From the IMG/VR virus record IMGVR_UViG_3300035684_000001, positions 62,001-126,000 of that record: a stretch of DNA of 64,000 nucleotides; one strand, written 5' to 3'. The position numbers and the translations under genes were made by a program. The notes below the pieces were generated by a model. That model was given only the letters and a program-made list of their open reading frames with translations. It searched no databases and was not told where the DNA came from. The stretch is from a virus. How positions within the stretch are numbered: the first letter of the stretch is position 1; every line of letters begins with the position of its first letter. This document shows, piece after piece, positions 1 through 64,000 of this stretch.

Positions 1-431
1 TCAAACCAGTTTACAATTTCTTGAGGTTTGCTTTCTCCGCGATCGAAAAAAACATAATCTGCTTCAAATTTTCCATTAGTATCGATTTCTGGATAATTAA
101 TGGAAAAGTTTTTATTTGCTACTTGTTGAATTGCTTTCTCGCAGGTATGCCCAGAATATTGTTCGTCCCAATCTGGAAAACGAATTATTATTTTTTCGTC
201 TCTTATTTTTACCATCCAAAAATTGTAACCATCTTTCATGGGTTTGTCTAAAGTTATACTATCTTTATCTATCCTACGTTGATTTTCTGCTTTTATCCAT
301 TTTTTCTTTTTTTCTTCGTATCGATAAAGAATTTTGGTCTTATGCGTTGGAAACAAGTCGTACTCTTTTTGATAATTGCTAATCTTTTCCCAAAAAGGAT
401 TTAGAAAACGTTGAGGATTAGGTTTTTTCAT
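1..431 (-). CDS. Hypothetical protein, 3' end outside window
   Basis: The minus strand is open from an ATG at 431 to the window edge, giving at least 143 residues. The protein starts MKKPNPQRFLNPF, is rich in lysine and aromatic residues, and contains FPDWDEQYSGHTC around residues 90-102. No signal peptide or membrane segment is visible, and I recognise no family. It lies about 80 bases downstream of the stop of the methylase-helicase gene on the same strand, so it may be co-transcribed with it. The reading frames on the opposite strand here look like shadows. The frame and start are fairly secure; the function is unknown. Confidence 0.6.
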   Translation of the reverse strand, partial: MKKPNPQRFLNPFWEKISNYQKEYDLFPTHKTKILYRYEEKKKKWIKAENQRRIDKDSITLDKPMKDGYNFWMVKIRDEKIIIRFPDWDEQYSGHTCEKAIQQVANKNFSINYPEIDTNGKFEADYVFFDRGESKPQEIVNWF

Positions 432-513
432 GATGTTATGCTTGCGTTTGTTACTTTATTGTAACGCAAAAGAGTGACGCAGATCGGTATTAATCTGCGC
501 CACTCTTAATTAA

Positions 514-3500
514 TTAGTCGCCAAAGAAGTCGCTATCATCGTCGAAATCATTGAGACTGGTACTAACAGGTTCTTCGGCGTCATCATCGAAAAAGTCACT
601 GTCATCGTCAAAATCATTGCTAAAATCTTCGTCGTCATCGTCGTCGAAGAAATCGCTATCGTCATCAAAATCCTTGAATGTACAAAGATTTATTTCGTCA
701 TTTGTGTCTTCACGATCGCCCGCAAAGACTTCTACATCTATTGAAGCCAACTTTGGAAGTACAGCTTCACAGGAAGACATAACCCGATCCACCCAGTTGG
801 GCAATTGCTCTAGAAGTAGTTTTAATTCTTCTATCGTGTCACTGTCTACTCCCTCATAAGTGCAGGGAGAGTCGGTCTGCCAAAACTCATAAGTCTCAGT
901 AGGTTCTGATTCTTTAGGCTCTGGTTCTTTTTGTGACTCTGCTGGAGAGTCTTGTTCTTGGGGAACTTCTTGAGGATTTAATTGCTCTTCGAGTTCCACT
1001 TGCTCATCTAAGAGTTGCTTTAGTTCTTCGGCTCCTACGAAAGGAGTCGATAGTGCATCCCCCAAAGATTTATAGTTGGCGCGAGCCAGTCTTAACTCCT
1101 CCGTGGATGAGTCGATTTCTTTTTGAATCACATTGCAAATACTCTCAATGTTTAAAGATTCTACAATCTTCGTTCTGTTACTTGAGGGAAGAATGTAGCT
1201 TCCTTTTCCGCCCAGAATTAAATTTATCGAGAGGGTTCGCGGACTTAGTTCTGCGCGTAGTTGGTAATCAGCAAACTTGCCGATAACAGGATTGAATTTG
1301 TTGACCGCCGCAGGATTGTCTTTAATATTTCGCAGGTTATTTAGTTTTTCTGCGATTATCTTGCCAATTTCCTCGGCATTTTTCTTATTGTTATCGATTT
1401 CTTGACCCACCAAGAACAATTTCGGTTCGGCAGTTTTGACTTGTGCCAAATCTGCCTGCATCTTTTCGATCGAATCGCATAGAAAATCTATCCTTTTTAC
1501 GGACCTATCTAAGGCTACAGTGTTTTGATAGCGTTGCTGCTCGTATCCTCTTTGCTGAATCAGCAAAGAATTTACGAGGCGATCAACATCTATTTTGCGC
1601 TTGATGCATTCGTCACCGCTGGCGATCGCCATCATCGTTGCAGCAGAAGCTACAAACGGGTCGATGTCGTCGCTGGCGTTACCGGGAGCTTCTCCCGACA
1701 TCAAGAATTGGAACGATTCTAATTTCTGAAGGATTACCCCCCAGATGTAGGAATCGAAACCGGGTTTACCTTCCACGCCTTGAGTAGCGTAGCGGAAAAT
1801 AAACACGTTGTCGAACAAGTTACCTTGACGCACGATGCGCCCAGATCGCTGTTCGATATCTGAAGGCCTCCAAGGACAATCCATGTCGTGAACGGCCAGC
1901 AGTCGAGATTGGATGTTGACTCCGGTTCCCAGTTTTTGAGTCGAACCCAAAATAACTCGGATTTCACCGGAATTAACTTTTCCCATCATTTTTTTACGAG
2001 CGCTATCAGTTTTAGCGTCGTGGATAAAGGCTATTTCTTTGGCAGGAATGCCCAGCGCAATTAAAATATCGCGCAGGGAAGTGTACGCTTCAAAGATTTT
2101 GCCGTCTTTGGGTGTTGAGAAATCGCAAAAAATAGCTTGTGTTGCTTTTGCTGCGGTTCCCATTTTCCAAATACGGTATACGTTGAGGGCGCAAGTATTT
2201 ATTTTGTTAAAAATAAAGTCCTTGCCATCCTTCCACCGCAGCCGGATGTCGATACCGAAGGCGGCGCGGGCATCCGTGTAAACCTTTAGAGCATTGTCCT
2301 CGTCAGGTGTTACTAACCTCTTCTGAATGTAATGCAGTCGTTCAATCAGGTAGTTCATGTAAGCTGCCTGTTCGGTCGATGCCGGACATTCAACAGGGAT
2401 TATTTCGTGGTTGGGCGCTGGTAGAGCCAGCATTTTGGCTGATTGTACATCTACGAACGATCGCCACAGCGACATGAATACTTGTAAATTCACGATACCG
2501 CTGCACCGAGTTCGAGTTTTGTACCCAGTAGGAGTCTGTTCGGCGCTCGTCGTCAGATTGAAGAAAGTTGACAAACACGAATCGAAGGATTCAATGCCTG
2601 CTTTCTTCAGCATGGACGGCGCTAGATAGCGCATCATTGTCCAAGACTCGACCAGCGTGTTCGATACTGGTGTTCCTGTGGCAAAGACGACTTTCTTTTT
2701 CGTAGATAGCATCCACTGAACTTTCATATAGCAGTCAAAACTGCGAGACGTAAGTGTCCCGCCGTTCTTTCTGCTGTAGAAAGACGTGTTTGGTAGACCT
2801 GCTACGTTGGTTTGCCTCGTGTGATAAGGCAAGTTCTTAAAGGCGTGAGCTTCATCTATAAATAAAGCGTCAATCCCAGTTTGTTCGAGGTAGATTACCC
2901 CGTCTCCGTTTTGGTTGGCTGCTTCAATAGCTGCTGCAATCTTGGATTCGATCCTTTCTTTTGCTTTTGCAACTTGTTTGATCGATTTTTTGTCGCCACT
3001 TTCTATTGTTTCTAGTAAAAATTGATTGGCTATTTCTAGCTCTCTTTCTAGAAAAACAAGAGTTGATTCTGGCGACAGAGATATACCTGTCTTGAATTGA
3101 GTATGCGTGATTATCACGCAATCCCAATCTCCCATAGCTATTTCCGTACAAAACCGTTTGCGGTTGTCCGGCGACAGCGATTCTTGGGTTGACACTTTCA
3201 ATTTGGCAAATGGATACAACCGTCGAAACTCTGCTTCTATTCCTGAAATCGTAGAATTAAGAACCACGATCATGGGTTTATTTGCGAGTCCTAATCGACG
3301 TAACTCCATAGCGCTGGCGACCATTGCGGCGGTTTTGCCTGCTCCGACGGAGTGACTGTATAAAACAGATTCTTCTTGGAGCGTTCGCCAGATGGCGTTT
3401 TTCTGGTGCGATCGCCAGATAAAATCTGGATTAGCATCAGCGAGTGTTAATACTTCGCCTCGGTATTTGCGATCTACAAAGCAGTTAAACTGCTCGTTAT

Positions 3501-5790
3501 AGAGTCGCGTAATATGTTCGGCGCGATCAACATCGAGGTAAAGCCATTCTGCAAATTTTTGTTTGATTTCTTGCATTTTGGCTCTGGCATTTTCCGTTTC
3601 TTGTACGTTGACAACTGCTTTTTTGTCAACTATGTCTTTGATAACGGGGTCTTTTTGACTTAATCCCATTTCCAACAACGTTAAGAAATCAGCTTTTGGA
3701 GTACCCCATTGCTGCTTGTTTGCAGCGCTTCGGTCGATTGAGTAATAGGGTGTGATTCTATAGTAGTCGATCGGGTGCGGGATGTATGTGATTTCTACAG
3801 GTGCATCCATCAAATGAGATGCAAATTGCCCGTAGTAATGGGCTGGAACCCAAGTTGAGCCGAACAGAACTTGGTAATAGATCGAAATATCCGGTTCGCA
3901 CTTGGATGCTCCAATGCGGGTTGCAACTTCCGCTCTGGTTTCGGTACTGGCTTTTGGCAGAAAATATAGAGGTTGAATTAATTCCAGCGCTTCTATGTTT
4001 TTGAAATTGCCAGCCAACTGGGCGATCGCCAGTTTTTCTCGAACGTTGCCGCTGAGATACTCCTCAGCAGACACCCAGGTTGAGGTATTTGTGTCGAAGA
4101 AAGCTGACGAACTTTTTTCCAGTTCGTCGATTACCCCTTCGCCGCGCAGTTTGATTAGAAAATCGGTATCGATCGCCCCAAATTGATTTAGGGATAGAAT
4201 GATCGCGTCTTCGATTGAATCTGCGGACTCAGGAGTTATTTGCGGTGAAGCTGTACGCTTTGTGAATATGTCAGCTTTCGAGAAATGCTGTGTGCTTTTT
4301 AACAGATCTTTGAAGCTGTAGCCACACTGTTGTGTTGGAACCTCCAGCGCCATTAATAAATAGTATCGGGGGTCGCTACAGCAAATTTTGATGTTTGACG
4401 GGCTATTGAGATAGCCGTATTTTTTGATCCAGCGGTCGTAGGAATCGTTGAGATCCTTTCGACCTTCGATCAATCGATCTTTGTCTTGACCTTGTTGAGC
4501 CTTCAGAAGTTTTTCCAAATCTCCCCACAGCTTGAGCATGGAGTCAATTTTTTCAACTTCCTTGACTACTTCAAAGGCTTTAAATTCTCTTTTCTGCCAC
4601 AGTTTCTGGTTTTTCCAAAAAAAGTGATTGTGGGGGATGCAAGTGACCTCTGGGTCTGCCATTACAATTGTTTGAGTTTTTGCGGGTTCGTACTGCACGT
4701 CAAACTCTTTGAAGCAGCGGACTATTTCTTGCGACAAGTCGCGATCGTCACCTTTGAGGGCTATGCGTCCTCCGTATAATTCACACTCAGCAGATTCGCC
4801 GAGCATCATTGACGGATTGAACAAATAGTACCCGTTTAGAGGTAAATGCCTTACCTTTCCTAGGCTTTTTACATCACCTAGTTTGTCAAAAATTTCTTTA
4901 ATCCATTCGTTGTTTTTAGACTTGAGATGATCGGGCAGGAGGTGTGCAAATGTTTTTGCAAAAGGATCTCCCTTTACGATCGTCTGGATTACTGGTGATA
5001 CAGTCCAAACCTTATTTATACAAGGCTCTTTTTTGAACACCAAAATATCGGTTGTTATTTCCGTGTTCTCCTCCAGAAAAGTCGTATTTGGTAGGCGGAT
5101 TGCGCCTACTAATTCGACCGAATTACTGAGAAGTTCGCGGAAACCATTGCCACGGGCATCTAGAGTGCCTGACGTAGTTATCAGGACTATGAATCCGCCT
5201 GGGCGTACTAAATCCACTGACCTGTTAATAAAGTAGTTGTGGATATGTAAGTTCCCGATCTTGACATCTCCGAATGGGATGTTGCCGATCGCCAGATCGA
5301 ACAATCCCTCGCAATTAAAATCTTGAAATTTTTCGTTCACTATTTTTGCCTGCGGGTGAATCGCGTGGGCGATCGCTGCGGGAATGATATCCCGCTCTAT
5401 TCCAATCCAATCTATATCTAGATCGGGCGGAGCGCATTCAATAAACCGCCCAATACCGCACCCCGGCTCAAGGGCGTTAATTTTACCTCTCAAGCCGAGT
5501 GCGACTAATCCGTCCCACATGGCTTTTACCACGGGGAACGAAGTGTAATGGGCGTTAAACGTGGAAGCTTGCGCCTCTGCGTATTCTTTTTTTGTGAGCA
5601 ACGTTTGGAGTTCGTTGCGAATGTCTTGTCGCCATCCACATTTGGATGTATCAAAGACATCGGCGATCGCGCCCCAACCCGTAAATCTTGCAAGGATTGC
5701 TCTTTCTTCTTGCGAAGGGAGTTTTCCGCACAGAGATTTTAGGACTTGCACTGCTTTGAGGTTTGCACGTCCGATTGCTTCGTTATTCAT
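514..5790 (-). CDS. Giant DNA methyltransferase-helicase fusion (DarB/strawberry-notch-like)
   Basis: This 1,758-residue protein fuses an N-terminal adenine-type DNA methyltransferase to an SF2/SNF2-like helicase. Seen: a SAM-binding motif EPGCGIGRF near residue 110 and a catalytic NIPF (variant of NPPF) near 170. The helicase has a Walker A-like VGAGKT near 811, a DEAH box near 978, TGTPVSN near 1040 and an arginine-finger motif QRSGRIVRQG near 1318. A coiled-coil region follows, then a very acidic tail (about 1700-1758) with repeated DDDSDFF units. The architecture is that of the large methylase-helicases carried by conjugative plasmids and by phages, including P1 DarB, a virion protein that protects injected DNA from type I restriction. 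A protective role here is inferred. It has its own promoter, divergent from the next gene. Domain assignment is strong; the exact role is open. Confidence 0.85.
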   Translation of the reverse strand: MNNEAIGRANLKAVQVLKSLCGKLPSQEERAILARFTGWGAIADVFDTSKCGWRQDIRNELQTLLTKKEYAEAQASTFNAHYTSFPVVKAMWDGLVALGLRGKINALEPGCGIGRFIECAPPDLDIDWIGIERDIIPAAIAHAIHPQAKIVNEKFQDFNCEGLFDLAIGNIPFGDVKIGNLHIHNYFINRSVDLVRPGGFIVLITTSGTLDARGNGFRELLSNSVELVGAIRLPNTTFLEENTEITTDILVFKKEPCINKVWTVSPVIQTIVKGDPFAKTFAHLLPDHLKSKNNEWIKEIFDKLGDVKSLGKVRHLPLNGYYLFNPSMMLGESAECELYGGRIALKGDDRDLSQEIVRCFKEFDVQYEPAKTQTIVMADPEVTCIPHNHFFWKNQKLWQKREFKAFEVVKEVEKIDSMLKLWGDLEKLLKAQQGQDKDRLIEGRKDLNDSYDRWIKKYGYLNSPSNIKICCSDPRYYLLMALEVPTQQCGYSFKDLLKSTQHFSKADIFTKRTASPQITPESADSIEDAIILSLNQFGAIDTDFLIKLRGEGVIDELEKSSSAFFDTNTSTWVSAEEYLSGNVREKLAIAQLAGNFKNIEALELIQPLYFLPKASTETRAEVATRIGASKCEPDISIYYQVLFGSTWVPAHYYGQFASHLMDAPVEITYIPHPIDYYRITPYYSIDRSAANKQQWGTPKADFLTLLEMGLSQKDPVIKDIVDKKAVVNVQETENARAKMQEIKQKFAEWLYLDVDRAEHITRLYNEQFNCFVDRKYRGEVLTLADANPDFIWRSHQKNAIWRTLQEESVLYSHSVGAGKTAAMVASAMELRRLGLANKPMIVVLNSTISGIEAEFRRLYPFAKLKVSTQESLSPDNRKRFCTEIAMGDWDCVIITHTQFKTGISLSPESTLVFLERELEIANQFLLETIESGDKKSIKQVAKAKERIESKIAAAIEAANQNGDGVIYLEQTGIDALFIDEAHAFKNLPYHTRQTNVAGLPNTSFYSRKNGGTLTSRSFDCYMKVQWMLSTKKKVVFATGTPVSNTLVESWTMMRYLAPSMLKKAGIESFDSCLSTFFNLTTSAEQTPTGYKTRTRCSGIVNLQVFMSLWRSFVDVQSAKMLALPAPNHEIIPVECPASTEQAAYMNYLIERLHYIQKRLVTPDEDNALKVYTDARAAFGIDIRLRWKDGKDFIFNKINTCALNVYRIWKMGTAAKATQAIFCDFSTPKDGKIFEAYTSLRDILIALGIPAKEIAFIHDAKTDSARKKMMGKVNSGEIRVILGSTQKLGTGVNIQSRLLAVHDMDCPWRPSDIEQRSGRIVRQGNLFDNVFIFRYATQGVEGKPGFDSYIWGVILQKLESFQFLMSGEAPGNASDDIDPFVASAATMMAIASGDECIKRKIDVDRLVNSLLIQQRGYEQQRYQNTVALDRSVKRIDFLCDSIEKMQADLAQVKTAEPKLFLVGQEIDNNKKNAEEIGKIIAEKLNNLRNIKDNPAAVNKFNPVIGKFADYQLRAELSPRTLSINLILGGKGSYILPSSNRTKIVESLNIESICNVIQKEIDSSTEELRLARANYKSLGDALSTPFVGAEELKQLLDEQVELEEQLNPQEVPQEQDSPAESQKEPEPKESEPTETYEFWQTDSPCTYEGVDSDTIEELKLLLEQLPNWVDRVMSSCEAVLPKLASIDVEVFAGDREDTNDEINLCTFKDFDDDSDFFDDDDDEDFSNDFDDDSDFFDDDAEEPVSTSLNDFDDDSDFFGD

Positions 5791-5822
5791 TGTTTTTAAT
5801 TGTTTTGAATGCTTACCTCTTT

Positions 5823-5828
5823 ATTATA
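5823..5828 (-). promoter_or_regulatory. -10 box for the methylase-helicase gene
   Basis: On the minus strand a perfect TATAAT lies about 33 bases upstream of the ATG at 5790. No -35 element is obvious. It sits back to back with the promoter of the 471-aa gene, so the short 5791-5889 gap holds two divergent promoters. Confidence 0.6.
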
Positions 5829-5846
5829 CTCTATTCAAATAATATA

Positions 5847-5855
5847 TGATATAAT
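5847..5855 (+). promoter_or_regulatory. Extended -10 promoter (TGaTATAAT)
   Basis: An extended -10 lies 35 bases before the ATG at 5890 and is followed by the A-rich leader AAATACAAAAACAAAGG. The AAAGG in that leader can serve as the ribosome binding site. The same architecture recurs before several accessory genes of this window. Confidence 0.6.
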
Positions 5856-5889
5856 ACGAGAGTAAATACAAAAACAAAGGTATTTTATC

Positions 5890-7305
5890 ATGTCAATTAA
5901 AGAATTTTCCAATCTTCTTTCTGACTCTTCTACCGCCATTTGCGCGTACAACGGTTTTGGCAAACTCAAGATTTTTGCTGAAATTGGCGGCGTGACCCAG
6001 ATGATCAAAGTTTCAGTTGAAGGAGGAGAAATCCCTTGGACTGGAAAAGCAAGCAAAGAAATTCTTCAACATATTAACCAAACGATCGGTCAAGACAGTG
6101 GATTTATCTTCGATCCGGCTACAAAAATAGTAGCAACCGATCGCGAATTGTTCCACTCGTCAGACGAGTATGAAATTCCGAGTTTTAATCCAAGCGACAA
6201 TCAAATTGCAGAAATCGCTACTATTTCACTTATTACTAAAGAATGGAAAGCGATCAACAAGTTTGGCGCGATCGCCAAAGACAAGGTGTATATCCAGGTA
6301 ACTGGAAATATCTTATCTTTGTCGGCGATCGCGCCTGATGGATTGATTGTAACTAATACGGTCGTCCTAGAGCATCCGCTCCAGGACGAGCAATCGATAA
6401 ATTTCAGTATTCCCAAACAAGCGCTGTTCGAGGCAGAATCTGTTGCTATCGAAATAGGCTCAGAAAAGATACTGATCGAGTCGAGCGATCGCGCATCTAT
6501 ATGGACGATCAACATCGATGAGCCAGCCTTTTTTCCGGGGTTGATTCCAGAAGGCGCGATCGAAATAGGTATCGCCCGCAAAGACTTAAACCCCCTTCTC
6601 GAAAAAGGAGGCTCTGTAAAAATTAACATCAATAAAAACAAAGGTGTTCAATTAAAAAGTACCAATGGAAAGCAGATGTTAATTCAAATAGACATCTCTT
6701 GCGACGTACCCCCGCGCACGTCATTTCAAGTGATGGCGGAAGCCCTTGAATCAGCTATCAAGCTAATTGGGACGGCGAAGCTCATAACGCTAGCCCTCCC
6801 TGTAGGGCTGCAATATATAGCAGTTTCCGCTGCTGCCGTGCGATGTCTGTTGCCAACAGTCGTCGGTGCAGCTAAAGCGCTGACAGCAAAAGAAGTGATT
6901 TCCCCAGATCCAATAGTTTTGGAATCCGAGTCTACCACTGTCGAAGTGGACGGATCTGAAGTCACGATGACGGTTTCAACCGTCGAACAACTCGACATTT
7001 CGCAGTCTGTCGAACCGAATTCTCGACAGGAGGCGATCAACAAACTTGAAGAAGCAACCGAATCAGCTAAAGAAGCGATCGCTCGCATCCCTGTTGGTTC
7101 GGAACTAGAGGTCGCTAAACAGGCGATCAAGGAAACTCTCGTAGAGCAAGCACAAGCTGTGCTTGACGCAGAAAAGAAAGGATGTCCCTTCTCGAAAGAG
7201 GATGTCAAAAAAATAACAAATGCGATCGTTCGCGCGATCGCCCGGATTGAGTCAATACGCCTCAATATGCAAACCTGGGAACTCCAGGTAACGTTCCGAA
7301 GGTAA
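5890..7305 (+). CDS. Hypothetical 471-aa protein, possible clamp-like fold and one hydrophobic segment
   Basis: Not confidently recognised. Residues about 1-280 are a beta-rich region with alternating hydrophobic strands, including FSIPKQALFEAESV and EPAFFPGLIPEGAIEIGI. The order and spacing of these strands recall bacterial sliding clamps, where a short loop ending in IP precedes the next domain; this resemblance is tentative. Residues about 295-330 are hydrophobic and alanine-rich, possibly membrane or packing helices. The C-terminal 120 residues are charged and helical. It has its own extended -10 promoter and an AAAGG ribosome binding site, and ends at a strong shared terminator. It is divergent from the methylase-helicase. 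Gene call sure, function unsure. Confidence 0.8.
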   Translation: MSIKEFSNLLSDSSTAICAYNGFGKLKIFAEIGGVTQMIKVSVEGGEIPWTGKASKEILQHINQTIGQDSGFIFDPATKIVATDRELFHSSDEYEIPSFNPSDNQIAEIATISLITKEWKAINKFGAIAKDKVYIQVTGNILSLSAIAPDGLIVTNTVVLEHPLQDEQSINFSIPKQALFEAESVAIEIGSEKILIESSDRASIWTINIDEPAFFPGLIPEGAIEIGIARKDLNPLLEKGGSVKININKNKGVQLKSTNGKQMLIQIDISCDVPPRTSFQVMAEALESAIKLIGTAKLITLALPVGLQYIAVSAAAVRCLLPTVVGAAKALTAKEVISPDPIVLESESTTVEVDGSEVTMTVSTVEQLDISQSVEPNSRQEAINKLEEATESAKEAIARIPVGSELEVAKQAIKETLVEQAQAVLDAEKKGCPFSKEDVKKITNAIVRAIARIESIRLNMQTWELQVTFRR

Positions 7306-7348
7306 CAAATAGGGGACGCATTCAAATACTGAATGCGTCCCCTATTTG
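7306..7348. terminator. Bidirectional intrinsic terminator
   Basis: A perfect 19-bp stem (7306-7324 with 7330-7348) surrounds a 5-base loop, with T-rich sequence on the + side and A/T-rich sequence on the other. It separates the convergent 471-aa gene and the 62-aa gene. Confidence 0.85.
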
Positions 7349-7354
7349 TTTGAT

Positions 7355-7543
7355 TTATTCTAAAATAGAATCGCTATTAAACATCCTCCCAAAAAGATCA
7401 AAGACAGCTTCTTTCGTGGTTGTTGAGTGTGTTTTTAGTAAGTCCTCACATAATAAATCAAATTCTGTCTCATCCTCAGTTTCTACAAAGATTTCACAAA
7501 TTTTCGTCAATAGATCGTCTATTATTTTACTATCGGCTATCAT
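7355..7543 (-). CDS. Hypothetical acidic 62-aa protein
   Basis: A short acidic helical protein starting MIADSKIIDDLLTK, with no recognised family. It converges on the 471-aa gene and shares its bidirectional terminator, which supports it being expressed. The ATG at 7543 is preceded by the leader CCAAAACAAAAAC, the same A-rich type found before other accessory genes here. No clear Shine-Dalgarno sequence is visible. Confidence 0.55.
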   Translation of the reverse strand: MIADSKIIDDLLTKICEIFVETEDETEFDLLCEDLLKTHSTTTKEAVFDLFGRMFNSDSILE

Positions 7544-7596
7544 GTTTTTGTTTTGGTAGATAGATTATTACAACTGTAACACAACCTACTGCTTGT

Positions 7597-8916
7597 TTAA
7601 GGATGTGGTACAAGCTTACCGTTTTTAACGATAGCTCGCATACTGTCATTTTCTGTTTCCGCAAATCCCATTAACTTATAGAAAGTAACTCGCTTTTCTT
7701 TATAACCATCTTCTGCGTGTGGATGACAATCGAAAATTGTTCCATCTGGCGATTTTTTGACATCTTCTTTAAGAAGCGCCCGCAATTTATACATAATAGC
7801 TTTACTCTCTTCAGGTTTCAATGGCTTTTTGTCAAATGAATCGTTAACTTTAAAATCAATAGTTTTCATTAAAAATTCAATACCTTCCTCGGCTTCTTCT
7901 GTACTTGAATTTACAGTAAACGCTACCTTATTTTTTCCAACCTTAAATGTAGATATTGTACTATTTATTTCAATGTCACCTAGTGCAGATTTTAAGATTT
8001 TTTTCTGTTTTACCTGCTTAAAATTTTCTACTAATGATTTTGTTAAAGTTTTTGCTTCTTTCTTTAACCCTTCAGCAACAATTTTTTTTGCTCCCAATTC
8101 TGCTATTTTTTTAGCTGCTAATCTAATAACTTGGTCAGATGCAATTCCTGCTACTAGCAGAACACCAACCTTGAGGACTGGATTGTCAACTTTGGCTTTG
8201 TCTAACCCTTTTTCTGCACCTTTATAAACTGCTTCTCCTAAAACAGCACTAGCAATTGCGTGGTTTAACGATTCTTTCAACAATAGTCCTATCGTAACAC
8301 CTATACCAACATTGATTGCTATGTTCGTAACGAGTGGAATAGATGCTCTAATAGACTTACCAACTAATTCCTGTTGCTGCGGTGGCGTGTATTTTTCGGG
8401 GTTTGCCAAAGCTTCTGTGTAGAGTTGATATTTGGCAACAGCAAATTCCATTTTTTCTGCAAACGAGCTATTTGCGAGTGGCTCAAGTCCATCAGATTTA
8501 CGAATAGCTTGGGCAAGCGGGTCTTTGTCTCCCCCATAATCTTTTGCCAATTTATCCGCAGATTGTTGAACAAAGCCATCTATTTTTTTCTCTAATTCCG
8601 GAGTTTTTTCTATAGCTTTTGATGTAGCCTTGATTATTTCAGCTATCCCCATTCCTGCAGAAAGTCCGACTCTTTCTCTGAATCCTGGGTCTGTAAGGGA
8701 TAGTTTAATCACATCTTTTGTGATGCCGACTGTTTTAACTGTGGAATCAATTACATCCTTTGCCTCTTTAGTTACTTTAACTGTACCACCACCAAATCTA
8801 CCATTTTCACCTCGGTTTACCCAGTCAGGGTCTTTGTCCCAACCTTCAGCTTTGATCGTCAATTGAATTCCGAGTAGCTGTAATTGGGCTTTTGCTACCG
8901 ATCCTCTTAAATCCAT
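7597..8916 (-). CDS. Hypothetical phage protein with membrane segments and GNAT-like C-terminal end
   Basis: A 439-residue protein if started at the ATG at 8916; the frame extends six codons to a TTG. Residues about 30-45 read DKDPDWVNRGENGRFGG, a signature I associate with phage head and minor structural proteins. Around residues 195-275 there are hydrophobic helices (VTIGLLLKESLNHAIASAV and VGVLLVAGIASDQVI) suggesting membrane association. The last 60 residues end in KRVTFYKLMGFAE, similar to the closing part of GNAT acetyltransferases, but a full acetyl-CoA site was not seen. It is divergent from the tape measure gene, with overlapping promoters. Possibilities include a virion or entry protein or a toxin-like effector. 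Function unknown. Confidence 0.7.
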   Translation of the reverse strand: MDLRGSVAKAQLQLLGIQLTIKAEGWDKDPDWVNRGENGRFGGGTVKVTKEAKDVIDSTVKTVGITKDVIKLSLTDPGFRERVGLSAGMGIAEIIKATSKAIEKTPELEKKIDGFVQQSADKLAKDYGGDKDPLAQAIRKSDGLEPLANSSFAEKMEFAVAKYQLYTEALANPEKYTPPQQQELVGKSIRASIPLVTNIAINVGIGVTIGLLLKESLNHAIASAVLGEAVYKGAEKGLDKAKVDNPVLKVGVLLVAGIASDQVIRLAAKKIAELGAKKIVAEGLKKEAKTLTKSLVENFKQVKQKKILKSALGDIEINSTISTFKVGKNKVAFTVNSSTEEAEEGIEFLMKTIDFKVNDSFDKKPLKPEESKAIMYKLRALLKEDVKKSPDGTIFDCHPHAEDGYKEKRVTFYKLMGFAETENDSMRAIVKNGKLVPHP

Positions 8917-8921
8917 ATTTT

Positions 8922-8930
8922 TGGTACAAT
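8922..8930 (+). promoter_or_regulatory. Extended -10 promoter of the tape measure gene (TGgTACAAT)
   Basis: An extended -10 overlaps the first possible TTG start (8921) of the giant reading frame. That makes 8921 an unlikely start, because transcription should begin near 8937. The leader downstream carries the 8961-8983 hairpin. Confidence 0.6.
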
Positions 8931-8960
8931 TCAATGAAACTAATATATCACGCTACGCAG

Positions 8961-8983
8961 GCCACCCCACCCAATGGGGCGGC
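8961..8983 (+). promoter_or_regulatory. 5' leader hairpin of the tape measure gene
   Basis: GCCaCCCCA (8961-8969) pairs with TGGGGcGGC (8975-8983) around a 5-base loop. It is followed by TTTTGTTGTTT, a GGGGGG run (8995-9000) and a TTG at 9005. The order hairpin, T/G-rich stretch, Shine-Dalgarno, start is the same as before the S74 fibre gene at 37863-37912. It may be an attenuator or an mRNA-stabilising 5' hairpin. Confidence 0.6.
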
Positions 8984-9004
8984 TTTTGTTGTTTGGGGGG
9001 AATT

Positions 9005-12000
9005 TTGGAAGAGAGTCTGGATCGGTACGGCTTAGTCGGTCAGTTTAATTTCTTAGTTGCAGACGGCAGTTTTTCTTCCATGAAATCTGTTGTCAAACAC
9101 CTGAGCAACATGGAGAAGGCTGTTGCAGACGCTTCCAAATCCGTAGACAGCAACGGGCTAGCAGGTCAATTTAAATCTGCAGCCCGATCGCTCGACACCT
9201 CCTCCGGCAACATGGCAAAGAGCTTGCAGCCTTTAAAAGCTGAGTTTAGGGTGTTAAAAGCTACTGCGGCAAATATTGATTTTGGAGATGTGCTGGACGA
9301 TCGCCAGTTCAAAAAAGCTACAACTGCTGTCAACACTTACGTTAAAAATCTCAAAGAATTAAGAAAGCAAGTTCAGGGCGAAACGGCAGCGGAGCGGGAG
9401 TTTACGGAAGTCCTCAAACGGCAGCAGCGCGTTATTAAGGACAAACTTGCTTTGCACGATGCTGAGCGCAAGGCTGCGTTTTTCTCTCAAAGAAAGGGTG
9501 AGTTTGGGGCGCTGCAACAAGTTGGGAATATAGCACTCAATCCGCTGAAGCAAGCCGGAAAAGAAGCCATTCAAGTTTTTGCTGGTTTTGACGACAAGAT
9601 GAGCGCGGTGGCAGCTATCTCGCGATCAACGGGCAAGGATTTAGATCGGTTGCGGGGTAAGGCTAAGTTATTGGGGGCGACGACTCGATTTACCGCAGGA
9701 GAGGCTGCGGATGCCGAAAAATACTTGGCGGCAGCGGGCTTTAACGCTCAACAGATTTTTGCAGGCGTTCCTGCAACTTTGGATTTAGCTTCGGCGGGAC
9801 AACTGGGATTGGCGGAATCGGCTGACATCGCTTCCAACGTGCTCAGCGGGATGCGGATGGGCGTTAGCGATTTAGGTCACATTACCGATGTTATGGCGTT
9901 GTCGGCTGCTAGCGCAAATACCAACATTCAGCAGTTGGGTGTAGCGATGAGCTACGCTGCTCCCAATGCTGCACTGTTTGGTGCGGGAATAGAAGAAACC
10001 TCTGCTTTAATTGGGGTGATGTCAAATGCGGGGATTCAGTCCGACAAGGCAGGAACGGCTGCAAGAGGAGCTTTTTTAAAGTTGGCCGCACCTACGGTCA
10101 GAGGTCGAATGGCTTTAATTCAATATGGAATTTCGCTGACCGACACCAGCGGTAAAATGCGGAATATCGTTGATGTGATGCAGGATATCGGTACAAACCT
10201 GCAATTAGATCCAGCTTCTTTAGACTCGATAATTCAAGCTGGCGATGACGTAGAAAAACTGGGACAACTTGCCCAGTCAAAGCAAATTTCTGCATTAAAA
10301 GATATTTTTGGCACAACTGGAATTTCGGGGGCATCGGCCGCAATCAGCCAAATGCAAGAATTTACTCGTCTGAGTTTGGCGGGTAGGGGCAGCTCTTTTG
10401 CTATTGAAGACTACGAAAAATTATTTAAATCTCAGGGTATTGATAAATTAGCCACAGATAAAGATGTTTTCGCTTCGCTGCTGCGAGAAGCGGGCAGCTA
10501 TCAAGATGCGCTACAAAAATTAGATGCTGCTACGATCGCCTTAGTTAAATCCAATGAATATTTAGGAAATCTTTCGAGCACCCAGCTAAGTCAATTGTCA
10601 GGATATTTCCAAATACCCGAAGGTGAGAATTTATTTGATGCGATTTTGGCGACTGCTCCCGACGCGAATGCGGCAGTCAGCAAGCTAACCTCAGCGATGG
10701 GCGAATTAGGGATTGAATTTAAGGGAAAATCCGGCGCAGCGAAAACGATGGCGCAGGTGATGGAAAACAACCTGGCCGGTTCTTTCCGATCGCTCGGTTC
10801 TGCGTTTGAAGCAGTTCAGGTCAATTTGATCGAACCGATCGCCCCAATCGTGCGGGCGATCTCCGACACATTAACTAAGTTGCTGCTGGCGATCGCCAAC
10901 CTTCCTTCCCCAATTCGAGGATTGATTGCCGGAGTTGGGGTGCTTACCGCAGGGTTTGCAGCGGTATCGGTTGCAGTCGGAACAGTTGGTGTAGTGCTGT
11001 TTGGATTTTCGCAAGCTGCGGCAACCGCGACTGCTGCGGGAATTGCACTGCAAGCTAGCGTGATTCCGCTGACCGGATTTTTCCCGGCGGCGATGGCGGC
11101 TTTTGAGGGTACGGCGTCCAACCCGTTCAAGACTGCCTCGTTTGCTGCGGAAGCTTTTTCGGACACGATCGCCTCTACGTCCAAAGATGTCAACTTGGGA
11201 TTGAACGGGATTGCTCGAAATATTGCGGTAGTTTCGAGGTCGCTGATTTCGATGTCGGTATCGTTTGCTCTGTCTCCAATGGGAATCGCGATTGCAAGCT
11301 TCCTTGCACTTAATGCTATTTTGCAACAAATTAACCCAGAAATTAATTTGCTGGGTACTATTTTCAGCGCCGTCAGTTCCATCGCTGGTTTTGCAGTTGG
11401 AATAATTCAAGGATTTGGCGAAGCGCTGCTCGCTGCACTAGATGTTCCAACATCTGTTGCAGGTTCGATGTTGACCGCTCCGTTTGCAGCAGTCAGCAGC
11501 GCTATAGAATATGCAACTGTGGCTTTTGAAACTTGGCGGAAATCCGGGCGGGCGATCGGGGTCGATATTTTTAAATTTGTAGCGCAGCCGTTTCAGCTTG
11601 CAGGCAGGGCGATCGAGACTTCATGGAACTTCACACTGAACTATATCAAGGGCTTGCTGACGCCTTTTGCTGGCTTCGTAGCTCGGATTGGCAAATTGCT
11701 GCAAGGGGGTCTAGCTGAGGCATCGCCGGGTCCGACCTACATGATTCGGGAAAAGTGGGATTACACGATCGCCTTTTTGGAAAAGCTGTTCACCAGAATT
11801 AGAAACGCTGCAGGTTTAGTTAATCGGGCTTTTTTAGGTATTGGAAGTGTAACAGAATCCTCGAAGATGGAAGCTCAGCAACAAATATTGCAAGGGGCGA
11901 TCAATTTAGTTACTAACTCTGTCAAGAAGCTTTCGGTTATTGGGGGAACTATTACTCAAATCCAGCAATTTGAGCGAAGTATTATTGATGGAGTTAGAGA

Positions 12001-15000
12001 AAACTTCGATTTTCTCAGCTTTACACTGCTAACCTTGTCGTCACTGCCTCTAACATTGCTAGCTCAATTAGAAGAAGGGGCAGCACTAATCGTTCCAGAG
12101 CTAGCGTTCATTATTGGAGAAGGAATCCCTAGGGCTTTTTTGTATGCAATGCCTGGGCTGGTCGCGATCGCCACTTCTACGGGATTAATTCAGGGAATTG
12201 AACGGGGATTCATGGGCGCAATCGATGCAATACCGGAATTTCTGGAAAGAATTTCCGACAAAATTTACAATTCCCTCTCTGTCGGGATGAAACAGAAGTT
12301 AAATCAAGGGTTGAGCGAAGGCTTGACATCTTTTGCGCGATCAATGCCTGCAATATTTCCAGGGGGGGTCGCGATCAATGTTGATATCGACAAAAGTTAC
12401 TTAGCAATTAAAGACTTTATTCGAGGTCCGCTAGTAGGACTGATTGCTTACCTCCACCGCGTCGGAGATTTGTCCAAGGAAATTGGTAAGGAAATTTACG
12501 CCGGAATCGAACCAATTTTAAGTTTCAATCCATTTACTTTTTTCCCGCTTTTTTCGGCACTGCCACCCCTGATACCGCTAGTGACTGCTATTTTGCCGAT
12601 GGAAAAGGCACTGGTGTCGCTAGCTAAGTCTCCTTCAGTTCAGGGGATTATGGGATTTTTAACTGGAACCGTTTTACCCGCTGCGCTCAGGACGATCGCG
12701 GCTATTTCTTCTCTAGTTATTTTTACTTTTAACGCGATCGTTACTTTGCCTGTATTGGCGGTATTGCAGGAAGTTATCAGCAGGCTGACTCCAATTACAG
12801 AGATCCTTCGGGCGATCGCGCTTAACGCTCAATCTGTCGCTGCTGCTGTTGGGAGGTCGCTGCTGCTGGCGGTGGATCGCGCAGTAATTGGTATTGCTGC
12901 GCTAATCCTCGAAATTCCCTATATCGGAAAACACTTGTCGGCTGCATTTTTGGTCGGAACCAAAGCCCTAGGCGGATTTTTTCAGTTAATTGCAGCATCT
13001 GCGCCTCGCTACTTAAACTTGCTGCTGAGGTTTTTTCCTACAAAACAATTAGTTGCTCTTTTCTCAAGCTACAGAAAGATTTTTACCGATTTAATGTCGG
13101 GAGTGGTTTACGCATTTAGAGAGGGGTTGAACCCAGTTTCTAATATCTTGATGAAAGCGCTCAATCCGGCAGCAGCTTTCAAGTTCTTGGCTTTTTACAT
13201 CCGAACCAAAGGATTAGCGGGAATTATTAAGAAGGGTGGTTTTGGAGGATTGTCCCAAATATTTAATCTTGCAAACTACATCAACCCTATCGATATTGCA
13301 CTGGGATTGAATAAAAGTTTGAACGAAGTTGCGAGGTTGGTATCGGGAAGTGCAGTTCCTCTGGACTTTATTTCCAGAAAACAAGCTGAAATATTCCAGG
13401 TTTTAGCTACTCCCGCAGCGAGGAGACTAGCTGAAAGAGAGAAGCGTTTGGTATCGCTAGTTGAAATTCTCGAAAGTGCATCGGGTCCGATGAAAGTATT
13501 TATCAAGCTCGTCCAGGGATTGATGATGGTTTCCCCGATCGTCCAGATTGTCAGTCGATTGGGTCTGACAATGCTGTTTTGGTACAACATCCTGAAACCA
13601 GTCAATAAAGAGATGTTGGACGCGATCGCCAATACCAGACTTTTGGGTGTCAGTTTGATGCCCGTCGCCAAGGTGTTGGAAGTCATGCGGTTTGTGGTAG
13701 TCGATCTCGGTGAAATCCTGTTCCGATTCTTAAAGGCGATACCGGGGATGGCTGCAACCGTTATGGATGTCTTTGACAAATTAGGGACAGGTATTGGGGT
13801 GACAATCCACGAAATTGTCGGAGTTTCGTCTATCCTTGCCAATGTTTTCAAATTCTCTGTCATAAACCCGCTAGCGGGCATACTCCTCGCGGTGATAGCG
13901 GTGGCAGACGGTACACTGATTGCAGTATTGGCAACATTTAAGCTGATTCGATTGAAAACTCAGCAGTACGGTGACGCGATCACGGCATTGTTGCGCGGTA
14001 ACTTTGTACCGCTAGTCAAGCAAATTTTTAGTGATTTGTTTGGAGTCATCAACTTCGGGTTTCAGCAGACAGCGATGCGGGCGGTAAGCGCGATCTCCTA
14101 TTTGGGTAAAACAGTAGGGACGATCGTCGGGGCAAGCGCCGCTGAAATTGTCAGGTTAATTCGAGATCCGATCGGTGAAATCACCAGATTAACGGAACTG
14201 TCTGTAAAAAGTTTGGCTGCTGCAACCGCCGGGGTGATGGTTTACGTCCGCCAGTTGCAACTCGATAAATTAATTCGATTTGCTGCGGATTTTTGGCCGG
14301 AAATTTTGGCAGTCGCCAGCGTGTTAGGTAGGATTTATGGTTTACTGAGTCCGATCCAGTTTGCGATCGTGGGACTGATCGAACTCGGCGGATTCTTGTC
14401 CTACGAGTACGCTACCGGATTTCAAAATTTAGATAAAATCATCACCGCTCTCCAGCACCCGATCGACGCATTGAATATGGCGATGCAGGGAATAGCTGGA
14501 TTCCTAGGGTTGTACATCTCACCGGATTTAACTGGGTTTATCGGCAACCTCGCAGAGCAATTTGTCAAATTCCTCCCGGTAATTGGGTCGGGAGTGTTTG
14601 CGATTGCGCTGTTGCTGACGCGGAATATCGGTGGTGCGTTTCAGATGATTTCTAACAACGTGCTCTTGTTTATCGGACGGATTTTGCAAGTTTCCGAGGC
14701 AATTGCAGGGGTGGGTGATCGGGTCAGACAAGTTGCTAGCAGTGCCAACATACAGGTTGGCTTGAGCGAAGTTGCAAATAAAGTGCGCCGCAGATCGACA
14801 GTTGCCGGAATTGCCAACCCGCTAGCTTATTCTCAAGATTTTCAAACCCAGCAGCAGGCAACGTTTCTCGGAGATCAAAGAGTTGCCAAATCTAAAGCAG
14901 CGCTACGCTATCAAAAGGAGTTAGCCAAAGCCCAGCAACAAGAACAGGCGTTATCGGAACGCGCTCTAATTTCCGAAGTTAAGCGGGGAACTGATTTTGG

Positions 15001-18000
15001 TAAGGGATTAGCAGATGCAGAGCGACGGTATTACCTTAAGGACAAAAACGGCATTACCGAGGGGGTGAGCGGAGCTGCTGTAGAAAAACGCCGCAACCGA
15101 TTCGGTATAGAGCAGTACCAAGTTACCGACATCGGTCGCCAACTCCTAAAAATGAGCGGTCAAGGTGGCGAAAACGTCAAGGCGGGGCGGGGCTTGCAAT
15201 TTGAAAACATACGCCGGGAGGCGGCGAAGAGATCCGGGCTAGATGCTGAGTTTTCTCGATTTGGAAATGCGCCGAGCAACGAAGAGTTGGTGAAGTTAGC
15301 CGGTGGCAAAAACGTGGCAATCGACCTTTTGACTAATTTTCAAAAGGCGATGGCTAACTTGCACGTTGAGGATATTAAAGCTGAGTACCTTTACGTGAGT
15401 AAATCAAAATTGCCGCAAGTATCGAAAGATAAACCAGATAGCGAGAGAGCTTTCGATATTCAAGTTCAACGATTCAAGGATAAGGGAAATAAAGATATAG
15501 GTATTAATAGCGTCGCTTCATCGTCAGAGATCCGAAAGGAAATGGAGGCTGCAAAAAAAGCGACCGTCAATGCTAGCACTGCCTTTTATTCAAGGTTGAA
15601 TGCTATTTTAGCTAAGGTTAAAACCTCACCGACTGACTCATCTCCTAGTTCCAAAATGTTTAACCCCGAAGCTGATACGCAAAACTACGCTGATAGGCTA
15701 AAAGCCGCTAAAGCTGTGGACAAGCAAAGGCCACAAGGAGAATTTGAGAGAACTCTTGCAGATATCATTCACACGATCAACGAAAGACAGACTAAGATGA
15801 TCGTTCAAACGGTCACGGGGTTCAATAACTTTGAAGAAGCAAACAAGCAGGCAGCTAGAGAGTTGCAAGAATCTTCTGGGCGATCAAGGCAAGTAGCTAT
15901 AGGTTTTGGCGAGGTAGCAGTACAGGGGGTAAGAAACCTCGGTCATTCAATGCAAGAGTCGTCTAACTTGCTAGAAGGACAGGTTGCTTCCACTCGGAAT
16001 TCTTTGGTTCGTACTTTGTTTGGATGGACTGGAATTCCCAAGATATTAGAAGCTATGCGATTCGATAAAACAATTGCAATTCAAGCGCGAATCGTTCAGG
16101 CTAGAACCGAAAGAATAGCTCGATCTGAAGCTACTGCCGCTTTAGTGTTAAAGAGGGCGCGAGAAAGAGGGCTAGATGCTTTAGTTAAAAACAATCCAGA
16201 ACACGCAAATTTAGATTTACTTCTAGTGAAAATGAGGCAACCAGAAAATAAACAGTTGTATCAATTCTTTAATCAGTTCATGGAGACTGGAAAGTACCAG
16301 CGAGAAGCTACTGGTAACGAAATTACCCAACTAACTGAAATGTTGAAAGCTAGCTTTGGTGAAAAGCGACCTGAGTTTCAGGGAGTAGATAATTTAAAGA
16401 CATTTTTAGACAGATTAAAATCTGCACCCGATCTGAACAAAGAAGATATTCAAAAGTTGCGAAGATATTTGACGCACGGCACGGGGGATCGTGGCAAACA
16501 ACTTAAAGAAAATGAATTTGAAGCATTAGCGAAACAATTAACCAATGCTGGCATAGGAGGAGAAAATGAATTACTGGATTTGCGAACAGCACTTCGCAGA
16601 GATGAGTCACTTGCTACTGTATTCGATCAATATTTGTTAACTGGTAAGTTTGTTTTAAAAGCGAGTCAAGAACAGCAAAATCAAATTGCTGGATTTCTTG
16701 GATTATCTTCGTCCCGTGAACTCAAAAATATTGATCAGATTAAATTAAAAAATCCTTTGGAGCAACTAAAAGTCAATGTTCGGGTTTACCTCGAAAGTAT
16801 AGACGCGGGTTTTGAACGATTCAATCGATCTACAATTAGCCAGATAGATTCCCTAGAATCGAAATTAATTAAAATACCGTTCATGAGTGTAGAGATGGCA
16901 GAAAACATTGTCCGTCCTCTCCGTAACTTTTACGCTGGTATTTACAGATCTGCTTTATCTGCCAAAGATTCATCAATCAAACTAGCTGGCGATCTGTATA
17001 ATGCCGCAGAAGCTAGTGTTAAAGGATCTAAGTTTGTTCAAAGAATTGAAAAACTGAATAAAGATTTTAGAATTGCTCAGCGAAACAGTTTACAACACAT
17101 GATGACAGAAGGGCGCGAGAAAGCCCCGAAAACTCATTATCAATTTATGGGTCAAATGTTTGCGGAGTTGACAAAAACTGACATCAAGGATCGGCAAGTT
17201 CAAGACAAAATACTGCAATCTATTCTCAAGGATCAAAAAGATAGTGAAGGAAATAACATCTCGATCAAAGACAGGCTGCTTAAGTTAGGGATGGGTGATA
17301 GGATTGAAAATATTACTAAAGCACTAGGAAAAGCTTTAGACGTAAATGAGGCTAGAGTTCGTGAGATCGTGGAGAATCCTGATTACACGGCGAAGTCTGT
17401 TGCACCTTATCAATTCTTTTTAGCCAAAGCATTCCCTGATTTAATCAAAAATTTCACCGGGGGAGTGACGTTACTTGCTGCTAAAAGCGGAGCGGGCGGA
17501 TTGATTAAAAAGATAGTTGCAGATATTTCTCCCGCATTAGGTAAACCAGTATTAATTGGACTTTCCAATGTCATCGATCGCGCCCGAATCGCTATGTCAG
17601 TCGGAACCAACCGAATCGCCCGTGAAGTCGAAGGGTTGATCGGGACAAACCCGTTTAGCAATTTCCTTAATAACTTCTCCCGATTTTTAGCTCGCAGTGG
17701 CGATTCGCTGTCCAAGTTTTTTGTTGATCGTGCCAACGGATTTGACGCAGAACGAGCTAAATCTTGGACGGTCAAAATAGTTGATAAAGCAGGAGAACTG
17801 TTCAAGACGGTTGCTGGAGTGTTGGTTCAAGCAGGGAACCAAGCGAAATCGCAGCAGGGCGGAATTTTAGGGGCGATCGGCAATTTATTCTCTGGAGTTA
17901 AAAAGTTTTTTTCTAATGTTTTTGGTAACAAAGATATTGCAAAGTTGCAAAAGCAAAAAGAGGCAGCAGAAAGACTGGCGCAGTCCGAAGGGGATTCTAG

Positions 18001-21000
18001 ATTGGGTCTTGCAGCTAAACGCCGTGCAGCAACTTTGGGTGATCGGATTGAATACACCAAACAGTTTAACTCTCCTGCTTCTAAGGCAAAAGCAGCTTTG
18101 TTTGGACTTGCTGAATTGCTGAAGACTGCTTCTCAAAAAGTTGGGCAGGGAGCTGATGCGCTGAACGCGCAATCGCGCCAAGCTGCAATTCCCCAAAGCG
18201 AAACAACAATTAGAGAAGCCAGTCGGGGAGGGCGACGCCACTACAGAAGTTTAGAGCGTCGCGGACTGATAGATTCGGCCGACGTTAGCATTGACAGCGG
18301 GATGGCTGAATATGCTAGCAATATACTCCCCTTGACCGAGAAGATATCCGCATCAATACTGAAGGGCGCTTCGTCCGCAGCCAGAGGAATTTCTACTTAC
18401 TTTCAAGGAGCGGCTACCCGCACGGAAACAGCATGGCAAGAAGCCACCAACAGAATTACTGGGAATAATTGGTGGACGATGGTGAAGCGCGCTGCGTGGG
18501 CGGGAGTCAAGATTGTGACCAGCCTCAACCACCGCGCATCCGACGTAACCAGCGCAGCCTGGGAAAATACCGAGCATTCTACCGCTGCAAATATGAACCA
18601 GATGGCTCAGGTGGCGGCGGGGACAGGGGCTGAAATTGCCCAAGATATGCAGCGCGCGGCGCAAGTTACTCAGCAGTCGATCGCCCACATCCCTCAAGTC
18701 GCAGAGCAAGCCACAACAAAATCAGTTGGATTTTTCCATAAATTAGTCGGTGCGATGGGCGGAGTTGGCAAGGCTGGAATGGCAGTGGGCGGTGCAGTGA
18801 CAGCAGCCGGATTTGCAGCGCAGACAGCTTTTTTCTCGCTACAAAACATGGGCTTTATCGACGAAGCTACAGGTCAAAGTCTTTATAAAGTAACAGAGTT
18901 GTTCACGTTGGTAGGTGCAGTTGGCGGACTGGCCGCTCCGGTACTGACTGCGTTGGGAGCTAGCTTTGGGGCGATTGTCTCAATTTCGGGCGCAACGATC
19001 GCCGGACTAACTGGCATTGGCGGAGCGATTGCCGGAGCGATGGGAGTAGCAGCGCTACCGCTAGCTCCTTTGATTGCAGGGGTTGCGGCGATCGGGCTAG
19101 CTGCGGGGGGACTATATTTAGCATTTAAAAATAACTTTTTAGGAATTGGAAATTTGGCGCGATCAACTGGAGATATGCTTTCTCAAGCCCTGTCAGCCCC
19201 GATTTCCTTTATTACCGCTGCGTGGCAAAGATTTATCGATGCGTTTGGCGGGAAATTGATGGCGATCATCCAGCCAGCACTAAACGTAGCGCAAGGTTTG
19301 ATAAACGCTCTCAACCACAACCCTACGGAGAAAATACCGACGGCATGGGAGGGAGCTGTTGCAAGCATAACAGGCTTGATACAAGGGATGGTCGCTCCAG
19401 CGAAGGGGGTAGGAGAAGAAATGTCCGAAGTGCTCCAAGCTGATGATGCCAAGCAGCGACGCAAAACGGAATTTATAAATTCAATAGCATTAGGAGCTAC
19501 AGGTGAAAAACAGAAATTGTCGTGGCAGGAGAATCTACAGATAGGCTTCGGTAAGGTTGTCGCTGCACTTACTTCGGTACTGTCGCCTCTTGACTCTGTT
19601 GGTAAGAAGTTAGACATTCAAGCTCAACTCCTCCACGCTCAAATCAGGCAGCAGCAGACCGCACAGGCGCAAACACTTTGGAGGTTCGCCACCAACAAAG
19701 AAAGGAATAAAAATCTAGCGACAAGAATAGAGGGAATGCTTCAAAGAAGATTCTCAAGGGAAGCGCCGCAGCAGTTAAGTCACTCTGCCCGGACTATGGG
19801 CGGTTTTGTCCCTAGAAGCGGTACAACAGCAACTGCTCCGCCGATGTTGGGGGCATTACAGCAAAGTGGAGCGGGTAAAGGTATTTCAAAATTCGGTAGT
19901 TTGCTTAAACCGATTTTTGGGTTAGGGATGTTAGGAGAAGTTGGCACATTAATGCTAGGTATAGGGGGGATAACAACCGCTCTATCTGTTCTCACGCTTG
20001 CTTTCACTACTGACTTTGCGGATATTAGGACAAAGACGGTTAAGTTAACAACGGCGATTGGTCATCTATTCTCCGGTGCAGTTCAAACGATTCAAAGAGC
20101 TTGGACGGGATTTGTACACTGGTTTCTTGATATGCCATTGGTCGATACCGCTTTAGAAATGGCATTGGGTCTTATTGATGCTTTAAATCACAACCCCACA
20201 GAGAAAATCCCAGCAGCATGGGAAGGTGCTGTAGAAAGAATATCAGGAGCGATAAATTGGTTGATAACACCAGCTAAGGAAGTTGCTGGGATATTGACGG
20301 GTGTATTTTCGCCAGTTAGTGACTTTTTTAGTAGTAAAGCAAAACAGGCAAACTTAGTCGTTAGTCAAGGTAAAGAAGCTGTTGTTAATACCAAAAATTC
20401 ACTGACAAACACTTATGCCGGAATGGAAGGTTTTTTCACCCAAGGTTCTCGGGCGATCGAGTCTGAGTTGCATCTACACGGACAGATATTTCTATCGATA
20501 GTTTCTACGCTCAATAACATTGCTTCTTATACTAAATCTTTGCTTTCTCTACTCGACAAGACTCAAGAAGAAACAAGGTCGTCGGCAGTCGCTCAAGCTC
20601 CCGATCTAGGAAAAAGTTCTGTGTTGGCGCAGCGCAAATATCAAATCGGGTTTGGCTTAAAAGGTGAAGGATGGAAAAAAAGAACCGAACAATCAAGACA
20701 AAAAGATATTTCCAATGATTTAGGTCAACAAAAAAGAGGATGGAATCTATTTGATAGAGTACACATTCCCGATTTTATAGAAATTAGAAATGTATTTGAC
20801 AAAGAATCTGCGTTTAGAACGCAAATTCAAGCTCAGATGCAGAAAGAAGAACTTAAGATTGCAGACACGATTCTCCAAGGACTGAATTCAAAATCATTGT
20901 CCTCTCAAGCAGAATATGCAGGTTTGGCAACGAAGATTACTGTACAGAAAAAAGGTCTTGGCGGACTGCTGGGTCAAACAGAAGATGTCTACAAAATTAA

Positions 21001-24000
21001 TCAAGCCGGTCAAAAATATATAGAAGAGCAATTGGCAGCATCTGCCAAAAATCAAGAAGGGATGTTTTCTAATGCTAGGTTGAGTGCTACGGCTGCATCT
21101 GTGGGAGCCAAGATTCCCGATCAATCGCTGTTAGATAAAGCTTTAATTGGGCAAGATTCATTGAATGATGCCATAAAAATTGCACCGGGGCAACCTGGAA
21201 AGTCGCAACAAATCCTACAACTGGAATCAATAAACAGCATATTAGCTGAAATTTTAACAGTTATAATTGGGCTGCAACCAGCATCAGTTCAAATACCCAG
21301 TAAACAGGTAATTGCTGAACCGCCCCGTGAAAAACTTCTACCATTAGAGGTTAAAGAAACAAGTTCTGCACAGAAATTCTTTGGCTTTTTAAGTCAAAGT
21401 ATAAAAGAAAATGCGCCAAAAATAACCAACTCTATTCAAGGTACTGTTAAATCTGGGATTGACAAAACTAAAGATTTTATTTCTTCACGAAAGCAAGCTT
21501 TTATCGAAAAGAAAACGTACTTGGCAGCTAAAGCAGGTGCGGGTATATTTGGTGGCACAGTTCCAAAAACCCCCGACGCGGTTGGTGTCACTGGAACGAT
21601 TGGCTTTGGTGATTTAGGTGCTAGCAGCACAAATGCAGCATGGGCTAATACCGCTTCAGCTATCACGGCGAACATTAATTCCTTGGTACAGCCAGCGGAG
21701 GATTCTGGGTACGAACTGCAAAAAGCTGTTTCTGAAGGTTCTCCCGGCCCAACTTACTGGATTCGACATTACTGGGAAAAAACTGTCGGGGCGATCGCTG
21801 GGTGGATGGGCGACATCCAGTCAACCGCTCAAGAAACCGGATCGGTTCTGCGCGGTAGCTTAACAAATTCAGCTAGCAAGATATTGCTATCGCCACCAAA
21901 AAACGACCTCAAAAGTCAGGCGATTCGATCTGCAAGTTTCTTCATGCTAGCTGTGGGTGATCGCTATCAGTATCTAGCCGATCGCGGAATAGGTAGCGCC
22001 AGTATTCTGTTCGCACCTGGGATGGAGTATGTCACAAGCAGCCTGAGTCAACTGGGTGAAGATTTAGTTGATTTTACCGGGCGATCGGCAAGAGCCTTGC
22101 TAACTCTAAATTTTGTGGAATTAGGGGACGCAGCTCACGACTTCTTCGGTAACTTCAAATATGGGGTGGGAGGGGTACTGTCGGGATTCAGTAGCATGAG
22201 TTTATCGGCGATCGCCTTCGGACTGTTTTCGCTGTCCGGTATTTCTCCGCTGCTTCTAGTCCTGGGGGGTGTCGCATTTACGGCTGCGGTAATCGTTGCG
22301 AACTTCTTGGGTATCCGAACGATTTTAACTGGGCTAATCAAAATTGGGATTGGTGCTGGCAAGATTTTGGCTGGAGTGCTGTGGGGATTAGTGGAAGCAG
22401 CGAGTGCTTTTAAAACGATCGCCCTAGGTATATTGCCCGCGCTGAAAGGAGATTTCACTCTAATCCAAGACGGCTTCCGGCGGCTGGGGTTTGCGTTTGA
22501 GAATTTTCAGCGTAGCGCGAGCGACGGGTTGAAGACGATCGCCCAAGGTTCAATCCAGATATTGCAGGGATTTGGTGAAGCGCTTGAACAAATTTTCCGA
22601 CCGTTAGGTTTTACCATCAAACAGACAACCGAATCTATCCAGAACTTTTTTTCAGCTTTCCGGTCTGGTGAGCAGGCGGGAGAAATGGTCGCATCTATAT
22701 TGATTGCTGCGGTCAAATCATTCACCAATGCTATCGGTTTTGCCATTGACAGTATTAAAAAGCATTTTCCAGTAATCAAGCAGCTTTTGGTAGAGCAACT
22801 TGATCTCGGAGTGCAGTCGATCAAAGACAAAATCTTTCAGGTTCAGGAAGCGATCAAGAATTTTACATTCAAAGATGCGATCACCAGTATCAGTCAACTC
22901 TTTGGTTCCATAGACGGATCTGTTGAGTCAGTTCCCGATCGCATCAAAAGATTAGCACCGGGAATCACTGAAGCTCTGACAGCACCTCTTAGATATGTTG
23001 GAGACTTCTGGCGGAGCTTTTTCAACACAATTCTCGCTGAGCTACCCCCAGAGATTGTGGCGACGATTCAGAAAGGGTTTGGCGACGCAATCTCCGCAGT
23101 TGAGCCGACGTTCCGGCAAATCCTCAAGACGTTGAACATTGAGGAATACTTTGATCGTGCGATAGTCAAGGTTCAAACTTCCTGGCAACACCTAAAAAAT
23201 TGGCTGGGGCAGAGTAACTTATTTCAAGTTGTGGGCGATCGGCTGCGCGAGGCTTTTAAGCCAGAAAACCTGTCTCAAGCTTTTCTTTCAACTATCAATA
23301 TCTTAGAGGCTGCATGGAGCAAGTTCGTTGGTTGGATGAGCGCAACTAATTTATTTGATTGGTTGTTCGCTCTCTTGCTCAAAGTCGGATCGGAATTTAC
23401 ATTGTTTGGAGATTTACTAAGAGAGAAGTGGTCGGATGTTCAAAAGTTGCTGGCATCTGGACAAGTATTCCAAGGATTCTTTGAGGGGATGAAGGATTTA
23501 GGTAGTAAACTAACTACCTGGGCGCTCGAAATTGGCTTAAAATTCGAGATACCAGCGATTCAAGACTTGTTTGTCAAGATTGCTTTATTAGGGGAAAATC
23601 TTAGCAATACAACGGCATTTATTCGAGAAAAATGGAATAAATTATCTGTTTGGTTAGCTGAGACTCCTCTGATTCCAGGGGCTTTAGACTTCCTAGTAGC
23701 ACTTGGTACAAAGTTTGGCGAGACAATATCTTGGATTAAATCTGAATGGCCCAATTTTATCACCTTCTTAACGTCGGCAGATTTGTTTGCGAATATATCT
23801 GCAAAGATGAAGAGTTTTGGCGAATCAATTCCCTCTTTGTTTGAAGAAATAAAAGGACAGGTAGCTAAAATTATTCCTAGCATGAATGGTGCAATCGGAT
23901 CTATCCAGGTTCAATGGCAACGTCTCACAGAATTCTTGAATAAAAAGGGTCTGTTTACACGGGTGTTTGCGGGACTGAGTGAAGCTCTGAATGAAAAGGG

Positions 24001-27000
24001 CTTGTTTACTAGGATTTTTACGGGAATCCAAGATATTCCGATCGCCCTTGGGAAAGTAGCAGACTGGATTAAGGAGAAATGGCAAAAGTTTGCCGTAGAG
24101 TTTCAAACGATATTGACTCCTATCGTAGACTTTGCTAAATGGCTGGGTCAAACCTTGATCAACTTATTGAACCATAGCCCGACGGTCAAGATCCCTGAAG
24201 CTTGGAAGGAAGCAGTCACCAAAATAACGAATTCGTTGTTGGCACTGATAGCGCCTGCGAGTTGGGTGGCAAGTCAAATTATCGAGAAGTTTAATTTAGA
24301 TGCAGTAAAAAATGGGTTTAAATCCCTGACTGGATTTATCTCTAATTTTGCAACCAGCTTGTTTTCTGAAGTTCAACAGCCACTGACAGACTTGATTGGC
24401 ATCGTAGTTTCTGCAAGTAAGTCAGTCATTGATTTTGGCAAAACTTTGTTCGACATTGCCAAGGCGGTAAATAGTGGGGCGATCGCCTCCGATGAGATGA
24501 CATCTAAATTAACGGGTGTGTCATCCGCCGTCAGACATTTGGGTGAATTCTTAGGAGTAATTCTACGGAGTTTAGGGCAGTTCTCTCAAGGATTAACTTC
24601 CGCTGGTGATGATGCCGATCGCGCATCTTCTGCGGGGAAAGGGTTGGGGCAAGTTGTAGGAAAGATGTTAGCTGGCATAGTTAGTTTCTCTACGACAGTC
24701 CTGCCACCTTTGTTCAAAGTGTTGTGGGTGTTTACGCAGATAGGTATTGAGATTTCAGCGTTCGCACTAAAGTTTGTATGGGCATTTCGCTTTGTACTGG
24801 ATTGGCCTAGTCGGGTAATGACCGCTGTTTTAGGTTTATACAATGCGGTCATGAGGTTTGTCGCGCTGTTGTCGTCATTCTCTCGTAAATCTAAGGAAGT
24901 TTTTGTAGGATTACAGGAAGGTTTTGCAAGCTTTAAGACTCAACTAGCAGGTGTTGCGCTGACTGCGAGTGAAATTGCAAGCAGTTTCCTCGGTTTCGCT
25001 AAAGACATCGGTACTTTCGGCTCGAAGATGGGAAGTGTCATAGCTGAAATATTAATCGGGCTGAAAGATGTAGGTGTTGCGCTTTTCAAGCTCGGCTTAG
25101 ATGTTTCCCTACCATTCGACATCTTCAGTGTGTTTAAAGGGATTCCCGACATAATTTCTAGCATAGGTGCTCTTGGCAGTAACGCCACTGAATTAAAAGG
25201 AAGGTTGATTTCAGAGTTGGGAGAATTGGGTGCAGCGATCACCCAGTTTCTCGAACAACCACTGAAAGCGGTGGGGGCAATTTGGGAAAAAACCGGAGGC
25301 AAAATTGTCGGGGCGATCGCGGGTATCGGTAGAAAAGCCAAGCAAACCGGACAACAATTGCAGGGCGATTTGTCGGAAGCGTCGCCGGGTCCGACTTACT
25401 GGATTCGCAAAAATTGGCTCAATACTACAGAGACTATCCAGAGTCAGTTGTCGGACTTGGCGCTGTCTGCAAAAATTGAAGGCAACGCAATTTACAAATT
25501 CTTAGACCGATCGCTCACCGCGTTATCTCCATCTAAAATTGCCGAAGCCGGGGAAGCACTTGGCGGACTGAAGTTTGATGCGCGACTAGCGATGTCGAAC
25601 GTGGGTCGTAATCCGAAAGTTGACACGCAAAGTAACCTTCATGTCATTACCGCACGGCAGTTGAGATTGAATGAACTCTACAAACAAGGGACGATCGACA
25701 GCAAAGTCTACACCCAAGGTTTGAAGAATTTAGAATCTGCCCACAAGCGGGTAACGCAAGCAGTCGAACAGGATACCGCTGCTAGGAAACAAGCTGGTGA
25801 AAGCGTTAGATCTTTGTCGCTGTCGATCGGTTCCGCACTGTCGAACATTGCCCCGCAGCTAGCGACGCCGATATTCATGTTCAATGACTTAGTGACTGCA
25901 TTCCTAGATATTCGGACTGCAATACCGGGGATGCGAGCTTTTTACGCAGCGAACGCAGCAAGTTCCGTAGCTGCTGACAGCGCGATCTCCGCATCCGCTT
26001 TAACCAAAGCTGGAATCGTGGGGGGTGCTAACGGGGCGATCGCCGCTTCTTACGGGTTTGTTGCGGGTGCTGCCAAGCTTGCCTATAGGTCAATGATTGT
26101 ACCGTTGCTGCCGTTTTTACCTTTGATATTAGGGATTAGCTCTGCCATATTTTTGCTGTACCGAGCTTACAAGGACAACATTGGCGACATTCAAGGGGTT
26201 ATGGAAAATGCAAAAAATAGTCTAGGTAATTTTGGATCGTGGATTCTTGAGTCTATTTCCAGTGTTGCTTCTGGAATTGTTGGAATGATTGCAGGCGTCC
26301 TTGGCCCATTGATTGAGGTCAGCAAATTTGCTTTTACTGTATTTGGGGTATTCGTTGAGTCACTACTGAAGATTGGCGCTGCTTTAGCTGTATTTTCTTT
26401 CCTGGGTCAAATAGGGAGTCTGTTTGTCAGCGCTGGGGCATTTGTTACTGGATTGGGGCTAGCAATTGTTGAATTTTCGACGATCGCTGGAAGTGTAGCC
26501 GCAGTATTTAGCGGAGTATTAGTTCCAGTGATTCTCAGTGGATTGAGTGCAATCTTTGCTGCGGCAGCCGCAGTAATCACCCCCTTTCTTCCTTTGATTC
26601 CATTAATTCTAGGAATTGTCACGGTCGGGTGGGTGCTGGGGAAAGTCTTCAACTTTGTTGGCAGTATTATCGGTGGCGTTTTCGGGGGGATTTGGAATTC
26701 GAGTACCGAAGTGGTTGGAACACTATTTCAGGAAATCAGTAATGTCTGGAGCGCACTCGCGGATCTAGGTGATCAAATTGTCCAACCATTCGCCCAAGCT
26801 TTTGGGGCTATCGCCAGTATCTTTGGCGGGGTAGATGGAAACATATCAGGGGTTGCCTCAACAATCATCCATGTGTTGCTGATTCCAGTTAAGCTTCTAG
26901 CTGCTGGCTTAATTACAATCATCAAGGCAATTTCATTTACGCTAATTGGCGTAATTAAAACGCTAGGGTTTGTTTTCAAGGTTGTCTCGAAGATTGTTCA

Positions 27001-27880
27001 ATCGGTTGCAATTGTCGGTACAGTGATCGCCGGAACAGTCGCGACTTTAGCCTTGATAGCAAATTTTGGTGTCGTGCTTGCTGGGATAACAGGAGCTCTT
27101 GGGGCGATCGGTACTGCTGTATCGGGAGTTGGCAGTGCCTTGATGGCGATCGGAGGCGTATTTGTCACAGTTGTCATTCCAGTCATTATGGGCGGCATTG
27201 GGGCTATAATTGCAGGTATTTCTGCTGCGGTGGTTGCAGCGTCACCTTTCTTGGCGATAATTCTTGGAGTTGTGGCGATCGGGTGGGTTTTGAAAGAAAC
27301 TTTCGTTGTAGTTGGAGGTGCTATTACTAGAGTTTTCCAAGGAATTTGGAACTTAATTCAGTGGGTTGTCACTAATTCAATGGGGATTCTAGCTAATATC
27401 CCCTTCGTTGGCGGATTGTTTGCTCCTTCATTGCGGAGTCAACCTTTACCGAGCCACCCACTACAGGTTCAGCCAGTACAGCGTTATGCGGTCGGTGGTT
27501 TGATATCGGGTCCGGGAACATCTACAGGCGATCGCGTTCCTATTTTGGCTTCACCTGGGGAGTATGTTATCAACGCTGCTGCTACGCGATCAAACCTACC
27601 GTTGTTGGAATCGATTAATCAGGGCGATCGGGTAGAAGCTTCTAACCTCCGCGCATTGCCCGTTCCCGCAACTCCAATTCCCCTTCCCCCTGTTGCATCT
27701 TCGCAGGCGACAGAGTATAACGTTCAATTAATTTTTGGAGATATTATAGTACAGGGTGCAAATCCAGGTTTTGCAGCAGAAGAATTATTACGCGAACTCA
27801 TGAAGCATTTGGAATCACCGCAAGCACAAAGAGTTATTCGCAATCAATTGCGCGATATTGTTGAAAAAGCGAAGCAATAA
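9005..27880 (+). CDS. Giant phage tail tape measure protein, TP901 type
   Basis: About 6,291 residues from a TTG at 9005 preceded by GGGGGG; the frame is open to 8921, but that would place the start inside the promoter. The tape measure protein sets tail length and fills the tail tube before DNA ejection. Seen: a PhageMin_Tail-like core at about residues 195-430 (MSAVAAISRSTGKDLDRL onward). Long hydrophobic helical blocks fill much of the rest. A roughly 1,100-residue hydrophilic, charged block lies at about 1930-3100. The C-terminal signature is GGLISGPGTSTGDRVPILAS followed by GEYVINAAA, typical of tape measure ends. Two internal repeat families occur (SPGPTYWIR at about 905, 4244 and 5458; NHNPTEKIP at about 3435, 3727 and 5055). 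By the usual 0.15 nm per residue the tail would be about 0.9 micrometre; this is an inference. HIP1 sites are frequent outside the hydrophilic block. Confidence 0.92.
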   Translation: MEESLDRYGLVGQFNFLVADGSFSSMKSVVKHLSNMEKAVADASKSVDSNGLAGQFKSAARSLDTSSGNMAKSLQPLKAEFRVLKATAANIDFGDVLDDRQFKKATTAVNTYVKNLKELRKQVQGETAAEREFTEVLKRQQRVIKDKLALHDAERKAAFFSQRKGEFGALQQVGNIALNPLKQAGKEAIQVFAGFDDKMSAVAAISRSTGKDLDRLRGKAKLLGATTRFTAGEAADAEKYLAAAGFNAQQIFAGVPATLDLASAGQLGLAESADIASNVLSGMRMGVSDLGHITDVMALSAASANTNIQQLGVAMSYAAPNAALFGAGIEETSALIGVMSNAGIQSDKAGTAARGAFLKLAAPTVRGRMALIQYGISLTDTSGKMRNIVDVMQDIGTNLQLDPASLDSIIQAGDDVEKLGQLAQSKQISALKDIFGTTGISGASAAISQMQEFTRLSLAGRGSSFAIEDYEKLFKSQGIDKLATDKDVFASLLREAGSYQDALQKLDAATIALVKSNEYLGNLSSTQLSQLSGYFQIPEGENLFDAILATAPDANAAVSKLTSAMGELGIEFKGKSGAAKTMAQVMENNLAGSFRSLGSAFEAVQVNLIEPIAPIVRAISDTLTKLLLAIANLPSPIRGLIAGVGVLTAGFAAVSVAVGTVGVVLFGFSQAAATATAAGIALQASVIPLTGFFPAAMAAFEGTASNPFKTASFAAEAFSDTIASTSKDVNLGLNGIARNIAVVSRSLISMSVSFALSPMGIAIASFLALNAILQQINPEINLLGTIFSAVSSIAGFAVGIIQGFGEALLAALDVPTSVAGSMLTAPFAAVSSAIEYATVAFETWRKSGRAIGVDIFKFVAQPFQLAGRAIETSWNFTLNYIKGLLTPFAGFVARIGKLLQGGLAEASPGPTYMIREKWDYTIAFLEKLFTRIRNAAGLVNRAFLGIGSVTESSKMEAQQQILQGAINLVTNSVKKLSVIGGTITQIQQFERSIIDGVRENFDFLSFTLLTLSSLPLTLLAQLEEGAALIVPELAFIIGEGIPRAFLYAMPGLVAIATSTGLIQGIERGFMGAIDAIPEFLERISDKIYNSLSVGMKQKLNQGLSEGLTSFARSMPAIFPGGVAINVDIDKSYLAIKDFIRGPLVGLIAYLHRVGDLSKEIGKEIYAGIEPILSFNPFTFFPLFSALPPLIPLVTAILPMEKALVSLAKSPSVQGIMGFLTGTVLPAALRTIAAISSLVIFTFNAIVTLPVLAVLQEVISRLTPITEILRAIALNAQSVAAAVGRSLLLAVDRAVIGIAALILEIPYIGKHLSAAFLVGTKALGGFFQLIAASAPRYLNLLLRFFPTKQLVALFSSYRKIFTDLMSGVVYAFREGLNPVSNILMKALNPAAAFKFLAFYIRTKGLAGIIKKGGFGGLSQIFNLANYINPIDIALGLNKSLNEVARLVSGSAVPLDFISRKQAEIFQVLATPAARRLAEREKRLVSLVEILESASGPMKVFIKLVQGLMMVSPIVQIVSRLGLTMLFWYNILKPVNKEMLDAIANTRLLGVSLMPVAKVLEVMRFVVVDLGEILFRFLKAIPGMAATVMDVFDKLGTGIGVTIHEIVGVSSILANVFKFSVINPLAGILLAVIAVADGTLIAVLATFKLIRLKTQQYGDAITALLRGNFVPLVKQIFSDLFGVINFGFQQTAMRAVSAISYLGKTVGTIVGASAAEIVRLIRDPIGEITRLTELSVKSLAAATAGVMVYVRQLQLDKLIRFAADFWPEILAVASVLGRIYGLLSPIQFAIVGLIELGGFLSYEYATGFQNLDKIITALQHPIDALNMAMQGIAGFLGLYISPDLTGFIGNLAEQFVKFLPVIGSGVFAIALLLTRNIGGAFQMISNNVLLFIGRILQVSEAIAGVGDRVRQVASSANIQVGLSEVANKVRRRSTVAGIANPLAYSQDFQTQQQATFLGDQRVAKSKAALRYQKELAKAQQQEQALSERALISEVKRGTDFGKGLADAERRYYLKDKNGITEGVSGAAVEKRRNRFGIEQYQVTDIGRQLLKMSGQGGENVKAGRGLQFENIRREAAKRSGLDAEFSRFGNAPSNEELVKLAGGKNVAIDLLTNFQKAMANLHVEDIKAEYLYVSKSKLPQVSKDKPDSERAFDIQVQRFKDKGNKDIGINSVASSSEIRKEMEAAKKATVNASTAFYSRLNAILAKVKTSPTDSSPSSKMFNPEADTQNYADRLKAAKAVDKQRPQGEFERTLADIIHTINERQTKMIVQTVTGFNNFEEANKQAARELQESSGRSRQVAIGFGEVAVQGVRNLGHSMQESSNLLEGQVASTRNSLVRTLFGWTGIPKILEAMRFDKTIAIQARIVQARTERIARSEATAALVLKRARERGLDALVKNNPEHANLDLLLVKMRQPENKQLYQFFNQFMETGKYQREATGNEITQLTEMLKASFGEKRPEFQGVDNLKTFLDRLKSAPDLNKEDIQKLRRYLTHGTGDRGKQLKENEFEALAKQLTNAGIGGENELLDLRTALRRDESLATVFDQYLLTGKFVLKASQEQQNQIAGFLGLSSSRELKNIDQIKLKNPLEQLKVNVRVYLESIDAGFERFNRSTISQIDSLESKLIKIPFMSVEMAENIVRPLRNFYAGIYRSALSAKDSSIKLAGDLYNAAEASVKGSKFVQRIEKLNKDFRIAQRNSLQHMMTEGREKAPKTHYQFMGQMFAELTKTDIKDRQVQDKILQSILKDQKDSEGNNISIKDRLLKLGMGDRIENITKALGKALDVNEARVREIVENPDYTAKSVAPYQFFLAKAFPDLIKNFTGGVTLLAAKSGAGGLIKKIVADISPALGKPVLIGLSNVIDRARIAMSVGTNRIAREVEGLIGTNPFSNFLNNFSRFLARSGDSLSKFFVDRANGFDAERAKSWTVKIVDKAGELFKTVAGVLVQAGNQAKSQQGGILGAIGNLFSGVKKFFSNVFGNKDIAKLQKQKEAAERLAQSEGDSRLGLAAKRRAATLGDRIEYTKQFNSPASKAKAALFGLAELLKTASQKVGQGADALNAQSRQAAIPQSETTIREASRGGRRHYRSLERRGLIDSADVSIDSGMAEYASNILPLTEKISASILKGASSAARGISTYFQGAATRTETAWQEATNRITGNNWWTMVKRAAWAGVKIVTSLNHRASDVTSAAWENTEHSTAANMNQMAQVAAGTGAEIAQDMQRAAQVTQQSIAHIPQVAEQATTKSVGFFHKLVGAMGGVGKAGMAVGGAVTAAGFAAQTAFFSLQNMGFIDEATGQSLYKVTELFTLVGAVGGLAAPVLTALGASFGAIVSISGATIAGLTGIGGAIAGAMGVAALPLAPLIAGVAAIGLAAGGLYLAFKNNFLGIGNLARSTGDMLSQALSAPISFITAAWQRFIDAFGGKLMAIIQPALNVAQGLINALNHNPTEKIPTAWEGAVASITGLIQGMVAPAKGVGEEMSEVLQADDAKQRRKTEFINSIALGATGEKQKLSWQENLQIGFGKVVAALTSVLSPLDSVGKKLDIQAQLLHAQIRQQQTAQAQTLWRFATNKERNKNLATRIEGMLQRRFSREAPQQLSHSARTMGGFVPRSGTTATAPPMLGALQQSGAGKGISKFGSLLKPIFGLGMLGEVGTLMLGIGGITTALSVLTLAFTTDFADIRTKTVKLTTAIGHLFSGAVQTIQRAWTGFVHWFLDMPLVDTALEMALGLIDALNHNPTEKIPAAWEGAVERISGAINWLITPAKEVAGILTGVFSPVSDFFSSKAKQANLVVSQGKEAVVNTKNSLTNTYAGMEGFFTQGSRAIESELHLHGQIFLSIVSTLNNIASYTKSLLSLLDKTQEETRSSAVAQAPDLGKSSVLAQRKYQIGFGLKGEGWKKRTEQSRQKDISNDLGQQKRGWNLFDRVHIPDFIEIRNVFDKESAFRTQIQAQMQKEELKIADTILQGLNSKSLSSQAEYAGLATKITVQKKGLGGLLGQTEDVYKINQAGQKYIEEQLAASAKNQEGMFSNARLSATAASVGAKIPDQSLLDKALIGQDSLNDAIKIAPGQPGKSQQILQLESINSILAEILTVIIGLQPASVQIPSKQVIAEPPREKLLPLEVKETSSAQKFFGFLSQSIKENAPKITNSIQGTVKSGIDKTKDFISSRKQAFIEKKTYLAAKAGAGIFGGTVPKTPDAVGVTGTIGFGDLGASSTNAAWANTASAITANINSLVQPAEDSGYELQKAVSEGSPGPTYWIRHYWEKTVGAIAGWMGDIQSTAQETGSVLRGSLTNSASKILLSPPKNDLKSQAIRSASFFMLAVGDRYQYLADRGIGSASILFAPGMEYVTSSLSQLGEDLVDFTGRSARALLTLNFVELGDAAHDFFGNFKYGVGGVLSGFSSMSLSAIAFGLFSLSGISPLLLVLGGVAFTAAVIVANFLGIRTILTGLIKIGIGAGKILAGVLWGLVEAASAFKTIALGILPALKGDFTLIQDGFRRLGFAFENFQRSASDGLKTIAQGSIQILQGFGEALEQIFRPLGFTIKQTTESIQNFFSAFRSGEQAGEMVASILIAAVKSFTNAIGFAIDSIKKHFPVIKQLLVEQLDLGVQSIKDKIFQVQEAIKNFTFKDAITSISQLFGSIDGSVESVPDRIKRLAPGITEALTAPLRYVGDFWRSFFNTILAELPPEIVATIQKGFGDAISAVEPTFRQILKTLNIEEYFDRAIVKVQTSWQHLKNWLGQSNLFQVVGDRLREAFKPENLSQAFLSTINILEAAWSKFVGWMSATNLFDWLFALLLKVGSEFTLFGDLLREKWSDVQKLLASGQVFQGFFEGMKDLGSKLTTWALEIGLKFEIPAIQDLFVKIALLGENLSNTTAFIREKWNKLSVWLAETPLIPGALDFLVALGTKFGETISWIKSEWPNFITFLTSADLFANISAKMKSFGESIPSLFEEIKGQVAKIIPSMNGAIGSIQVQWQRLTEFLNKKGLFTRVFAGLSEALNEKGLFTRIFTGIQDIPIALGKVADWIKEKWQKFAVEFQTILTPIVDFAKWLGQTLINLLNHSPTVKIPEAWKEAVTKITNSLLALIAPASWVASQIIEKFNLDAVKNGFKSLTGFISNFATSLFSEVQQPLTDLIGIVVSASKSVIDFGKTLFDIAKAVNSGAIASDEMTSKLTGVSSAVRHLGEFLGVILRSLGQFSQGLTSAGDDADRASSAGKGLGQVVGKMLAGIVSFSTTVLPPLFKVLWVFTQIGIEISAFALKFVWAFRFVLDWPSRVMTAVLGLYNAVMRFVALLSSFSRKSKEVFVGLQEGFASFKTQLAGVALTASEIASSFLGFAKDIGTFGSKMGSVIAEILIGLKDVGVALFKLGLDVSLPFDIFSVFKGIPDIISSIGALGSNATELKGRLISELGELGAAITQFLEQPLKAVGAIWEKTGGKIVGAIAGIGRKAKQTGQQLQGDLSEASPGPTYWIRKNWLNTTETIQSQLSDLALSAKIEGNAIYKFLDRSLTALSPSKIAEAGEALGGLKFDARLAMSNVGRNPKVDTQSNLHVITARQLRLNELYKQGTIDSKVYTQGLKNLESAHKRVTQAVEQDTAARKQAGESVRSLSLSIGSALSNIAPQLATPIFMFNDLVTAFLDIRTAIPGMRAFYAANAASSVAADSAISASALTKAGIVGGANGAIAASYGFVAGAAKLAYRSMIVPLLPFLPLILGISSAIFLLYRAYKDNIGDIQGVMENAKNSLGNFGSWILESISSVASGIVGMIAGVLGPLIEVSKFAFTVFGVFVESLLKIGAALAVFSFLGQIGSLFVSAGAFVTGLGLAIVEFSTIAGSVAAVFSGVLVPVILSGLSAIFAAAAAVITPFLPLIPLILGIVTVGWVLGKVFNFVGSIIGGVFGGIWNSSTEVVGTLFQEISNVWSALADLGDQIVQPFAQAFGAIASIFGGVDGNISGVASTIIHVLLIPVKLLAAGLITIIKAISFTLIGVIKTLGFVFKVVSKIVQSVAIVGTVIAGTVATLALIANFGVVLAGITGALGAIGTAVSGVGSALMAIGGVFVTVVIPVIMGGIGAIIAGISAAVVAASPFLAIILGVVAIGWVLKETFVVVGGAITRVFQGIWNLIQWVVTNSMGILANIPFVGGLFAPSLRSQPLPSHPLQVQPVQRYAVGGLISGPGTSTGDRVPILASPGEYVINAAATRSNLPLLESINQGDRVEASNLRALPVPATPIPLPPVASSQATEYNVQLIFGDIIVQGANPGFAAEELLRELMKHLESPQAQRVIRNQLRDIVEKAKQ
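11717..25418 (+). repeat. Dispersed SPGPTY(W/M)IR module in the tape measure gene
   Basis: Three copies begin near 11717, 21735 and 25377. Each encodes a Ser/Glu-rich lead-in, SPGPTY, W or M, IR and then an aromatic Trp-containing stretch. The nucleotide match is partial, pointing to old internal duplication rather than recent copying. Confidence 0.7.
19297..20290 (+). repeat. Tandem NHNPTEKIP module in the tape measure gene
   Basis: Two well-matched copies begin near 19300 and 20170, each encoding a leucine-rich lead, NHNPTEKIP, AWEGAV and a hydrophobic helix ending in a PAK motif. A more diverged third copy (NHSPTVKIPEAW) lies near 24165. They suggest growth of the gene by intragenic duplication. 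Confidence 0.7.
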
Positions 27881-27894
27881 AATACGCAATCGTG

Positions 27895-27903
27895 TGTTAT
27901 TAT
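27895..27903 (+). promoter_or_regulatory. Extended -10 promoter (TGtTATTAT)
   Basis: It lies about 45 bases before the 96-aa gene and is followed by ACACAAAACAAA, the A-rich leader shared by the accessory promoters. Confidence 0.5.
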
Positions 27904-27946
27904 TAACAGACGACACAAAACAAATTTTGGATTAAAACGTAAAATT

Positions 27947-28237
27947 ATGGCGGTCAAAAAAGAAATCAAGTATCAAATAGCATTCCCGGAATACATTCCG
28001 GAAAGTGCGGTACACTTAATGCCTAAAAAAGAATTGTGGGGCATTGACAAACGATGTGGAACTCATGCTACTAGAATTGCTGCCATCAGAAGTCAATTAC
28101 CAGACTATGCAGGCTTTTCGGATGAACAGGTTAAATACCATTATCAATGTATTTATCGAAACCTCAGACACTGGAAAGTCGTAAAAGCTGATAGTCTTCC
28201 AGACTTAGCAGTTGTTCGACAAAGTTTTAAAGAATGA
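27947..28237 (+). CDS. Hypothetical basic 96-aa protein
   Basis: A small basic protein starting MAVKKEIKYQIAFPEY and ending VVRQSFKE, with a Tyr/His/Cys cluster (KYHYQCIYRNLRHW) around residues 62-75. No family is recognised and there is no membrane segment. It follows the tape measure gene by 66 bases but has its own extended -10 promoter and A-rich leader, so it is probably an independent early-type transcript. A DNA-binding role is possible from its charge but not shown. Confidence 0.65.
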   Translation: MAVKKEIKYQIAFPEYIPESAVHLMPKKELWGIDKRCGTHATRIAAIRSQLPDYAGFSDEQVKYHYQCIYRNLRHWKVVKADSLPDLAVVRQSFKE

Positions 28238-28278
28238 GTTTAATTACGATAAAACTTGCTAAAGTCGTGTGCAAACTG

Positions 28279-28287
28279 TGCTACAAT
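28279..28287 (+). promoter_or_regulatory. Extended -10 promoter (TGcTACAAT)
   Basis: Located 34 bases before the 139-aa gene, with the leader TTTAAACACAAATCAAGC. Same family as the promoters at 29322 and 30180. Confidence 0.6.
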
Positions 28288-28320
28288 TAGGTTTAAACAC
28301 AAATCAAGCAATGTTAAATC

Positions 28321-28740
28321 ATGCAATATACTTTGATTTCATCACATAAAACTGTGTGCAAAAATAGGCGGGAAAGAATCGAATTTGTAGAAAAGTTTCT
28401 CGATCTACCAAAAAATGAATTTGGTGGCACTACTTACTGGCCGATTTTTTGCTCCCACGGGGGAGGATATGTCGAACCAAAAGAAAATCAAAGCTCAATA
28501 AGCTATTACTACGAAGAAGAAATTCTTCGTCGCGAAAAATTGCCTGTTTGTGGTTCCCATCCGGGAACAATGGAGTTCATTTTTTGGAAAACGAAAAGAT
28601 TTACTTTTACTGCAAATGAAGTCATGGTAGAAGAGGCTGAGTCTTCTAGCCATATAGATGGAACAGATCAAGATTTTCCCAATACAAGTTCTGATTCTTT
28701 TGGAAACCAAGGTTTTGGTCGCTGGAATGATAATAGATAG
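28321..28740 (+). CDS. Hypothetical 139-aa protein
   Basis: Starts MQYTLISSHKTVCK and contains three cysteines and CSHGGGY near residue 41. An acidic serine-rich tail ends in GFGRWNDNR. No known domain was recognised. It is monocistronic: its own extended -10 promoter lies upstream and a strong intrinsic terminator begins 33 bases after the stop. Confidence 0.65.
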   Translation: MQYTLISSHKTVCKNRRERIEFVEKFLDLPKNEFGGTTYWPIFCSHGGGYVEPKENQSSISYYYEEEILRREKLPVCGSHPGTMEFIFWKTKRFTFTANEVMVEEAESSSHIDGTDQDFPNTSSDSFGNQGFGRWNDNR

Positions 28741-28773
28741 CACCGGAATGTGGAACTGGGATTAAAGTTTAAA

Positions 28774-28810
28774 CAAAAAGCCCAACAGCCAATAACTGTT
28801 TGGCTTTTTG
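28774..28810 (+). terminator. Intrinsic terminator
   Basis: CAAAAAGCC-AACAG pairs with CTGTT-GGCTTTTTG with one internal mismatch, ending in a T run. It terminates the 139-aa gene. The next 170 bases, to 28979, hold nothing I can assign. Confidence 0.8.
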
Positions 28811-28979
28811 TTTGTGTACTTAATGTTGAATATCCTTTCTATATTTCTGTTACGTGCAAACCGATCGCCCAATCAAGGTGCAACTTTCCTCCACGTCCTA
28901 TAAATGCTTACATAGAAAAAATTACAAGTATTTTACCTCCCGAAAAACTACCAGTTCTCTCTCTATCAAAAAACGTATA

Positions 28980-29022
28980 CAAAAAGCGATGTAAATTAAA
29001 AATATAATTGCATCGCTTTTTG
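28980..29022. terminator. Bidirectional intrinsic terminator
   Basis: CAAAAAGCGATG (28980-28991) pairs perfectly with CATCGCTTTTTG (29011-29022). On the minus strand it lies about 45 bases beyond the shifted-frame stop of the next gene (29068), which suggests that this longer frame is the functional one. Confidence 0.7.
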
Positions 29023-29067
29023 CAGCTTCTTTAGTTAGACTATTGAATTTGAAAATTGCCTACCTTT

Positions 29068-29330
29068 CTAACACTTCTTTGTTGTTTTTTGTGTTTTTTT
29101 GCCAAATACCTCGTCAAAAATATCATCTATTTCTTTTGTGAGATATTTAAAAAAGCATCTTGAACTGGATTTTGAACCGATCGCCCGTATTCCAAATCAA
29201 AAAACTCATCTTCTGGAAAGTTTTCTTTAAATCGCGCTATTTGTTCTGGGGTCAATCGTCCATCTTTAAATTCAGTAGCAAGTTCTTCGCCAGCTTGTTT
29301 CCACTGATAATGTGTTAAATGTGTTACAAT
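29068..29330 (-). CDS. Small acidic protein requiring a -1 frameshift (or a frameshifted gene)
   Basis: The upstream frame encodes WKQAGEELATEFKDG and an acidic, plausible protein that stops at 29127 (ending NISQKK). A run of six T followed by A on the minus strand (29149-29154) forms T TTT TTA in the reading frame, the HIV-type slippery heptamer. A -1 slip gives the continuation KYLTKEIDDIFDEVFGKK and a stop at 29068, just before a terminator. Either programmed frameshifting or an indel in the T run explains this. The only ATG in frame (29411) would overlap the divergent gene, so the true start, perhaps ATT near 29330, is not identified. Function unknown. Confidence 0.45.
29322..29330 (+). 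promoter_or_regulatory. Extended -10 promoter (TGtTACAAT)
   Basis: Lies 27 bases before the 180-aa gene, followed by TCTAAACACAAACGACA. It is nearly identical to the promoter of the duplicated copy at 30180-30188. Confidence 0.65.
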
Positions 29331-29356
29331 AAGTATAATTCTAAACACAAACGACA

Positions 29357-29899
29357 ATGAAAAAACAAATAGCAGCCTGTTTTCAAATTTCCGCCTACTC
29401 GGAAAAAACAAGAGAACAAATTGCTGAACGTATTCGCAATACCATCAAAGACTTAGACAAACCTTCCGATCCGATCGTAGAAGATTGGACAGGAGTAGAC
29501 CAAGAATGGCCACCAGAGCCAGAAGTCTATATCTTCTTCGACATGGAAGAAGAAGATGAAGTAGATGATAAAGGAATCCCGCTAAAAATCCTAAATGCGA
29601 TCGCGGGCGAAAATGTTTTTTTGTGGATGGGAGATGCCCCATCGTCTGAAGGTACTGTTCTTTTAGAAGCGAAACATCCAGAGAATGTCGAACAACACAT
29701 TCAATGGGTTGGTGTTTCGATAGATATGTACCAGCACACTTACATTGCCTGGAAAGCACACCCCTGTGCAGAGAAATACAAATGTAGCACGTCAGGGTGT
29801 CAAAAATTCGGAGAATGGTACTCGCTCCCGAAAAGTTTTGTTGAACTGACACGACCTGAGTGTCCGTCGTGCAATAAATTAGGCACAAAAATATCCTAA
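29357..29899 (+). CDS. Hypothetical 180-aa protein with C-terminal zinc-ribbon-like cysteines (copy 1)
   Basis: Starts MKKQIAACFQISAYSE and contains IVEDWTG and WPPEPEVYIFF in the first 70 residues. It ends with cysteine pairs (CSTSGC about 143-148, CPSCNK about 170-175) that could bind zinc. No family is recognised. It is the intact member of a tandem duplicated pair; the second copy (30221) aligns along its first 140 residues and has lost the cysteine tail. Own extended -10 promoter; terminators follow at 29955 and 30044. Its role may be intracellular and small-molecule or nucleic-acid related, but nothing in the sequence proves it. Confidence 0.7.
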   Translation: MKKQIAACFQISAYSEKTREQIAERIRNTIKDLDKPSDPIVEDWTGVDQEWPPEPEVYIFFDMEEEDEVDDKGIPLKILNAIAGENVFLWMGDAPSSEGTVLLEAKHPENVEQHIQWVGVSIDMYQHTYIAWKAHPCAEKYKCSTSGCQKFGEWYSLPKSFVELTRPECPSCNKLGTKIS

Positions 29900-29954
29900 T
29901 TAATTACCAAGCCTCGCACAATTTTAAACTTAAGTGAGGTTTTGATCTAAAAAA

Positions 29955-29993
29955 ACAGCATTTTAAATTTATTGTTTAAGGTGCTGTTTTTTG
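29955..29993 (+). terminator. Intrinsic terminator after copy 1
   Basis: ACAGCATTTTAAA pairs with TTTAAGGTGCTGT (with wobble pairs) and is followed by a T run. Its counterpart after copy 2 is at 30795-30835. Confidence 0.7.
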
Positions 29994-30043
29994 TTTAAAT
30001 ATAAATCTCAACAATCGCCCGCTTATAAATTTAAATTTATTCC

Positions 30044-30082
30044 AAAATGCGCCCCCAGCCTAAAAACCGGGTGGCGCATTTT
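30044..30082. terminator. Bidirectional terminator, copy 1
   Basis: AAAATGCGCC pairs with GGCGCATTTT with a partly paired interior. The interior is in the opposite orientation to that of the copy at 30902-30940. Confidence 0.7.
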
Positions 30083-30102
30083 GCGTTGAGCCGAAAATCA
30101 AA

Positions 30103-30172
30103 TTAAGAGGCAGGTATTGGCTGAATCGTAGGGGGTAGTTCGATTGTAGGTATTGAGTCGGCAGCAGCGGTT
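30103..30172 (-). pseudogene. Duplicated 3'-end fragment of the 30962-31336 gene
   Basis: This stretch encodes ADSIPTIELPPTIQPIPAS and a stop on the minus strand. It matches the last 22 codons of the downstream Pro/Thr-rich gene. It marks the right edge of the duplicated unit and has no upstream coding part. Confidence 0.75.
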
Positions 30173-30179
30173 TGAAATG

Positions 30180-30188
30180 TGTTATAAT
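30180..30188 (+). promoter_or_regulatory. Extended -10 promoter (TGtTATAAT)
   Basis: The best match to consensus in this family, 33 bases before copy 2, followed by AAACACAAACGATA. Confidence 0.65.
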
Positions 30189-30220
30189 AAAATATATAGT
30201 TGAAGTAAACACAAACGATA

Positions 30221-30664
30221 ATGAAAAAACAAATAGCAGCAGCTTGCCAAATCTCTGTCTACTCTGAATCTAAGGCAGAAGAAATAGCTAGTCGTCTTTG
30301 CAACACAATCACAGACTCAGGAAAACCATGTAATCCTATCGTAGAAGACTGGACGGGGGATGATACAAGTTGGCCACCAGAGCCCGAAGTCTACATCTTT
30401 TTCTGTATACAGGAAGAATGTGATGTGGATAATCGGGGAATCCCCGTAAAGATCCTAAATGCGATCACAGATGAAAATGTTAGCTTACGGATGGAGGAAG
30501 ATTTCTTGCTTGAAGCAAAACGTCCAGAAAGTATTGAGCAGCACTTTGAATGGGTGGGTGTTACTATCAATGAATATCAATCGATATACGCCAATCGAAA
30601 ATTCCATCCTGATGCGGAGCAATATAAACGCAACGTACCCAAATGGGAAAAATGGAACACCTAA
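30221..30664 (+). CDS. Paralogue of the 180-aa protein, truncated (copy 2)
   Basis: 147 residues, starting MKKQIAAACQISVYSE, aligning with copy 1 through IVEDWTG, WPPEPEVYIFF and VKILNAI. It lacks the copy 1 segment around residue 95 and ends early at WEKWNT. A remnant of the lost cysteine-rich tail survives out of frame at 30698-30742. It keeps an intact promoter and start, so a shortened protein is probably made. Whether it is functional, a regulator of copy 1 or decaying is unknown. Confidence 0.6.
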   Translation: MKKQIAAACQISVYSESKAEEIASRLCNTITDSGKPCNPIVEDWTGDDTSWPPEPEVYIFFCIQEECDVDNRGIPVKILNAITDENVSLRMEEDFLLEAKRPESIEQHFEWVGVTINEYQSIYANRKFHPDAEQYKRNVPKWEKWNT

Positions 30665-30697
30665 TGTTTGCTACCAAGAAACTTTAAATTTGCAGGA

Positions 30698-30742
30698 TCA
30701 AAATGCTCGTCCTGCAACAAATTAGAGCAAAAAATATCCTGA
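30698..30742 (+). pseudogene. Remnant of the zinc-ribbon tail of copy 2
   Basis: Encodes SKCSSCNKLEQKIS followed by TGA, matching the end of copy 1 (CPSCNKLGTKIS). It is no longer in frame with the truncated gene upstream. Confidence 0.7.
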
Positions 30743-30794
30743 TTAATTACTAAACCTCGCACAATTTTAACATTACGTGAGGTTTAGCTTACTA

Positions 30795-30835
30795 AAAGCA
30801 GCATCTTAAATTCATTATTTAGGATGTTGCTTTTT
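30795..30835 (+). terminator. Intrinsic terminator after copy 2
   Basis: AAGCAGCATCTTAAA pairs with TTTAGGATGTTGCTT (with wobbles), then a T run. It is the duplicate of the terminator at 29955. Confidence 0.7.
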
Positions 30836-30901
30836 TGTTGCTTGAATGTGTGTCTTGACGATCACCCCTTATAAAAAAACATAGATTTAGCCTACTTATT
30901 G

Positions 30902-30940
30902 CAAAATGCGCCACCCAGCTTTTAGGCTGGGGGCGCATTT
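30902..30940. terminator. Bidirectional terminator, copy 2, interior inverted
   Basis: AAAATGCGCC and GGCGCATTTT arms enclose a CCCAGC-GGCTGGG interior that matches the reverse complement of copy 1. It lies 21 bases past the stop of the minus-strand gene at 30962. Confidence 0.75.
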
Positions 30941-30961
30941 TGCTTTGAGCCGAAAATGAAA

Positions 30962-31336
30962 TTAAGAGGCAGGTGTTGGCTGAATCGTAGGGAGTGGTTC
31001 GATTCTAGGTATTGAGTCGGCAGTAGCGGTTGGAGTAGCGGTTGGCTCTACATTAGCAACTGGTTGGGCTGGAATCTCGGATGCTGTTGGGTCTTCAACA
31101 ACAGTTGCCGTAAGTTTTTCGTTCATTGTGGCAATAGTAGCGCTGAACGTCCTCAGAGAAGCTACTAAAGCCTCTTCATCTTGTGCTTGCTTTGCATCTT
31201 CAGCCAGCTCTGTGCCTTTCAGGGAGTCAATTTCCGCTCGCTGCGATTTTATTAAACCAATCGCTTGTTCAATCGCCGGAGCAAAAACGTTCAATCCAGT
31301 GATTAGTTCTTGTACTTCTTGGAATACTTGTTGCAT
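30962..31336 (-). CDS. Hypothetical coiled-coil protein with Pro/Thr-rich tail
   Basis: From the ATG at 31336 the protein has 124 residues. A TTG nine codons upstream is less likely because it sits only a few bases from a TACAAT box. The first 85 residues are helical (MQQVFQEVQELITGL, IKSQRAEIDSLKG) and suggest a coiled coil. The last 40 are rich in Pro, Thr and Ala (PTATPTATADSIP), like a flexible linker. No family is recognised; a virion-associated or scaffolding role is conceivable. Its 3' end has been copied into the duplicated block upstream (30103-30172). Confidence 0.65.
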   Translation of the reverse strand: MQQVFQEVQELITGLNVFAPAIEQAIGLIKSQRAEIDSLKGTELAEDAKQAQDEEALVASLRTFSATIATMNEKLTATVVEDPTASEIPAQPVANVEPTATPTATADSIPRIEPLPTIQPTPAS

Positions 31337-31398
31337 CTGAGTTTGCCTTATACTGGTTGCCAATGTATTGTAAAAGAAAAAGCGGTTGATTGCAAGTC

Positions 31399-31782
31399 AT
31401 GTATAACACAGAATCAGAGTTGATTTTTGCATTGAAACAATTGGCTGTTAAGCTCGATGAATTCAAAGCCTGGGCTGTTAGGCTAGATGTAGTTAAAGCT
31501 GCGGAAGTCGTAACAATCGCCCCGCCCGATAAACTTGATCGCGCGATCTCCGACCTAAAAATAGCCCTTGCGATTTCTGAAAAAATGCGATCGGATTGGG
31601 GGTTGCAAAAATTCAACGACAAAACGGTTACGGGGCGGTTGATGATTTTGGAGACAAAAATATTCGAGATTCCGCCACTGCTGATCCGATCGCGTCACCA
31701 TTTAAACGACGAGCTGGTTGAGTTGATTGGCTGGGATATTAAGGGCGATCAGCTGCGACTAACTTTTCGGATACTGAGTTAA
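31399..31782 (+). CDS. Hypothetical 127-aa helical protein
   Basis: Starts MYNTESELIFALKQ at the ATG at 31399 (a TTG three codons earlier is also possible). It is helical, with LDEFKAWAVRLDVVKAAEV and LKIALAISEKMRSDW, and ends LRLTFRILS. No known family. It is divergent from the coiled-coil gene and overlaps the 3' end of the response-regulator gene on the other strand by four bases. HIP1-type sites lie inside it. Confidence 0.6.
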   Translation: MYNTESELIFALKQLAVKLDEFKAWAVRLDVVKAAEVVTIAPPDKLDRAISDLKIALAISEKMRSDWGLQKFNDKTVTGRLMILETKIFEIPPLLIRSRHHLNDELVELIGWDIKGDQLRLTFRILS

Positions 31783-32684
31783 CGGAAGAGTTGTTCGATA
31801 ACAACCCTGATTTTATTTTGTATTTCAGGTAATTTGCTTGTCCATTTACTCCATAGCGAAGATGTGACAACAATTGTGGTAATAAAAGTAACAAATATCA
31901 TCTTTAGATTGTCAAAAACCATTTTATAGATTTCACTAAAAATAAATACACATAAATTACAAAACTTTTGATTGAGCTTAAGTAGCCAAATAGCTTTGCT
32001 TAATAGATTCAAAAGTTTAATATTTTTTTCTGTGCTTATAATTTTGAACTCCAATTGAAACTCGCTAAACTTTATATCTATAGTTTTGTAATTTTTTTCA
32101 ATTTCTGTAATTTGCTCTTTCAATTCATAAAGTAAGTTAAGTTGAGATTCTATAGCTTTAATATCGGTTGCTAGCGCCTGCAAGTTACTTGCTCCCGACA
32201 TTAGTAATATTCCGTCAAGTTGTTTTTCTACTCTACCGAGTCTTGCAAACAGCTCGTTAACGTAAATATTTTGTCGCAAGTTTAAATTATTTGACTCAAG
32301 GTTGGCGATCGCGTCTGGCAATGCGCTAGACTTTTGAACTAAATCTAACGCATTTTCTTTTGTTAGGCATTGATATCCTCTTTGTTTTATTTCTTGAACG
32401 AGAGCGGGATTTTTGTTTCCTGTTAGTACAACTATTTGAAGATCGGGAAAACCTTCTGCCTCTAGTGCGTCTAACGCTGCAAGGGGGTTGTCTGATTTTC
32501 TTACTAACCCTCCTAAGTCCAAAACAACACGCTTGATAGTATTATCAGCTTTTAAAATTTCTATCGCATCAGAAAGTTTTGTAGTAGAAGTAACTCCTTC
32601 AAAACCAGACTCTCGAAGAATTATTTCTGCAAATTCCCCATCGTTTGGGGAATCGTCTATTATCAATATTGGTGCGTTTGTCAT
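31779..32684 (-). CDS. Response regulator receiver protein with coiled coil and membrane segment
   Basis: 301 residues. Residues 1-125 form a receiver domain: acidic pair in IIDDSPND, phospho-acceptor Asp in VVLDLGG, conserved Thr in VVLTGN and Lys in LTKEN. A long coiled coil follows (about 130-230). A hydrophobic helix (MIFVTFITTIVVTSSLW) lies near the C-terminus at about 258-275. There is no DNA-binding domain, so output is likely by protein contact, possibly at the membrane, which is unusual for a receiver protein. The start codon overlaps the stop of the upstream regulator by four bases (ATGA), showing translational coupling. It is the third gene of a kinase-regulator-regulator operon. 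Confidence 0.85.
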   Translation of the reverse strand: MTNAPILIIDDSPNDGEFAEIILRESGFEGVTSTTKLSDAIEILKADNTIKRVVLDLGGLVRKSDNPLAALDALEAEGFPDLQIVVLTGNKNPALVQEIKQRGYQCLTKENALDLVQKSSALPDAIANLESNNLNLRQNIYVNELFARLGRVEKQLDGILLMSGASNLQALATDIKAIESQLNLLYELKEQITEIEKNYKTIDIKFSEFQLEFKIISTEKNIKLLNLLSKAIWLLKLNQKFCNLCVFIFSEIYKMVFDNLKMIFVTFITTIVVTSSLWSKWTSKLPEIQNKIRVVIEQLFR

Positions 32685-33094
32685 AAATTTTTAGGTAATA
32701 GCGTGTGCCTGCAATAGAACATCAATATATTATTCAACAGATCTATTGTGTCGTCAAACTCCAAAGGTTTTACAGTATAAGCATTGCAATGACCGTCATA
32801 AGCATCGATGATGTCGTGAGTGTTTTTTGATGTAGTTAAAATAACTACTGGAATCCGTTTTATCCTCGCAGTATTTTTAATGAAACGTAAAACGTCTTTC
32901 CCTGAAACAAGCGGTAAATTCCAATCAAGAATCACTAAGTCTGGCTGATTTGGCTCTTGCAATCGCAAGATAGCCGATCGCCCGGTTTTGACAACTTCTA
33001 GGTTGATGTTAAGTTCTGTTTTTTCAAAAGCAATTTTTGCTATTTCAGCATCGTCGGGTGAATCTTCAACCAATAAAACACTATATTTAGTCAT
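32681..33094 (-). CDS. Single-domain response regulator (Rcp1-like)
   Basis: 137 residues, only a receiver domain: VEDSPDD acidic pocket, phospho-acceptor Asp in VILDWNLP, Thr pair in VVILTTSKN and Lys in YTVKPLEF. The DWNLP and TVKPLEFDD pattern is that of the small regulators paired with cyanobacterial phytochromes (Rcp1 family). It starts five bases after the stop of the histidine kinase and overlaps the next regulator by ATGA, so the three genes form a tight operon. It probably receives phosphate from the adjacent kinase. Confidence 0.9.
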   Translation of the reverse strand: MTKYSVLLVEDSPDDAEIAKIAFEKTELNINLEVVKTGRSAILRLQEPNQPDLVILDWNLPLVSGKDVLRFIKNTARIKRIPVVILTTSKNTHDIIDAYDGHCNAYTVKPLEFDDTIDLLNNILMFYCRHTLLPKNL

Positions 33095-33099
33095 TGTTT

Positions 33100-35025
33100 T
33101 TAAATTGCACTAAATAACAATCCTTCTGTTGATGCTGGAATTGTAAAGTAAAATATACTTCCAGTACCATCACCTTCAGACTCTACCCAAATATTGCCTT
33201 TGTGTCTATTAATCACTTTGCGACAAATAGCTAAGCCCATTCCCGTTCCAGGAAAATCAGATTCGCTGTGCAGTCTTTTCCAAATTTCAAAAATCTGTTT
33301 TTGATACTGCGGATCGATGCCAATACCGTTATCGGCAATTGCATATTTCCAAAACCTAGACCCTTCTAGGTGGCAACTAATCCATACCGAAGGAGTTTCA
33401 GTAAGGTCGTTAAACTTGATGGCATTGCTAATTAAATTTTGAAATACCGAAACCAACTGAGAACGATCGCAATTAATCGTTGGAAAATTTGGCGTTAAAA
33501 ATTCAATTTTTGCTTTTTTTCTAGTTATTAGATCTGTTAAATTGTCTATCGCTTCCTGAATGATAGATTCACTGCTGTTTGGCTCAAATGGTTTTTTATT
33601 TGAATTTATTCGACTTAACTGTAACTGTTCTTCAATTTGTTCAGATAGTTTTCTAACGCTTGACGATACCTTTTCTAGACGATTGGTAATTTCACTGTCT
33701 TTGACTCCAATAATAGTTAACCGATTTTCTAGTAGTTTTTGATTATTGGAAATCGCTCTTAATGGTTCTTGCAAATCATGAGACAGTGAATAAACCACTG
33801 TTTCTAGATCTTTTTGAAACATAAATTGTTCTGTGTAGTCGATCGCTACACCTATAATGTCTCCGTTTTCTAACAACACGGTATGATTGTGAAAAATTGT
33901 TCCGTTAGCGCTAACGAACCCTGAGTGAGTAGAAAGTTCAAAAGCTTCCTTAAAAAACTGTTGATTTTTTGGATAATTTGCATTTTCTTCAAAGATATTT
34001 TTCCCTAATAGTCCTTTGTGAAAAACTTGATAATCGACTAGACTGTTTCCTAAGCAATATGTACAAATTCCTAATTTATCAAGCTTGTATAGGACTATAG
34101 GTGCTGTTTCGATGATTCGATCGAGATAGTAAGCCTGAAGGTAGTCTGATTCTTTGTTGGCGATCGCGCTACAAATTATAAATCCAGCTTTTCTTAAAAA
34201 TGTACTTTCTACCTCATTCCATGCAACACAGGGTGACTCTATTTCGATAAATCCCCAGTGAATGCTATTGATAAAAATTGGTATTACAACTAATTCTGGT
34301 GTTATCACATCTTGATAACTAAGAGTTCTTGTTGTTGATAAACGATCTTCTTTTAATGTAAACAAACATTCGTCGCCAAATAAAATAGAACAATTATTTG
34401 CTTGAAACAACTGTTGCAAAGACTGAATAGAAGCTTTTACTAATACTTGAAACGTTTTCCAATCGCTTGGGGTATTTAACAATGATTTGATTTTGCTTAT
34501 TGTTTTTGTGTGACCGCGATCTATAAATACCAATTTTATGTCCGATCTGGCTATTGCGTACTCCAAATATTGACACGTTTGTATTATAAGCAATAAATCG
34601 CTTTCAACCCATTCACGACTATTTTCGTTCCAGCAAATAAGTGCGCCCCACTCCAAATTGTTGATCTCTATGCAGCCACTGAGAACAGACTCAATTCCAA
34701 GACTAGAAAGCTCCTCGTGGTAAGGAGATCTATCTTTAGTCATGTCAACGCTTTCGTAAATTTGCTGCGACAAACTTCTTAAATGCCGACCAACAAATTC
34801 TTTATGTATTATTTCATTCCACCTGTCTTTTGAAGCGTCTGCAAGAATCCTTGGTCCTCGATCGGTCAAGATTAAGTTAAATTCACAAATCAAAACGCCA
34901 TCACAGCCAATTATTTCTTTGACTTTGGCTGCAAGGGCAATCGCTGCATTGCATATCTCGTCACCTGACAAATTTCGTCCTTGAGGTAGTGCTGGAAGTC
35001 CTAAGAAGTTCTTACTCGTGAGCAT
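33100..35025 (-). CDS. Sensor histidine kinase (GAF-GAF-PAS-HisKA-HATPase)
   Basis: About 641 residues from the ATG at 35025. The frame is open to 35121, but that extension crosses the TATAAT box and the leader hairpin. Order: an N-terminal GAF region related to phytochrome/CBCR GAF domains (SPYHEELSSLGIESV, WGALICW), a second GAF-like region, a PAS-like region, then HisKA with the H-box SLSHDLQEPLRAI. The ATPase domain has LISNAIKF, DNGIGID and GTGMGLAICRKV. The usual chromophore cysteine context is not evident, so bilin binding is doubtful. No membrane segment is seen. The kinase should phosphorylate the two regulators downstream. Its leader hairpin resembles those of the structural genes. 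Confidence 0.9.
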   Translation of the reverse strand: MLTSKNFLGLPALPQGRNLSGDEICNAAIALAAKVKEIIGCDGVLICEFNLILTDRGPRILADASKDRWNEIIHKEFVGRHLRSLSQQIYESVDMTKDRSPYHEELSSLGIESVLSGCIEINNLEWGALICWNENSREWVESDLLLIIQTCQYLEYAIARSDIKLVFIDRGHTKTISKIKSLLNTPSDWKTFQVLVKASIQSLQQLFQANNCSILFGDECLFTLKEDRLSTTRTLSYQDVITPELVVIPIFINSIHWGFIEIESPCVAWNEVESTFLRKAGFIICSAIANKESDYLQAYYLDRIIETAPIVLYKLDKLGICTYCLGNSLVDYQVFHKGLLGKNIFEENANYPKNQQFFKEAFELSTHSGFVSANGTIFHNHTVLLENGDIIGVAIDYTEQFMFQKDLETVVYSLSHDLQEPLRAISNNQKLLENRLTIIGVKDSEITNRLEKVSSSVRKLSEQIEEQLQLSRINSNKKPFEPNSSESIIQEAIDNLTDLITRKKAKIEFLTPNFPTINCDRSQLVSVFQNLISNAIKFNDLTETPSVWISCHLEGSRFWKYAIADNGIGIDPQYQKQIFEIWKRLHSESDFPGTGMGLAICRKVINRHKGNIWVESEGDGTGSIFYFTIPASTEGLLFSAI

Positions 35026-35042
35026 AATTTTTTTCAAAACAT

Positions 35043-35073
35043 AAACCCCTTCTGGGATACCCAGAAAGGGTTT
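35043..35073 (-). promoter_or_regulatory. 5' leader hairpin of the histidine kinase operon
   Basis: AAACCC...TTCTGGG (35043-35056) pairs with CCCAGAA...GGGTTT (35060-35073), a 13-bp stem with one mismatch and a 3-base loop. It lies between the -10 box and the ATG at 35025. Confidence 0.65.
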
Positions 35074-35092
35074 ATTGTAAAGGTTTTGGCTC

Positions 35093-35098
35093 ATTATA
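35093..35098 (-). promoter_or_regulatory. -10 box of the histidine kinase operon
   Basis: A perfect TATAAT on the minus strand, 68 bases upstream of the preferred start. The 35111-35157 palindrome occupies the -35 position. Confidence 0.6.
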
Positions 35099-35110
35099 CT
35101 CTTTTTTGGG

Positions 35111-35157
35111 GTTGGTGGCAATGTTGGGCGACCGGGCTACCCAATATTGCCACCAAC
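35111..35157. repeat. 47-bp near-perfect palindrome upstream of the kinase promoter
   Basis: GTTGGTGGCAAT-G-TTGGG pairs with CCCAA-T-ATTGCCACCAAC, an 18-bp stem including one G-T pair, around an 11-base centre. No T run follows on either strand, so it does not look like a terminator. A protein-binding operator is possible. Confidence 0.7.
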
Positions 35158-35360
35158 TCTTAAGGGCGATCGGTTTACAAACAAGAGCTCCCTTAAGTAT
35201 TGACAGCATTTTTTAGTTTGACCCATAAATTTTTTTCGATAAATGTATCTACTTTACTTTTTTGATCAGTATATTTTATTAAAGTTTTATTGGTATTGAT
35301 TTTTGATTTAAAATAATTTATATTAAAAAAGTAAACCGCAAAACAATAAAAAATAATTCA

Positions 35361-35684
35361 ATGAAAGTACAAATTAAAACAGGTAGTGAATGGCACACTA
35401 CAGAGCGTCGCGGATCAATGGTAAAGATAAACGGCAAACCTATTTATGAAGTGCTAAAACCGATTAATAAGCCCGAATGGGAACTTGTCGGAAACAAAGG
35501 CACTCACGGTAAATGGTGCGTTGCAGAATACGAACTACCAAAAGGCGCAAAAATTGAATTTAAAGCTACAGCTAACAATCGCGAAGATATAGTTAGCTCT
35601 TTTGTTGTCGGAGAAATACCGTCAATCGATGTAGACGGCTATACTTACAACAATAGCATTTGCGGTTGGATTGTTTCAATTTAA
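35361..35684 (+). CDS. Hypothetical 107-aa beta-rich protein
   Basis: Starts MKVQIKTGSEWHTTERRG and contains VNGK-like and GKWCVAEYELPKGAKI segments. It is mostly alternating hydrophobic and polar residues, suggesting a beta fold. No family is recognised. The AT-rich 35158-35360 stretch upstream probably contains its promoter, but no convincing extended -10 was seen. It precedes the lysin gene by 97 bases, with that gene's leader in between. Confidence 0.65.
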   Translation: MKVQIKTGSEWHTTERRGSMVKINGKPIYEVLKPINKPEWELVGNKGTHGKWCVAEYELPKGAKIEFKATANNREDIVSSFVVGEIPSIDVDGYTYNNSICGWIVSI

Positions 35685-35745
35685 CATCTAAAACAATAAA
35701 CTCGACCGCCTCGCCCGGTCGCCTGCCACCAAATCAAAACACACG

Positions 35746-35771
35746 CCCTGCCTGGGATTCCCTGAGCAGGG
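35746..35771 (+). promoter_or_regulatory. Terminator-like 5' leader hairpin of the lysin gene
   Basis: CCCTGC (35746-35751) pairs with GCAGGG (35766-35771), with an inner GGG-CCC stem. TTTTTTATTT follows directly and then the ATG at 35782. The preceding AAACACACGCCC matches the leader of the spike gene. A second small hairpin (GACCG/CGGTC) lies at about 35704-35720. Confidence 0.65.
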
Positions 35772-35781
35772 TTTTTTATTT

Positions 35782-37296
35782 ATGGAAGAAACGAAAACTA
35801 AACCGATCGCCCCTGCAACGCCCGCGACTAAGCCGATCGCCCCCGCCGCGCAGCAACCGACGCAGCAATCCTACCCGACACCGGAGGATGTAAAAAAAGT
35901 TTTGCCTCAGTTCGACCTTGACTCGATCCGGAAAAACTTGCCTTACATTCTAAGGGCGATGAACGAAGCTGGGTTGAAATCAAAGAATCAACTTGTTGGC
36001 ATCATTGCCACAATGGGAACGGAAACCCTTAATTTTACGCCAGCATCGGAAATAGGGCCGGGAAGCTCCAGCGTTGAAGGTGGATCAAATTTCAGGGGCC
36101 GTGGATATATACAATTGACCCACACCTACAATTACGAGATGTTTGGGAAGTTGTTAAACTTGCCTCTGCTGCAAAATCCAGAATTAGCCGGACAGCCAGA
36201 AATTGCAGCAAAGATAGCAGTAACTTATTGGCAAGGAAAGCACAATGCCGCTCAAAACTGTCAAGTATCTGCTGAGGCACAAGATTGGCACGAGGTAAGG
36301 CGAAAAATCCAAGGAAATCCCAACGGTCACGACAACGATTTCGGGAGAACCTTCAAGCCCGCGATTGATCGCGCAATGGCAATTTTTAAATCCGGGATCG
36401 ATGGGATGCCAGCCCTCCCGGGCAACACCGGCGCAACCGATTTTGATACCGGAGGAGCACCCGCAGTTACGATGGTCGGTCAGCACAACCCAACCAGTCA
36501 ATTAGGGGCGATGGAAGCGGCGCTGGGATTGATGGCCCTGGACTCCCACAAAACCCATATTGCTCAATTCTATTTAGACCTTCACGGTCAGCCCGATATT
36601 TTAAAGTTAGATGCCGGATTGACATTTGAAGCGCGGGGGCTGGGAGAAGGACTGGACGATACTTATACTGTGGAAGAAGTTCTGTTCCTTTTTGGCGATC
36701 GCCTCGAAGCAGAAGTAACTGCTTTCAAGCCCGATCCTAATGCAAAAATTCAAATGTTCCGGGGTGATGCTTCCAAACCGGATGCCCCGCAGAAACATCA
36801 AGCCGCTCCAGAAAGCGCGATCGCTCAGACTGTCACGGTAAGCGGAATGCCAGTTTCAAAGCAGGGGTGGCGATCTCCTATGGATATTAAGGGAAATTCA
36901 GTTATAGACGTGGGTGAATATGGAAGTGCTAGGGGACGGCATCATGCAGGAATTGATTACGGTGGACATGGTTCCGGTTCAGATCCAGATGCAGTTTTTG
37001 CAGCTAAATCGGGAAAAGTTACAATAGTCAAAACCGACATGAGTGGTGGAGCCGGGCGGATGGTTCGGATCGATCACGGAGATAATACAGAATCTGTATA
37101 CATGCACTTAGCGATGCCAATTTTGGTAAAAGAAGGTCAATCTGTCCAATCTGGTCAAAAAATTGCTACAAGAGGTGGATCTGGATTTGGTTCTGAAAGC
37201 GGATATGCAATTCACTTACATTTTGGAGTTTATATTAACGGTCAAGATGTAAATCCTCGCGACGTTCTTCCTCATCCTCAAGTAGCAAGAGCTTAA
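35782..37296 (+). CDS. Tail-associated lysin: GH19 chitinase/lysozyme-like plus M23 peptidase
   Basis: 504 residues. After a Pro/Ala-rich linker, residues about 40-210 form a GH19 lysozyme-like domain (FRGRGYIQLTHTYNY, NPNGHDNDFG) expected to cleave glycan strands. The middle (about 230-340) is unassigned. Residues about 360-500 form an M23 metallopeptidase with the zinc ligands in HHAGIDYG and HLHFGV, expected to cut peptide cross-links. Two activities in one protein fit penetration of the thick cyanobacterial peptidoglycan by the tail tip or lysis at release. No signal peptide or holin neighbour is visible, which favours a virion role. It opens a tail/fibre gene series. Confidence 0.9.
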   Translation: MEETKTKPIAPATPATKPIAPAAQQPTQQSYPTPEDVKKVLPQFDLDSIRKNLPYILRAMNEAGLKSKNQLVGIIATMGTETLNFTPASEIGPGSSSVEGGSNFRGRGYIQLTHTYNYEMFGKLLNLPLLQNPELAGQPEIAAKIAVTYWQGKHNAAQNCQVSAEAQDWHEVRRKIQGNPNGHDNDFGRTFKPAIDRAMAIFKSGIDGMPALPGNTGATDFDTGGAPAVTMVGQHNPTSQLGAMEAALGLMALDSHKTHIAQFYLDLHGQPDILKLDAGLTFEARGLGEGLDDTYTVEEVLFLFGDRLEAEVTAFKPDPNAKIQMFRGDASKPDAPQKHQAAPESAIAQTVTVSGMPVSKQGWRSPMDIKGNSVIDVGEYGSARGRHHAGIDYGGHGSGSDPDAVFAAKSGKVTIVKTDMSGGAGRMVRIDHGDNTESVYMHLAMPILVKEGQSVQSGQKIATRGGSGFGSESGYAIHLHFGVYINGQDVNPRDVLPHPQVARA

Positions 37297-37308
37297 TTTG
37301 AAATAAAA

Positions 37309-37728
37309 ATGGAACCTTACTTTTACCAACGACTAATAAAACAAGATGGCAAAATCATCCCTAATCCTCATAAACTACGTCCCCCAACCGAATTCAGGGT
37401 TATCGGCTGGAGTGCTGTAGCGGAGTATCGAATCGTATTTTTCCAAGAAGGTTATCTAAAAGGCGAATACCTGTACCGAGGTCGGGAGCCGATCGCCATC
37501 TCTGACGGAAACCTGGCAATTTACACTCGCGACAGCAACTCCGAAGCACCCCAAGGTGCAGTGAATATGGGAAACACTCAGTCAGTAAACAAGGTAGATT
37601 GGCGAGTAGGTATGCACGGAGTTCCCTCTGCTATCGCCGATGCCCTTCGCAATCCGATGAATCAAACCTGGGATATCCGACCTGAACAGGCAGGGTTCAA
37701 AGATTGGGAGCCTCCTGACGAAGGTTAA
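37309..37728 (+). CDS. Hypothetical 139-aa protein downstream of the lysin
   Basis: Starts MEPYFYQRLIKQDGK and contains EFRVIGWSAVAEYRIVFFQE and GYLKGEYLYRG. It is beta-rich, with a soluble C-terminus ending KDWEPPDEG. It starts 13 bases after the lysin stop, so it is co-transcribed and may be a small tail accessory protein. No family is recognised. Confidence 0.7.
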   Translation: MEPYFYQRLIKQDGKIIPNPHKLRPPTEFRVIGWSAVAEYRIVFFQEGYLKGEYLYRGREPIAISDGNLAIYTRDSNSEAPQGAVNMGNTQSVNKVDWRVGMHGVPSAIADALRNPMNQTWDIRPEQAGFKDWEPPDEG

Positions 37729-37801
37729 AAAAAGAGTTGCGAGTTTTGGGAGATCGGTGTATGCTTGTTGTAGAAATACCGATATCGCACGGGCGATCGG
37801 G

Positions 37802-37830
37802 TTGAAAATATTGTAAAACAATATTTTCAA
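37802..37830. repeat. 12-bp perfect inverted repeat
   Basis: TTGAAAATATTG and CAATATTTTCAA flank TAAAA. The stem is AT-rich and no T run follows, so this may be an operator or a weak terminator between the lysin operon and the S74 gene. Confidence 0.6.
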
Positions 37831-37862
37831 TGTCCTAAAAAATAAATAATTTGCTATGTCAG

Positions 37863-37883
37863 CCGTCCAAACCTTTTGGGCGG
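37863..37883 (+). promoter_or_regulatory. 5' leader hairpin of the S74 fibre gene
   Basis: CCGtCCAA pairs with TTGGgCGG (8 bp including a T-G pair) around ACCTT. It is followed by TTGTTGTCGTTT, AGGAG and ATG at 37910, the same order as the tape measure leader. Confidence 0.65.
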
Positions 37884-37909
37884 TTGTTGTCGTTTCTAGG
37901 AGTAAAAAG

Positions 37910-38974
37910 ATGGCATTGGAACTCGAAGTTAGAAATTTAGTTGCAGCCACAACTCAATTAAGCAATACTGTCAGTGAAGAACTAAATAAAGTCAGAACGG
38001 AAAATGCAAATTTTAAAGCAGATCTTGCAACTAGCTTTAATACGCAAAGGCTTACTGCAAGTCGGGTAAGTCTTGTTAGTAATTCCTATAGTCCAATAGA
38101 AGTTCAAAATACAGGCAAGATAGGAAATACTATTTGCAGGAACTACGCTTTTTTCAATATGAAAAAAGGAGAGGCTAACGGAGGAAACTGGGATGGTTTT
38201 GCGCTGTATTCTTACAGATTCACTGATGCTAACACATTAGCTCCATCTGGTGTTGCAGTTCCTTTTGTTATTTTCGACAATAATAGTGTTTCAATAGGAG
38301 GTTCTCAGCCTTCTGCAATGGCAAGCGATACTTTTGCCATTGGATATCAAGCTCTAACAGCTTCATTGCAATATACAAGTGCCGTTGGAATAGGAGCGTC
38401 AGCTAATGTTACAGGCAACAACCAAATCCAATTGGGCAACGCTGGAATGGCAGTCTATTCCCAAAACGCTATACAGCTCAGATCTGATAGAAGAGACAAA
38501 ACAGATATTCGTCCAACCGTTTTAGGTCTTGAATTTATTAAAGCTTTAAAACCAGTCGATTTCCGCTGGGACACGAGGGATGCCTATAGAGTTCCTGCAC
38601 CTACAGCTCCTACTCCAATCTCAGAAGAAGCTTCTGAAAGCGAAAAGCAAAAATACGAATCTGCGATGGTAGCTTATAACGCTGCAATAACAGAATGGCA
38701 AGAAAAAAATAAAACAGACGTTTTAAAACCTGATGGCAGTAAAAAAAGAAATAGAATTCACCACGGTTTAATAGCTCAAGATGTTGAAGAATTAATCCGT
38801 TCGACTAATCAAGATTTTGGGGGTTTTCAAGATCATAAATATTCTGGTGGTGCCGATGTTTTGAGTATTGGCTACACCGAATTAATCGCACCTTTAATTA
38901 AAGCGGTTCAGGAGTTAGCTCAAGCCAACCAGGAATTGCGGGGAAGAATTGAAACATTAGAAGCAAGGAAGTGA
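37910..38974 (+). CDS. Tail fibre/spike with C-terminal S74 intramolecular chaperone
   Basis: 354 residues from the ATG at 37910, preceded by AGGAG at ideal spacing. The longer frame from 37856 would translate the leader hairpin. The N-terminal 60 residues are a coiled coil (QLSNTVSEELNKVRTEN) and the middle is beta-rich. From about residue 190 an S74 chaperone domain appears: RSDRRDKTDI (with the autocleavage Ser-Asp and Lys), LKPVDFRWD, HHGLIAQDVEEL and a final coiled coil. S74 domains trimerise fibres and are then cleaved off. It is followed after seven bases by the next fibre gene. Confidence 0.9.
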   Translation: MALELEVRNLVAATTQLSNTVSEELNKVRTENANFKADLATSFNTQRLTASRVSLVSNSYSPIEVQNTGKIGNTICRNYAFFNMKKGEANGGNWDGFALYSYRFTDANTLAPSGVAVPFVIFDNNSVSIGGSQPSAMASDTFAIGYQALTASLQYTSAVGIGASANVTGNNQIQLGNAGMAVYSQNAIQLRSDRRDKTDIRPTVLGLEFIKALKPVDFRWDTRDAYRVPAPTAPTPISEEASESEKQKYESAMVAYNAAITEWQEKNKTDVLKPDGSKKRNRIHHGLIAQDVEELIRSTNQDFGGFQDHKYSGGADVLSIGYTELIAPLIKAVQELAQANQELRGRIETLEARK

Positions 38975-38981
38975 TTAATAA

Positions 38982-39860
38982 ATGCCACCAAAAATTTTGT
39001 TCAAGAGGGGAACTACAGACAAAGCTAGTGCATATGCTGGTCAACAAGGCGAAGTTATTCTCGATATCGGGCTAAAAACTTTAAGAGTTCAGGATGGAGT
39101 TACCGTAGGCGGCAATATCCTGGCTGACCGTAACTTTGTTACGGAGGCTGTTGGAAGTGCAGTTCAAGGACTGATCACTAAAACTGCTTGTCGAGTCGCA
39201 ACAACGGGGAACCTCACAGCATCCTACACCAATAAAACCCTGACAAACACGGGCAATCTAACAGCCCTGACAATCGACACGATCGCGCTAACAACAAATG
39301 ATCGCGTCCTAGTAAAAAATCAAACCAATTCAAGTCAAAACGGAATTTTTCGGGTAGTAAATCCGGGTTCCGCTTCAGTACCTTGGACTTTAGTTCGCGA
39401 TGTTGATGCAGATATTAGCTCTGAGATGCCGTCGGGAACTTACACTTTTGTTACCGAAGGAGCGGTAAACGCTAGTATTGGCTTTTCGCTGGCGACCAAA
39501 AACCCGATTACCCTCGATACCACTCCACTGGAATTTACTCAGTTCAGTGGTGCAGGTCAAATAGATGCAGGCGAAGGACTAACAAAAAGTGGGAACAGGC
39601 TTAACGTCGCTACAGCTTCCGCATCAAGGATTGCTGTTGGCGAAAATACAATCGACTTAGCAACTACGGGGGTTACTGCTGGAGAGTACCGTATATTGAC
39701 AGTTGATGCTTACGGCAGAACTACTGGGGCTAGAAACCCTAGCACTTTAGCTGACTTCGGACCAGTACCAACAGCGCCCACAGGTGCCGCCACCAATGAA
39801 CCGGCTAGTTGTGCGTTTGTTCAGCAGGAGTTGTCCATTATTGATGGTGGAGTGATGTGA
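38982..39860 (+). CDS. Tail fibre protein with MTD-type N-terminal domain
   Basis: 292 residues. The N-terminal 45 residues (ILFKRGTTDKASAYAGQQGE, LRVQDGVTVGG) match the virion-attachment fold of the Bordetella phage tropism determinant. Residues about 65-190 form a beta domain (RVATTGNLTASY, DRVLVKNQTNSSQNGIF, PLEFTQF). This domain recurs in the 320-aa fibre at 40429 and in the detached piece at 61321. The C-terminus has a DLATTGVTAGEYR segment also shared with the 320-aa fibre. It follows the S74 gene by seven bases and probably acts in host adhesion. Confidence 0.85.
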   Translation: MPPKILFKRGTTDKASAYAGQQGEVILDIGLKTLRVQDGVTVGGNILADRNFVTEAVGSAVQGLITKTACRVATTGNLTASYTNKTLTNTGNLTALTIDTIALTTNDRVLVKNQTNSSQNGIFRVVNPGSASVPWTLVRDVDADISSEMPSGTYTFVTEGAVNASIGFSLATKNPITLDTTPLEFTQFSGAGQIDAGEGLTKSGNRLNVATASASRIAVGENTIDLATTGVTAGEYRILTVDAYGRTTGARNPSTLADFGPVPTAPTGAATNEPASCAFVQQELSIIDGGVM

Positions 39861-39922
39861 CGCTAGTTCCATCGACTGATACAACCGATGGAACTAGCAG
39901 TTTTGTTGCCAATCTTCATTGA
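39857..39922 (+). pseudogene. Relic of a short fibre-accessory reading frame
   Basis: From GTG at 39857 the frame reads MTLVPSTDTTDG and stops after 21 codons. It matches the beginning of the 40230 gene (MLLVPS), including the preceding bases, which suggests a decayed copy of the same cassette. A perfect 13-bp hairpin (39862-39874 with 39886-39898) lies within it. Confidence 0.5.
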
Positions 39923-39950
39923 TCGTACCCAACGACCTCCTCTGAATTTT

Positions 39951-40163
39951 ATGCCAATTACTTTTGTCGCCGACCTTGATATGGACGGAAATTCAATTGA
40001 CAACGTACAACAATCTAGTTCCCTTAACTCAGTTGCTACAGTAGGAAAACTTGAAACAAGTTTGTCTGTAAAAGCAAATGCTATCCATGTTCACGATTCA
40101 GCAGATATTCAAAATATTGAGAATCTATTTCAAGATATTACTTTAGATGGAGGAACTCTTTAA
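39951..40163 (+). CDS. Short fibre accessory protein
   Basis: 70 residues from the ATG at 39951 (the frame extends further upstream). DLDMDGNSIDNV near the start is the classic motif found before coiled stems in phage fibres, and the end reads ITLDGGTL. The downstream 40230 product ends ITIDGGEL, so the two are related. A GGAGG overlapping the 3' end may serve the next frame. It is probably a small adhesin or stem component. Confidence 0.6.
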   Translation: MPITFVADLDMDGNSIDNVQQSSSLNSVATVGKLETSLSVKANAIHVHDSADIQNIENLFQDITLDGGTL

Positions 40164-40165
40164 TA

Positions 40166-40228
40166 ATGCCAATAATAAAAATGGTCGCGGTAAAAAACCA
40201 GAAGATGACAGATTTAATAGCGGGGTGA
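40166..40228 (+). CDS. Very short coupled reading frame (20 aa)
   Basis: MPIIKMVAVKNQKMTDLIAG starts three bases after the preceding stop, with GGAGG upstream, and stops one base before the next ATG. It may be a decayed fibre start that preserves translational coupling. Function unlikely. Confidence 0.3.
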   Translation: MPIIKMVAVKNQKMTDLIAG

Positions 40229-40229
40229 T

Positions 40230-40427
40230 ATGCTGCTAGTTCCATCAATTGTGTCGATCGACCTTACAAGAAATTCTGTTCCCAATGTTCAACCGATCTC
40301 GCCCAATTCTCAAGTTCATACCGAATTAGTGCAAAAACTATTGACTCAAGTAGTGTCTCAACAGGGTTCTCAGATTGTAAATCTTTTGGACTTGAGCGAT
40401 ATCACAATTGATGGAGGAGAACTTTAA
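40230..40427 (+). CDS. Short fibre accessory protein, paralogue
   Basis: 65 residues, starting MLLVPSIVSIDLTRN, with NSVPNVQPISPNSQ in place of the fibre-stem motif and ending ITIDGGEL. It is related to the 39951 product. Its 3' end contains GGAGGAGA, which is the ribosome binding site of the next gene, starting two bases after this stop. It is therefore translationally coupled. Confidence 0.6.
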   Translation: MLLVPSIVSIDLTRNSVPNVQPISPNSQVHTELVQKLLTQVVSQQGSQIVNLLDLSDITIDGGEL

Positions 40428-40428
40428 T

Positions 40429-41391
40429 ATGAGTACGGGTATCGTCCAACACTTCCGAGGAGACACTGATAAAAATAAGGTGTTTAAAGGTTTACCGGGA
40501 CAGATTACGGTAGATACTCAATACGGGACAGCTATAGTTCATGATGGGAATCAAGTTGGGGGATTTCGCTTAGCTAGAGAACTTGTGACTGAAGCGGTAA
40601 TTGCTAATACAGCGGCGATCGTCGATCTTCAAAAACGATTGACGCAAACAGAGGTTAATATTGATGTTGCCCTATCTGGGCTTGATATCAAGGCTTCTGT
40701 TAGGGTTGCCACCACCGGAAATCTCACCGCATCCTTTGCAAACAACGTACTTACTAACACAGGTACATTATCACCGATCGCCGTTGACACAATTTCCCTA
40801 GCTTTGGGTGATCGGGTCTTAGTCTGGAACCAGACTGCTGCGCTGCAAAACGGTTTGTATACCGTCACTAACGTCGGATCTGCTACGGTTGCTTGGACTT
40901 TAACTAGAGCTACTGATGCCAACACCTCGGCTCTAGTGCTAAAAGGGATGTATTGCTTTGTCTCTGAAGGGAGCGCAAACAGGAACAAAGGATTTGCGCT
41001 AATTACTTCTGGGACGATCACCCTCAACAGCACACCCCTAACTTTTACTCAAGTTTCGGCAGCGGGGCAACTAATTGGCGGTAACGGATTAATTAACTCC
41101 GGTCAAGCCTTAGATGTTGTAACTGCCTCTAGTTCTCGGATCGTTGTTGCACCAGACGCGATCGACTTGGCAACTACTGGAGTGACTCCAGCGACATACG
41201 GAAGAGTTGTGGTTGACTCCTACGGGCGCGTAATCTCTGGGAGCAACCCGTCGGCTATGGGCTGGGCTTCGCCCACGGGAAACCCCAACCGTCAGACTTT
41301 TGTGACATCTACCGTAACAACAGTTGGGCTAGCTGAAAGGCTGAAAGCATTGATTGACGATTTGACGGCGATCGGGGTACTCAAACCGTAG
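40429..41391 (+). CDS. Tail fibre protein, paralogue of the 292-aa fibre
   Basis: 320 residues from the ATG at 40429, preceded by GGAGGAGA; earlier in-frame starts lie within the previous gene. The N-terminus (STGIVQHFRGDTDKNKVFKG, GQITVDTQYGTAIVHDGNQV) is again of the MTD attachment type. The central beta domain (VRVATTGNLTASF, DRVLVWNQTAALQNGLY, PLTFTQV) and the DLATTGVTP segment match the 38982 fibre. Duplication and divergence of receptor-binding fibres is typical where host range is under selection. Confidence 0.85.
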   Translation: MSTGIVQHFRGDTDKNKVFKGLPGQITVDTQYGTAIVHDGNQVGGFRLARELVTEAVIANTAAIVDLQKRLTQTEVNIDVALSGLDIKASVRVATTGNLTASFANNVLTNTGTLSPIAVDTISLALGDRVLVWNQTAALQNGLYTVTNVGSATVAWTLTRATDANTSALVLKGMYCFVSEGSANRNKGFALITSGTITLNSTPLTFTQVSAAGQLIGGNGLINSGQALDVVTASSSRIVVAPDAIDLATTGVTPATYGRVVVDSYGRVISGSNPSAMGWASPTGNPNRQTFVTSTVTTVGLAERLKALIDDLTAIGVLKP

Positions 41392-41448
41392 CAAAAATTA
41401 AGCAATGTTAAGTAGATTTTTTAAGAGCATTCTGATACACTAAAAAAA

Positions 41449-41478
41449 AGCGGGCGCTTTTAGAGAAGCGACCCCGCT
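41449..41478 (+). promoter_or_regulatory. 5' leader hairpin of the 816-aa gene
   Basis: AGCGGG pairs with CCCGCT and inner CGCTT with AAGCG. The hairpin comes directly after a GATACACT -10-like box and an A run. AAGGA lies before the ATG at 41506. Confidence 0.6.
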
Positions 41479-41505
41479 GAAAAAAAAGAACACTAAGGAA
41501 TCATT

Positions 41506-43956
41506 ATGAAGGATATCGAACTCGATTGTCAAGTAGTTTCTGACTTAGCTCCAGTTCAAGACTGGACGATCAACGCAGAAGAATTGCTCAAAACTTTGGC
41601 TGTTGATACCACTCAGCTATTGGAATCAGTCAAAAACCATTTCTTAAAAATAGGACAAGCTTATCGAAAAATACTGAACTTGGCAGAAGAATCTCAAGAA
41701 GAAAAGCAAGTTCAGCGGTTTTTCAAGCATAATTTTAGTCCAGAACTTCGGAAAGACATAAGAAAAGGTCTAAGATTTTGGGACTACACTCAACAACTTG
41801 ATGACGTAGAAGAGGATATTCGCTTCGTTCTTTCTAACACAGGATTTGACGCTGGAAATGCACTTATAGGGAAACTTCCTGATACGCTGTCGAAGGTTAA
41901 ATTTCCAGGAGTTTTAGAAGATCCGATCGCCAAAAAAATCGATGTTGCGGCAAATATTGTAACCGAACTGGTTGAGGCTACGCTGAAGGAGAAAGAAGGT
42001 ATAGATAAAGGTGTCAAACCTTCTGACGTAGGGAGGTTAATCAAGCTTCATTCCGTTCCCGACTGCGATCGCGTTGAATTCAAAGAAAACCACGCCACAT
42101 ACCGAGCCGAAGTTGTTGATTACTGTCCGGATACCGATTCGATCAAGGTAAGGGTTGACGGCTCGGGAGAAGAAAAAGAAATTCCTCGGGGTACGATCGC
42201 CCTCAAAGAACAAAAAGCTCCGAAGTTACACGAACCTTGTTTGATACAGGGAGATGAAGTGGAACACTACAACAGGTGCGGCATACTTAAAGCCCTTCTT
42301 GCGGACGATAAAGCTTTAGTATTGTTACTAGACGGTCACCTCGTTGAAGTCCCGAAAAAGCAAATCATCAAAGGCAAAAAAGGTAGCCCAATCCCTGAAC
42401 TCTTGCACCTGTTAGACGAATCCGGTAATACAGAAAAGGTTTCTCTAGCTGTGGAAAAGGCTAAGGCGGAAACAAAGGAAGCTCTTCAGAAACAAATTGA
42501 CGAACTGACAAAAGAAGTAGGCAAGGCTTACAAAGATGGTAAAGAATTCGTCGCAGCACAAATGCAGCCCAAAATTCCATTTGAGGTGTTCCTCGGAATT
42601 CCGGTAGAAGAAAAAATAGAAATCTTTAAGGCTCAGCCAGACGAAACCCAACATTTAATTTTGAGCAATTACGTCAGCTCGCTACCTCTCAAAAAAAACG
42701 ATCGCCCCGTTGTTGAAATTGAAACTTCGGTTAAAACAGAGCCTGTTGAAATACCAGTCGCAAAGTGCGTTAATCGCCCGGTCGTCCGCGCTGAAGCAGT
42801 CGTCGAAACTAACACAACAATCACAGAAATATTGCCAGACGCAAAACCTGTCGATCTCGACATGACTCGGTTCGCCCCAAAAGATTTGACGGAAACACTA
42901 CCTGTGGAGTTGACGCTAAGCTTGGAAGAAGCTGAGGTTGAGTACCAGAAGGCGGTAGATACCCTTGAACGTAAGAAAAAAGAATTAGGCGTAGATCCAA
43001 CCTTAGTTGCAATAAATCCCGCAGTAAAAAAACAGTGTGAGAGTGAAATAAAAGCGGTAGATAACGCCAAGACAAAGTTGTTTAGATTGAGACTCGATTT
43101 AAAGGCACTATCTCAAACCACGCTCCAAGAGCCAGAACCCCAAAGAGTTGAGACAAGCTTCTCGGAAGAAGAGGTAATTAAAGCAGGCGAATTGTTATTA
43201 AAGGGATATCGCGCGATCGAAGATGGAGCTAAAGTTCAATCTGTATTAAAGGAAGTGTCCATTGAATTTCCTCAAATTGCAGATTATTTGGCATCATTTT
43301 CTGGCAAAGAATGGTTGTGTCTGTACTATTTCAAAAACGCAGCCGATGCTCAGGTGATTGTCCGAACGGTTGTTTCCAATCAAAAGGAAGCAGATGCGAT
43401 TATAGATCGGGCGATAGACTGCTCGCAAGAATTGGACAACATAGCTGGATATTACCGGGAAGGAAATTTTTCAGCCTTAGAAAGATTTGACACTAGGCTG
43501 AAAGTGATAGCAGAACTCCTTCTCACAAAAGAAGATATTGCTGCCATTGAAGCCGGGATATCCAAGTCTAAAGTTCAGGTTGCAAGCGAAGAGGCAAAAA
43601 TTACTACTAGGACTAAAGACGATCCTGCAAGTAGCAGCTACTCAATAGAGACAATCAGAGAGTGGCTTTGTTCTTATCAAGTCCAAAACGGAATAGCGTA
43701 TTTAGAGGCAAACGGAATTCCATTGACCGACGTACTTAGCGCGAACGAGTTACAAGCTATGTACGATGGGGGAGGGCAAAAACGAGTTAACGCCATCGTA
43801 TTGGTTGATCGTTTTAAGTGCACAAATTTAATCAACTTTGAGTCGATTGCCAACTCCAAATCGAAAAGCCAAAAACCCTCTTCGTCGAAACCAAGACAGT
43901 TGCCTCCAAAAATTGGACCAATAGAAACATCAGAAGAAATTCCGGGAGGTTTCTAA
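41506..43956 (+). CDS. Large hypothetical protein (816 aa)
   Basis: Not recognised. It is acidic and largely helical, without signal or membrane segments. Residues about 185-285 contain two small beta units (YRAEVVDYCPDTDSIKVRV; ILKALLADDKALVLLLDGH) resembling KOW/Tudor-type SH3 barrels. Coiled-coil stretches lie at about 305-345 and 465-545. The tail is Lys/Ser/Pro-rich. It has its own promoter with a hairpin leader like those of the structural genes and a clear AAGGA site, and is followed after two bases by a small gene. Either a virion-associated or a DNA-transaction protein is possible. Confidence 0.75.
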   Translation: MKDIELDCQVVSDLAPVQDWTINAEELLKTLAVDTTQLLESVKNHFLKIGQAYRKILNLAEESQEEKQVQRFFKHNFSPELRKDIRKGLRFWDYTQQLDDVEEDIRFVLSNTGFDAGNALIGKLPDTLSKVKFPGVLEDPIAKKIDVAANIVTELVEATLKEKEGIDKGVKPSDVGRLIKLHSVPDCDRVEFKENHATYRAEVVDYCPDTDSIKVRVDGSGEEKEIPRGTIALKEQKAPKLHEPCLIQGDEVEHYNRCGILKALLADDKALVLLLDGHLVEVPKKQIIKGKKGSPIPELLHLLDESGNTEKVSLAVEKAKAETKEALQKQIDELTKEVGKAYKDGKEFVAAQMQPKIPFEVFLGIPVEEKIEIFKAQPDETQHLILSNYVSSLPLKKNDRPVVEIETSVKTEPVEIPVAKCVNRPVVRAEAVVETNTTITEILPDAKPVDLDMTRFAPKDLTETLPVELTLSLEEAEVEYQKAVDTLERKKKELGVDPTLVAINPAVKKQCESEIKAVDNAKTKLFRLRLDLKALSQTTLQEPEPQRVETSFSEEEVIKAGELLLKGYRAIEDGAKVQSVLKEVSIEFPQIADYLASFSGKEWLCLYYFKNAADAQVIVRTVVSNQKEADAIIDRAIDCSQELDNIAGYYREGNFSALERFDTRLKVIAELLLTKEDIAAIEAGISKSKVQVASEEAKITTRTKDDPASSSYSIETIREWLCSYQVQNGIAYLEANGIPLTDVLSANELQAMYDGGGQKRVNAIVLVDRFKCTNLINFESIANSKSKSQKPSSSKPRQLPPKIGPIETSEEIPGGF

Positions 43957-43958
43957 AA

Positions 43959-44195
43959 TTGAAAAGCGACATCCCTTTACGGTTGATGGATTCAGTCGCT
44001 ATAGGCGATCAACACATCTATAAAAAAGTCTTAGAAATTGTGTTGATCGCCCCAATTCCTCCCAATCAAGCCATACTCGCCCGATTGTTAAATATTCCCG
44101 ATTGCAAAATTCAAAATGCTGTAGAATTTTGGCGATTGCACGGTATGATTCGAGTTGAACAAGGAATGTTTTATGCCATTCAGCACTTGAACTAA
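43959..44195 (+). CDS. Small winged-helix-like protein (78 aa)
   Basis: Starts at a TTG with GGGAGG nine bases upstream; an internal ATG at 43986 is an alternative. The segment PPNQAILARLLNIPDCKIQNAVEFWRLHGMIRVEQG has the spacing of a winged helix-turn-helix (helix, turn, recognition helix, wing), though this was judged by eye. It lies two bases after the 816-aa gene, and the thymidylate-synthase-like gene follows after 14 bases. It could be a small regulator. Confidence 0.6.
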   Translation: MKSDIPLRLMDSVAIGDQHIYKKVLEIVLIAPIPPNQAILARLLNIPDCKIQNAVEFWRLHGMIRVEQGMFYAIQHLN

Positions 44196-44209
44196 AAACA
44201 CAAAACAAA

Positions 44210-45757
44210 ATGAAATACAATCCGATCGCCAAACAAAACCAAATTAGTTGCGGGACTGGAAATGTTGCGGTAATTACCGGGTGGACGCCAGCACAAGTTA
44301 TAAAGGAAAAATTAAGTCTGCAAGACTACGGGGCGATCGGGCAACTGTATTCCCCCACTCGCGGTATTAATTTTTTGGTAAAGAACTTGTTGGCAAATCC
44401 TCAAATTAGGCATTTAGTATTGCTCAGCGCTACTGAAGCAGACAGAAACAGCGGCGCAATCGAAGTTTTTTTGTGGTTTTTACACTATGGATGCGAGAGA
44501 GGAGTTACAGATTTAGGACAAAAAGCATGGGTTATTAACTGCAACTGCAAAGAAAATAAGGATAGCAACAATTTATCTTTTCAGGGTAAGGGTTACATAG
44601 ACGCTGAAATTCCTGAACCGGATTTAAATTTGCTCAGAAAATCTCTGTCATGGGTCGTTGTCAGCAAAATCCAAGATTGCATTAACGAGGTGTGGGGTGT
44701 GCCAAAGAATACTGTACCTTGGGGGCTACCCAAAAATTATCCGGCTCCAGAACAAGAAGTGCCAAAAGTTATCCCGGGCGATCGGTACGGGCATCGGATT
44801 GAAGGCAAAACAATTGCCGAAACGTGGGTAAAGATCGTCCACCGCATTAAAACCACGGGAACTGTTAGACCAACAGGTTATGACGGTCACTGGCAAGAGT
44901 TAATTGACTTAATGGCGATCGTCACCGACGAACCCAAAGAATTCTATTTCCCAGAGCCGAATTACCTGTCGTGCGATCGCGCTTTTGTTGAAAAATATCG
45001 ATCGCAAATTTTAGAAGATACGCCCTACGAGGAAGGTGTTAAATATACCTACGCGCAGCGGATGCGGTCGTGGTTTGGATGTGATCAGATTGAAGAAGTT
45101 ATCAACAAGCTAATTAAAGAGATTGACGCAGCAAGTGCTGTAATTAGCTTGTGGGATTCAGGCGGGAATCTTTATAGAAGACCTGATGGTTCTTCCGATC
45201 ACCAGCACAGCGGTAGCCCTTGTTTAAATCAAGTTTGGGTGCGAGTCGTCAATGATGAAATGTCGATGACAGCGATCTTCCGCAGTAACGATATGTTTAG
45301 TGCATGGCCGGCTAATGCTATGGGGTTGCGGGCGTTGCAGCAACACATTCGAGACGAAATAGCTGGGCGATCAAGTTACGACTTAAAAATGGGACCGCTA
45401 ATCACTATCAGTCAAAGCGCTCATATTTACAGTGACTGCTGGGACTACGCAGATAAATTGATTACAGAACACTACGATCGCCTCGCAAAGAAAGAAGCGA
45501 GATCGTTTGCAGACCCTATTGGGAGTTTTTTGATATCAGTAAATAACAAAAACCAGTTAATTGAAGTCGAACACATTTCACCGAGTCCAGGTGATGAACC
45601 TCTTCAGTTTTTTGCTGGAAAAGACCCACAGGAGTTGGGTGTTCAAATCCTGAAAGCTTGCCCCGGAATACTAGCTTCCCATTGCTTGTACTTAGGAATT
45701 CAACTTAAAAAAGCATCCCAGTGTGCAATGAACGGGCTATCTTACACCCAAGAATAA
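44210..45757 (+). CDS. Thymidylate-synthase-like protein with N-terminal DUF4346-type domain
   Basis: 515 residues. Residues about 1-150 resemble the DUF4346/MtrA-like domain found fused to ThyA-like proteins in cyanobacteria and archaea. Residues about 190-515 show a ThyA-like fold: GSPCLNQVWVRV provides the candidate catalytic cysteine and FRSNDMFSAWPANAMGLRAL corresponds to the ThyA RSxD substrate-binding motif. Such proteins may methylate or hydroxymethylate dUMP or a related pyrimidine; the exact product cannot be read from sequence. The leader contains AAACACAAAACAAA. The MazG-like gene follows after three bases, suggesting a nucleotide metabolism operon. Confidence 0.8.
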   Translation: MKYNPIAKQNQISCGTGNVAVITGWTPAQVIKEKLSLQDYGAIGQLYSPTRGINFLVKNLLANPQIRHLVLLSATEADRNSGAIEVFLWFLHYGCERGVTDLGQKAWVINCNCKENKDSNNLSFQGKGYIDAEIPEPDLNLLRKSLSWVVVSKIQDCINEVWGVPKNTVPWGLPKNYPAPEQEVPKVIPGDRYGHRIEGKTIAETWVKIVHRIKTTGTVRPTGYDGHWQELIDLMAIVTDEPKEFYFPEPNYLSCDRAFVEKYRSQILEDTPYEEGVKYTYAQRMRSWFGCDQIEEVINKLIKEIDAASAVISLWDSGGNLYRRPDGSSDHQHSGSPCLNQVWVRVVNDEMSMTAIFRSNDMFSAWPANAMGLRALQQHIRDEIAGRSSYDLKMGPLITISQSAHIYSDCWDYADKLITEHYDRLAKKEARSFADPIGSFLISVNNKNQLIEVEHISPSPGDEPLQFFAGKDPQELGVQILKACPGILASHCLYLGIQLKKASQCAMNGLSYTQE

Positions 45758-45760
45758 AAA

Positions 45761-46096
45761 ATGCAATCGATTATATCTGAAATCGAACAAGAAAGAAAAA
45801 GGCAAGACTTGAAATTTGGAACACCGCCGAGATCGCGCAAACCTGCGCTTTATTTGGCTGTTTTGATGGAAGAAGTGGGCGAAATTGCTAGAAGCATACT
45901 TGAAGGGGATAGCGATAACTACCGCATTGAACTAATTCAAGTAGCTGCTGTAGCTGTAGCAGCGCTCCAAGATTTCGATTACGGTAATTCGACGTATGCA
46001 ATAGAATCTATTTGCAAACCTATTGTTTATCGAAATGATAAATTGACTTACTGTTGTGAAATGGTGGGCGATTGCGTACAATATGAGTTTTTCTAG
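45761..46096 (+). CDS. MazG-like nucleotide pyrophosphohydrolase
   Basis: 111 residues. ERKRQDLKFG, LAVLMEEVGEIARS and ELIQVAAVAVAALQ provide the EExxE and downstream acidic/helical motifs of the all-alpha NTP pyrophosphohydrolase fold. The family hydrolyses (d)NTPs to the monophosphate; in phages it may adjust nucleotide or ppGpp pools. Its start is three bases after the ThyA-like gene stop. The last 30 residues are less conserved. Confidence 0.8.
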   Translation: MQSIISEIEQERKRQDLKFGTPPRSRKPALYLAVLMEEVGEIARSILEGDSDNYRIELIQVAAVAVAALQDFDYGNSTYAIESICKPIVYRNDKLTYCCEMVGDCVQYEFF

Positions 46097-46105
46097 TGAA
46101 TTGTG

Positions 46106-46114
46106 TGATATAAT
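46106..46114 (+). promoter_or_regulatory. Extended -10 promoter (TGaTATAAT)
   Basis: Lies 39 bases before the ParB-like gene, with the leader GTAGAAACAAAAACAATG. An ATG in the leader (46134) is not used by a long frame. Confidence 0.6.
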
Positions 46115-46152
46115 TGTTGTAGAAACAAAAACAATGAATCACGCACAAAATC

Positions 46153-46494
46153 ATGAAAAATTTACTCCCGATGATTGTTGCAGTTAAAAGAATTGTATTT
46201 GACAATTCTACGCCTGAATCGAAATTTTCGGAAAACAATCTGAAGTATGCGGCTGAATATAGCTTGCAAATAGGTGGGTTTATGATTCCTCCAACCTTAT
46301 TAAGAGAGGGGACAGAAATAAACCCTTCTTACCGCGTTTTAGCCGGACATTTCCAGTGCTACGCAGCATTGAGAGCATATAAGCTTGATCCACTACGCGG
46401 TGAGACTATTCCCGCGATCGTCATCCGAAAAGATGACCCAAATCTGGAGATTTTACTGCATCAATTGAACTACATCAACTATAGCGACAGTTAG
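46153..46494 (+). CDS. ParB/sulfiredoxin-like domain protein
   Basis: 113 residues. IPPTLLREG, YRVLAGHFQCYAALRAY and IPAIVIRKDD line up with the ParB N-terminal core (a VxxGxxRxxAA motif in which Arg is replaced by Gln). No helix-turn-helix or dimerisation domain follows, so it is unlikely to be a full partition protein. Small stand-alone ParB-like proteins of phages and plasmids can be CTP-dependent switches or nucleases. Monocistronic, with an extended -10 promoter and its own terminator at 46511. Confidence 0.65.
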   Translation: MKNLLPMIVAVKRIVFDNSTPESKFSENNLKYAAEYSLQIGGFMIPPTLLREGTEINPSYRVLAGHFQCYAALRAYKLDPLRGETIPAIVIRKDDPNLEILLHQLNYINYSDS

Positions 46495-46510
46495 TAGTTA
46501 ATCTGACATT

Positions 46511-46548
46511 AAAAAGCCCTTGGAACTAAAAATCCCAAGGGCTTTTTG
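46511..46548. terminator. Bidirectional intrinsic terminator
   Basis: AAAAAGCCCTTGG pairs with CCAAGGGCTTTTT around a short loop. It serves the ParB-like gene and the convergent 81-aa gene. Confidence 0.85.
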
Positions 46549-46574
46549 CTGTGCTTAATTTTAGGTTACTTTAA

Positions 46575-46820
46575 TCATTTTTGCCCGATCACTCGCAACA
46601 CCCGTCGAGCTTCGCCAAATCCCGACTTTTCCTCAATTTTTTCGCGAGTCATCGGGCGATTCTCGATTTCAGGCCGTTCTACCTCGCGTGATCGCATAAA
46701 TTGTAGCTGGTCGTCTGTGGGTAAAATCATTAGTAGTTTGATGGACTGCTGATTTTCCGCTTGAGCGCTACTCTTGACTTGGTAGCCCACGATCATATGT
46801 AAAAGACGAGAGATTGACAT
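46575..46820 (-). CDS. Hypothetical 81-aa protein
   Basis: Starts MSISRLLHMIVGYQVKSS, with a charged helical second half (MRSREVERPEIENRP). No family is recognised. It shares the convergent terminator at 46511. No clear Shine-Dalgarno sequence precedes the start. Modest confidence that it is expressed. Confidence 0.5.
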   Translation of the reverse strand: MSISRLLHMIVGYQVKSSAQAENQQSIKLLMILPTDDQLQFMRSREVERPEIENRPMTREKIEEKSGFGEARRVLRVIGQK

Positions 46821-46914
46821 AGCCCGTAGTTTAGGCGAAAAAGCAAATCAAAATGCTCTACCGCCGGACAAAAACAAGTAACAGCACAAAAATGTCAATC
46901 TCACAATAAAAGAA

Positions 46915-46940
46915 GGGGCGATCGTGTTTACGATCGCCCC
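46915..46940. terminator. Terminator hairpin built on a HIP1-like core
   Basis: GGGGCGATCG pairs perfectly with CGATCGCCCC around TGTTTA, with T-rich flanks on both strands. It lies 25 bases past the stop of the Acb2-like gene. Confidence 0.8.
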
Positions 46941-46965
46941 CTCTTTTTATTACATCAACCTACCA

Positions 46966-47253
46966 TTAATCCTTGTCGCGTTCTGAGGTAGTTGGCGGAA
47001 ACAAATCGCGGTAAGAAATTCCCACACGTTCGTAGCAAACAGCAGCGTTGGCTAACATTCTGACTTTCTGAATCTCCCGTAGTATTGTTGTCAATTCTGC
47101 GGGGTTTTTGATAACGCCAGCTAAGCGCTTTACGTAGGCTAGCGAAGCTTCGTTCACCACTATGTGCAGTTCTTGTTCGGCGTCGCTGTTAAACGGGTGG
47201 TAGGAGAATAACTTTTCAAGCTTTCGTAAGAGTTCAGTATTGTCTTCTGGCAT
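46966..47253 (-). CDS. Candidate Acb2-like (DUF7681-type) protein, possible anti-CBASS sponge
   Basis: 95 residues from the ATG at 47253; a TTG eight codons earlier is less likely because AGGA lies just after it. The core reads LFSYHPFNSDAEQE, then a helix, P-E, a second helix and RMLANAAVCYE. This follows the pattern FxYHPP...P.xRExxLA...VMWANAAIA that I recall for small phage proteins grouped with the Acb2/Tad1 hairpin family. Acb2 proteins bind cyclic oligonucleotide signals and block CBASS immunity; length and hairpin architecture agree. Activity is an inference, since the ligand-binding residues cannot be verified here. Monocistronic with a strong terminator. Confidence 0.55.
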   Translation of the reverse strand: MPEDNTELLRKLEKLFSYHPFNSDAEQELHIVVNEASLAYVKRLAGVIKNPAELTTILREIQKVRMLANAAVCYERVGISYRDLFPPTTSERDKD

Positions 47254-47338
47254 ACGATTTTTGCAATTCCTATTCAAAGACTACAGATGCGTTTTGTTCC
47301 CGAATTGAAAGATTATTTTTTGGGCGATCAACGTAATA

Positions 47339-47347
47339 TGGTATTAT
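47339..47347 (+). promoter_or_regulatory. Extended -10 promoter (TGgTATTAT)
   Basis: Located 26 bases before the ATG at 47373. This favours that start over the GTG at 47355, which lies only eight bases after the box. Confidence 0.5.
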
Positions 47348-47372
47348 ATCACAAGTGAAAGCAATTAGGTAT

Positions 47373-47639
47373 ATGAATATCATCCATTTCAACCTAAACG
47401 ATCAAGTTAAAGTTAAGCTCACCAAAACCGGAAGAAAATATTTGAAACAAAAAAATGTTAAATTGGCGACAGACAAAGAGGGTTTTTTAACTTTGTCTCT
47501 ACAAGAATTTGCGGGAATATTTGGTGACGCCTTGCAGTTACCAACATTTAATCCGCCTGTTGAGCCAAATATTATTTTGATAGTGGATCAGGAATTAACA
47601 TCAAAAAGTCCAAATCAAGTGAAGGCGGAAAAACCATGA
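47373..47639 (+). CDS. Hypothetical 88-aa protein
   Basis: Starts MNIIHFNLNDQVKVKLT. It is basic in the first half (KTGRKYLKQKNVKL) and Pro-rich after residue 60. No family is recognised. Its TGA overlaps the ATG of a 44-aa frame (ATGA), indicating a small operon driven by the extended -10 promoter at 47339. Confidence 0.65.
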   Translation: MNIIHFNLNDQVKVKLTKTGRKYLKQKNVKLATDKEGFLTLSLQEFAGIFGDALQLPTFNPPVEPNIILIVDQELTSKSPNQVKAEKP

Positions 47640-47770
47640 ATTATGACGAAAACAGTTTGGAGCAAGAGTTTCAGCTTTATAGTGCTATTTTGGATATTGA
47701 AACAACACTAAACGAGTTGAACGAGCTTATGCCAGCGGATATCGTAACCACGATCAACCTCAAAGCCTGA
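47636..47770 (+). CDS. Hypothetical acidic 44-aa protein
   Basis: MNYDENSLEQEFQLYSAILD and an acidic helical continuation ending TTINLKA. The start overlaps the previous stop by ATGA, the typical sign of translational coupling, which supports a real gene despite its size. No family is recognised. Confidence 0.6.
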   Translation: MNYDENSLEQEFQLYSAILDIETTLNELNELMPADIVTTINLKA

Positions 47771-47787
47771 TTCCTTCGTTGACCTAT

Positions 47788-47985
47788 ATGCCAAGTCTGT
47801 ACCCAAGTTTGATGTCAGATTTTATAATTCATATCACAAAAAATAATTGGCATCTTTTAAATAAAAACGATCGCGTTGCTATTAAAAACGAGGTGCAGTT
47901 GGCAATCGCAACTGAAAACCTAAAAATGAACTGCAATTTGCAAACTTGGAAAAGTTTCAATTATTGGCTTGCTGCAAAAATTTAA
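47788..47985 (+). CDS. Hypothetical 65-aa protein
   Basis: From the ATG at 47788 (a TTG lies three codons earlier): MPSLYPSLMSDFIIHITKNN, with two Trp-containing helices and the end NYWLAAKI. It follows the 44-aa frame by 17 bases and is probably in the same transcript. No family is recognised. Confidence 0.5.
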   Translation: MPSLYPSLMSDFIIHITKNNWHLLNKNDRVAIKNEVQLAIATENLKMNCNLQTWKSFNYWLAAKI

Positions 47986-48054
47986 GTTTTAATTAGTGAT
48001 CGCCCGTGTTAGCATCTATGGTAACTACAGGCTTTCACAATATTTCCTAAAACT

Positions 48055-48261
48055 ATGCCAGTGTTTGATGATGCCGAATCTCAAAAAAGTTACGAAGCCC
48101 GCAGAACAACCCCACCACCACTGCCCGATCCAAACAGGGAAAGAAGCAGATTGGAATGGTTAGCGCTTCCTGTCGGTTTGCAGCCATACCCTTTTGATGC
48201 CAATTTGCAAGAATTCAAAGACTGGTTTAAGCAAAAATATGGAAAAGACGCAACATTTTAA
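48055..48261 (+). CDS. Hypothetical 68-aa Pro-rich protein
   Basis: MPVFDDAESQKSYEARRTTP and a PPPLPDP segment, then a Trp-rich helix ending KQKYGKDATF. No family is recognised. It is followed by a terminator at 48346. No clear Shine-Dalgarno sequence. Confidence 0.55.
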   Translation: MPVFDDAESQKSYEARRTTPPPLPDPNRERSRLEWLALPVGLQPYPFDANLQEFKDWFKQKYGKDATF

Positions 48262-48345
48262 GCAGACGATCGTGCTAAACTCTAAGTGATGAGGCTATTC
48301 TCGGGAAGCTTAGCCTCCTCGCCAACACCCATGTTAAGACTGTAG

Positions 48346-48380
48346 AAGCGCTGAAATCCTTGTGATGTTAGCGCTTTTTT
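48346..48380 (+). terminator. Intrinsic terminator
   Basis: AAGCGCT pairs with AGCGCTT across a 17-base loop, then TTTT. A second inverted repeat (GAGGCT/AGCCTC) lies just upstream at about 48290-48316. Confidence 0.6.
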
Positions 48381-48410
48381 GTTGTGGAAGTGGAACGGGC
48401 GATCAAAGTG

Positions 48411-48773
48411 TTAAGCGCCCCTTCTGAATTTTTGGTGAATTCGCATCTCTAGTGCCTGAATGACGACCATGTACCGAAAATCCAGATCGGCTTCAAGCTC
48501 CCCCTCCTCTTCCCCTTCATCATTAACTTTCTGTGACTTTGGATTTGCTGTATAACGCCCAAATTCCATGTTCATATTAGCGTAAGCTTTTAGTAAGTTT
48601 GCAGCGCTAGCATTAGGGTTTTTCAATATTTCACGAGCGCGATTATATGGCATTTTTTTACCAAATATTTGACCATTAGAAATAAAAAGACCGATCGCGC
48701 AAGGGACGCCGATCGAATCGAACAATCAAGCGTAGCGTTCAACAACAATTGGATCGCGGATCATGACTTCCAT
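48411..48773 (-). pseudogene. Gene interrupted by an in-frame TGA
   Basis: Reading on the minus strand from the ATG at 48773 gives MEVMIRDPIVVERYA, a TGA at 48726-48728, then in the same frame LFDSIGVPCAIGLFISNGQ and a continuous acidic protein to 48411. The sequence looks coding on both sides of the TGA. The downstream part could still be made from an ATG at 48653 (MPYNRAREIL, 80 residues). Its start overlaps the stop of another minus-strand frame (TGATG). The protein is not recognised; the organisation resembles phage head-tail connector genes, as a guess only. Confidence 0.5.
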
Positions 48774-48931
48774 CACAAATTGCGTTTAAGCTGCACTGGC
48801 CCAGCCACGTCCAAAAAGCAGCTATCGCCTACCGCGATTTCACTGGATCGGAACCCAGCGCTGGTGCTGCCCCAGTTCGCTGCTAGTTTGATTTTAACAA
48901 AAGCTTGCTCGATCTCCCGGAACGCATCCAC
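48773..48931 (-). pseudogene. Truncated upstream partner of the interrupted gene
   Basis: The frame encodes DAFREIEQAFVKIKLAANWG, then VGDSCFLDVAGPVQLKRNL and a TGA that overlaps the next ATG. Upstream the frame closes at a TGA near 48950 without a credible start or ribosome binding site, so this is probably the 3' remnant of a longer gene. No similar frame is seen between 48955 and 49110, which otherwise holds only the promoter region of the exoribonuclease gene. Confidence 0.4.
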
Positions 48932-49131
48932 TTCGTCGTCGCGCCCACATCCTCAACCATATTTTTAGCCTTACCAAGTTTTGGGCGATTAGTTCCGTAC
49001 TTTGGGCTAACCGAATCCAAGTAGTTGAGCTAACTCCAGATTGTGATTGCATTTGCCACCATATCAACCCCGCTGCTCACGACGAATGTCCAACTCAGAG
49101 TACAATAAGCCTAATCTTCTTTGTTCATAAT

Positions 49132-49686
49132 ATGGAATATTACCTAGATACTGAGTTTATTGAATTAAGCGAAAATAAAACAATCGACTTTATCTCGATT
49201 GGAGTTGTAGCAGGGGATGGACGGGAATATTACGCAATCAGCGAAGAATTTGATGCAAGTACAGCCTCTGAATGGGTTGTGGAAAATGTATTGAATAAAT
49301 TGCCACCACGTCCAGGCTTGTTCAAATCTACAGAAGTGTCACTTCGACAGCGATACGAATCAAAAGCCTGGAAATCGCGAAAAAGAATAAAAAAAGAACT
49401 TTTGGATTTTATTGTTCCAGACGAAAATGGGATTGAGTTTTGGGCAGGTTGGGCCTCTTATGACTGGGTAGTGTTTTGCTGGATATTTGGCTGTATGATC
49501 GATCTCCCCAAAGGCTACCCCAATTATTGTAATGATGTAATTCAGTGGATGAATCAACTGGGGTTAAAACGAGAAGATCTACCATCAGAACCAAAAGACG
49601 CTCACAATGCACTAGCTGATGCTCGATGGGTGAAACAGGCTTACGATGCACTCAAAAAATATGACAATAATGTATACAACTTTTAG
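49132..49686 (+). CDS. 3'-5' exoribonuclease, DEDDh type (Rv2179c-like)
   Basis: 184 residues. The RNase-T-like fold is supported by LDTEFIE (first acidic pair, residues about 5-11), ISIGVVAGDG, WASYDWVVF (second acidic site) and HNALADARWV (His and last Asp). This arrangement matches the small polyadenylate-specific exoribonucleases found in mycobacteria and phages. It probably degrades or processes RNA in the infected cell. A TACAAT box lies about 30 bases upstream; monocistronic. Confidence 0.85.
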   Translation: MEYYLDTEFIELSENKTIDFISIGVVAGDGREYYAISEEFDASTASEWVVENVLNKLPPRPGLFKSTEVSLRQRYESKAWKSRKRIKKELLDFIVPDENGIEFWAGWASYDWVVFCWIFGCMIDLPKGYPNYCNDVIQWMNQLGLKREDLPSEPKDAHNALADARWVKQAYDALKKYDNNVYNF

Positions 49687-49775
49687 CGCAATGAGTTAAT
49701 AATAGTGCATTGTTATTTTTTCAGCATCTTGCAAAGTAAACAAATGGGCGATTTCCCAATTTTCGCCTGTCTTGT

Positions 49776-50294
49776 TTATACATCTTCAAAAATAAATTGT
49801 TGTATACCAGAAAGTGAAAAAAGTCCAGACTGTGTTTTGCCACTAACAAATAAAGAGTAATTACAACTATTTTCATCCCAATTTTGTACGAATGCTACAT
49901 AGTCAACATCTAGAATTTTTTCGTGTAACGGATTCATCCGCCAACGACAGCACTGCGACACTTTTTGTACTGCTTCTGCCAGCGACAGCACTTCAGGAGT
50001 TAAAAATAAAGTAAAATCAGCATAACCCGAAGAATGCACAGTACCGCTAACTCTGCGTTTTACAGAAAGTTTCAACGAGTATAGTTTATTAAAAAGTTCT
50101 ACCTCTAATAGAATAGTTCCAACGAAATATTCATACGATTTTTCGTTTAAACCCTCTAATGCAGCAGCACATTTAAAAGCACTTGGATCGAAATCAAAAA
50201 ATATCAAACGATTGTTAACGCGATTAACATTGTAGAGATGCGCTGCTATTTTTTCAGCAATTTGCTCAGACTGTAGTATGACGACTTTTTTCAT
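49776..50294 (-). CDS. Hypothetical 172-aa protein with a domain shared with the 61708 gene
   Basis: Starts MKKVVILQSEQIAEKIAAHL. The first 60 residues (EKIAAHLYNVNRVNNRLIFF, FDPSAFKCAAALEG) align with the 72-aa product at 61708-61926. The remaining 110 residues are beta-rich and unassigned, with CCRWRMNPLHEK near residue 115. No family is recognised. A TATAAT on the minus strand at 50317-50322 is the likely promoter. Confidence 0.7.
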   Translation of the reverse strand: MKKVVILQSEQIAEKIAAHLYNVNRVNNRLIFFDFDPSAFKCAAALEGLNEKSYEYFVGTILLEVELFNKLYSLKLSVKRRVSGTVHSSGYADFTLFLTPEVLSLAEAVQKVSQCCRWRMNPLHEKILDVDYVAFVQNWDENSCNYSLFVSGKTQSGLFSLSGIQQFIFEDV

Positions 50295-50419
50295 TTTTTT
50301 CTATTGATTTATTAAAATTATATACGATCATTTGTAATGCTCAACTAACTTGACACAAAAAAACATCTCTCAATCATTATCCGATTGAGAGATGTTAGTA
50401 GCGAAATCACTAGATATTG

Positions 50420-51223
50420 CTAATCAAAATTATCAATGAAACAGCCGCAACCACCAAGTGCCTCAAAATCAAAGGAAAGCTGCAAGGGAGCTGACTGTAT
50501 TTCCTCCCTGAACGCTTTAAGAGTAAGACCTTTAGTTACTCCATTTTTTGTGCGCCGCAAGATACCGACTGAATCATTATTTATCGATTGCAAAAACTCT
50601 TGTTCTTGTTGTTCGTGGTGCGCGTAAACATCTGGTAGATATTTTAATAAATTTCGGTAGTGTTTTAACCCTGCTTTCGTGCAAAAGCCACCACAATTGG
50701 CATGAGCAAAGCCCATGTCGTAAAGCCTAGGTTGCTTAAGGTTGTTCAGTTTGAGTTGGCGGTTAATTTCTTGCTTGTCTACCCAGCGATCGCCCCAGCA
50801 GAGTGGAGCTTCTACCTGGAATGGGTGCCAGTTTTTGGAGATCGCCTCCATCCGTTCCAACTCTTCAAATCCAATTCCAAAGTATAAAACCGTGTCATCA
50901 GGTGAAAAGTTAGCATTGATCCAATTTTCGCAAGGTTTAACCTTAAGCTCGATCGAGCAATCAGATGCGCGATGATTAATAAATCGTTTTTCATTAAAGA
51001 TATCCCACGGATTCCGACCGTCTTTAACTTTGATCAACTGACCACCAACGTTTTTCGCTGCTTCTTCTAAAAATCGGTAGTTGTCGGGGTCTTCGATAGT
51101 CGTGTCCGCAAAGACTAGCCACAAGTTATCTGTGCCAAACTTCTGAGCTATTATCTTAGCGGCAAACCATGAAGCTTTGCCGCTTGAAAAAAACACTACG
51201 TGGTTTTGTGTTGGTGCTGACAT
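50420..51223 (-). CDS. PAPS reductase-like adenine nucleotide alpha hydrolase
   Basis: 267 residues. The N-terminal PP-loop is SSGKASWFA (variant of SGGKDS), followed by LVFADTTIEDPDNYRFL as in PAPS reductase/ThiI/MnmA-like enzymes. Cysteines occur in CGGFCTKAG (about 176-184) and CGCF at the end; these could bind a metal cluster or act in sulfur transfer. Phage members of this family are usually annotated as PAPS reductase but may instead modify nucleic acids. A TATAAT lies at 51257-51262 with an A-rich leader. Confidence 0.8.
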   Translation of the reverse strand: MSAPTQNHVVFFSSGKASWFAAKIIAQKFGTDNLWLVFADTTIEDPDNYRFLEEAAKNVGGQLIKVKDGRNPWDIFNEKRFINHRASDCSIELKVKPCENWINANFSPDDTVLYFGIGFEELERMEAISKNWHPFQVEAPLCWGDRWVDKQEINRQLKLNNLKQPRLYDMGFAHANCGGFCTKAGLKHYRNLLKYLPDVYAHHEQQEQEFLQSINNDSVGILRRTKNGVTKGLTLKAFREEIQSAPLQLSFDFEALGGCGCFIDNFD

Positions 51224-51256
51224 TGTTTTGTGTGTTGATTATTATTCAATACAACA

Positions 51257-51262
51257 ATTATA
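51257..51262 (-). promoter_or_regulatory. -10 box for the PAPS-reductase-like gene
   Basis: TATAAT on the minus strand, 34 bases upstream of the start, followed by ACACACAAAACA, the leader type shared by accessory genes. Confidence 0.55.
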
Positions 51263-51331
51263 CTACGAATGTAGTTAAATTGCTGTCAATAATTAACTAA
51301 ATTATTTTTGTTTACAACCTTTAAAATGATT

Positions 51332-51433
51332 TTATCTGCTAGAAGATCCCATTGATGATTCTAAAAAAATAATCCTACCAAGGATCGAACTTATTGACGA
51401 CTGAATCTCGGTTGATATTGAAAGATTAACCCC
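51332..51433 (-). pseudogene. C-terminal relic of a second spike gene
   Basis: The minus strand encodes GVNLSISTEIQSSISSILG, RIIFLESSMGSSSR and a stop. This aligns along about 33 codons with the end of the 1,468-aa spike (VNLSIISEIQLSIGSIL, LESSTNSSSR). The relic ends exactly where the transposon-like sequence begins, and no upstream part of it is found beyond the element. Confidence 0.8.
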
Positions 51434-51640
51434 TTGACACTCTTCGGCCTAAAGGTGCGAGGATTCTTTCTTCATAGGGACACCAATGCGTTTACCCTCA
51501 GAAAGCTTCTTGACCGTATGTCCTACGGCTGCAACCACCGCGTCGAGATACTCTTTGACAACACTTGTTTGATATTTACGATTACCGGGTTTGACAGACT
51601 AGCACGATCGGCGTCTTGTTTGGGAAGCCTCAAGTTAAGC
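51434..51640 (-). ncRNA. Putative omega RNA region of TnpB
   Basis: In this family the guide (omega) RNA overlaps the 3' end of tnpB and runs to the element right end. The 51434-51640 stretch has that position. It also contains a tnpB relic, so the functional RNA end is uncertain. Confidence 0.3.
51449..51602 (-). pseudogene. Relic of a second tnpB 3' end
   Basis: The minus strand encodes NRKYQTSVVKEYLDAVVAAV, GHTVKKLSEGKRIGVPMKK and SSHL then TAG. This matches the end of the intact TnpB (AAVGHTVKMLGEGKFVGIP). The two sites are about 177 bases apart with roughly 80 percent identity by eye. Confidence 0.7.
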
Positions 51641-52840
51641 TTCTTGGTTCGCAGGGATTCCAACGAATTTACCCTCTCCAAGCATCTTGACCGTGTGTCC
51701 CACGGCTGCAAGTCCTCGTATTAGAACTACTTGTGCTGCTGCTACATCCCTATCGGTTGTGTAACCACAGCTAGAACATAAATGTACGCGCTCCGACAAT
51801 TCTTTTTTCCCGGTTTCTACTCCACAACTAGGGCAAATTTGACTTGTCTTGTGGGCGCTTACTTTTTGGAAGTACACGCCATGCTTGAAACAGGCTTGAC
51901 CTAAAATATTAAAAAACTGACCCCAGCCTGCGTCCAAGCAATGTTTCGCTAGCATCGCCTTAGCCAACCCAACGAGGTTCAAGTCTTCGACAAAGATCGT
52001 GTCCGCGTCTTTGCATAGTTGGTGTGCCAACTTCCAGTGCCAATCTTTACGGCAGTTGGCAACGTACTCGTGAAACTTAGCAACCTTTTTTTGAGCTTTC
52101 AGTCTATTTTGGGAACCCGGTTTTTTGCGACTGACGCGCTTTTGCAGCAATTTAAGCTTGCGTTCGGCGTCAACGAAAAACTTTTGGCGCTTGACTAAAA
52201 GACCGTTAGATGTTGCGATGAAGTTTGTTAGGCCAACGTCTATCCCAAGAGCTTCGCCGTGCGGCATGACTGACGGTACGGAAACATCCCATTGTAAGGT
52301 CAGCATCACATACCAGCCGCTAGCTTTGCGGACTACTCTTGCTTGCTTGATAGTTGCACCGTCTGGAATAGGGCGCGACTGGTGAAATTTAACCAAACCA
52401 ATTTTCGGCAATTTTACTGCACCGTTCTGAATTGGGTTAACTCCCAATTGGGGGAACACAAAAGACCGCATTGCTCCCGCTTTCTTGAAGCGAGGAAAGC
52501 CGTGCTTCTGTTCCCACATACTGACGAAAGCTTTTTCAAGTCTTCGCAACGTTTGCTGCAAAACGTGTACTTGTACAGCTCCCAAGTCAGGTATCCTTGC
52601 CCTAGCAGCAGTTAAGTGTTTGCACTGACTGAGGTAAGTTGGTCGCTTTGCTTCAGCAGAAATGATAAATTCAGAGCGGATAGAGCAAGCGTTAACCTGA
52701 CAGCTACGAGATTGAAACCAATGCTTTCTCTCCGCCAGTGCGTAGTTGTAGACGCGACGACACTGTTCCAGCCAGTCTTCAAAGATGGCTGCCTGTGCAG
52801 TCGTTGGTTTCAATTTGAATTCGTAGGTTAGATTTAACAT
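51635..52840 (-). CDS. tnpB: RNA-guided endonuclease TnpB (OrfB of IS605 family)
   Basis: 401 residues, the usual full length. N-terminal helix-turn-helix region (LNLTYEFKLKPTTAQAAIFE). The RuvC catalytic acids are in GIDVGLTNF, VEDLNLVGL and TDRDVAAAQ. The zinc ribbon CPSC...CSSC lies near residues 335-355. All key residues are present, so the protein appears intact. An AAGGAGGG Shine-Dalgarno lies eight bases before the ATG. TnpB is a guide-RNA-directed nuclease that helps retain the element at its donor site. It lies between the PAPS-reductase-like gene and the spike gene. Confidence 0.93.
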   Translation of the reverse strand: MLNLTYEFKLKPTTAQAAIFEDWLEQCRRVYNYALAERKHWFQSRSCQVNACSIRSEFIISAEAKRPTYLSQCKHLTAARARIPDLGAVQVHVLQQTLRRLEKAFVSMWEQKHGFPRFKKAGAMRSFVFPQLGVNPIQNGAVKLPKIGLVKFHQSRPIPDGATIKQARVVRKASGWYVMLTLQWDVSVPSVMPHGEALGIDVGLTNFIATSNGLLVKRQKFFVDAERKLKLLQKRVSRKKPGSQNRLKAQKKVAKFHEYVANCRKDWHWKLAHQLCKDADTIFVEDLNLVGLAKAMLAKHCLDAGWGQFFNILGQACFKHGVYFQKVSAHKTSQICPSCGVETGKKELSERVHLCSSCGYTTDRDVAAAQVVLIRGLAAVGHTVKMLGEGKFVGIPANQEA

Positions 52841-53063
52841 TTGCTTACCCTCCTTTCCGAATTATAGAACATTGAATAAGGACTGAACCGATTATTCACG
52901 ATTCTTAACTAAATCCACTCTAAAAGGGCAAGGTTGTACCCAATCTTTTAGTTAATCATTTGTTCTGTGTTGCTTTTTTGGTCATATATTAGCTGTATTA
53001 CAGCCGTAGGACGCTTGGCAATAAGTAATGAGTGATTATTCTGTTTTCGATATTAATAGTGTC

Positions 53064-56000
53064 TTACCTACTAGAAGAATTTGTTGATGATTCTAAGACG
53101 ATAAGTCTAGAAAGTATCGAACCTATCGATAGCTGAATCTCGCTTATTATTGAAAGATTTACGCCATCAACAAAAACACCATCCTCGTTTATTTCGATTT
53201 CATGCAACGTTTCAGGTTCCATTCCTTCTTTAGGGTCAGACAAAGATCGGAAAATAACTTTTTTCCCCTGAATATACACAACTTCTGGCGTACATAAAAC
53301 TTCATTACAAAAAGAACCATCTTCATTAAACGATTGGATATGTGCATTGCGACCTTGAAGCGCAAACCTTGCCGCCTGTTTATCCCAGACAATCGGTTCT
53401 TCTGGTTTATCATCATCATCGTCATTGTCGTCAATCTCAACCGGGGGCTTATTGTGATCGCCAGAAAAGAATGAACTTAGCGACAGCAACCCGCTCTTGG
53501 GATCGAGCAAGACTCCCACACCTTTGGAACCGTCCTCAGAGCCGTTGCGGAACACAGTTGTACCGATTGACGACAAGGATGTTCCAGATCCGCCCATGCT
53601 CAGCATTCCGCCCAGACCTTTAGAAAGTAATTTCTTAGGACTAATGCTCAGAGAAACCTTGCCCCCAGGCCCGAGTAACTTTGTCACCTTCCCTAACATC
53701 TGAAGCCCCGATTTGCCGTCCATACCCAAAAGTTTCAATCCTTGTTCAGCCATCGCCATTTGAGAACCACCGGGTCCTAACAGTTTCACAAAATCCATGC
53801 CGATTTGCATCGCCTTTTTCCCGTCAGGACCCAACAGCTCAGCAACTTTCTCGGCAAGCTTCAATTTAGAAACTCCATCTGCTCCTACCAACTGAGAGTA
53901 AGTTTTTACCATTTCCAGCAGTCCTTTACCCGACGGACCGAGCATTTTAGCGAGTTCTTGCGTAACAACCGTCATTGCCCCCTCCTTACCGCCAGCCCAA
54001 ACAGTTGCCGATTTTTCATCGGCAAAGATATTTGTGCGGATCAACTCCCCGATCGCATCCTCGACTTGCGGACCCAGTAATTCCCCTATTTTTTCGTTGA
54101 CGTAGCTGATTGCAGCTTTCTCACCCGCACCTTTCATGCCGATGTCATTTTCCCAAGCGAACATTTCTGTCCTGACTTTTTTGCCATCTTTCTCAATGGC
54201 TGGGCCAAGGATTCCCGATTTTACTGGATCGACAAAGCTACAAGCACCATCCCCGCCAGATTTCATTGCCACAGTTCCATTTTTTTCAGCACACATGGAA
54301 CTTCTTAGTTTAGATTTTTTTGGTTTTTCTAACTCTTTTTCCTTTGCTTCACCTCCTTTTTCCATTGACTTTGCAACAAAAGGAGTGAACTTAAATCCAG
54401 CAAAATCGCTAGGCGGCTCATAATCATCGTCGTCCTGAGTTGCATCGTTGCGAATTGGAGACAGCATTTCTGCACGATTTGCCCCAACAACTGTCATAGC
54501 TCCCTCGCCCGGAGCAAACATAGCTGTTTCTTCGGATGCTGCCTGCATCCCCGATCGAGTCTTTTCTCCATTGATTTCAATCGCCGGTCCGTGCATTCCA
54601 CTTTTGGTTTCATCCGCTGAAAAGCAAGCTCCGTCACCGCCAGATTTACCGCCTACCAATCCTTTCCGATCGGCAAACAGACAAGTCCTCAATTTTTTCT
54701 TGGCTTCTGCATCTGCAAATTTGCCCGTTTTACCTTCTTCCCGATCGCCCCCCTTCTTAAATTTGACCGACTTGAGGTCAAATTCAAACCCATCATAGTC
54801 GCTGGCGGGAGGATCGTCTTGTTCATCTTTAAACTCGCCTTCTTCTCTTTCTGGACCAAGAACTTCTGCCCGATCGCGCGCAACGTAAGATATTGCACCG
54901 TCAGCAGCCTCGCTTCCTGCTTCCTGAGCGAATACAAAACTACCAGTCCGCAGTTTTTTACCGTCTAATTCAATTTCCGGACCGAAAGTCTCGGCTTTTT
55001 CTAGGTGGACGATCGATCCCGCGCCGCGTCCTCCCGATAAAGTTCCAGCCCCGCCGTAACCGTCCGCGAATAAGGAAGTTCGTACCATCCGGTCTTTTTC
55101 TTCTAGATCGTCGTACTTGGGCCGCTTTTTAGCTTCTTCCTGTTCCCCACCTTGTTTGCGACGCTGCCCTTTAGAAAATATTTTGTAACCACCTTTTTTA
55201 CCTTTACCTGGTTTATCTTCCTCGCGTTCTGGTAATTCCCCATCTTTGCGTTCCGGTCCTAGAATCTCTGCCATGCGTCGCTCTACGCGAACGCCGCCGC
55301 CTTTATCCCCTGCGGTCATACCTCCGCCAGCTTTGTCGGCAAACATAGACACTCGAAGGTTGGGAGCAAATTCCGGACCCATTATCTGAGCACCTTCTTT
55401 GCCAATGCGGGCGATCGCCCCTTTCTCACCGCGATTTGACTCCATCTGCACGTAAGTTTCGCGGGCAGTAATCCTAGCCCCTTTGGGTTCGTCGGGTATT
55501 GCGCGAAGGAGTTTGCTGTAGTCGTCGATTGCCGACTCTAGAATTGGAATCAATTTTTGCGCCAGTTCTTTGCAAGATTTAGGCAATACTTTTTCTACAG
55601 CATTTTGCAGGATATCATCGGAACTGTTGGTGATTGCAAAATGCTTGGCAACTTCTTTGAGCGGTTCAACCAGTATGTCTTTGTTAAAAAGTACGTCATC
55701 TCTAAGCAATAGAAATGCCAAAGCTTCTAACGGTGCAATCCCTTTGATACTTTTCTGCCCCTTCAATACTGCACTTAAAGTTTTTTCGGTTTTTTCAATT
55801 AATCCTTGAGTTACTTCCCCAAATAGTATTGATAGTGGAGATTCCCCCGCCACCAATTTATCCACGTTTTTTTTATCTTCTTCGATTTGTTTCGCTTCTC
55901 GATCTTTGTCGGCTAGCTGTTCTTTTGTCAAAAATTTAGCAGCTTTTAAATCTTGATTGCTGAACACCCGAGAAACTGCTTGTTCCGTCAAGGTTTCGTC

Positions 56001-57470
56001 GCCTTTGTGTAACTGGTAAACGCCCATATTGCCCTTAGCAAATTCAGAATATTCCCCGAGCTGCCCGATCGCCCCTTCTACCCTTTCCGGCAGCTCGTCC
56101 CACCACTCTTTCTCTTCTTTGATAGTAAATTTTTCTAAACGCTCTGGCTTGGGATTGATGGTATCTTCCATACCTTTGATTTTGTCCTGCAATCGCATTC
56201 TGACGATCGCGTCAATCGAATGCCAACCGTTCGGCACTATCTCGGCTATTAGTGCTTCCTTCTGCAAAACAACGTCGTACCTCAGCGCGTCCAGTGTGGG
56301 TACAATCGCGTCCAACCTTGCAAACAGAGCCTTTTTTTCCTCAGCGTCTAGCAGTGCCAGCAGTTTTTTGAGATCCTTCGGTATCATCCCCAGTGCTGTT
56401 CCGACGATCGCGCTGCCGGGTTTATCCTTGGCGACTGATTTTTCTGCGATGTTAACTATTTTGTCTAATTCAATTCTCAAAGCTTCTCGCAGTTGACCGT
56501 CTAAGCTTTCGCCCAGATCGACAGCAGGGGCTGTCTTTAGTTCCTGCAAGATTCCAATTCCTTTTGGCAGGTTCACCGCTACCCCATCTCGCAGCCTCCG
56601 CAAAACTGCATTAGCTTCGTAAATATAGTGCGACGTGCCAAATGCTCCGCTTTCAAAACCGTCAGTCAGTTTTTCTAGTTGTTTTAACAGTTTGACCCCT
56701 TGATCTAAATCTGCCGATAAAAATCCCCTAGCTTCAGAGAGCAAACGCGAATGGCGGCGCAAGGGTCCTTCTAAATGTGCATTTTTGCTGTTCAGACTTA
56801 ACTGAGATTTTTCGGCGCAGGCGATGGTAAGCGTCCCGTCTTTATTCAAATTAATGGCAGCACCGCCGAGCGATCGCGCGTTCAGATTCCCTTCCGGCGA
56901 TGCAGTGAAACTGGCATTGTCGTTCTCGATGCTCGCAGCGCCGTCTTTCATCAAATGGACTCTAGCCTTGCCCGGTGATTCTTGGAGGATAGAACCATCT
57001 CCAGAAACCGACTGAACGGCTTTACTCGCAAAAGTCTTGAAATAGGAGCCATCTTTGTCGTTGTTGATTTCAATCGTCCCGCCTGCCGACGCGCTGCCTG
57101 TGACTCCGTGCGATCGGTCGAAGTCTGGATGCGGGCGATCAACTCGGTTGTGCAAACACCCCATTATTATCAGTCTGGTAGGGTCGCCAAACATCGGACT
57201 TAAAACAACCAAACTCCCTAATCCCAGCGGACTGTGAGAACCTCCGGGTACGCCATTTGCCGTGAATTGTTCCATTACCGGAATCCAGCCGTCATCTTCG
57301 TTAGGTAGATAAGCAGTTTCGGAAAGCAAGTCACATTTGACTCTGGCGCGACCGATCTTCTCTGGATCGTTTACGTCTACGACTGTTCCCGGCATCCAGC
57401 CCATAACAAAGCCTTCTTTGATGTGCGTTGCCTGGACTTTTTCTGGCGTTATTTTGGATTCAAAGCTCAT
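53064..57470 (-). CDS. Giant baseplate spike protein (gp5/VgrG-like)
   Basis: 1,468 residues; most gp5/gpV spikes have 200-600. Residues about 20-110 form the OB fold (GWMPGTVVDVNDPEKIGRA, LVVLSPMFGDPTRLIIMGC). A beta stretch with repeated SxxNDKDGS-like turns follows (to about 235), then a long helical insertion (about 240-690). Then come imperfect repeats of LGPE/LGPxxxDGKK, RTxMFA and GGxGA (about 690-1290), and a beta tail ending LESSTNSSSR. The repeats fit an intertwined beta-helix needle. The protein should be a trimer at the tail tip that punctures the cell. The start lies behind a terminator-like leader hairpin. A relic of a second copy of its 3' end lies at 51332. Confidence 0.88.
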   Translation of the reverse strand: MSFESKITPEKVQATHIKEGFVMGWMPGTVVDVNDPEKIGRARVKCDLLSETAYLPNEDDGWIPVMEQFTANGVPGGSHSPLGLGSLVVLSPMFGDPTRLIIMGCLHNRVDRPHPDFDRSHGVTGSASAGGTIEINNDKDGSYFKTFASKAVQSVSGDGSILQESPGKARVHLMKDGAASIENDNASFTASPEGNLNARSLGGAAINLNKDGTLTIACAEKSQLSLNSKNAHLEGPLRRHSRLLSEARGFLSADLDQGVKLLKQLEKLTDGFESGAFGTSHYIYEANAVLRRLRDGVAVNLPKGIGILQELKTAPAVDLGESLDGQLREALRIELDKIVNIAEKSVAKDKPGSAIVGTALGMIPKDLKKLLALLDAEEKKALFARLDAIVPTLDALRYDVVLQKEALIAEIVPNGWHSIDAIVRMRLQDKIKGMEDTINPKPERLEKFTIKEEKEWWDELPERVEGAIGQLGEYSEFAKGNMGVYQLHKGDETLTEQAVSRVFSNQDLKAAKFLTKEQLADKDREAKQIEEDKKNVDKLVAGESPLSILFGEVTQGLIEKTEKTLSAVLKGQKSIKGIAPLEALAFLLLRDDVLFNKDILVEPLKEVAKHFAITNSSDDILQNAVEKVLPKSCKELAQKLIPILESAIDDYSKLLRAIPDEPKGARITARETYVQMESNRGEKGAIARIGKEGAQIMGPEFAPNLRVSMFADKAGGGMTAGDKGGGVRVERRMAEILGPERKDGELPEREEDKPGKGKKGGYKIFSKGQRRKQGGEQEEAKKRPKYDDLEEKDRMVRTSLFADGYGGAGTLSGGRGAGSIVHLEKAETFGPEIELDGKKLRTGSFVFAQEAGSEAADGAISYVARDRAEVLGPEREEGEFKDEQDDPPASDYDGFEFDLKSVKFKKGGDREEGKTGKFADAEAKKKLRTCLFADRKGLVGGKSGGDGACFSADETKSGMHGPAIEINGEKTRSGMQAASEETAMFAPGEGAMTVVGANRAEMLSPIRNDATQDDDDYEPPSDFAGFKFTPFVAKSMEKGGEAKEKELEKPKKSKLRSSMCAEKNGTVAMKSGGDGACSFVDPVKSGILGPAIEKDGKKVRTEMFAWENDIGMKGAGEKAAISYVNEKIGELLGPQVEDAIGELIRTNIFADEKSATVWAGGKEGAMTVVTQELAKMLGPSGKGLLEMVKTYSQLVGADGVSKLKLAEKVAELLGPDGKKAMQIGMDFVKLLGPGGSQMAMAEQGLKLLGMDGKSGLQMLGKVTKLLGPGGKVSLSISPKKLLSKGLGGMLSMGGSGTSLSSIGTTVFRNGSEDGSKGVGVLLDPKSGLLSLSSFFSGDHNKPPVEIDDNDDDDDKPEEPIVWDKQAARFALQGRNAHIQSFNEDGSFCNEVLCTPEVVYIQGKKVIFRSLSDPKEGMEPETLHEIEINEDGVFVDGVNLSIISEIQLSIGSILSRLIVLESSTNSSSR

Positions 57471-57482
57471 AAAACAAAAAAA

Positions 57483-57504
57483 CCGCCAGAGAGAAACCTG
57501 GCGG
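57483..57504 (-). promoter_or_regulatory. Terminator-like 5' leader hairpin of the spike gene
   Basis: On the minus strand CCGCCAG pairs perfectly with CTGGCGG around 8 bases, followed by TTTTTTTGTTTT and the ATG at 57470. AAACACACGCCC precedes the hairpin, as in the lysin leader. No Shine-Dalgarno sequence is visible. Confidence 0.7.
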
Positions 57505-57553
57505 GGCGTGTGTTTAATTTTTGGTAGGGCGGGCGATCGGGTGGGCGATCGGG

Positions 57554-58042
57554 CTAGCTATTTAGTTCGTCGATGTCATCGCGGTTAAATTGCAGCCCAC
57601 GTCGAAATTCCTCTTGAGTCCAATCTCGAACATGGGGATTTACTGTTCCGAATTCCTGCATTTGTGATAACCACAGACTGATCCGAGCAAAAAAGCGAGC
57701 ATCTGACATAGAATAAGCAAACGCTACAGATGGGTGAACAAAGATAGATCCTTCATCACCTCTAACGTAGTCTATCAAAGCTTTTGAGCGACTACTCATT
57801 TCTGAGTACCCGCTCTTAACGGCTAATTCTGTGTCAGCATTAGCGACTGGCAGACCCGTTAAAAGTGAAAGCTCTTCTAACACATCTTTTGCAAACTGAG
57901 TTCTAGTCCAATTGTTGAACCGCTTTCCGATCGCCTTACTGATGTCTCGAACAGACACATACCCATCCTTGCCTCGAATTTCAATTTTTTGACCGTTGTA
58001 CTCAGGAAATTGATCGAACCATGATACCATTGCTTTAGACAT
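57554..58042 (-). CDS. KilA-N domain protein
   Basis: 162 residues. GYVSVRDISKAIGKRFNNW and SIFVHPSVAFAYSMS with ARFFARISLWLSQM are the signature of the KilA-N DNA-binding domain, which occupies almost the whole protein. KilA-N proteins are frequent in phages and are thought to act as regulators or antirepressors. It precedes the spike gene on the same strand by about 84 bases, including the spike leader. The C-terminus (RRGLQFNRDDIDELNS) is acidic. Confidence 0.85.
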   Translation of the reverse strand: MSKAMVSWFDQFPEYNGQKIEIRGKDGYVSVRDISKAIGKRFNNWTRTQFAKDVLEELSLLTGLPVANADTELAVKSGYSEMSSRSKALIDYVRGDEGSIFVHPSVAFAYSMSDARFFARISLWLSQMQEFGTVNPHVRDWTQEEFRRGLQFNRDDIDELNS

Positions 58043-58069
58043 TTGGTTTTCCGGTATAGAGTTGAGTGT

Positions 58070-58210
58070 TTAGTTAAGGGCGAGTCGAGCCAAACGATCG
58101 CCTTTAACGCCAATTTTAACAAAATATTTATCCCAAAGCTTATTTCCAAGAGGCGATAATTCAACTACAAAACTATATGAATGAAAAGAATCAATACTGG
58201 AAACAATCAA
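58070..58210 (-). CDS. Possible short protein or gene remnant
   Basis: The minus strand encodes a beta-like peptide (SSIDSFHSYSFVVELSPLGN, KLWDKYFVKIGVKGDRLA) ending LALN before a TAA at 58070. It reads as coding, but the only start candidates are TTG at 58210 or further upstream, without a ribosome binding site. It could be the end of a truncated gene upstream of the KilA-N gene. Confidence 0.35.
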   Translation of the reverse strand: MIVSSIDSFHSYSFVVELSPLGNKLWDKYFVKIGVKGDRLARLALN

Positions 58211-58250
58211 GGTTGAATTAGGGCTGATACCAATCCAAGAACAAAAAGAG

Positions 58251-58285
58251 GGGGCGATCGGATATTAATCCGATTGTCCCTTTTT
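58251..58285. terminator. Intrinsic terminator
   Basis: A 13-pair stem with wobbles (GGGGCGATCGGAT with ATCCGATTGTCCC), T run on the + strand and a T-rich stretch on the minus strand beyond the stem. It ends the DUF4031 gene on the minus strand. Confidence 0.7.
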
Positions 58286-58306
58286 AGATAGATCGGGCAG
58301 ACAGAA

Positions 58307-58603
58307 TTAAACCATTTGTCTGTCTTTTTTTGCCCTTAACATTGCTTCACGAACGACTGAAGTTGATTCTTTTTCGATCGCCCCATTTTTTAGGGCTAAT
58401 TCCCTTTTGCTGGGAATCAAATCATAGTGAGGCAAAAAAGCGTGATTCTGAAAATACGATTTTTTCAAGCCTATCTTCAGTGCCATTTGGTGTAACTCTT
58501 CAATATTTCCATCATCGGAAAAAAGATGACACCATCGGTTGCCAAATCTTGATACTGACTTACTTTTTGGTTGGATTGTTTGTAAGCTGTCTACACAAAT
58601 CAT
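58307..58603 (-). CDS. DUF4031 family protein
   Basis: 98 residues. RWCHLFSDDGNIEELHQMAL, IGLKKSYFQ, PHYDLIPSKRELALKNGAIE match the conserved pattern of DUF4031, a small family found in bacteria and phages with unknown activity. Conserved Cys-His, Asp and PHYD residues suggest an enzyme or metal site; this is inference. Monocistronic with a terminator at 58251. Confidence 0.8.
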   Translation of the reverse strand: MICVDSLQTIQPKSKSVSRFGNRWCHLFSDDGNIEELHQMALKIGLKKSYFQNHAFLPHYDLIPSKRELALKNGAIEKESTSVVREAMLRAKKDRQMV

Positions 58604-58678
58604 AATTTTTGTTAACAGTAATCGAGTAAGGTAATTTTTTAGAAATGGGCGATCGCATAATTGCCCAACTCTAAAATG

Positions 58679-58903
58679 TCAATCTCTGAATTTACTCCAC
58701 CCGGCTACGACACATCGTTTTGTGTAGTCAGGATTTGAAACTTTTTCGGCAATTAAAACGCTACCTCTTTGATCTACCAACCTCCAAGCTAATGGATGTT
58801 TTTTTGCTTCTTCGTGACTTTTTATTTCGTAAGGAGTAATGTGTTCAAAAAGGATCGTTCCTTTAGGGTGAGGCCAAAACTTGTATTTTTCGTTATCGTT
58901 CAT
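58679..58903 (-). CDS. Hypothetical 74-aa protein
   Basis: From the ATG at 58903: MNDNEKYKFWPHPKGTILFE, then an aliphatic segment (AWRLVDQRGSVLIAEKVSN) and WSKFRD at the end. The longer frame to 58966 reads through an A-rich leader (AAACAAACAAAACAG) and is less likely. No family is recognised. Confidence 0.6.
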   Translation of the reverse strand: MNDNEKYKFWPHPKGTILFEHITPYEIKSHEEAKKHPLAWRLVDQRGSVLIAEKVSNPDYTKRCVVAGWSKFRD

Positions 58904-58996
58904 CGTTGTCACTGTTTTGTTTGTTTTTGCTAATATGTTAACGGGCGATCGGTAATTTAACACCAATTGTGGATTTTATCAAGTTGTTATTCTATT

Positions 58997-60019
58997 TTAG
59001 CGTCTGCTCTTAGATTTTGCTGCTGCTTTGTCCATTTCTTTCTTCCGATCCTCTCTCAGTTTGGATAATTTCTTTATCCAAAACTCCCTAGAGCTGGGAG
59101 TCATATCAAGGACATCGACTTGAGGAGAATCTTCGTCATGAAAAGCAAATTTTAATTCATTAAAGTATTTCTCGACAGAGCCAATTTTTTGATTCGGTCG
59201 CGGTGGAGTGAAAGTTGAAAAGTAAAAGTCGGCATCAACGGCTGCTATCCACTCTCCCGCACAGCTCGGACAATCCATTGGAATAGTTTGCTCAGGACCG
59301 AACCATACCTCCCCGATCGCCCGCTGAATTTTATTGTAATCTCGATAATGCAACTTATCGAGCATTTGATCGGGCATGGAGATTAAGGCATCTGCTGCCC
59401 GCAACTTAACTTTGGAAAATGCGTCGCTCGCTTCCGAGGAAACTTCTTTAAATCTTGGGGGTTCCCAGTAACACTTGTCGGTATCATCGACTGGACGGGT
59501 TAGCTGTACGTGAAACAGTGGAGGGGCAAGAAGTGCGGCACATCCTCGGAGTACCACGGACGATAAATCGTGAGTATATATGTCGCCAGACTCTTTGTGG
59601 TTGATCCTGTGACCGCAGTAAGGACAGGTACAGGGAATCGCAATGTCCGGCCCCGCCCCCTTGCACCTAATGTTTAACAACAAACTCAAAATGTCGGCCA
59701 AGTACATCCCCTGAAACAAGCGCGGGGGAGAAGTATTTAGCTTGTTAGCTACTTCGGCAAGCGGCCATCCGTCGATCGTCTCCACAATTTGCGGCAAGAA
59801 CTGTGAATAAATCCGAACTAGGCGATCGGGAGTTTCTCTGTTTTCATCCTCAAGCCGTCCGAGCAACACGTCGTGATGGCCTATGTACGGTTTGAGGGTG
59901 TACTCGCGGAGGCGATCGCCGTTCAAAAAAATACCCAGCGGAAGGTTCTGTCCCCACTGATACAGCTCCCGATCTTGAACAGACAGACTGCTATAATCAA
60001 ATGATTTAATCACTCTCAA
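58997..60019 (-). CDS. Baseplate hub protein, T4 gp26-like, with zinc-binding cysteines
   Basis: 340 residues from a TTG at 60019 (a GTG six bases further is an alternative). RLREYTLKPYIGHHDVLLGR near the N-terminus and the helical middle resemble the T4 baseplate hub assembly family. CPYCGH (about 130-135) and CPSC (about 250-253) could form one zinc ribbon, as seen in several phage baseplate chaperones. The C-terminal tail is Lys/Arg-rich. It belongs with the spike gene downstream as a baseplate cluster. The family call is by eye and moderate. Confidence 0.6.
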   Translation of the reverse strand: MRVIKSFDYSSLSVQDRELYQWGQNLPLGIFLNGDRLREYTLKPYIGHHDVLLGRLEDENRETPDRLVRIYSQFLPQIVETIDGWPLAEVANKLNTSPPRLFQGMYLADILSLLLNIRCKGAGPDIAIPCTCPYCGHRINHKESGDIYTHDLSSVVLRGCAALLAPPLFHVQLTRPVDDTDKCYWEPPRFKEVSSEASDAFSKVKLRAADALISMPDQMLDKLHYRDYNKIQRAIGEVWFGPEQTIPMDCPSCAGEWIAAVDADFYFSTFTPPRPNQKIGSVEKYFNELKFAFHDEDSPQVDVLDMTPSSREFWIKKLSKLREDRKKEMDKAAAKSKSRR

Positions 60020-60027
60020 GTAAAATC

Positions 60028-60891
60028 ATGAACTTAATTACCTTTGAGTATATCGCCAATCAGGGCTTGCCAAATGAATGGCGAATAGAAAAATGTCAAT
60101 TTGGTCAACTTAATTTAATAGTAGGTAAAAATGCGAGCGGTAAGTCTATGCTTTTAAAAGCAATTGCCAAGCTAGCAGATCTACTTAGAGGAGTCGAAAT
60201 TACTGAAACAGAAAATCACGAATGGCGTGTATTGTTTGATATTGGCAAACCAGACTACTACATAGAATACTCACTTAAAATACAAGAAGGTTTTGTACAC
60301 AAAGAACAGGTACTCTTATGCAGAGACGCAAGCAAGTATATTTTGCTGGTTTTACTAGATCGAAACCAGTCAGGCGAAAGTACCGTTTATACGGAAAGGC
60401 TACAAAAAGACGTTAAATTTCAAGCTCACAAAACAAAAACCGTAATAGCACAACAAATAGCGCAATATCCAAATTATATTCAATATCCATTTTTAAAATT
60501 GTTTTTTCTATGGTCTGATCGAATAAATTTTTATCAATATAGGGAAGTCTTGAATACAAATTTAAGTCTCAATATTTGTGGCAATCCCGCGCTAGATATA
60601 TCTAAAACGGTTGTTGTCGATGATGTTGGATGCAAACTAGACTATGAATTTTCACCCATTCTTGCTAAGAATTTAGTGGAATATAGCAATCGATCGCCTG
60701 TTCAATTTATCCTAGCTACGAACAATCAATTTGTGGTAAACAGCGTACCGCTAGACTGCTTGTCGGTCATCGAACAATCCCTTAGCGTCATCAAAGTACA
60801 CAACATTTTTAACTCGCGGGACAAGTTTGAAAAGTTTAAATTTATAGGACTCAACAACTTTGACTTATTTACCAGCGAGTTTTTGTTGTAA
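60028..60891 (+). CDS. Small AAA/ABC-type ATPase
   Basis: 287 residues. FGQLNLIVGKNASGKSMLLK is a clear Walker A of the AAA_21/SMC-like ATPases. Walker B is atypical: KTVVVDDVGCKL, followed by FILATNNQFVVNS as in the D-loop/H-loop region (Asn replacing the usual His). The signature motif could not be located, and the protein is shorter than most AAA_21 members. The start is eight bases from the divergent baseplate gene. Such lone ATPases are often parts of defence or nuclease systems, but no partner gene adjoins it. Confidence 0.75.
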   Translation: MNLITFEYIANQGLPNEWRIEKCQFGQLNLIVGKNASGKSMLLKAIAKLADLLRGVEITETENHEWRVLFDIGKPDYYIEYSLKIQEGFVHKEQVLLCRDASKYILLVLLDRNQSGESTVYTERLQKDVKFQAHKTKTVIAQQIAQYPNYIQYPFLKLFFLWSDRINFYQYREVLNTNLSLNICGNPALDISKTVVVDDVGCKLDYEFSPILAKNLVEYSNRSPVQFILATNNQFVVNSVPLDCLSVIEQSLSVIKVHNIFNSRDKFEKFKFIGLNNFDLFTSEFLL

Positions 60892-60946
60892 CTGGCGATC
60901 ACCGATCTCAATTCACCAAAAATACAACAAAAACTAAATTGATAGA

Positions 60947-61264
60947 TTATTTTTTATATCTGCGCTGAATCGCTGGGAAATTAGCAACTTCTTCAGCCGA
61001 TTCAACATCAAGAATTTCACGAATACGAACTCCGTCTATTTCACATTCCACTTTCAATGTAAAAACACCTTCTTTTTTCACAAGTATTAATGACGAAAAT
61101 TGCAAAAATTTATTAGAATAATCAAAGCCTAACCCTTTTGTTTCAAGACTCCATTCAGTCTGTATAGAGTTTTCTGTTGAAGATCTTACCTCAGCCGTAA
61201 AAACAATTTCATTTAACCATGCTATTTGTTTTTCCTGTGGCAGAATTTGTACTTTAACTAGCAT
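60947..61264 (-). CDS. Hypothetical Ig-like 105-aa protein
   Basis: Starts MLVKVQILPQEKQIAWLNEI. Alternating strands (EIVFTAEVRSS, TEWSLETKGLGFDYS, VFTLKVECEIDGV) suggest an Ig-like beta sandwich as in phage surface decorations. No precise family. Its start is about 57 bases from the fibre fragment upstream. Confidence 0.6.
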   Translation of the reverse strand: MLVKVQILPQEKQIAWLNEIVFTAEVRSSTENSIQTEWSLETKGLGFDYSNKFLQFSSLILVKKEGVFTLKVECEIDGVRIREILDVESAEEVANFPAIQRRYKK

Positions 61265-61320
61265 TGATGAACACCTCTTAAGTTTTTAGAATTTTTTGAT
61301 ATATTCGATCGCCCTCAACT

Positions 61321-61707
61321 TTAAAGTGAGCAAACGCGACAGAACGTTAAATCGGTTACACCTAAAACGATCGGATCGGGAGTTGTCAATATCCACACAG
61401 TACCGCTATTCATACTACCACCCAAAACAAGAAATGTCGTACCTTGCGCGATCCTAGTATCAGCGTCAGCATTTTCAGCTCGAACCCACGATTCTTGATC
61501 TGCTAAATACAAACCGTTTTCAGTTCGATCTGTTTGCGCCGTAAGTAGTACGCGATCGCCAGTACATAGTGTTGTATCTTGAATAGTTAACAATCCACCC
61601 GTTGTAATGTCAATATTTTCAACAGCAGCGATTGTGCAAACATAATTGGTATGAACGTAATCTCTAGAGCTAGATATAGCCTCCCATTCTCGCGAAGAAA
61701 GAACAAA
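61321..61707 (-). CDS. Detached fibre beta-domain protein
   Basis: The frame is open from about 61720 to 61321. Homology to the fibres at 38982 and 40429 covers most of it: CTGDRVLLTAQTDRTENGLY, WVRAENADADTRIAQGTTF, WILTTPDPIVLGVTDLTF. The domain extends upstream of the TTG at 61593, so a start at the TTG at 61707 is preferred, directly beside the stop of the 72-aa gene. There is no clear ribosome binding site; translational coupling is possible. It lacks the N-terminal attachment domain, so it may be a spare fibre module or a truncated gene. Confidence 0.6.
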   Translation of the reverse strand, partial: FVLSSREWEAISSSRDYVHTNYVCTIAAVENIDITTGGLLTIQDTTLCTGDRVLLTAQTDRTENGLYLADQESWVRAENADADTRIAQGTTFLVLGGSMNSGTVWILTTPDPIVLGVTDLTFCRVCSL

Positions 61708-61926
61708 TTAAGGAAGATTAGCTATATTTAAAATCTTCCATTCTGTTGAGCCCACTCCTTCTAAAGCTCGCGCTAAATTAAAAGCTGCGCCATCAAATTT
61801 GGTGAATTTCAACAGCGGGCGATCGGTAGTGGTGTCAATTGCGACGTGATGTAGGTGAGACACAACTTTTTGTGCAACATCCAATGAATCAAACTGGACT
61901 ACCTTCTCAAAAATTTCAGCTACCAT
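61708..61926 (-). CDS. 72-aa protein, N-terminal-domain paralogue of the 49776 gene
   Basis: MVAEIFEKVVQFDSLDVAQK, VVSHLHHVAIDTTTDRPLLK and AAFNLARALEGVG align with residues 1-60 of the 172-aa protein at 49776. Its start overlaps the end of the replication-like gene by seven bases, so translation is coupled. The long C-terminal part of its paralogue is absent. Function unknown. Confidence 0.6.
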   Translation of the reverse strand: MVAEIFEKVVQFDSLDVAQKVVSHLHHVAIDTTTDRPLLKFTKFDGAAFNLARALEGVGSTEWKILNIANLP

Positions 61927-63503
61927 ATTTCATCCTCGTTTGCAGTTTCACGCTGAAGCAAATAATCAGCTAGACCATTGTCCCTATCGCTAGCATTTTC
62001 CGTTTCCATTGCCGTATCGACAGCCGCAACCTTTGCAGAATTTTGCTCTATTGACAGTAAAGATGCAGCTTCCCGCAAGCTAGCTTCTCGAATACGCTGC
62101 CTTGGAGATACTGCGGTTTTGCACTTGCTTAAAATTTCTTTGATCTTAGCAAAAGCAGCTTTTTTTTCATCAACGTCTACCTGTTCCAGCTCTGTCGATT
62201 CCTCTGTTGGCACAACTTCTTCGGTTTCTTCTATCTCTTCCCCGATCGTCGCTTCAATCAATTTTTCCGGTTCTGGTGCAACCAAAGCACTGATTGGGAC
62301 GATCGCCGTAGCATAAGTTGGCAGGCAGTTGGCAATCGCCTGTTCAGGAGATATTCCTAGCGCCTCTTGCTTGGCAGCTTCTTCGCCAGCACGGATTAAC
62401 TGTTGGCGAGCAGCATCGGCGACAGCGCGAACTACGGGGGCTTTAGCCAAACTTCTCGCAGCATTTGCAGCAGCTTCCGTACCAGTAGCACCTACTTTCC
62501 CTCGCTGGTCTTGGGTGATCGCCTCCCCAACAATCCGTTCCGGTACGCCCCGCAATCTGTATCCAAAGGGAACAAGGCGGCTGCCGAGTTCTTCGCCTGA
62601 AAGATATTCCTCCCACAACAACTGGGCGATCGGGTCTGCATCGCCCGATTTTAGTTCGCGGATTGTAGCCTTGGTATACCCCTCCGGGGAATTAATGTTG
62701 ATGCACTGCTGAGCGTATATCAGTAGCTTGTAGAAAAAATCCTGTTGTTGAGTCTGGTTGACCGAACTGAGCTTTGCGGAACTTTCGTCCAATGCTTGAA
62801 CTTCAGTTGTAACGACAAGCTCTGGTTTATTTTTAACCGTGTCAAAAATCTTTTCGGCATTTGTCTTTGTCGTTAGTCGATCCTCTTGGTCAATTATATT
62901 TTCAAAGTCTTCCCCACCCCCTTTTTTGTTTATTGCTGGCTTCGGTTTTACCGATCGCCCTACTGGAGTGGGTTTGTTTTGATAAAGTCTTTCTGAATAG
63001 GTATTTTGATATGATTTGTCACCATTCGACAAATCGAGGTGATCAGATTTGACAGATCGATGTGTTCTGTTTTGACAAATGCAGAGCGGCGCACGTTTCA
63101 GTAGCTCAGCTAGCTTGGTGTAATTTACCGTGTAATATTTACACTGATCCCAGAATTGGGCTCGAAGTTTTTCGGAAATGATGAGCCCAGTTTCTTCGAG
63201 ATAATTAAAGATTCTGCGGAGCTTGGCAAAAGTAGCCCAAGTAAAATTCGACAGCCAATCTATCAGCTTCCCGTGTTCCCGACTTTTTTCTAGTTTGCGC
63301 TGGCTCGTGCAGGCGATCGGATTGCGGATGTACTTTGCGCCGTCGGGGGCGATCGTCCCTGCCATATCTGGGTTTTCGACGCACCACTGAATTTTAGAAA
63401 AGACTGTTGCGGCCTCTACGCCTACTATCTCAGCCACGTCTGGCGAGAAGAAGGAAAGTTTTTCTGTTTCTCGAACGACGTTTTGCGAATTATGTGATAT
63501 CAT
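61920..63503 (-). CDS. Replication-initiator-like protein with N-terminal winged helix
   Basis: 527 residues from the ATG at 63503; a TTG five codons earlier is possible. Residues about 15-150 look like the winged-helix domain of plasmid and phage replication proteins: FSPDVAEIVGVEAATVFSKI, WCVENPDM, FAKLRRIFNYLEETGLIISE, CKYYTVNYTKL. The rest is a linker, a helical stretch and a long acidic/alanine-rich region (about 370-520). The domain resemblance is by eye. The 5' leader carries a hairpin between TATACT and the start. It overlaps the 72-aa gene by seven bases. Confidence 0.65.
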   Translation of the reverse strand: MISHNSQNVVRETEKLSFFSPDVAEIVGVEAATVFSKIQWCVENPDMAGTIAPDGAKYIRNPIACTSQRKLEKSREHGKLIDWLSNFTWATFAKLRRIFNYLEETGLIISEKLRAQFWDQCKYYTVNYTKLAELLKRAPLCICQNRTHRSVKSDHLDLSNGDKSYQNTYSERLYQNKPTPVGRSVKPKPAINKKGGGEDFENIIDQEDRLTTKTNAEKIFDTVKNKPELVVTTEVQALDESSAKLSSVNQTQQQDFFYKLLIYAQQCININSPEGYTKATIRELKSGDADPIAQLLWEEYLSGEELGSRLVPFGYRLRGVPERIVGEAITQDQRGKVGATGTEAAANAARSLAKAPVVRAVADAARQQLIRAGEEAAKQEALGISPEQAIANCLPTYATAIVPISALVAPEPEKLIEATIGEEIEETEEVVPTEESTELEQVDVDEKKAAFAKIKEILSKCKTAVSPRQRIREASLREAASLLSIEQNSAKVAAVDTAMETENASDRDNGLADYLLQRETANEDEIW

Positions 63504-63531
63504 GGTGGTTATACACAAAATTTTATCTTCA

Positions 63532-63562
63532 AGGAAGTACGACTGTCCAGGTCGCGCTTCCT
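63532..63562 (-). promoter_or_regulatory. 5' leader hairpin of the replication-like gene
   Basis: AGGAAG pairs with CTTCCT and CGAC with GTCG around CTGGACA, directly after a TATACT -10 box (63572-63577) and an A run. The order is the same as before the 816-aa gene. Confidence 0.6.
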
Positions 63563-63599
63563 ATTTTTTTGAGTATAATCGATGATCGCCATTTGCGCT

Positions 63600-63915
63600 A
63601 GCCTTGGACGCAAAAAAACAATAACCCGCGATAACTTTCGATTAAGGGCGGGCGATCGCGTACAATTACTTTTAACACTATATTTTATTGCAATTTTGTG
63701 AGCGATAAATTAAAACTGCTTTGTGGTACAAACGAAGTTACTGAAAATAACCATAGATAATTAACGCTGTTTTGCTAAAGTGCTGGTGATCGGTGAGACA
63801 AACTTCTCTACCGGGCAATCACAATTTTCCACAATCTTTACCCCATCGCCCGCGTGATAAGAGCTTAGGCTTTTTGTTGCGGTTGTTTGAACGGTGGAGT
63901 GATCAATGGTAATAT
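63600..63915. other. Intergenic region without an assignable gene
   Basis: 316 bases with HIP1-type sites and AT-rich stretches, including a weak inverted repeat near 63618-63647. I see no tRNA, no credible reading frame and no strong terminator. It may contain promoters or an origin near the replication-like gene, but no iterons were found. Confidence 0.4.
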
Positions 63916-64000
63916 TTAATCATTTACAACAAGGGAGGGATCGTCCGGAGGTATCCAAACGCCATTTGCGTCAAATAAGCAATCCACCGCTTGAGCTAAG
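63916..64000 (-). CDS. Partial C-terminal end of a gene extending beyond the window
   Basis: The minus strand encodes LAQAVDCLFDANGVWIPPDD and a stop (TAA at 63916). The composition looks coding. A competing + frame starting at 63906 is also open to the edge, so strand choice is tentative. Confidence 0.4.
   Translation of the reverse strand, partial: LAQAVDCLFDANGVWIPPDDPSLVVND

Follow-up and report, generated by a model that had tools for sequence, protein, structure and literature searches.

A conserved U-tailed hairpin leader with a probable role in guarding or marking late-gene transcripts throughout a cyanophage genome

Do the hairpins found just ahead of several structural and regulatory genes of a large cyanophage belong to one family of 5' leaders, and what could such leaders do? 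The DNA analysed (the window, 64,000 nucleotides) spans positions 62001-126000 of a 188,553-base viral record and represents one third of a cyanophage genome of about 188.5 kb. This record has a close relative, IMGVR_UViG_3300036939_000082 (188,942 bases); the two are collinear over nearly the full length, mostly at 75-90% identity, with the relative in reverse orientation and circularly permuted. The window also encodes a 1758-aa protein (514-5790, minus strand) with a strong match to DarB-like antirestriction/methyltransferase-helicase families, and a 515-aa protein (44210-45757) combining thymidylate synthase with a C-terminal PterinBD-DUF4346 domain.

A first-pass annotation had proposed that seven genes share the order -10 box, short leader, strong hairpin and start codon: those for the tape measure protein (TMP), a histidine kinase, a lysin, an S74 fibre, an 816-aa protein, a spike and a replication-like protein. 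All seven stem-loops are present, and all are kept in the relative, which is 80-84% identical. Compared with dinucleotide shuffles of leaders of 63-75 nt, the histidine kinase, 816-aa, spike, S74 and replication-like hairpins are clearly more stable (z of -6.4, -3.4, -3.0, -2.9 and -2.6, respectively). The lysin hairpin is borderline (z -1.8, 17/300 shuffles), and the energy of the TMP hairpin is not separable from that of shuffles (z -0.9, 56/300) because the whole TMP leader is GC-rich. No Rfam family matched the window at gathering score.

The seven leaders do not share one architecture. RNAalifold found zero base pairs common to all of them, and a covariance model built from the seven, the check that had been proposed, retrieved no more than six of the seven, plus one ordinary terminator. 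The set instead divides in two. TMP, lysin, S74 and spike stand together as a family in which stem and U-tract end 7-24 nt ahead of the start codon:

8960..8983, plus strand: TMP leader hairpin, followed by TTTTGTTG; 6319-aa ORF, likely start TTG 9005
35746..35771, plus strand: lysin leader hairpin, followed by TTTTTTATTT and ATG; GH19/M23 lysin gene at 35782-37296
37861..37883, plus strand: S74 fibre leader hairpin; gene start ATG 37910
57483..57504, minus strand: spike/base-V leader hairpin, followed by TTTTTTTGTTTT and ATG; gene at 53064-57470

The histidine kinase, 816-aa and replication-like hairpins are of another kind, unrelated to this family and devoid of a U-tract. The family model (R1), trained on 22 sequences corresponding to 11 leaders in each of two close phages, finds none of them on the sense strand. 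These three genes have -10 boxes of their own, which are good and mostly conserved:

35043..35073, minus strand: histidine kinase 5' hairpin; start ATG 35025; no U-tract and no match to R1
35093..35098, minus strand: histidine kinase -10 box TATAAT, kept in the relative
41436..41441, plus strand: -10-like box TACACT of the 816-aa gene, TAGACT in the relative
41449..41478, plus strand: 816-aa gene 5' hairpin, with a tail that is A-rich rather than T-rich
63532..63562, minus strand: replication-like gene 5' hairpin; start ATG 63503; no clear U-tract
63572..63577, minus strand: replication-like gene -10 box TATACT, kept in the relative

The box is thus visible for these three genes and for neither lysin nor spike, and a box common to all seven is not demonstrated. 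Compared with the relative, none of the 14 pairs of the histidine kinase hairpin is broken, and the 816-aa hairpin shows one compensatory and one broken pair. The -10 box of the histidine kinase gene is closely preceded by an 18-bp inverted repeat (35111-35157) that the relative does not conserve.

Scanning the whole record revealed about 16 members of the U-tailed family in the 188-kb genome, each laid out as a GC stem-loop followed by a U-tract, with 7-31 nt between the stem and the start codon. The original list of seven was therefore incomplete: four of its entries are members, and at least 12 further members lie outside the window. The coordinates below use window numbering, so that negative values and values above 64000 fall outside it:

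-54996, -50519, -47981 and -47104, minus strand: upstream of the window; lytic transglycosylase/M15 peptidase, 578-aa, 159-aa and RusA resolvase genes
8960, 35746, 37861 and 57483 (the last on the minus strand): within the window; TMP, lysin, S74 and spike
67389, 77780, 82993, 85350, about 87998, 89487, 91218 and 93859: downstream of the window; tail sheath operon, 738-aa core protein, two small genes, portal, 548-aa protein between portal and capsid, major capsid and C39-type endolysin

The distribution of these leaders bears out the proposal that they precede late or core genes and not accessory ones: 11/16 leader genes are core, compared with 26/178 of the others (p 7e-6). Wherever a function can be assigned, it is in the virion, in packaging or in lysis, in agreement with the suggested late-gene signature. 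The annotation had named as evidence against this signature a lack of enrichment of such hairpins at the element's other late genes; the enrichment is there. R1 detected the lysin leader (E 0.035) although this leader is outside its training set. It also matched two leaders used for training, those of TMP (8949-8991, E 1e-6) and S74 (E 2e-5).

Conservation between the two close phages follows the predicted structure. Among 18 leaders, bases changed at 35/372 stem positions (9%) and 29/121 loop positions (24%; p 1e-4). Out of 186 stem pairs, 154 are unchanged, 14 changed on one side and 4 changed on both sides still pair, and 13 are broken; in the lysin stem, the tip is conserved and the base partly broken. 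The U-tract is kept after nearly every family stem. Conservation extends into the 5' flank, where identity is 84-88% at positions -15 to -1 from the stem, near the level of the hairpin, as compared with 63-72% at -60 to -26.

The distant relative was the phage-plasmid pC052_F (NZ_CP040278.1, 223 kb) of the cultured strain Nostoc sp. C052, which has ParA/ParB annotated and encodes a tape measure protein of 8170 aa; its capsid and portal are 37.5% and 47.5% identical to those of the window's phage. The top three R1 matches in this plasmid are the leaders of the sheath operon (which opens with a 109-aa gene), the portal and TMP (E 2e-5, 7e-4 and 0.04), the last being homologous to the TMP leader described above; no other match there falls below E 0.05. 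Of the pC052_F genes homologous to leader genes, only around half carry a leader themselves, which counts against a late-leader role. Across 250 kb of control sequence, R1 produced one match below E 0.05, at the 3' end of a gene in phage N-1 (E 0.005), so lone R1 matches are not proof.

Searches of the phage collection with capsid, portal or spike proteins returned no close relatives. Searches with the sheath protein added three viral contigs (62, 59 and 107 kb), in which the cyanobacterial repeat GCGATCGC occurs 67-102 times, and two contigs from cyanobacterial metagenome-assembled genomes. In these remaining relatives, the best R1 match lies ahead of the 738-aa homologue (E 0.22), indicating that the model's sequence component fails to reach so far. 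Leaders recur in the distant relatives before homologues of the portal, TMP, 548-aa, 738-aa and sheath-operon genes; beyond pC052_F this conservation is suggestive but falls short of significance, and the leader excess in the three smaller viral contigs is not significant. At most three lineages are useful for comparing leaders, and because gene calls came from a simple hexamer-based script some starts may be wrong, as exemplified by the portal start in two genomes. U-tailed hairpins without a preceding A-tract occur at 8.2% and 9.4% of genes in the close phages and 5.7% in pC052_F. The corresponding counts are 0/70 genes in 100 kb from two further plasmids of Nostoc sp. C052, 0/43 in phage CL131, 1/48 in N-1 and 3/42 in the initial 50 kb of the Ma-LMM01 genome.

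Leaders also appear to have been duplicated as units, as indicated by stretches shared between them and by a tripled spike leader. The 578-aa and 159-aa genes have 30 identical bases in common in their leaders, and the leaders of the lysin and of a 726-aa peptidase agree at 18/19 bases near stem and start. In the close relative, positions 105134-106079 (opposite window 57400-57620) hold three copies of the spike leader around an inserted ORF, and the leader together with the first ~40 spike codons is duplicated around the insert. A KilA-N ORF precedes the spike gene in the window (57554-58042), and its 3' end resembles the sequence ahead of the relative's lysin gene, as if a KilA-N gene and its leader had moved between late genes.

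The 7-31 nt between stem and start codon imply that the promoter must be upstream of the hairpin and that the mRNA must include it. Promoter signals were sought in 43 leaders (close duplicates removed), with 106 gene-end terminators of the same genomes for comparison; the two classes were sorted by gene positions only, flanking bases being unused. TATAAT-like sigma-70 -10 boxes were not enriched upstream of the stems (51% of the 43 leaders, 42% of shuffles), and a -10 box is therefore not established for the U-tailed family. The T4 late motif TATAAATA was not above controls (24/43 leaders, 67/106 terminators), and N4-type hairpin promoters were set aside because stems and loops vary in sequence. 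An unguided motif search upstream of the leaders gave motifs barely above shuffles at width 8 and not above them at width 12. After correction for all trinucleotides and offsets, ATA exactly 12 nt ahead of the stem (9/43 leaders, in three lineages) reached p ~0.05 and CAA at -3 reached p ~0.001. The distances of the ATA-bearing leaders to the start codon (9-28 nt) and to the upstream stop (29-454 nt) vary. If this ATA belongs to a -10 element, transcripts would start at the edge of the stem. Sigma-70 region 2 had no match in the window's phage or its close relative; the one match is in pC052_F, which encodes a sigma-70 family factor (NZ_CP040278.1, 168861-169808).

Collectively, these comparisons suggest that the U-tailed leader, a conserved genome-wide element in a group of large cyanobacterial viruses, probably guards or marks transcripts of late genes. 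We tentatively favour, with a probability of about 0.4, a late leader that would stop upstream transcription and then stay as the 5' hairpin of the late mRNA. The module at the start of some 16 late operons comprises a short conserved flank (a weakly phased ATA about 12 nt ahead of the stem, then a C/T-rich stretch), the GC stem-loop, the U-tract and the start codon. Late-operon transcription would begin at the stem's 5' edge. Towards polymerase arriving from early or plasmid-state genes, the hairpin would act as a one-way intrinsic terminator and keep the late genes silent; in the late transcript, it would form a 5'-terminal stem-loop slowing decay from that end. Under this mechanism, polymerase would have to get past a terminator-like site shortly after initiating, which counts against it. 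We infer promoter position, termination, stabilisation and passage of the U-tract from the sequences.

The leaders might instead be nothing more than intrinsic terminators serving the preceding unit and close to the next gene by chance, the late genes being expressed by partial read-through or from promoters farther upstream. Stem and U-tract are indeed terminator-like, a same-strand gene ends within 100 nt upstream of 29/43 leaders, and many lie 19-57 nt past a same-strand stop, so that some could be ordinary terminators. The distance to the start codon is no tighter than random placement in short intergenic gaps would give, and was rejected as evidence for a leader. However, an A-tract precedes the stem in 76/106 terminators and in only 8/43 leaders (p 4e-9), and leaders carry pyrimidines at -6 to -3 (p 2e-11 against terminators); with the A-tract mostly missing and this C/T-rich flank, the leader differs from the terminator type that these genomes use in other places. 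In 14/43 leaders, no same-strand gene ends within 100 nt upstream, the upstream gene being divergent or distant, as for TMP, S74 (stop 132 nt away), the 738-aa gene and TMP of pC052_F; since the gene upstream of the window's TMP is divergent, that hairpin is not the terminator of a preceding same-strand gene. The 15-nt flank is conserved, and several of the same late genes retain leaders over large divergence. We consider this explanation somewhat unlikely.

Attenuation, the first of the roles suggested in the first-pass annotation, would place the start of late RNA farther upstream, with early termination at the U-tract until a phage antiterminator allows passage. The U-tract after nearly every stem and the late-gene distribution would fit, but no NusG-like protein was matched in six records and no conserved antiterminator loading site was seen beyond the 15-nt flank, and we regard this as unlikely. 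Less probable still is a translational role, whether the hairpin and U-tract beside an AUG lacking a Shine-Dalgarno sequence offer the ribosome (S1) a site in the U-tract, or the hairpin prevents translation of late genes from early read-through RNA, as happens in T4. Many leader genes do lack a Shine-Dalgarno sequence, with the U-tract abutting the AUG, and there are precedents in the T4 late genes e and soc and in the seg43(25) hairpin of an Aeromonas phage (PMC2988022). Yet the start region is outside the stem in most leaders, and U-tracts are absent from the other genes of the window's phage that lack a Shine-Dalgarno sequence. The retained U-tract, unneeded for stabilisation alone, would point to a terminator component and favours the leader that ends upstream transcription and supplies a 5' stem.

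It is also conceivable, though doubtful, that a lineage of large cyanobacterial phage-plasmids marks late operons by a transferable leader cassette fusing promoter, one-way terminator and protective 5' stem; late genes would then stay off while the element is a plasmid, and no phage sigma factor would be needed to turn them on. In large cyanophages without known late sigma factors, a leader recognisable in sequence makes late-gene timing a testable question. The family flags late operons in uncultured phage-plasmids, and the carrier of pC052_F is a cultured strain.

Among known elements, intrinsic (Rho-independent) terminators share the GC stem, the U-tract directly after it and the sense-strand orientation; unlike them, the leaders precede start codons of late operons, lack the A-tract and have a conserved C/T-rich 5' flank. 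Ma-LMM01, a freshwater cyanophage without gp55, has late promoters resembling SigA sites (PMC5780444). This unrelated phage (AB231700; transcriptome published) has strong hairpins 9-36 nt before genes 066, 088, 093 and 064. It resembles the present phage in having a few leader hairpins, but these are not systematic, and R1 detects no member of the family in it (one weak match, E 0.39). The protective 5' stem-loops of the ompA/papA type (Emory 1992 and Bricker 1999, cited in PMC3997798) would be similar in placing a stem at the 5' end of the mRNA, if transcription starts where the flank suggests. They differ in that a U-tract is no feature of their type; the host here is cyanobacterial. Hairpins are also found in T4-type late-gene leaders (e, soc, I-TevI and segB, and seg43(25) of Aeromonas phage 25; PMC2988022), likewise beside a late promoter or just upstream of a late-gene start. 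In T4, the ribosome-binding site is part of the stem, within which late transcripts begin, whereas the stem described here ends upstream of the start region (PMC2988022). The seg43(25) hairpin, albeit a single case, is the nearest to the leader in layout (PMC2988022).

Follow-up and report, generated by a model that had tools for sequence, protein, structure and literature searches.

What is a reading frame of more than 6,000 codons doing in a virus genome: is it one real gene, and if so, what length and kind of tail would its product measure? The frame lies in a 64,000-nucleotide stretch of DNA (here called the window) that corresponds to positions 62001-126000 of the 188,553-base virus record IMGVR_UViG_3300035684_000001 (G000). 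Tape measure proteins (TMPs) are chains whose copies lie inside the tail tube, set the number of rings and exit before the DNA. The first-pass annotation had read the frame as a single TMP of about 6,290 residues, with a TP901/PhageMin_Tail core near the N terminus and a typical C-terminal end, and not as a fusion artefact.

A single open frame encodes an intact tape measure protein

The stop-free frame ends at 27880 on the plus strand and offers two possible TTG starts, one at 8921 (6,319 residues) and one at 9005 (6,291 residues). In favor of the start at 9005, related TMPs share a motif just after their own starts: they begin with M plus one to four residues and then DRYGL or QYGL, matching the residues after 9005. 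The DRYGL motif stands just after the ATG in MEETDRYGL (G610), MADNQDRYGL (G605), MADTDRYGL (G606) and MSEDRYGL (a Microcoleus contig), and the G000 protein beginning at 9005 reads TTG-EESLDRYGL. Judged by these alignments, the TMP probably does not include the upstream extension. The features of the frame are as follows.

8921..9004, plus strand: in-frame extension of 28 codons upstream of the TMP; the start in relatives aligns with 9005
9005..27880, plus strand: TMP gene, a single open frame of 6,291 codons with a TTG start and the DRYGL start motif common to relatives
9656..10312, plus strand: PhageMin_Tail (TP901-type) core of the TMP, PF10145, E 1.5e-39
26090..27286, plus strand: dense hydrophobic segments near the TMP C terminus by hydropathy, a candidate membrane or channel region
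27302..27625, plus strand: conserved C-terminal tape-measure end (GPGTSTGDRVPI...GEYVINAAATRSNLPLLE), phrog_25241, E 9.8e-15

Profile searches assigned the protein to the TMP class at both ends. The PF10145 match covered residues 246-464 (counted from 8921) at 136 bits (cut-off 33), and the core matched one related PDB chain, a solved tail tape measure (9g8s, 1.2e-26). PHROG tape-measure families matched the N-terminal region (phrog_1533 at 2.6e-76, and others) as well as the C-terminal end, which also resembled the ends of TM4 and other TMPs in tblastn. Half of the TMP segments with a mean hydropathy of at least 1.8 (14 of 28) fell within 26090..27286. Pfam and PHROG searches of the chain in three pieces found no enzyme-type domain. 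Moreover, the genome contains head, packaging and tail genes, with portal, large terminase, sheath and spike genes found and a weak match for the major capsid protein.

Independent copies bear on two other readings of the frame, a chimeric assembly and a gene in decay. In record G001 (IMGVR_UViG_3300036939_000082, 188,942 bases), the copy has 6,293 residues and is 88% identical over its full length; counted from the same start, the two proteins differ by small in-frame insertions and deletions only, with no frame break, and dN/dS is 0.05-0.18 in each 400-residue window of the alignment. The G000 and G001 sequences are collinear apart from their starting points, and both genomes therefore appear near-complete and circularly permuted. 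Record G002 (IMGVR_UViG_3300018916_000037, 21,604 bases) is a single open frame from end to end, with 7,200 codons that are 41% identical to the G000 TMP in aligned columns; it is without both termini, so that its TMP has at least 7,200 residues. Because the G001 copy is intact under low dN/dS and G002 is stop-free over 21.6 kb, the length of the frame is beyond chance. Internal repeats in the TMP make an assembler error conceivable, and a TMP copy in a Microcoleus assembly has two frame breaks, as a decaying gene might, but independent assemblies contain full-length copies, with purifying selection all along the chain and indels that are small and in frame, and either reading is thus extremely improbable. 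On the independent assemblies and dN/dS, an artefact or fusion was rejected. We conclude that the frame encodes one TMP with the length, core and C-terminal end first proposed for it.

Other genes of the window were recorded in passing. On the minus strand, 514-5790, just upstream of the TMP region, encodes a DarB-like antirestriction/methyltransferase-helicase protein of 1,758 residues, and 31779-35121 encodes a histidine kinase (HisKA and HATPase_c), then a CheY-like response regulator, then a second receiver-domain protein (below the Pfam cut-off); all three genes are also in G001, and such a phage-encoded kinase set is uncommon in phages. On the plus strand are two similar small putative proteins in tandem (29357-29899 and 30221-30664), a candidate lysin with GH19 chitinase-like and M23 peptidase domains (35782-37296), and a thymidylate-synthase-like protein with a C-terminal pterin-binding domain, DUF4346 (44210-45757).

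Tail type and host

Tail genes were identified both within the window and elsewhere in the record. A tail sheath gene of 1,000 residues lies outside the window at record positions 129856-132858 (phrog_23 at 1.4e-16; PDB sheath 9ezm at 2.3e-8), and sheaths were also present in five related records and a Microcoleus assembly. It is adjoined by a tube gene (132886-133452) whose single-sequence match was weak; the profile of the tube family matched T4 gp19 at 0.0037, and the G610 ortholog matched tail-tube families (phrog_4542 at 1e-4). Structural models of the tube reached a pLDDT of 31 from two sequences and 58 from eight, and in Foldseek the best matches of the eight-sequence model were nearly all tubes of contractile tails or injection systems (E 1.6e-5), with TM-scores of only 0.3-0.5. 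Two baseplate genes lie in the window.

53064..57470, minus strand: baseplate hub/spike protein of contractile-tail type with an N-terminal Phage_base_V OB domain, PF04717, phrog_430
58997..60019, minus strand: baseplate hub protein weakly resembling T4 gp26, by PF12322 (E 0.0023, below cut-off) and phrog_150 (E 6.2e-5)

The PF04717 match scored 24.3 bits against a cut-off of 23.8, and the gp25-like and gp26-like baseplate matches were weak. Tail_P2_I scored above cut-off elsewhere in the record, where the portal and terminase also lie. The markers of a contractile tail are all present in G000: a sheath, a tube with the gp19/Hcp fold, and baseplate proteins of the spike/hub and the wedge.

The first-pass annotation had compared the tail with those of the Thermus phages P23-45/P74-26, which are flexible siphovirus tails. 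The longest known tail, that of P74-26, is indeed non-contractile (PMC10034513), and the TP901-type core is common among siphoviruses, which would fit a flexible tail of about 0.9 µm. A sheath, a neighboring T4-like tube, a Phage_base_V spike, Tail_P2_I and gp26-like proteins nonetheless occur together in one genome, and relatives keep sheath and tube; a siphovirus tail is accordingly very improbable and was rejected on the sheath, tube and spike genes. Since a sheath, a tube like that of T4 and baseplate proteins of T4/P2 type are all encoded, the tail of the G000 phage should be contractile and myovirus-like, as predicted from its genes. In addition, a repeated insert in the 1,000-residue sheaths (G000:129856-132858; G610:33620-36616; L160) resembles tail-fibre families (phrog_1980), giving the impression of a decorated sheath surface.

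The host is probably Microcoleus, a filamentous cyanobacterium, to judge indirectly from two kinds of sequence resemblance. A TnpB/OrfB-like transposon protein (51635-52840, minus strand) shares 88% identity with a copy from Microcoleus, with next-best matches mostly from Microcoleus or Oscillatoriales; it seems to have moved, because related DNA stands at another place in G001. Relatives of the TMP, sheath, portal and terminase occur as contigs of one Microcoleus-genus assembly. Nothing in G000 indicates a prophage, and induced particles may therefore be unobtainable.

Relatives with rulers of other lengths

Profiles of the tube and sheath retrieved six further records, and a TMP relative was present in every one. 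Counted from the DRYGL/QYGL start, the TMPs have 3,662 (G606), 4,270 (G605), 4,806 (G607), 4,843 (G608) and 8,060 (G610) residues; that of G609 is incomplete, with 2,894 residues up to the contig end. The clade as a whole forms a series of 3,662, 4,270, about 4,800 (n = 3), 6,291, 6,293, at least 7,200 and 8,060 residues. The 8,060-residue protein is encoded on a 58.7-kb contig together with a sheath 52% identical to that of G000. Chains of BLAST matches between the TMPs were collinear end to end, and in small trees of the tube and of the TMP N terminus the TMPs longer than 6,000 residues grouped together, apart from the 4,800-residue and 3,700- to 4,300-residue groups; the pairing of G002 with G610 was without support. 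The TMPs of G607, G608 and the Microcoleus contig L145 had no PF10145 match, and their flanking regions were conserved.

Searching bacterial genomes by pattern for the TMP gave no match, and a direct search of the genus Microcoleus then yielded one assembly. That assembly (G399), in the GTDB genus of Microcoleus sp. FACHB-61 and M. vaginatus HSN003, carries the copy with two frame breaks, collinear and about 4,800 codons long, and on other contigs relatives of the sheath (47%), tube, portal (33%) and terminase (39%). A sheath search at 1e-15 found none in a sample of 293 genomes of the order, evidently without G399. Among PF10145 frames in 386 genomes of the cyanobacterial phylum, the longest other than these has 4,654 residues and the remainder at most 2,482. 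That 4,654-residue PhageMin_Tail frame (L146; G128:C1, from about 122061) showed no similarity to the G000 TMP within the compared stretch (tblastn, 1e-5). Among isolate phages, the terminase had no match and the portal and sheath had one weak match each, so that no cultured close relative of the clade was identified. In a literature search limited to open-access sources, the longest TMP described had 5,002 residues and the longest contractile tail measured 450 nm. We conclude that the G000 TMP is a record-size version of a known protein type from an undescribed, uncultured clade. Its first description as among the longest TMPs stands, including its excess over the Thermus phages (6,291 versus 5,002 residues in P23-45), but it is not the longest in its own clade, as the G610 protein exceeds any TMP found described.

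How such rulers might change in length is suggested by repeats within the chain. When 300-residue pieces were compared, residues 3400-3497 matched 3693-3788 (E 1.7e-18) and residues 879-946 matched 5436-5499 (6e-10), with further repeats present; self-BLAST of the whole protein gave no off-diagonal matches. The repeats contain the motifs SPGPTYxIR and NHxPTxKIPxAW, and copies of the module motifs are found at the following positions.

11723..11758, plus strand: SPGPTYMIREKW, module motif, copy 1
19310..19348, plus strand: LNHNPTEKIPTAW, module motif, copy 1; its surroundings recur at 20183 and 24167 (copies match at E 1.7e-18)
20183..20221, plus strand: LNHNPTEKIPAAW, module motif, copy 2
21740..21775, plus strand: SPGPTYWIRHYW, module motif, copy 2
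24167..24205, plus strand: LNHSPTVKIPEAW, module motif, copy 3
25382..25417, plus strand: SPGPTYWIRKNW, module motif, copy 3

In G002, region 772-936 is followed directly by its copy, 936-1120 (3.7e-22), where the G000 TMP has one copy, and the alignment of the two proteins shows a 184-residue insertion in G002 at the duplicated region. The internal repeats and the in-frame length changes, including the tandem copy in G002, suggest that the ruler grows by duplicating or inserting modules. G609 and G610, about 81% identical over a long stretch, differ in the repeated blocks near the TMP C terminus, a case of recent TMP length change.

Predicted tail length and its meaning

To predict tail length, published ratios were applied. 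Phage G has a 450-nm contractile tail and a TMP of 2,893 residues, or 0.156 nm per residue (PMC8570332), and it makes a more suitable reference than the Thermus siphoviruses do, because the G000 tail should be contractile. Other published ratios are 0.162 (Hotorobo) and at least 0.160 (P23-45) nm per residue, so that the 0.15 nm per residue originally assumed was reasonable. At 0.150-0.162 nm per residue, a chain of 6,291 residues predicts a tail of 0.94-1.02 µm, which at 4 nm per ring corresponds to roughly 240-255 rings of tube and sheath, and the same ratios predict at least 1.08 µm for G002 and 1.21-1.31 µm for G610. The original annotation put the tail near 0.9 µm and above those of the Thermus phages; the range predicted here is comparable to the nearly 1 µm of P74-26 (PMC10034513) rather than clearly greater.

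By analogy with other phages, several TMP chains would line up along the inside of the growing tube, and tube and sheath rings would be added until the ruler was covered. At infection the TMP would leave the tube ahead of the DNA, and its hydrophobic C-terminal part may help to build a membrane channel. Most contractile tails shorten by about half (PMC11948020), and about 0.5 µm of tube could therefore be driven out.

Only part of the chain may be ruler, with a large part delivered as cargo along with the DNA, in which case the tail would be clearly shorter than 0.9 µm. Residues ~2000-2800 are more charged (29-30% DEKR), less hydrophobic and less conserved, and might be globular cargo rather than ruler; if this region and both ends are not ruler, the tail could be nearer 0.7 µm. 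There is precedent in the P23-45 TMP, which has an RNA polymerase at its N terminus (PMC10770324). Against cargo, none of the three TMP pieces contained a known enzyme-type Pfam or PHROG domain, and the collinear alignment with the 8,060-residue relative spans residues 1-3011, the charged region included. We regard extensive cargo as unlikely, albeit the most serious of the alternatives, and we think it likely that the frame is the tail-length ruler of a contractile-tailed phage from an uncultured clade that probably infects Microcoleus.

Known systems each share part of this combination. Like the proposed ruler of G000, Bacillus phage G gp183 (PMC8570332) is a very long one for a contractile tail, but at 2,893 residues it is less than half as long as the G000 TMP and has glucosaminidase and M23 peptidase domains, neither of which was found in the latter. 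Thermus P23-45 and P74-26 (PMC10770324, PMC10034513) combine a giant TMP with a tail near 1 µm, as predicted for G000, but the tail is non-contractile and the TMP is shorter (5,002 residues) with N-terminal RNA polymerase and metallopeptidase domains; in contrast to these oshimaviruses, G000 has a sheath and, in Pfam and PHROG searches, no polymerase family in its TMP. TMPs of the PF10145/TP901 type share the core domain and the general layout with a conserved C terminus. Anabaena myophage A-1(L) (PMC10966104) is also contractile-tailed with a filamentous cyanobacterial host, and its tube fold was among the Foldseek matches of the clade tube model, but its tail measures 104.5 nm with 24 rings. 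The contractile tail of phage P1, termed "ultra-long" (PMC10304247), has 245 nm and 53 rings, about a quarter of the length predicted for G000.

If the tail follows chain length, the G000 phage would have a contractile tail of about 1 µm, about twice that of phage G (450 nm) and four times that of P1. We lean slightly toward the broader proposal that an uncultured clade of Microcoleus phages has the longest contractile tails known (about 0.9-1.3 µm, two to three times that of phage G), with a ruler whose length has been changed stepwise by module duplication and insertion, perhaps as a means of getting through the thick polysaccharide sheath around the host bundle. Microcoleus bundles are sheathed, and the use of a long tail in crossing the sheath is a guess. 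If true, such tails would test how far a contraction wave travels, how a chain of 6,000-8,000 residues remains soluble until it is assembled, and whether extreme tail length has evolved in response to filamentous hosts with sheaths. The clade, with TMPs of 3,662 to 8,060 residues in a shared order, is a natural series for studying ruler growth and calibrating length per residue.

Follow-up and report, generated by a model that had tools for sequence, protein, structure and literature searches.

A putative self-contained two-component system with a membrane output among the tail genes of a cyanophage

The window, a stretch of 64,000 nucleotides from a 188.5-kb cyanophage record (188,553 bp), probably encodes a self-contained, phage-borne two-component system with a membrane output, as judged from its sequence features. 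Three ORFs on the minus strand, in the order kinase, RR1, and RR2, occupy positions 35025-31779 (Table 1), with five bases between the first and second gene and an ATGA overlap between the second and third. All three ORFs of the tight operon of a kinase, an Rcp1-like regulator, and a membrane receiver that was described in an earlier note on this DNA were thus found. Moreover, the catalytic residues are intact in all three proteins, which bears out the presence of a complete two-component system resident in a phage. The three genes form one operon that possesses its own sigma-70-type promoter and is kept by selection in the phage lineage. Comparison with cellular loci shows that this operon corresponds to a cellular triad in which the enzymatic output has been exchanged for a predicted coiled coil and membrane anchor, and that several unrelated phages show the same exchange, with the predicted membrane part either fused or encoded by an adjacent gene.

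Table 1. Positions of the operon, its control elements, and neighbouring genes in the window
Feature	Position	Strand	Basis or remark
Histidine kinase, 641 aa	33100..35025	-	Pfam; H, N, G1, G2 boxes; start from relative and promoter position
RR1, Rcp1-like single-domain response regulator, 137 aa	32681..33094	-	Response_reg; Rcp1 1i3c E 1.3e-19
RR2, receiver + predicted coiled coil + predicted membrane segment, 301 aa	31779..32684	-	Pfam, hydropathy, heptad heuristic
Giant ORF, 6319 aa	8921..27880	+	Tape measure presumed from length and position
Endolysin (Peptidase_M23 + GH19)	35782..37296	+	Divergent neighbour of operon; Pfam
Sigma-70-type promoter, TTGCCA-N17-TATAAT	35093..35121	-	11/12 match to consensus
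Leader hairpin, 16-bp stem, 3-nt loop	35041..35075	-	Ends 15 nt before kinase ATG
Long inverted repeat, 21-bp arms	35108..35160		Overlaps -35 hexamer; possible operator

The phage context of the operon was clear. Its surroundings comprise the giant ORF, the endolysin gene, tail spike and fibre genes, and genes for T4-type baseplate hub proteins, which confirms its location among phage tail genes. The record contains 112 HIP1 sites against 1.5 expected, indicating a cyanobacterial host.

The kinase gene, when read as an ORF with a TTG start, spans 33100-35121. Its start was moved to 35025, since the homologue in a close relative (G001) begins at an ATG (MLTSKNF, 641 aa) and since the sequence following the TTG overlaps with the promoter. 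The protein matched HATPase_c (5e-23) and HisKA (7e-7) in Pfam, the GAF match (0.015) being below the cut-off. All boxes were present (H, N, G1, and G2 at 415, 530, 565, and 593, respectively), with His416 in HisKA. The N-terminus consists of a phytochrome-like GAF region, followed by a second GAF-like region, a PAS-like region that gave no Pfam PAS match, HisKA, and HATPase_c. The kinase is cytoplasmic and has no membrane segment.

The two regulators gave Response_reg matches in Pfam of 1.4e-16 and 3.8e-6. RR1 consists of a receiver only, with residues D11, D57, T88, and K109 retained and a C-terminal extension of the Rcp1 type (FYCRHTLLP); its best structural relatives are Rcp1/RcpA (1i3c, 1jlk, and 1k68 among the best matches). 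Similarly, RR2 retains the receiver residues D10, D11, D56, T88, and K109, and its receiver is followed by a predicted coiled coil (about 120-230) and a predicted C-terminal membrane segment (about 231-275), both assigned by hydropathy and a heptad heuristic. The membrane-anchored receiver postulated in the earlier note is consistent with this prediction. Pfam revealed no enzymatic or DNA-binding output domain in RR2. Its AlphaFold model, of low confidence, displays a receiver fold followed by long helices; the AlphaFold predictions for RR2 (two sequences) and the kinase (three sequences) had pLDDT values of 47.6 and 32.9, too poor for fold searches. As none of the three operon proteins contains a DNA-binding domain, the output would be a protein contact at the membrane rather than transcription.

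The promoter is kept at the same place in the close relative (TTGCCG-N17-TATAAT), and no sigma-70 promoter of this kind precedes the genes for the endolysin, spike, and hub. The leader hairpin (z = -6.15) has a counterpart in the close relative (z = -5.68), the differences being one compensatory change from an A-U to a G-C pair and one from G-U to A-U, and similar hairpins directly precede the genes for the endolysin, spike, and baseplate hub. Hence, the hairpin is real and conserved, and it is of the structural-gene type, as described in the earlier note, although it does not prove a late programme; indeed, late-only expression is not supported, because the operon also has its conserved promoter. 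The long inverted repeat was not seen in the close relative.

Selection on the operon is strong. The three proteins of the window phage are 88, 86, and 78% identical to those of the close relative. Between these two phages, dN/dS was 0.049 for the kinase, 0.127 for RR2, and 0.063 for the endolysin, and dS was 1.1-1.4 (about 1.2) for the operon and 0.7-1.3 for neighbouring genes. The operon is thus held in the phage lineage by strong purifying selection (dN/dS 0.05-0.13), which at such a dS excludes recent insertion from a host. In addition, a homologous operon was found in a distant cyanophage (G004), whose three proteins are 27-34% identical and whose structural genes are 28-42% identical to those of the window phage. 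The operon is therefore shared by related elements, and the refuting case set out in the earlier note, of absence from relatives combined with recent host insertion, fails. The codon preference of the operon lies inside the range of other phage genes. Scans of viral contigs for close relatives, made with each operon protein, found G001 only. RR2 had no relatives in the genome-contig scan, no match at 1e-5 in 291 cyanobacterial genomes (a scan without a positive control among cells), and no match in INPHARED phages or plasmids.

A scan with an alignment of the kinase core worked, whereas one with a full-length alignment picked unhelpful patterns. The sample contained 13 kinase-bearing phage records, representing 10 lineages, and 54 cellular loci. 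The terminase model phrog_2 matches 4 of the 13 records and cannot certify all of them as phage; G005 and G006 count as phage through the IMG/VR classification only. Many INPHARED kinase matches (Listeria, Enterococcus, and faecal 'phage' records) were left out, being unannotated, often short, and resembling bacterial DNA. Exactly two receivers accompany the kinase in all 13 records (PF00072 in 12, BLAST for the second receiver of G004). In 8 of the 10 lineages, a predicted coiled-coil membrane protein is either joined to the second receiver or encoded close to it. The second receiver, coiled coil, and membrane segment are fused in the window phage and G001, in G004, and in G005, and in reversed order in G003, while the membrane part is a separate gene in W01/G009/G010, G006, G011, and G002 (on the opposite strand in the latter); none was present next to the set in G007 and G008. 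The closest known systems, namely Cph1/Rcp1-type pairs and the cellular triad of a kinase, an Rcp1-like regulator, and a receiver with an output domain (cyanobacteria and many phyla), share the gene order, the kinase core, and the subfamilies of RR1 and the second receiver, but the third gene of the triad combines the receiver with HK, GGDEF, or HTH. By a strict count, the membrane part occurs in 5 of the 10 phage lineages and in 0 of the 54 cellular loci (p = 3.3e-5, with criteria set after the phage loci had been seen). The receiver tree places the RR1s of phages close to cellular single-domain regulators and the majority of second phage receivers close to those of cellular third genes; the kinase-core tree gave several separate phage placements, although it is poorly resolved, has long phage branches, and yields no firm number of origins. 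The sets occur in several phage lineages that are unrelated and differ widely in base composition. Sets of this kind, held to be rare in the earlier note, thus recur in at least ten lineages.

Among these, Microcoleus phage My-WqHQDG (OR578706, 88.9-91.9 kb) carries a kinase, an Rcp1-like regulator, a second receiver, and a coiled-coil membrane protein in one row, the latter two as separate genes, beside primase and helicase genes. The response-regulator annotation is given to its first regulator only. No close relatives were found among viral contigs with its kinase. Other phage-borne histidine kinases have been reported. The agr genes of phiCDHM1 (PMC3901668) serve peptide quorum sensing, and this phage lacks a response regulator and a membrane receiver. 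In pelagiphages (PMC9599517), the kinase is linked to curli genes, and the passages covered describe no regulator pair. Terms such as 'phage-encoded two-component' and 'phage-encoded histidine kinase' are used by no relevant paper in the open-access collection searched.

A possible mechanism starts with the GAF/PAS region, which would read a small signal inside the infected cell, such as redox, a nucleotide, or a metabolite. The kinase would then phosphorylate both receivers. RR1, without an output domain or membrane part, may tune or buffer phosphoryl flow, and phosphorylation of RR2 may switch its coiled coil, at the inner membrane, to another state. Gating of a membrane event of infection would be the most likely use. 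Since several unrelated phages carry the same kind of set, some phages may be able to monitor the condition of the cell they infect and to act on its membrane. The kinase-regulator triad itself is known from cells; what differs in phages is the membrane output that replaces the enzyme. Repressors, peptides, or holin clocks are the usual explanations of phage decisions. If the present reading is true, a recurrent, selected phosphorelay with a membrane-protein output would represent another means by which a phage reads its host. The proposed system would depend on His416 of the kinase and Asp56 of RR2.

Lysis timing is the best single guess for the gated event, albeit a tentative one. RR2 might be a holin, antiholin, or holin partner gated by its receiver, with the kinase setting the moment at which the neighbouring endolysin is released; this reading is conceivable without being favoured. 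The topology of RR2, with its predicted cytoplasmic coiled coil and C-terminal membrane segment, resembles XhlA, and small coiled-coil membrane proteins of the XhlA/holin and Rz spanin families have a topology similar to that in some phage sets. Furthermore, the endolysin gene is the next gene but one in both close phages, and RR2 is, by hydropathy, the sole short membrane protein of the window's structural region, except for a doubtful 69-aa ORF, with RR2 itself (1.75) just below the scan threshold of 1.8. The part of G003 that combines membrane segment and coiled coil has a spanin PHROG match (3e-5), and a 3-TM protein is encoded nearby; a similar 3-TM protein occurs a few genes downstream in G008. 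However, RR2 bears a receiver and has no significant match in Pfam or PHROG to a holin, XhlA, spanin, or other lysis family, and G011 gave an XhlA-type match of no significance (0.08). Also, the proximity to lysis genes is not a conserved feature, as the set of the distant relative sits in a structural block without the endolysin gene beside it, and other 2-TM holin candidates are present at 17.9-18.5 kb of the record. The C39 peptidase of L021 was dropped as a lysis link, its homologue in the window phage lying some 60 kb from the operon. That phages repeatedly converted the cellular triad into a membrane-output phosphorelay, timing a membrane step such as lysis by the state of the infected cell, is likewise a speculative proposal.

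Alternatively, the phage receivers may act as a sink that takes phosphoryl groups from Rcp1-type host kinases, or host regulators may be fed by the phage kinase. Host light, motility, or stress signalling would then be rewired, with the membrane anchor placing the sink near host complexes. The homology of the operon parts to common cyanobacterial triads and the lack of an output domain of their own in Rcp1-type regulators are in line with such a decoy. Yet a decoy needs no kinase, whereas the phage kinase is under strict purifying selection and accompanies the receivers in every record, making this reading rather improbable.

Light sensing is less probable still. A GAF domain that binds bilin, allowing the phage to time infection by light, would fit the cyanobacterial host, the similarity of the first GAF region to GAF domains of bacteriophytochromes and CBCRs, and that of the kinase core to bacteriophytochromes. 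However, the Cys at the canonical phytochrome/CBCR position for the chromophore, present in Cph1/Rcp1-type pairs of cells, is replaced by Tyr (SPYH at 100) in both close phages, and Pfam gave no PHY domain match in the kinase. Covalent bilin attachment, and with it light sensing of that kind, is therefore unlikely. The same SPY variant occurs in a cyanobacterial GAF, and non-covalent binding or a different chromophore is conceivable.

Finally, a GC content of 34-36% for the operon versus 43% for the phage might point to recently captured host genes without a function in the phage, but this is scarcely credible given the codon preference and the homologous operon of the distant cyanophage, and recent insertion was ruled out by the dS and dN/dS values.

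The operon, described in the earlier note as a complete two-component system, was recovered on the minus strand with all three genes, the 5-base gap and the ATGA overlap, among genes coding for tail, endolysin and baseplate proteins. The kinase matched HATPase_c and HisKA (Pfam; GAF sub-threshold only) and possessed all H, N, G1 and G2 boxes. Similarly, the Rcp1-like regulator (RR1) and the receiver protein with a coiled coil and membrane segment (RR2) each contained Response_reg (Pfam), with the acidic pair, phospho-Asp, Thr and Lys present in both. A cyanobacterial host is almost certain, given the excess of HIP1 sites (GCGATCGC; 112 observed versus 1.5 expected) in the whole 188,553-bp record, from which the window takes bases 62001-126000. 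A second phage, G001 (IMGVR_UViG_3300036939_000082; 188,942 bp), carried the operon between the same flanks, although the small gene that separates kinase from endolysin is a different one; its operon proteins were 88, 86 and 78% identical to those of the window. Between both phages, the kinase had a dN/dS of 0.049 and RR2 one of 0.127, compared with 0.063 for the endolysin, and the operon dS (1.1 – 1.4) was near that of neighbouring genes; for RR1, dS was saturated and dN was 0.087. The low dN/dS and the dS close to that of the neighbours indicate that the operon is old in this phage lineage, notwithstanding its GC content below that of the phage. Recent host insertion and absence from relatives, named in the earlier note as refuting its reading, disagree with these dN and dS values and with the occurrence of the operon in G001.

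A scan with the kinase core retrieved 17 viral loci. Two receivers were present in all 13 chosen kinase-bearing records, representing ten lineages (locus maps and PF00072 search, the second receiver of G004 being seen by BLAST); the five further kinase loci L022, L023, L026, L033 and L034 were left out of the count, as some look cellular and others lack an adjacent regulator. In eight of the ten lineages, the second receiver was linked to a coiled coil and membrane segment. This part was fused to the receiver in the window/G001 pair, G004 and G005, whereas the My-WqHQDG group, G006 and G011 encoded it separately, and in G002 it was separate and convergent; G003 had the order membrane-coil-receiver, with a weak membrane segment and a spanin-like PHROG match, and the part was lacking in G007 and G008. 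Microcoleus phage My-WqHQDG contained a row of kinase, Rcp1-like regulator, second receiver and 179-aa coiled-coil membrane protein, and the RR2 of the window resembles the latter two joined into one protein. Hosts differed by composition, only the window pair and G004 being HIP1-rich, and the GC content of set-bearing phages spanned 34 to 66%. Of the 80 cellular loci that best matched the kinase core, most encoded a kinase, a single-domain regulator of about 150 aa and a receiver with HK, GGDEF or HTH. By one automatic criterion, 5/10 phage lineages versus 0/54 cellular clusters had a coiled-coil membrane part that was short and crossed the membrane once or twice (p = 3.3e-5); this criterion was devised after the phage loci were seen, yet fails to pick up three of the eight phage cases. 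The receiver tree had many unresolved forks; in it, phage RR1s stood near cellular single-domain regulators and most phage second receivers near cellular third-gene receivers, and the three phage RR1s of the window, G001 and G004 grouped together with support. Gene order, membrane-part counts and receiver tree thus indicate that the phage set is a cellular triad with its output swapped.

Parts, order, selection, homology, promoter and hairpin of the set were observed. In the proposed mechanism, a signal would enter the kinase at GAF/PAS and phosphoryl would pass to both receivers, RR1 acting as tuner and RR2 as membrane effector. GAF1 was weakly phytochrome-like in sequence, with Tyr (SPYH) at the chromophore Cys position in the window phage and G001, Tyr also in one cyanobacterial GAF relative, and SCYK in the distant relative G004; covalent bilin binding is unlikely. 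The sensor half had just two weak matches among 291 cyanobacterial genomes. Direct transcriptional output is unlikely too, since no DNA-binding domain was found in the operon proteins. As an end point, lysis timing has the greatest appeal, but the present analyses lend it no specific support. Part of its basis was the neighbourhood of the triad, and the argument is weakened by G004, which shares several structural or unknown proteins with the window phage (28 – 42% identity), including a head-tail adaptor. Its triad sits among the structural genes, in a block whose counterpart lies elsewhere in the window phage, where the triad adjoins the endolysin, on the opposite strand. The triad was retained, or swapped between phages, as its place changed.

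The leader hairpin, whose 16-bp stem stops 15 nt short of the kinase ATG (z = -6.15), was kept in G001 with one compensatory pair, and comparable hairpins preceded endolysin, spike, hub and two further genes. It is therefore real and of the structural-gene type, as claimed earlier, but does not by itself assign the operon to the late programme, because the kinase also has a promoter-like site, conserved in G001, and no comparable -10 element was found upstream of endolysin, spike and hub. Among 25 window genes whose upstream regions were scored, none had a better site than this one, which also exceeded the 99% point of shuffles; promoter-like sites across the region occurred in chance number, so that the call rests on where this one lies and on its conservation. 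It is better to place the kinase start at ATG than at TTG, as G001 uses that start and a transcript from the conserved promoter would begin downstream of TTG.

Kinases in phages are already known. Phage phiCDHM1 carries the kinase agrC, without a regulator, unlike the triad (PMC3901668), and pelagiphage curli clusters include a histidine kinase (PMC9599517). The divergent receiver cREC of a jumbo-phage survey, never found in kinase systems, differs from the kinase-linked receivers described here (PMC7824862). Exact-phrase searches of the open-access literature for phage-encoded kinases or two-component systems gave no relevant paper.

Coordinates of features in the window and in other kinase-bearing phages
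Location	Feature	Remark
Window 35025	Kinase ATG	
Window 35093-35121	TTGCCA-N17-TATAAT	Kinase promoter-like site
Window 35108-35160	Near-perfect 21-bp inverted repeat across -35 hexamer	Apparently missing in G001; possible operator
Window 35361-35684	107-aa orphan between kinase and endolysin	HTH_37/XRE protein instead at L002:9584-9874 (G001)
Window 7597-8934, 35782, 37856, 41506, 53064-57470	Strong hairpins right before start codons, structural and other genes	Other genes: TATAAT-like boxes near start, hence two leader classes
L030:8464-8946; L020:8378-8959	3-TM holin-looking proteins near kinase sets of two lineages	Weak mutual similarity (E 0.002); no Pfam/PHROG match
L017:4899-5999 (IMGVR_UViG_3300029183_000062)	Phage histidine kinase, N-terminal ethylene-receptor domain ETR1_N (E 1.9e-26)	Adjoins Rcp1-like regulator, capsid and fibre genes
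L116:712-2508 (G004)	Reverse transcriptase PHROG match, C-terminal HNH part	Within structural block; probably group II intron protein
Window 514-5790	1758-aa protein, SNF2/DEAD helicase domains, weak Eco57I methylase match	Perhaps defence or counter-defence
Window 44210-45757	Thymidylate synthase-like domain fused to PterinBD-DUF4346 domain	
Window 51635-52840	IS605 OrfB/TnpB-like gene	Cas12f1-like TNB domain

Follow-up and report, generated by a model that had tools for sequence, protein, structure and literature searches.

In phage lambda, the terminator tR' lies between the late promoter pR' and the late genes and keeps these genes off by default, with Q as the antiterminator. In phage Xp10, intrinsic terminators precede the late genes and the protein P7 lets the host RNA polymerase bypass them, turning the genes on (PMC6624301). 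Cyanobacteria are without Rho, and canonical intrinsic terminators were found at just 22% of the transcription units of one species (PMC13289151). The terminators mapped in Synechococcus elongatus consist of a hairpin and a U-tract, and two sites of this type were enough to stop the Synechococcus RNA polymerase in vitro (PMC13289151).

The DNA analysed here is a window of 64,000 nucleotides, positions 62001-126000 of a 188,553-bp IMG/VR virus record; positions refer to the window unless marked as record coordinates, which equal the window position plus 62000. The virus is large and distantly related to the Nostoc phage-plasmid pC052_F. To our knowledge, the silencing and switching on of late genes in large temperate cyanobacterial phages and phage-plasmids have been little studied. 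A search of largely open-access literature found no description of a leader class like the one reported below, in which a hairpin and U-run precede the start codons of mostly late genes. The recurrence of this layout in two relatives suggests a switch or brake on the particle-building genes.

Results

Spike, lysin and portal queries against the viral_contigs collection matched just one sister virus, IMGVR_UViG_3300036939_000082 (188,942 bp), whose best lysin and spike segments are 91% identical at the protein level. The spike and portal queries gave no match in genome_contigs. By protein comparison, plasmid pC052_F of Nostoc sp. C052 (NZ_CP040278.1) is a distant phage-plasmid relative of the virus, with a portal that is 47% identical and ~33 virus proteins matched. 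This 223-kb plasmid carries portal, sheath, terminase, an 8170-aa tape measure and ParA/ParB. Genes were called heuristically in both viruses, without a dedicated gene finder. A Csx3-family (CRISPR-associated) gene is present in the virus (record 1-40000) as well as in pC052_F (117272-117586). Rfam, applied to the whole record at gathering score, returned only two tRNA genes, one on the plus and one on the minus strand and both outside the window, and no known leader RNA family.

The spike or baseplate hub gene (53064-57470, minus strand) encodes a 1468-aa protein with a Phage_base_V OB domain. Its leader contains the 16-mer AAACACACGCCCCGCC (57500-57515), the 3' end of which forms the 5' arm of a stem-loop, CCGCCAGG/TTTCTC/TCTGGCGG (57483-57504), with a stem of 8 bp, a loop of 6 nt and a folding energy of -13.0 kcal/mol. 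Seven T (57482-57476) and then GTTTT follow, the whole U-run (57471-57482) abutting the spike ATG at 57470, 12 nt past the stem. Ahead of the stem lie a GC-rich CGATCGCCC trailer and an A-rich, G-poor stretch (57505-57553, minus), preceded by a gene for a 162-aa KilA-N domain protein (57554-58042, minus); the 3' trailer of this gene makes up the 5' portion of the spike leader. The lysin gene (35782-37296, plus) encodes a 504-aa protein with a GH19 chitinase-like domain and an M23 peptidase. In its leader the same 16-mer, AAACACACGCCCTGCC (35737-35752, plus), runs into a stem-loop of -16.5 kcal/mol (35745-35772), and a U-run (35772-35781) of six T at 35772-35777 followed by ATTT abuts the ATG at 35782, 9 nt past the stem. 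The gene upstream of the lysin encodes a 107-aa protein of unknown function (35361-35684, plus); the sister virus has a different gene and a KilA-N remnant at this place.

These observations confirm the initial annotation in that both leaders carry a shared sequence, a GC-rich stem and a T-run. It had also placed the ATG within 10-13 bases, which is correct for the spike and slightly too long for the lysin. By the sequence criteria applied to the mapped S. elongatus terminators (PMC13289151), both hairpins lie below the -10 kcal/mol that marks intrinsic terminators, and both T-runs exceed the U-tract threshold of at least four U in the 8 nt directly past the stem. Folded in isolation, the two elements are more stable than their dinucleotide-shuffled versions, with z-scores of -3.6 for the spike and -2.8 for the lysin.

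The 188.5-kb record contains exactly two copies of the 16-mer, and the similarity between the spike and lysin leaders extends over ~80 nt at 73% identity (E ~2e-7 within the record). In the sister virus, hairpin, U-run and ATG are kept at both genes. There, the lysin comes after the 3'-terminal ~27 codons of a KilA-N gene and a trailer of the kind seen before the spike; the upstream neighbour is otherwise different. Because the KilA-N remnant and trailer also precede the lysin there, the letters shared by spike and lysin are best read as a recently duplicated KilA-N-trailer/leader segment rather than as a constraint on the letters themselves. In pC052_F, the annotated starts of the spike, lysin and major head orthologs lack a hairpin. 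The earlier view that the shared sequence marks a conserved element rather than chance is supported for the architecture, which recurs in the sister virus, at about a dozen other mostly late genes and in pC052_F, but not for the primary sequence. The leader has a weaker third copy at record 7046-6992 (minus), ahead of a gene for a 726-aa DPBB/M15 protein with an N-terminus similar to the lysin's.

An exact search of viral_contigs with the 16-mer gave 23 matches, which we estimate to be about chance level. We rejected a mobile or widespread motif, the matches being near chance and the inspected ones lying in unrelated contexts; four of them represent one prophage group, in which a similar-looking terminator is coincidental. 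The KilA-N protein had no match in the phage and plasmid collections. In the sister virus (record ~105200-106100), the 5' end of the spike gene is duplicated around a small inserted gene, in the order ~40 spike codons, terminator-like hairpin, ~150-aa inserted gene, leader and full-length spike, with a hairpin ahead of each of the two spike ATGs and another ahead of the insert. This looks like a moron-type insertion. Elsewhere in the window, positions 29342-31034 hold a tandem duplication (spacing ~860 nt, 74-86% identity), in which 30043-30084 and 30901-30942 form a near-perfect pair of 42-nt inverted repeats.

The spike and lysin leaders belong to a wider class. All starts were scanned for a hairpin of -10 kcal/mol or lower with a U-run ending 5-40 nt before the start, and the same upstream regions were shuffled. 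Such structures precede 16 of the 211 starts in this virus and 18 of 210 in the sister virus; dinucleotide shuffles give 1.3 and 1.2, a 12-fold enrichment in the two viruses. The background of start-proximal hairpins is not zero, since the control Nostoc plasmid pC052_E has them at 4 of 131 starts. At ~14 mostly late genes, an A-rich, G-free stretch that often ends in a CYCAA-like motif is followed by a hairpin, a U-run and, 7-31 nt on, the start codon. These include the portal (record 150041), the 548-aa gene after it (151541), the major head (153276), the gene preceding the sheath in the sheath module (129434), a baseplate-like gene (13522), the tape measure, a lysozyme-like gene (155910), the spike and cell-wall hydrolases or lysins, among them the gene for the 726-aa hydrolase (record 4810-6990). 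A RusA-like gene (record 14453) and further genes at record 9727, 139833 and 145045 are also members.

The tape-measure leader, found by inspection, is the third member in the window, with its stem-loop at 8960-8984 (plus). It is preceded by TACAAT (8925-8930, plus), a possible -10 box of a putative promoter, and both the sister virus and pC052_F likewise have TACAAT upstream of their tape-measure leaders. The giant tape-measure gene (8921-27880) probably starts at a TTG just past the leader hairpin and not at the ATG at 9080.

The stem sequences differ from gene to gene. Nearly all leaders are kept in the sister virus, usually with a stem-to-start distance within 3 nt; the sister copies of the leaders at record 9727 and 155910 fold weakly. 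Strong stem covariation between the two viruses was not found: 3 two-sided and 9 one-sided changes keep the pair and 20 cells break it. The head genes lie in series behind up to three such hairpins, an arrangement that would be strongly polar without read-through.

When the leaders were aligned on the stem, positions -21 to -1 were A-rich and almost free of G, with an A peak at -14 to -12, a position-specific AAATA at -14 to -10, a C-rich segment at -5 to -3 and often AA at the end. Past the stem, the T frequency was 0.78-1.0 over six positions and then decayed, as in an intrinsic terminator. From the two viruses alone, we derived a matrix for the 22 nt that precede the stem and applied it to pC052_F. 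Among 227 hairpin/U-run structures in that plasmid, the top two scored 13.8 and 12.9 and the next 6.4; the top two lie 11 and 12 nt before the starts of a sheath-module gene and of the ortholog of the gene at record 151541. The start-proximal structures scored higher as a group (p = 0.0055), and those of the portal (5.7, anchored one base off) and the tape measure (3.9) also ranked high. Annotated pC052_F starts with hairpins are those of the portal, a 544-aa gene, the tape measure, a 109-aa sheath-module gene and the 570- and 740-aa orthologs. Since the two viruses share orthologs in the training matrix, the pC052_F test is the independent one, and it draws on a handful of genes.

A hairpin before a start codon may belong to the gene on either side. 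The hairpins could be ordinary intercistronic terminators that end the upstream transcript, in a compact genome where the next gene starts shortly afterwards and the relative dose of late proteins is set by leaky read-through; at spike and lysin, the hairpin would then be the KilA-N terminator of a moron-like cassette. The genome is indeed full of strong terminators, many of them bidirectional at gene ends, and most leaders other than those of portal and tape measure, spike and lysin included, trail a co-directional gene, at distances of 62-97 nt except for two that are longer. The KilA-N trailer that forms the 5' part of the spike leader, the KilA-N remnant before the sister lysin and the extra hairpin copy ahead of the small insert within the duplicated spike 5' end of the sister virus fit this explanation as well. 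At portal and tape measure, however, the upstream neighbour is divergent by the heuristic gene calls, so the hairpin cannot end that gene and lies in the 5' leader of the portal or tape-measure gene itself. Where the upstream gene is replaced in the sister virus (at the lysin, at a 738-aa gene and at the spike with its insert), the hairpin stays with the downstream gene, and this tracking favours leaders. The near-constant stem-to-start distance in the two viruses and the upstream signature, which separates the class from other terminators in an independent genome, also speak against intercistronic terminators, an explanation that we consider possible but on balance unlikely. Leader placement is thus favoured by the sequence comparisons; it does not by itself prove terminator activity. 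The portal leader hairpin (record 149983-150041) lies between two divergent starts, and the reverse strand also reads as a T-rich stretch and an ATG after the hairpin.

The hairpin could also mark the 5' end of a late mRNA. The AAATA-like stretch 10-14 nt before the stem would then be a late promoter without a -35 element, transcription would start at the CAA immediately ahead of the stem, and the hairpin would protect the mRNA or shape translation initiation. The U-run would serve as a ribosome (S1) loading site, a role proposed because only a minority of genes show a Shine-Dalgarno-like motif (66 of 212, with none at spike or lysin). This scheme would account for the fixed position of AAATA, the near-absence of G and the C-rich segment with its following AA. 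Yet the U-run hugs the stem and decays toward the ATG in a terminator-like manner, AAATA fits a sigma-70 -10 box poorly, a conserved -35 is absent and no phage sigma factor was found above cut-off in the virus, all of which makes this explanation doubtful. Chance could also have brought a few GC-rich palindromes into AT-rich spacers, the genome having many CGATCGCC repeats. The structures of the control plasmid would fit this, but the 12-fold excess over shuffles, the conserved positions and the cross-genome signature disfavour it, and we regard it as highly improbable.

Discussion

The reading that we prefer, and to which we give about an even chance, is that the hairpins are leader terminators gating late genes and that those of spike and lysin are members of this class. 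The sequences themselves show the elements, their enrichment and conservation, their position at late genes and, at portal and tape measure, that they are leaders and not trailers. That such terminators would lower or gate late-gene expression is proposed by analogy with Xp10, and we infer termination in the host, gating that is off by default and an antiterminator. The host RNA polymerase would reach a late gene or sub-operon either by starting at that unit's own promoter or by reading in from upstream, and would meet the A-rich, G-free RNA and then the GC-rich hairpin and the U-run, which lies 7-31 nt ahead of the start codon. By default, some of the polymerases would stop at this point, so that virion and lysis genes would be expressed at a low level. 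Later in infection, a factor encoded by the phage or the host, or simply high transcription with read-through, would let the polymerase pass. The near-total stop unless antitermination acts, as envisaged in the initial annotation, is plausible; partial termination would fit too. Weighing against the preferred reading are the weak stem covariation, the pC052_F orthologs of spike, lysin and major head that lack the hairpin, the head genes in series, which would need read-through, the co-directional genes upstream of most leaders and the negative searches described next.

The accompanying suggestion to look for an antiterminator gene yielded no NusG-family protein and no Q-family protein over cut-off in direct searches and Pfam scans (in one of them among the best 25 of 41 families). 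No phage RNA polymerase was seen in the Pfam scans; a direct PF00940 search also matched no control genome and is uninformative alone. Multi-HTH proteins with sigma-like matches were considered as late activators and rejected, as they match HNH/homing endonuclease families instead; the multi-HTH proteins of Nostoc and of the phage are unrelated by BLAST. We also rejected an attenuator or riboswitch with an alternative fold, the upstream duplexes being weaker than the hairpin in each of the 12 leaders and, in 11 of them, no stronger than those of shuffled sequences.

Tentatively, and as a broader proposal that we hold to be rather unlikely, the late regulon of a family of large cyanobacterial phages and phage-plasmids may be held off by at least a dozen leader terminators, with the upstream RNA or DNA signature (A-rich and G-free, then CYCAA) read by an antitermination factor in Rho-less hosts. 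A shared leader with a recognisable signature at each late unit makes the late switch directly testable. It would also bear on termination in a phylum without Rho, and could yield tunable terminator parts.

Among known arrangements, phage morons resemble the KilA-N gene before the spike and the spike insert of the sister virus, in that each of the two is one gene flanked by terminator-like hairpins; no such cargo gene accompanies the majority of the class. Lambda shares the terminator-gated late genes proposed here by analogy, but it has one late leader, whereas here there is one per unit, 7-31 nt from the start codon, and no Q-family match over cut-off. As in S. elongatus, the sites combine a GC-rich hairpin below -10 kcal/mol with at least four U in 8 nt in a phylum without Rho; the mapped S. 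elongatus sites end transcription units, whereas those described here directly precede start codons (PMC13289151). Xp10 has intrinsic terminators ahead of its late genes (PMC6624301), as proposed here. In contrast to Xp10, many leaders with a common upstream signature are spread here over many late units.
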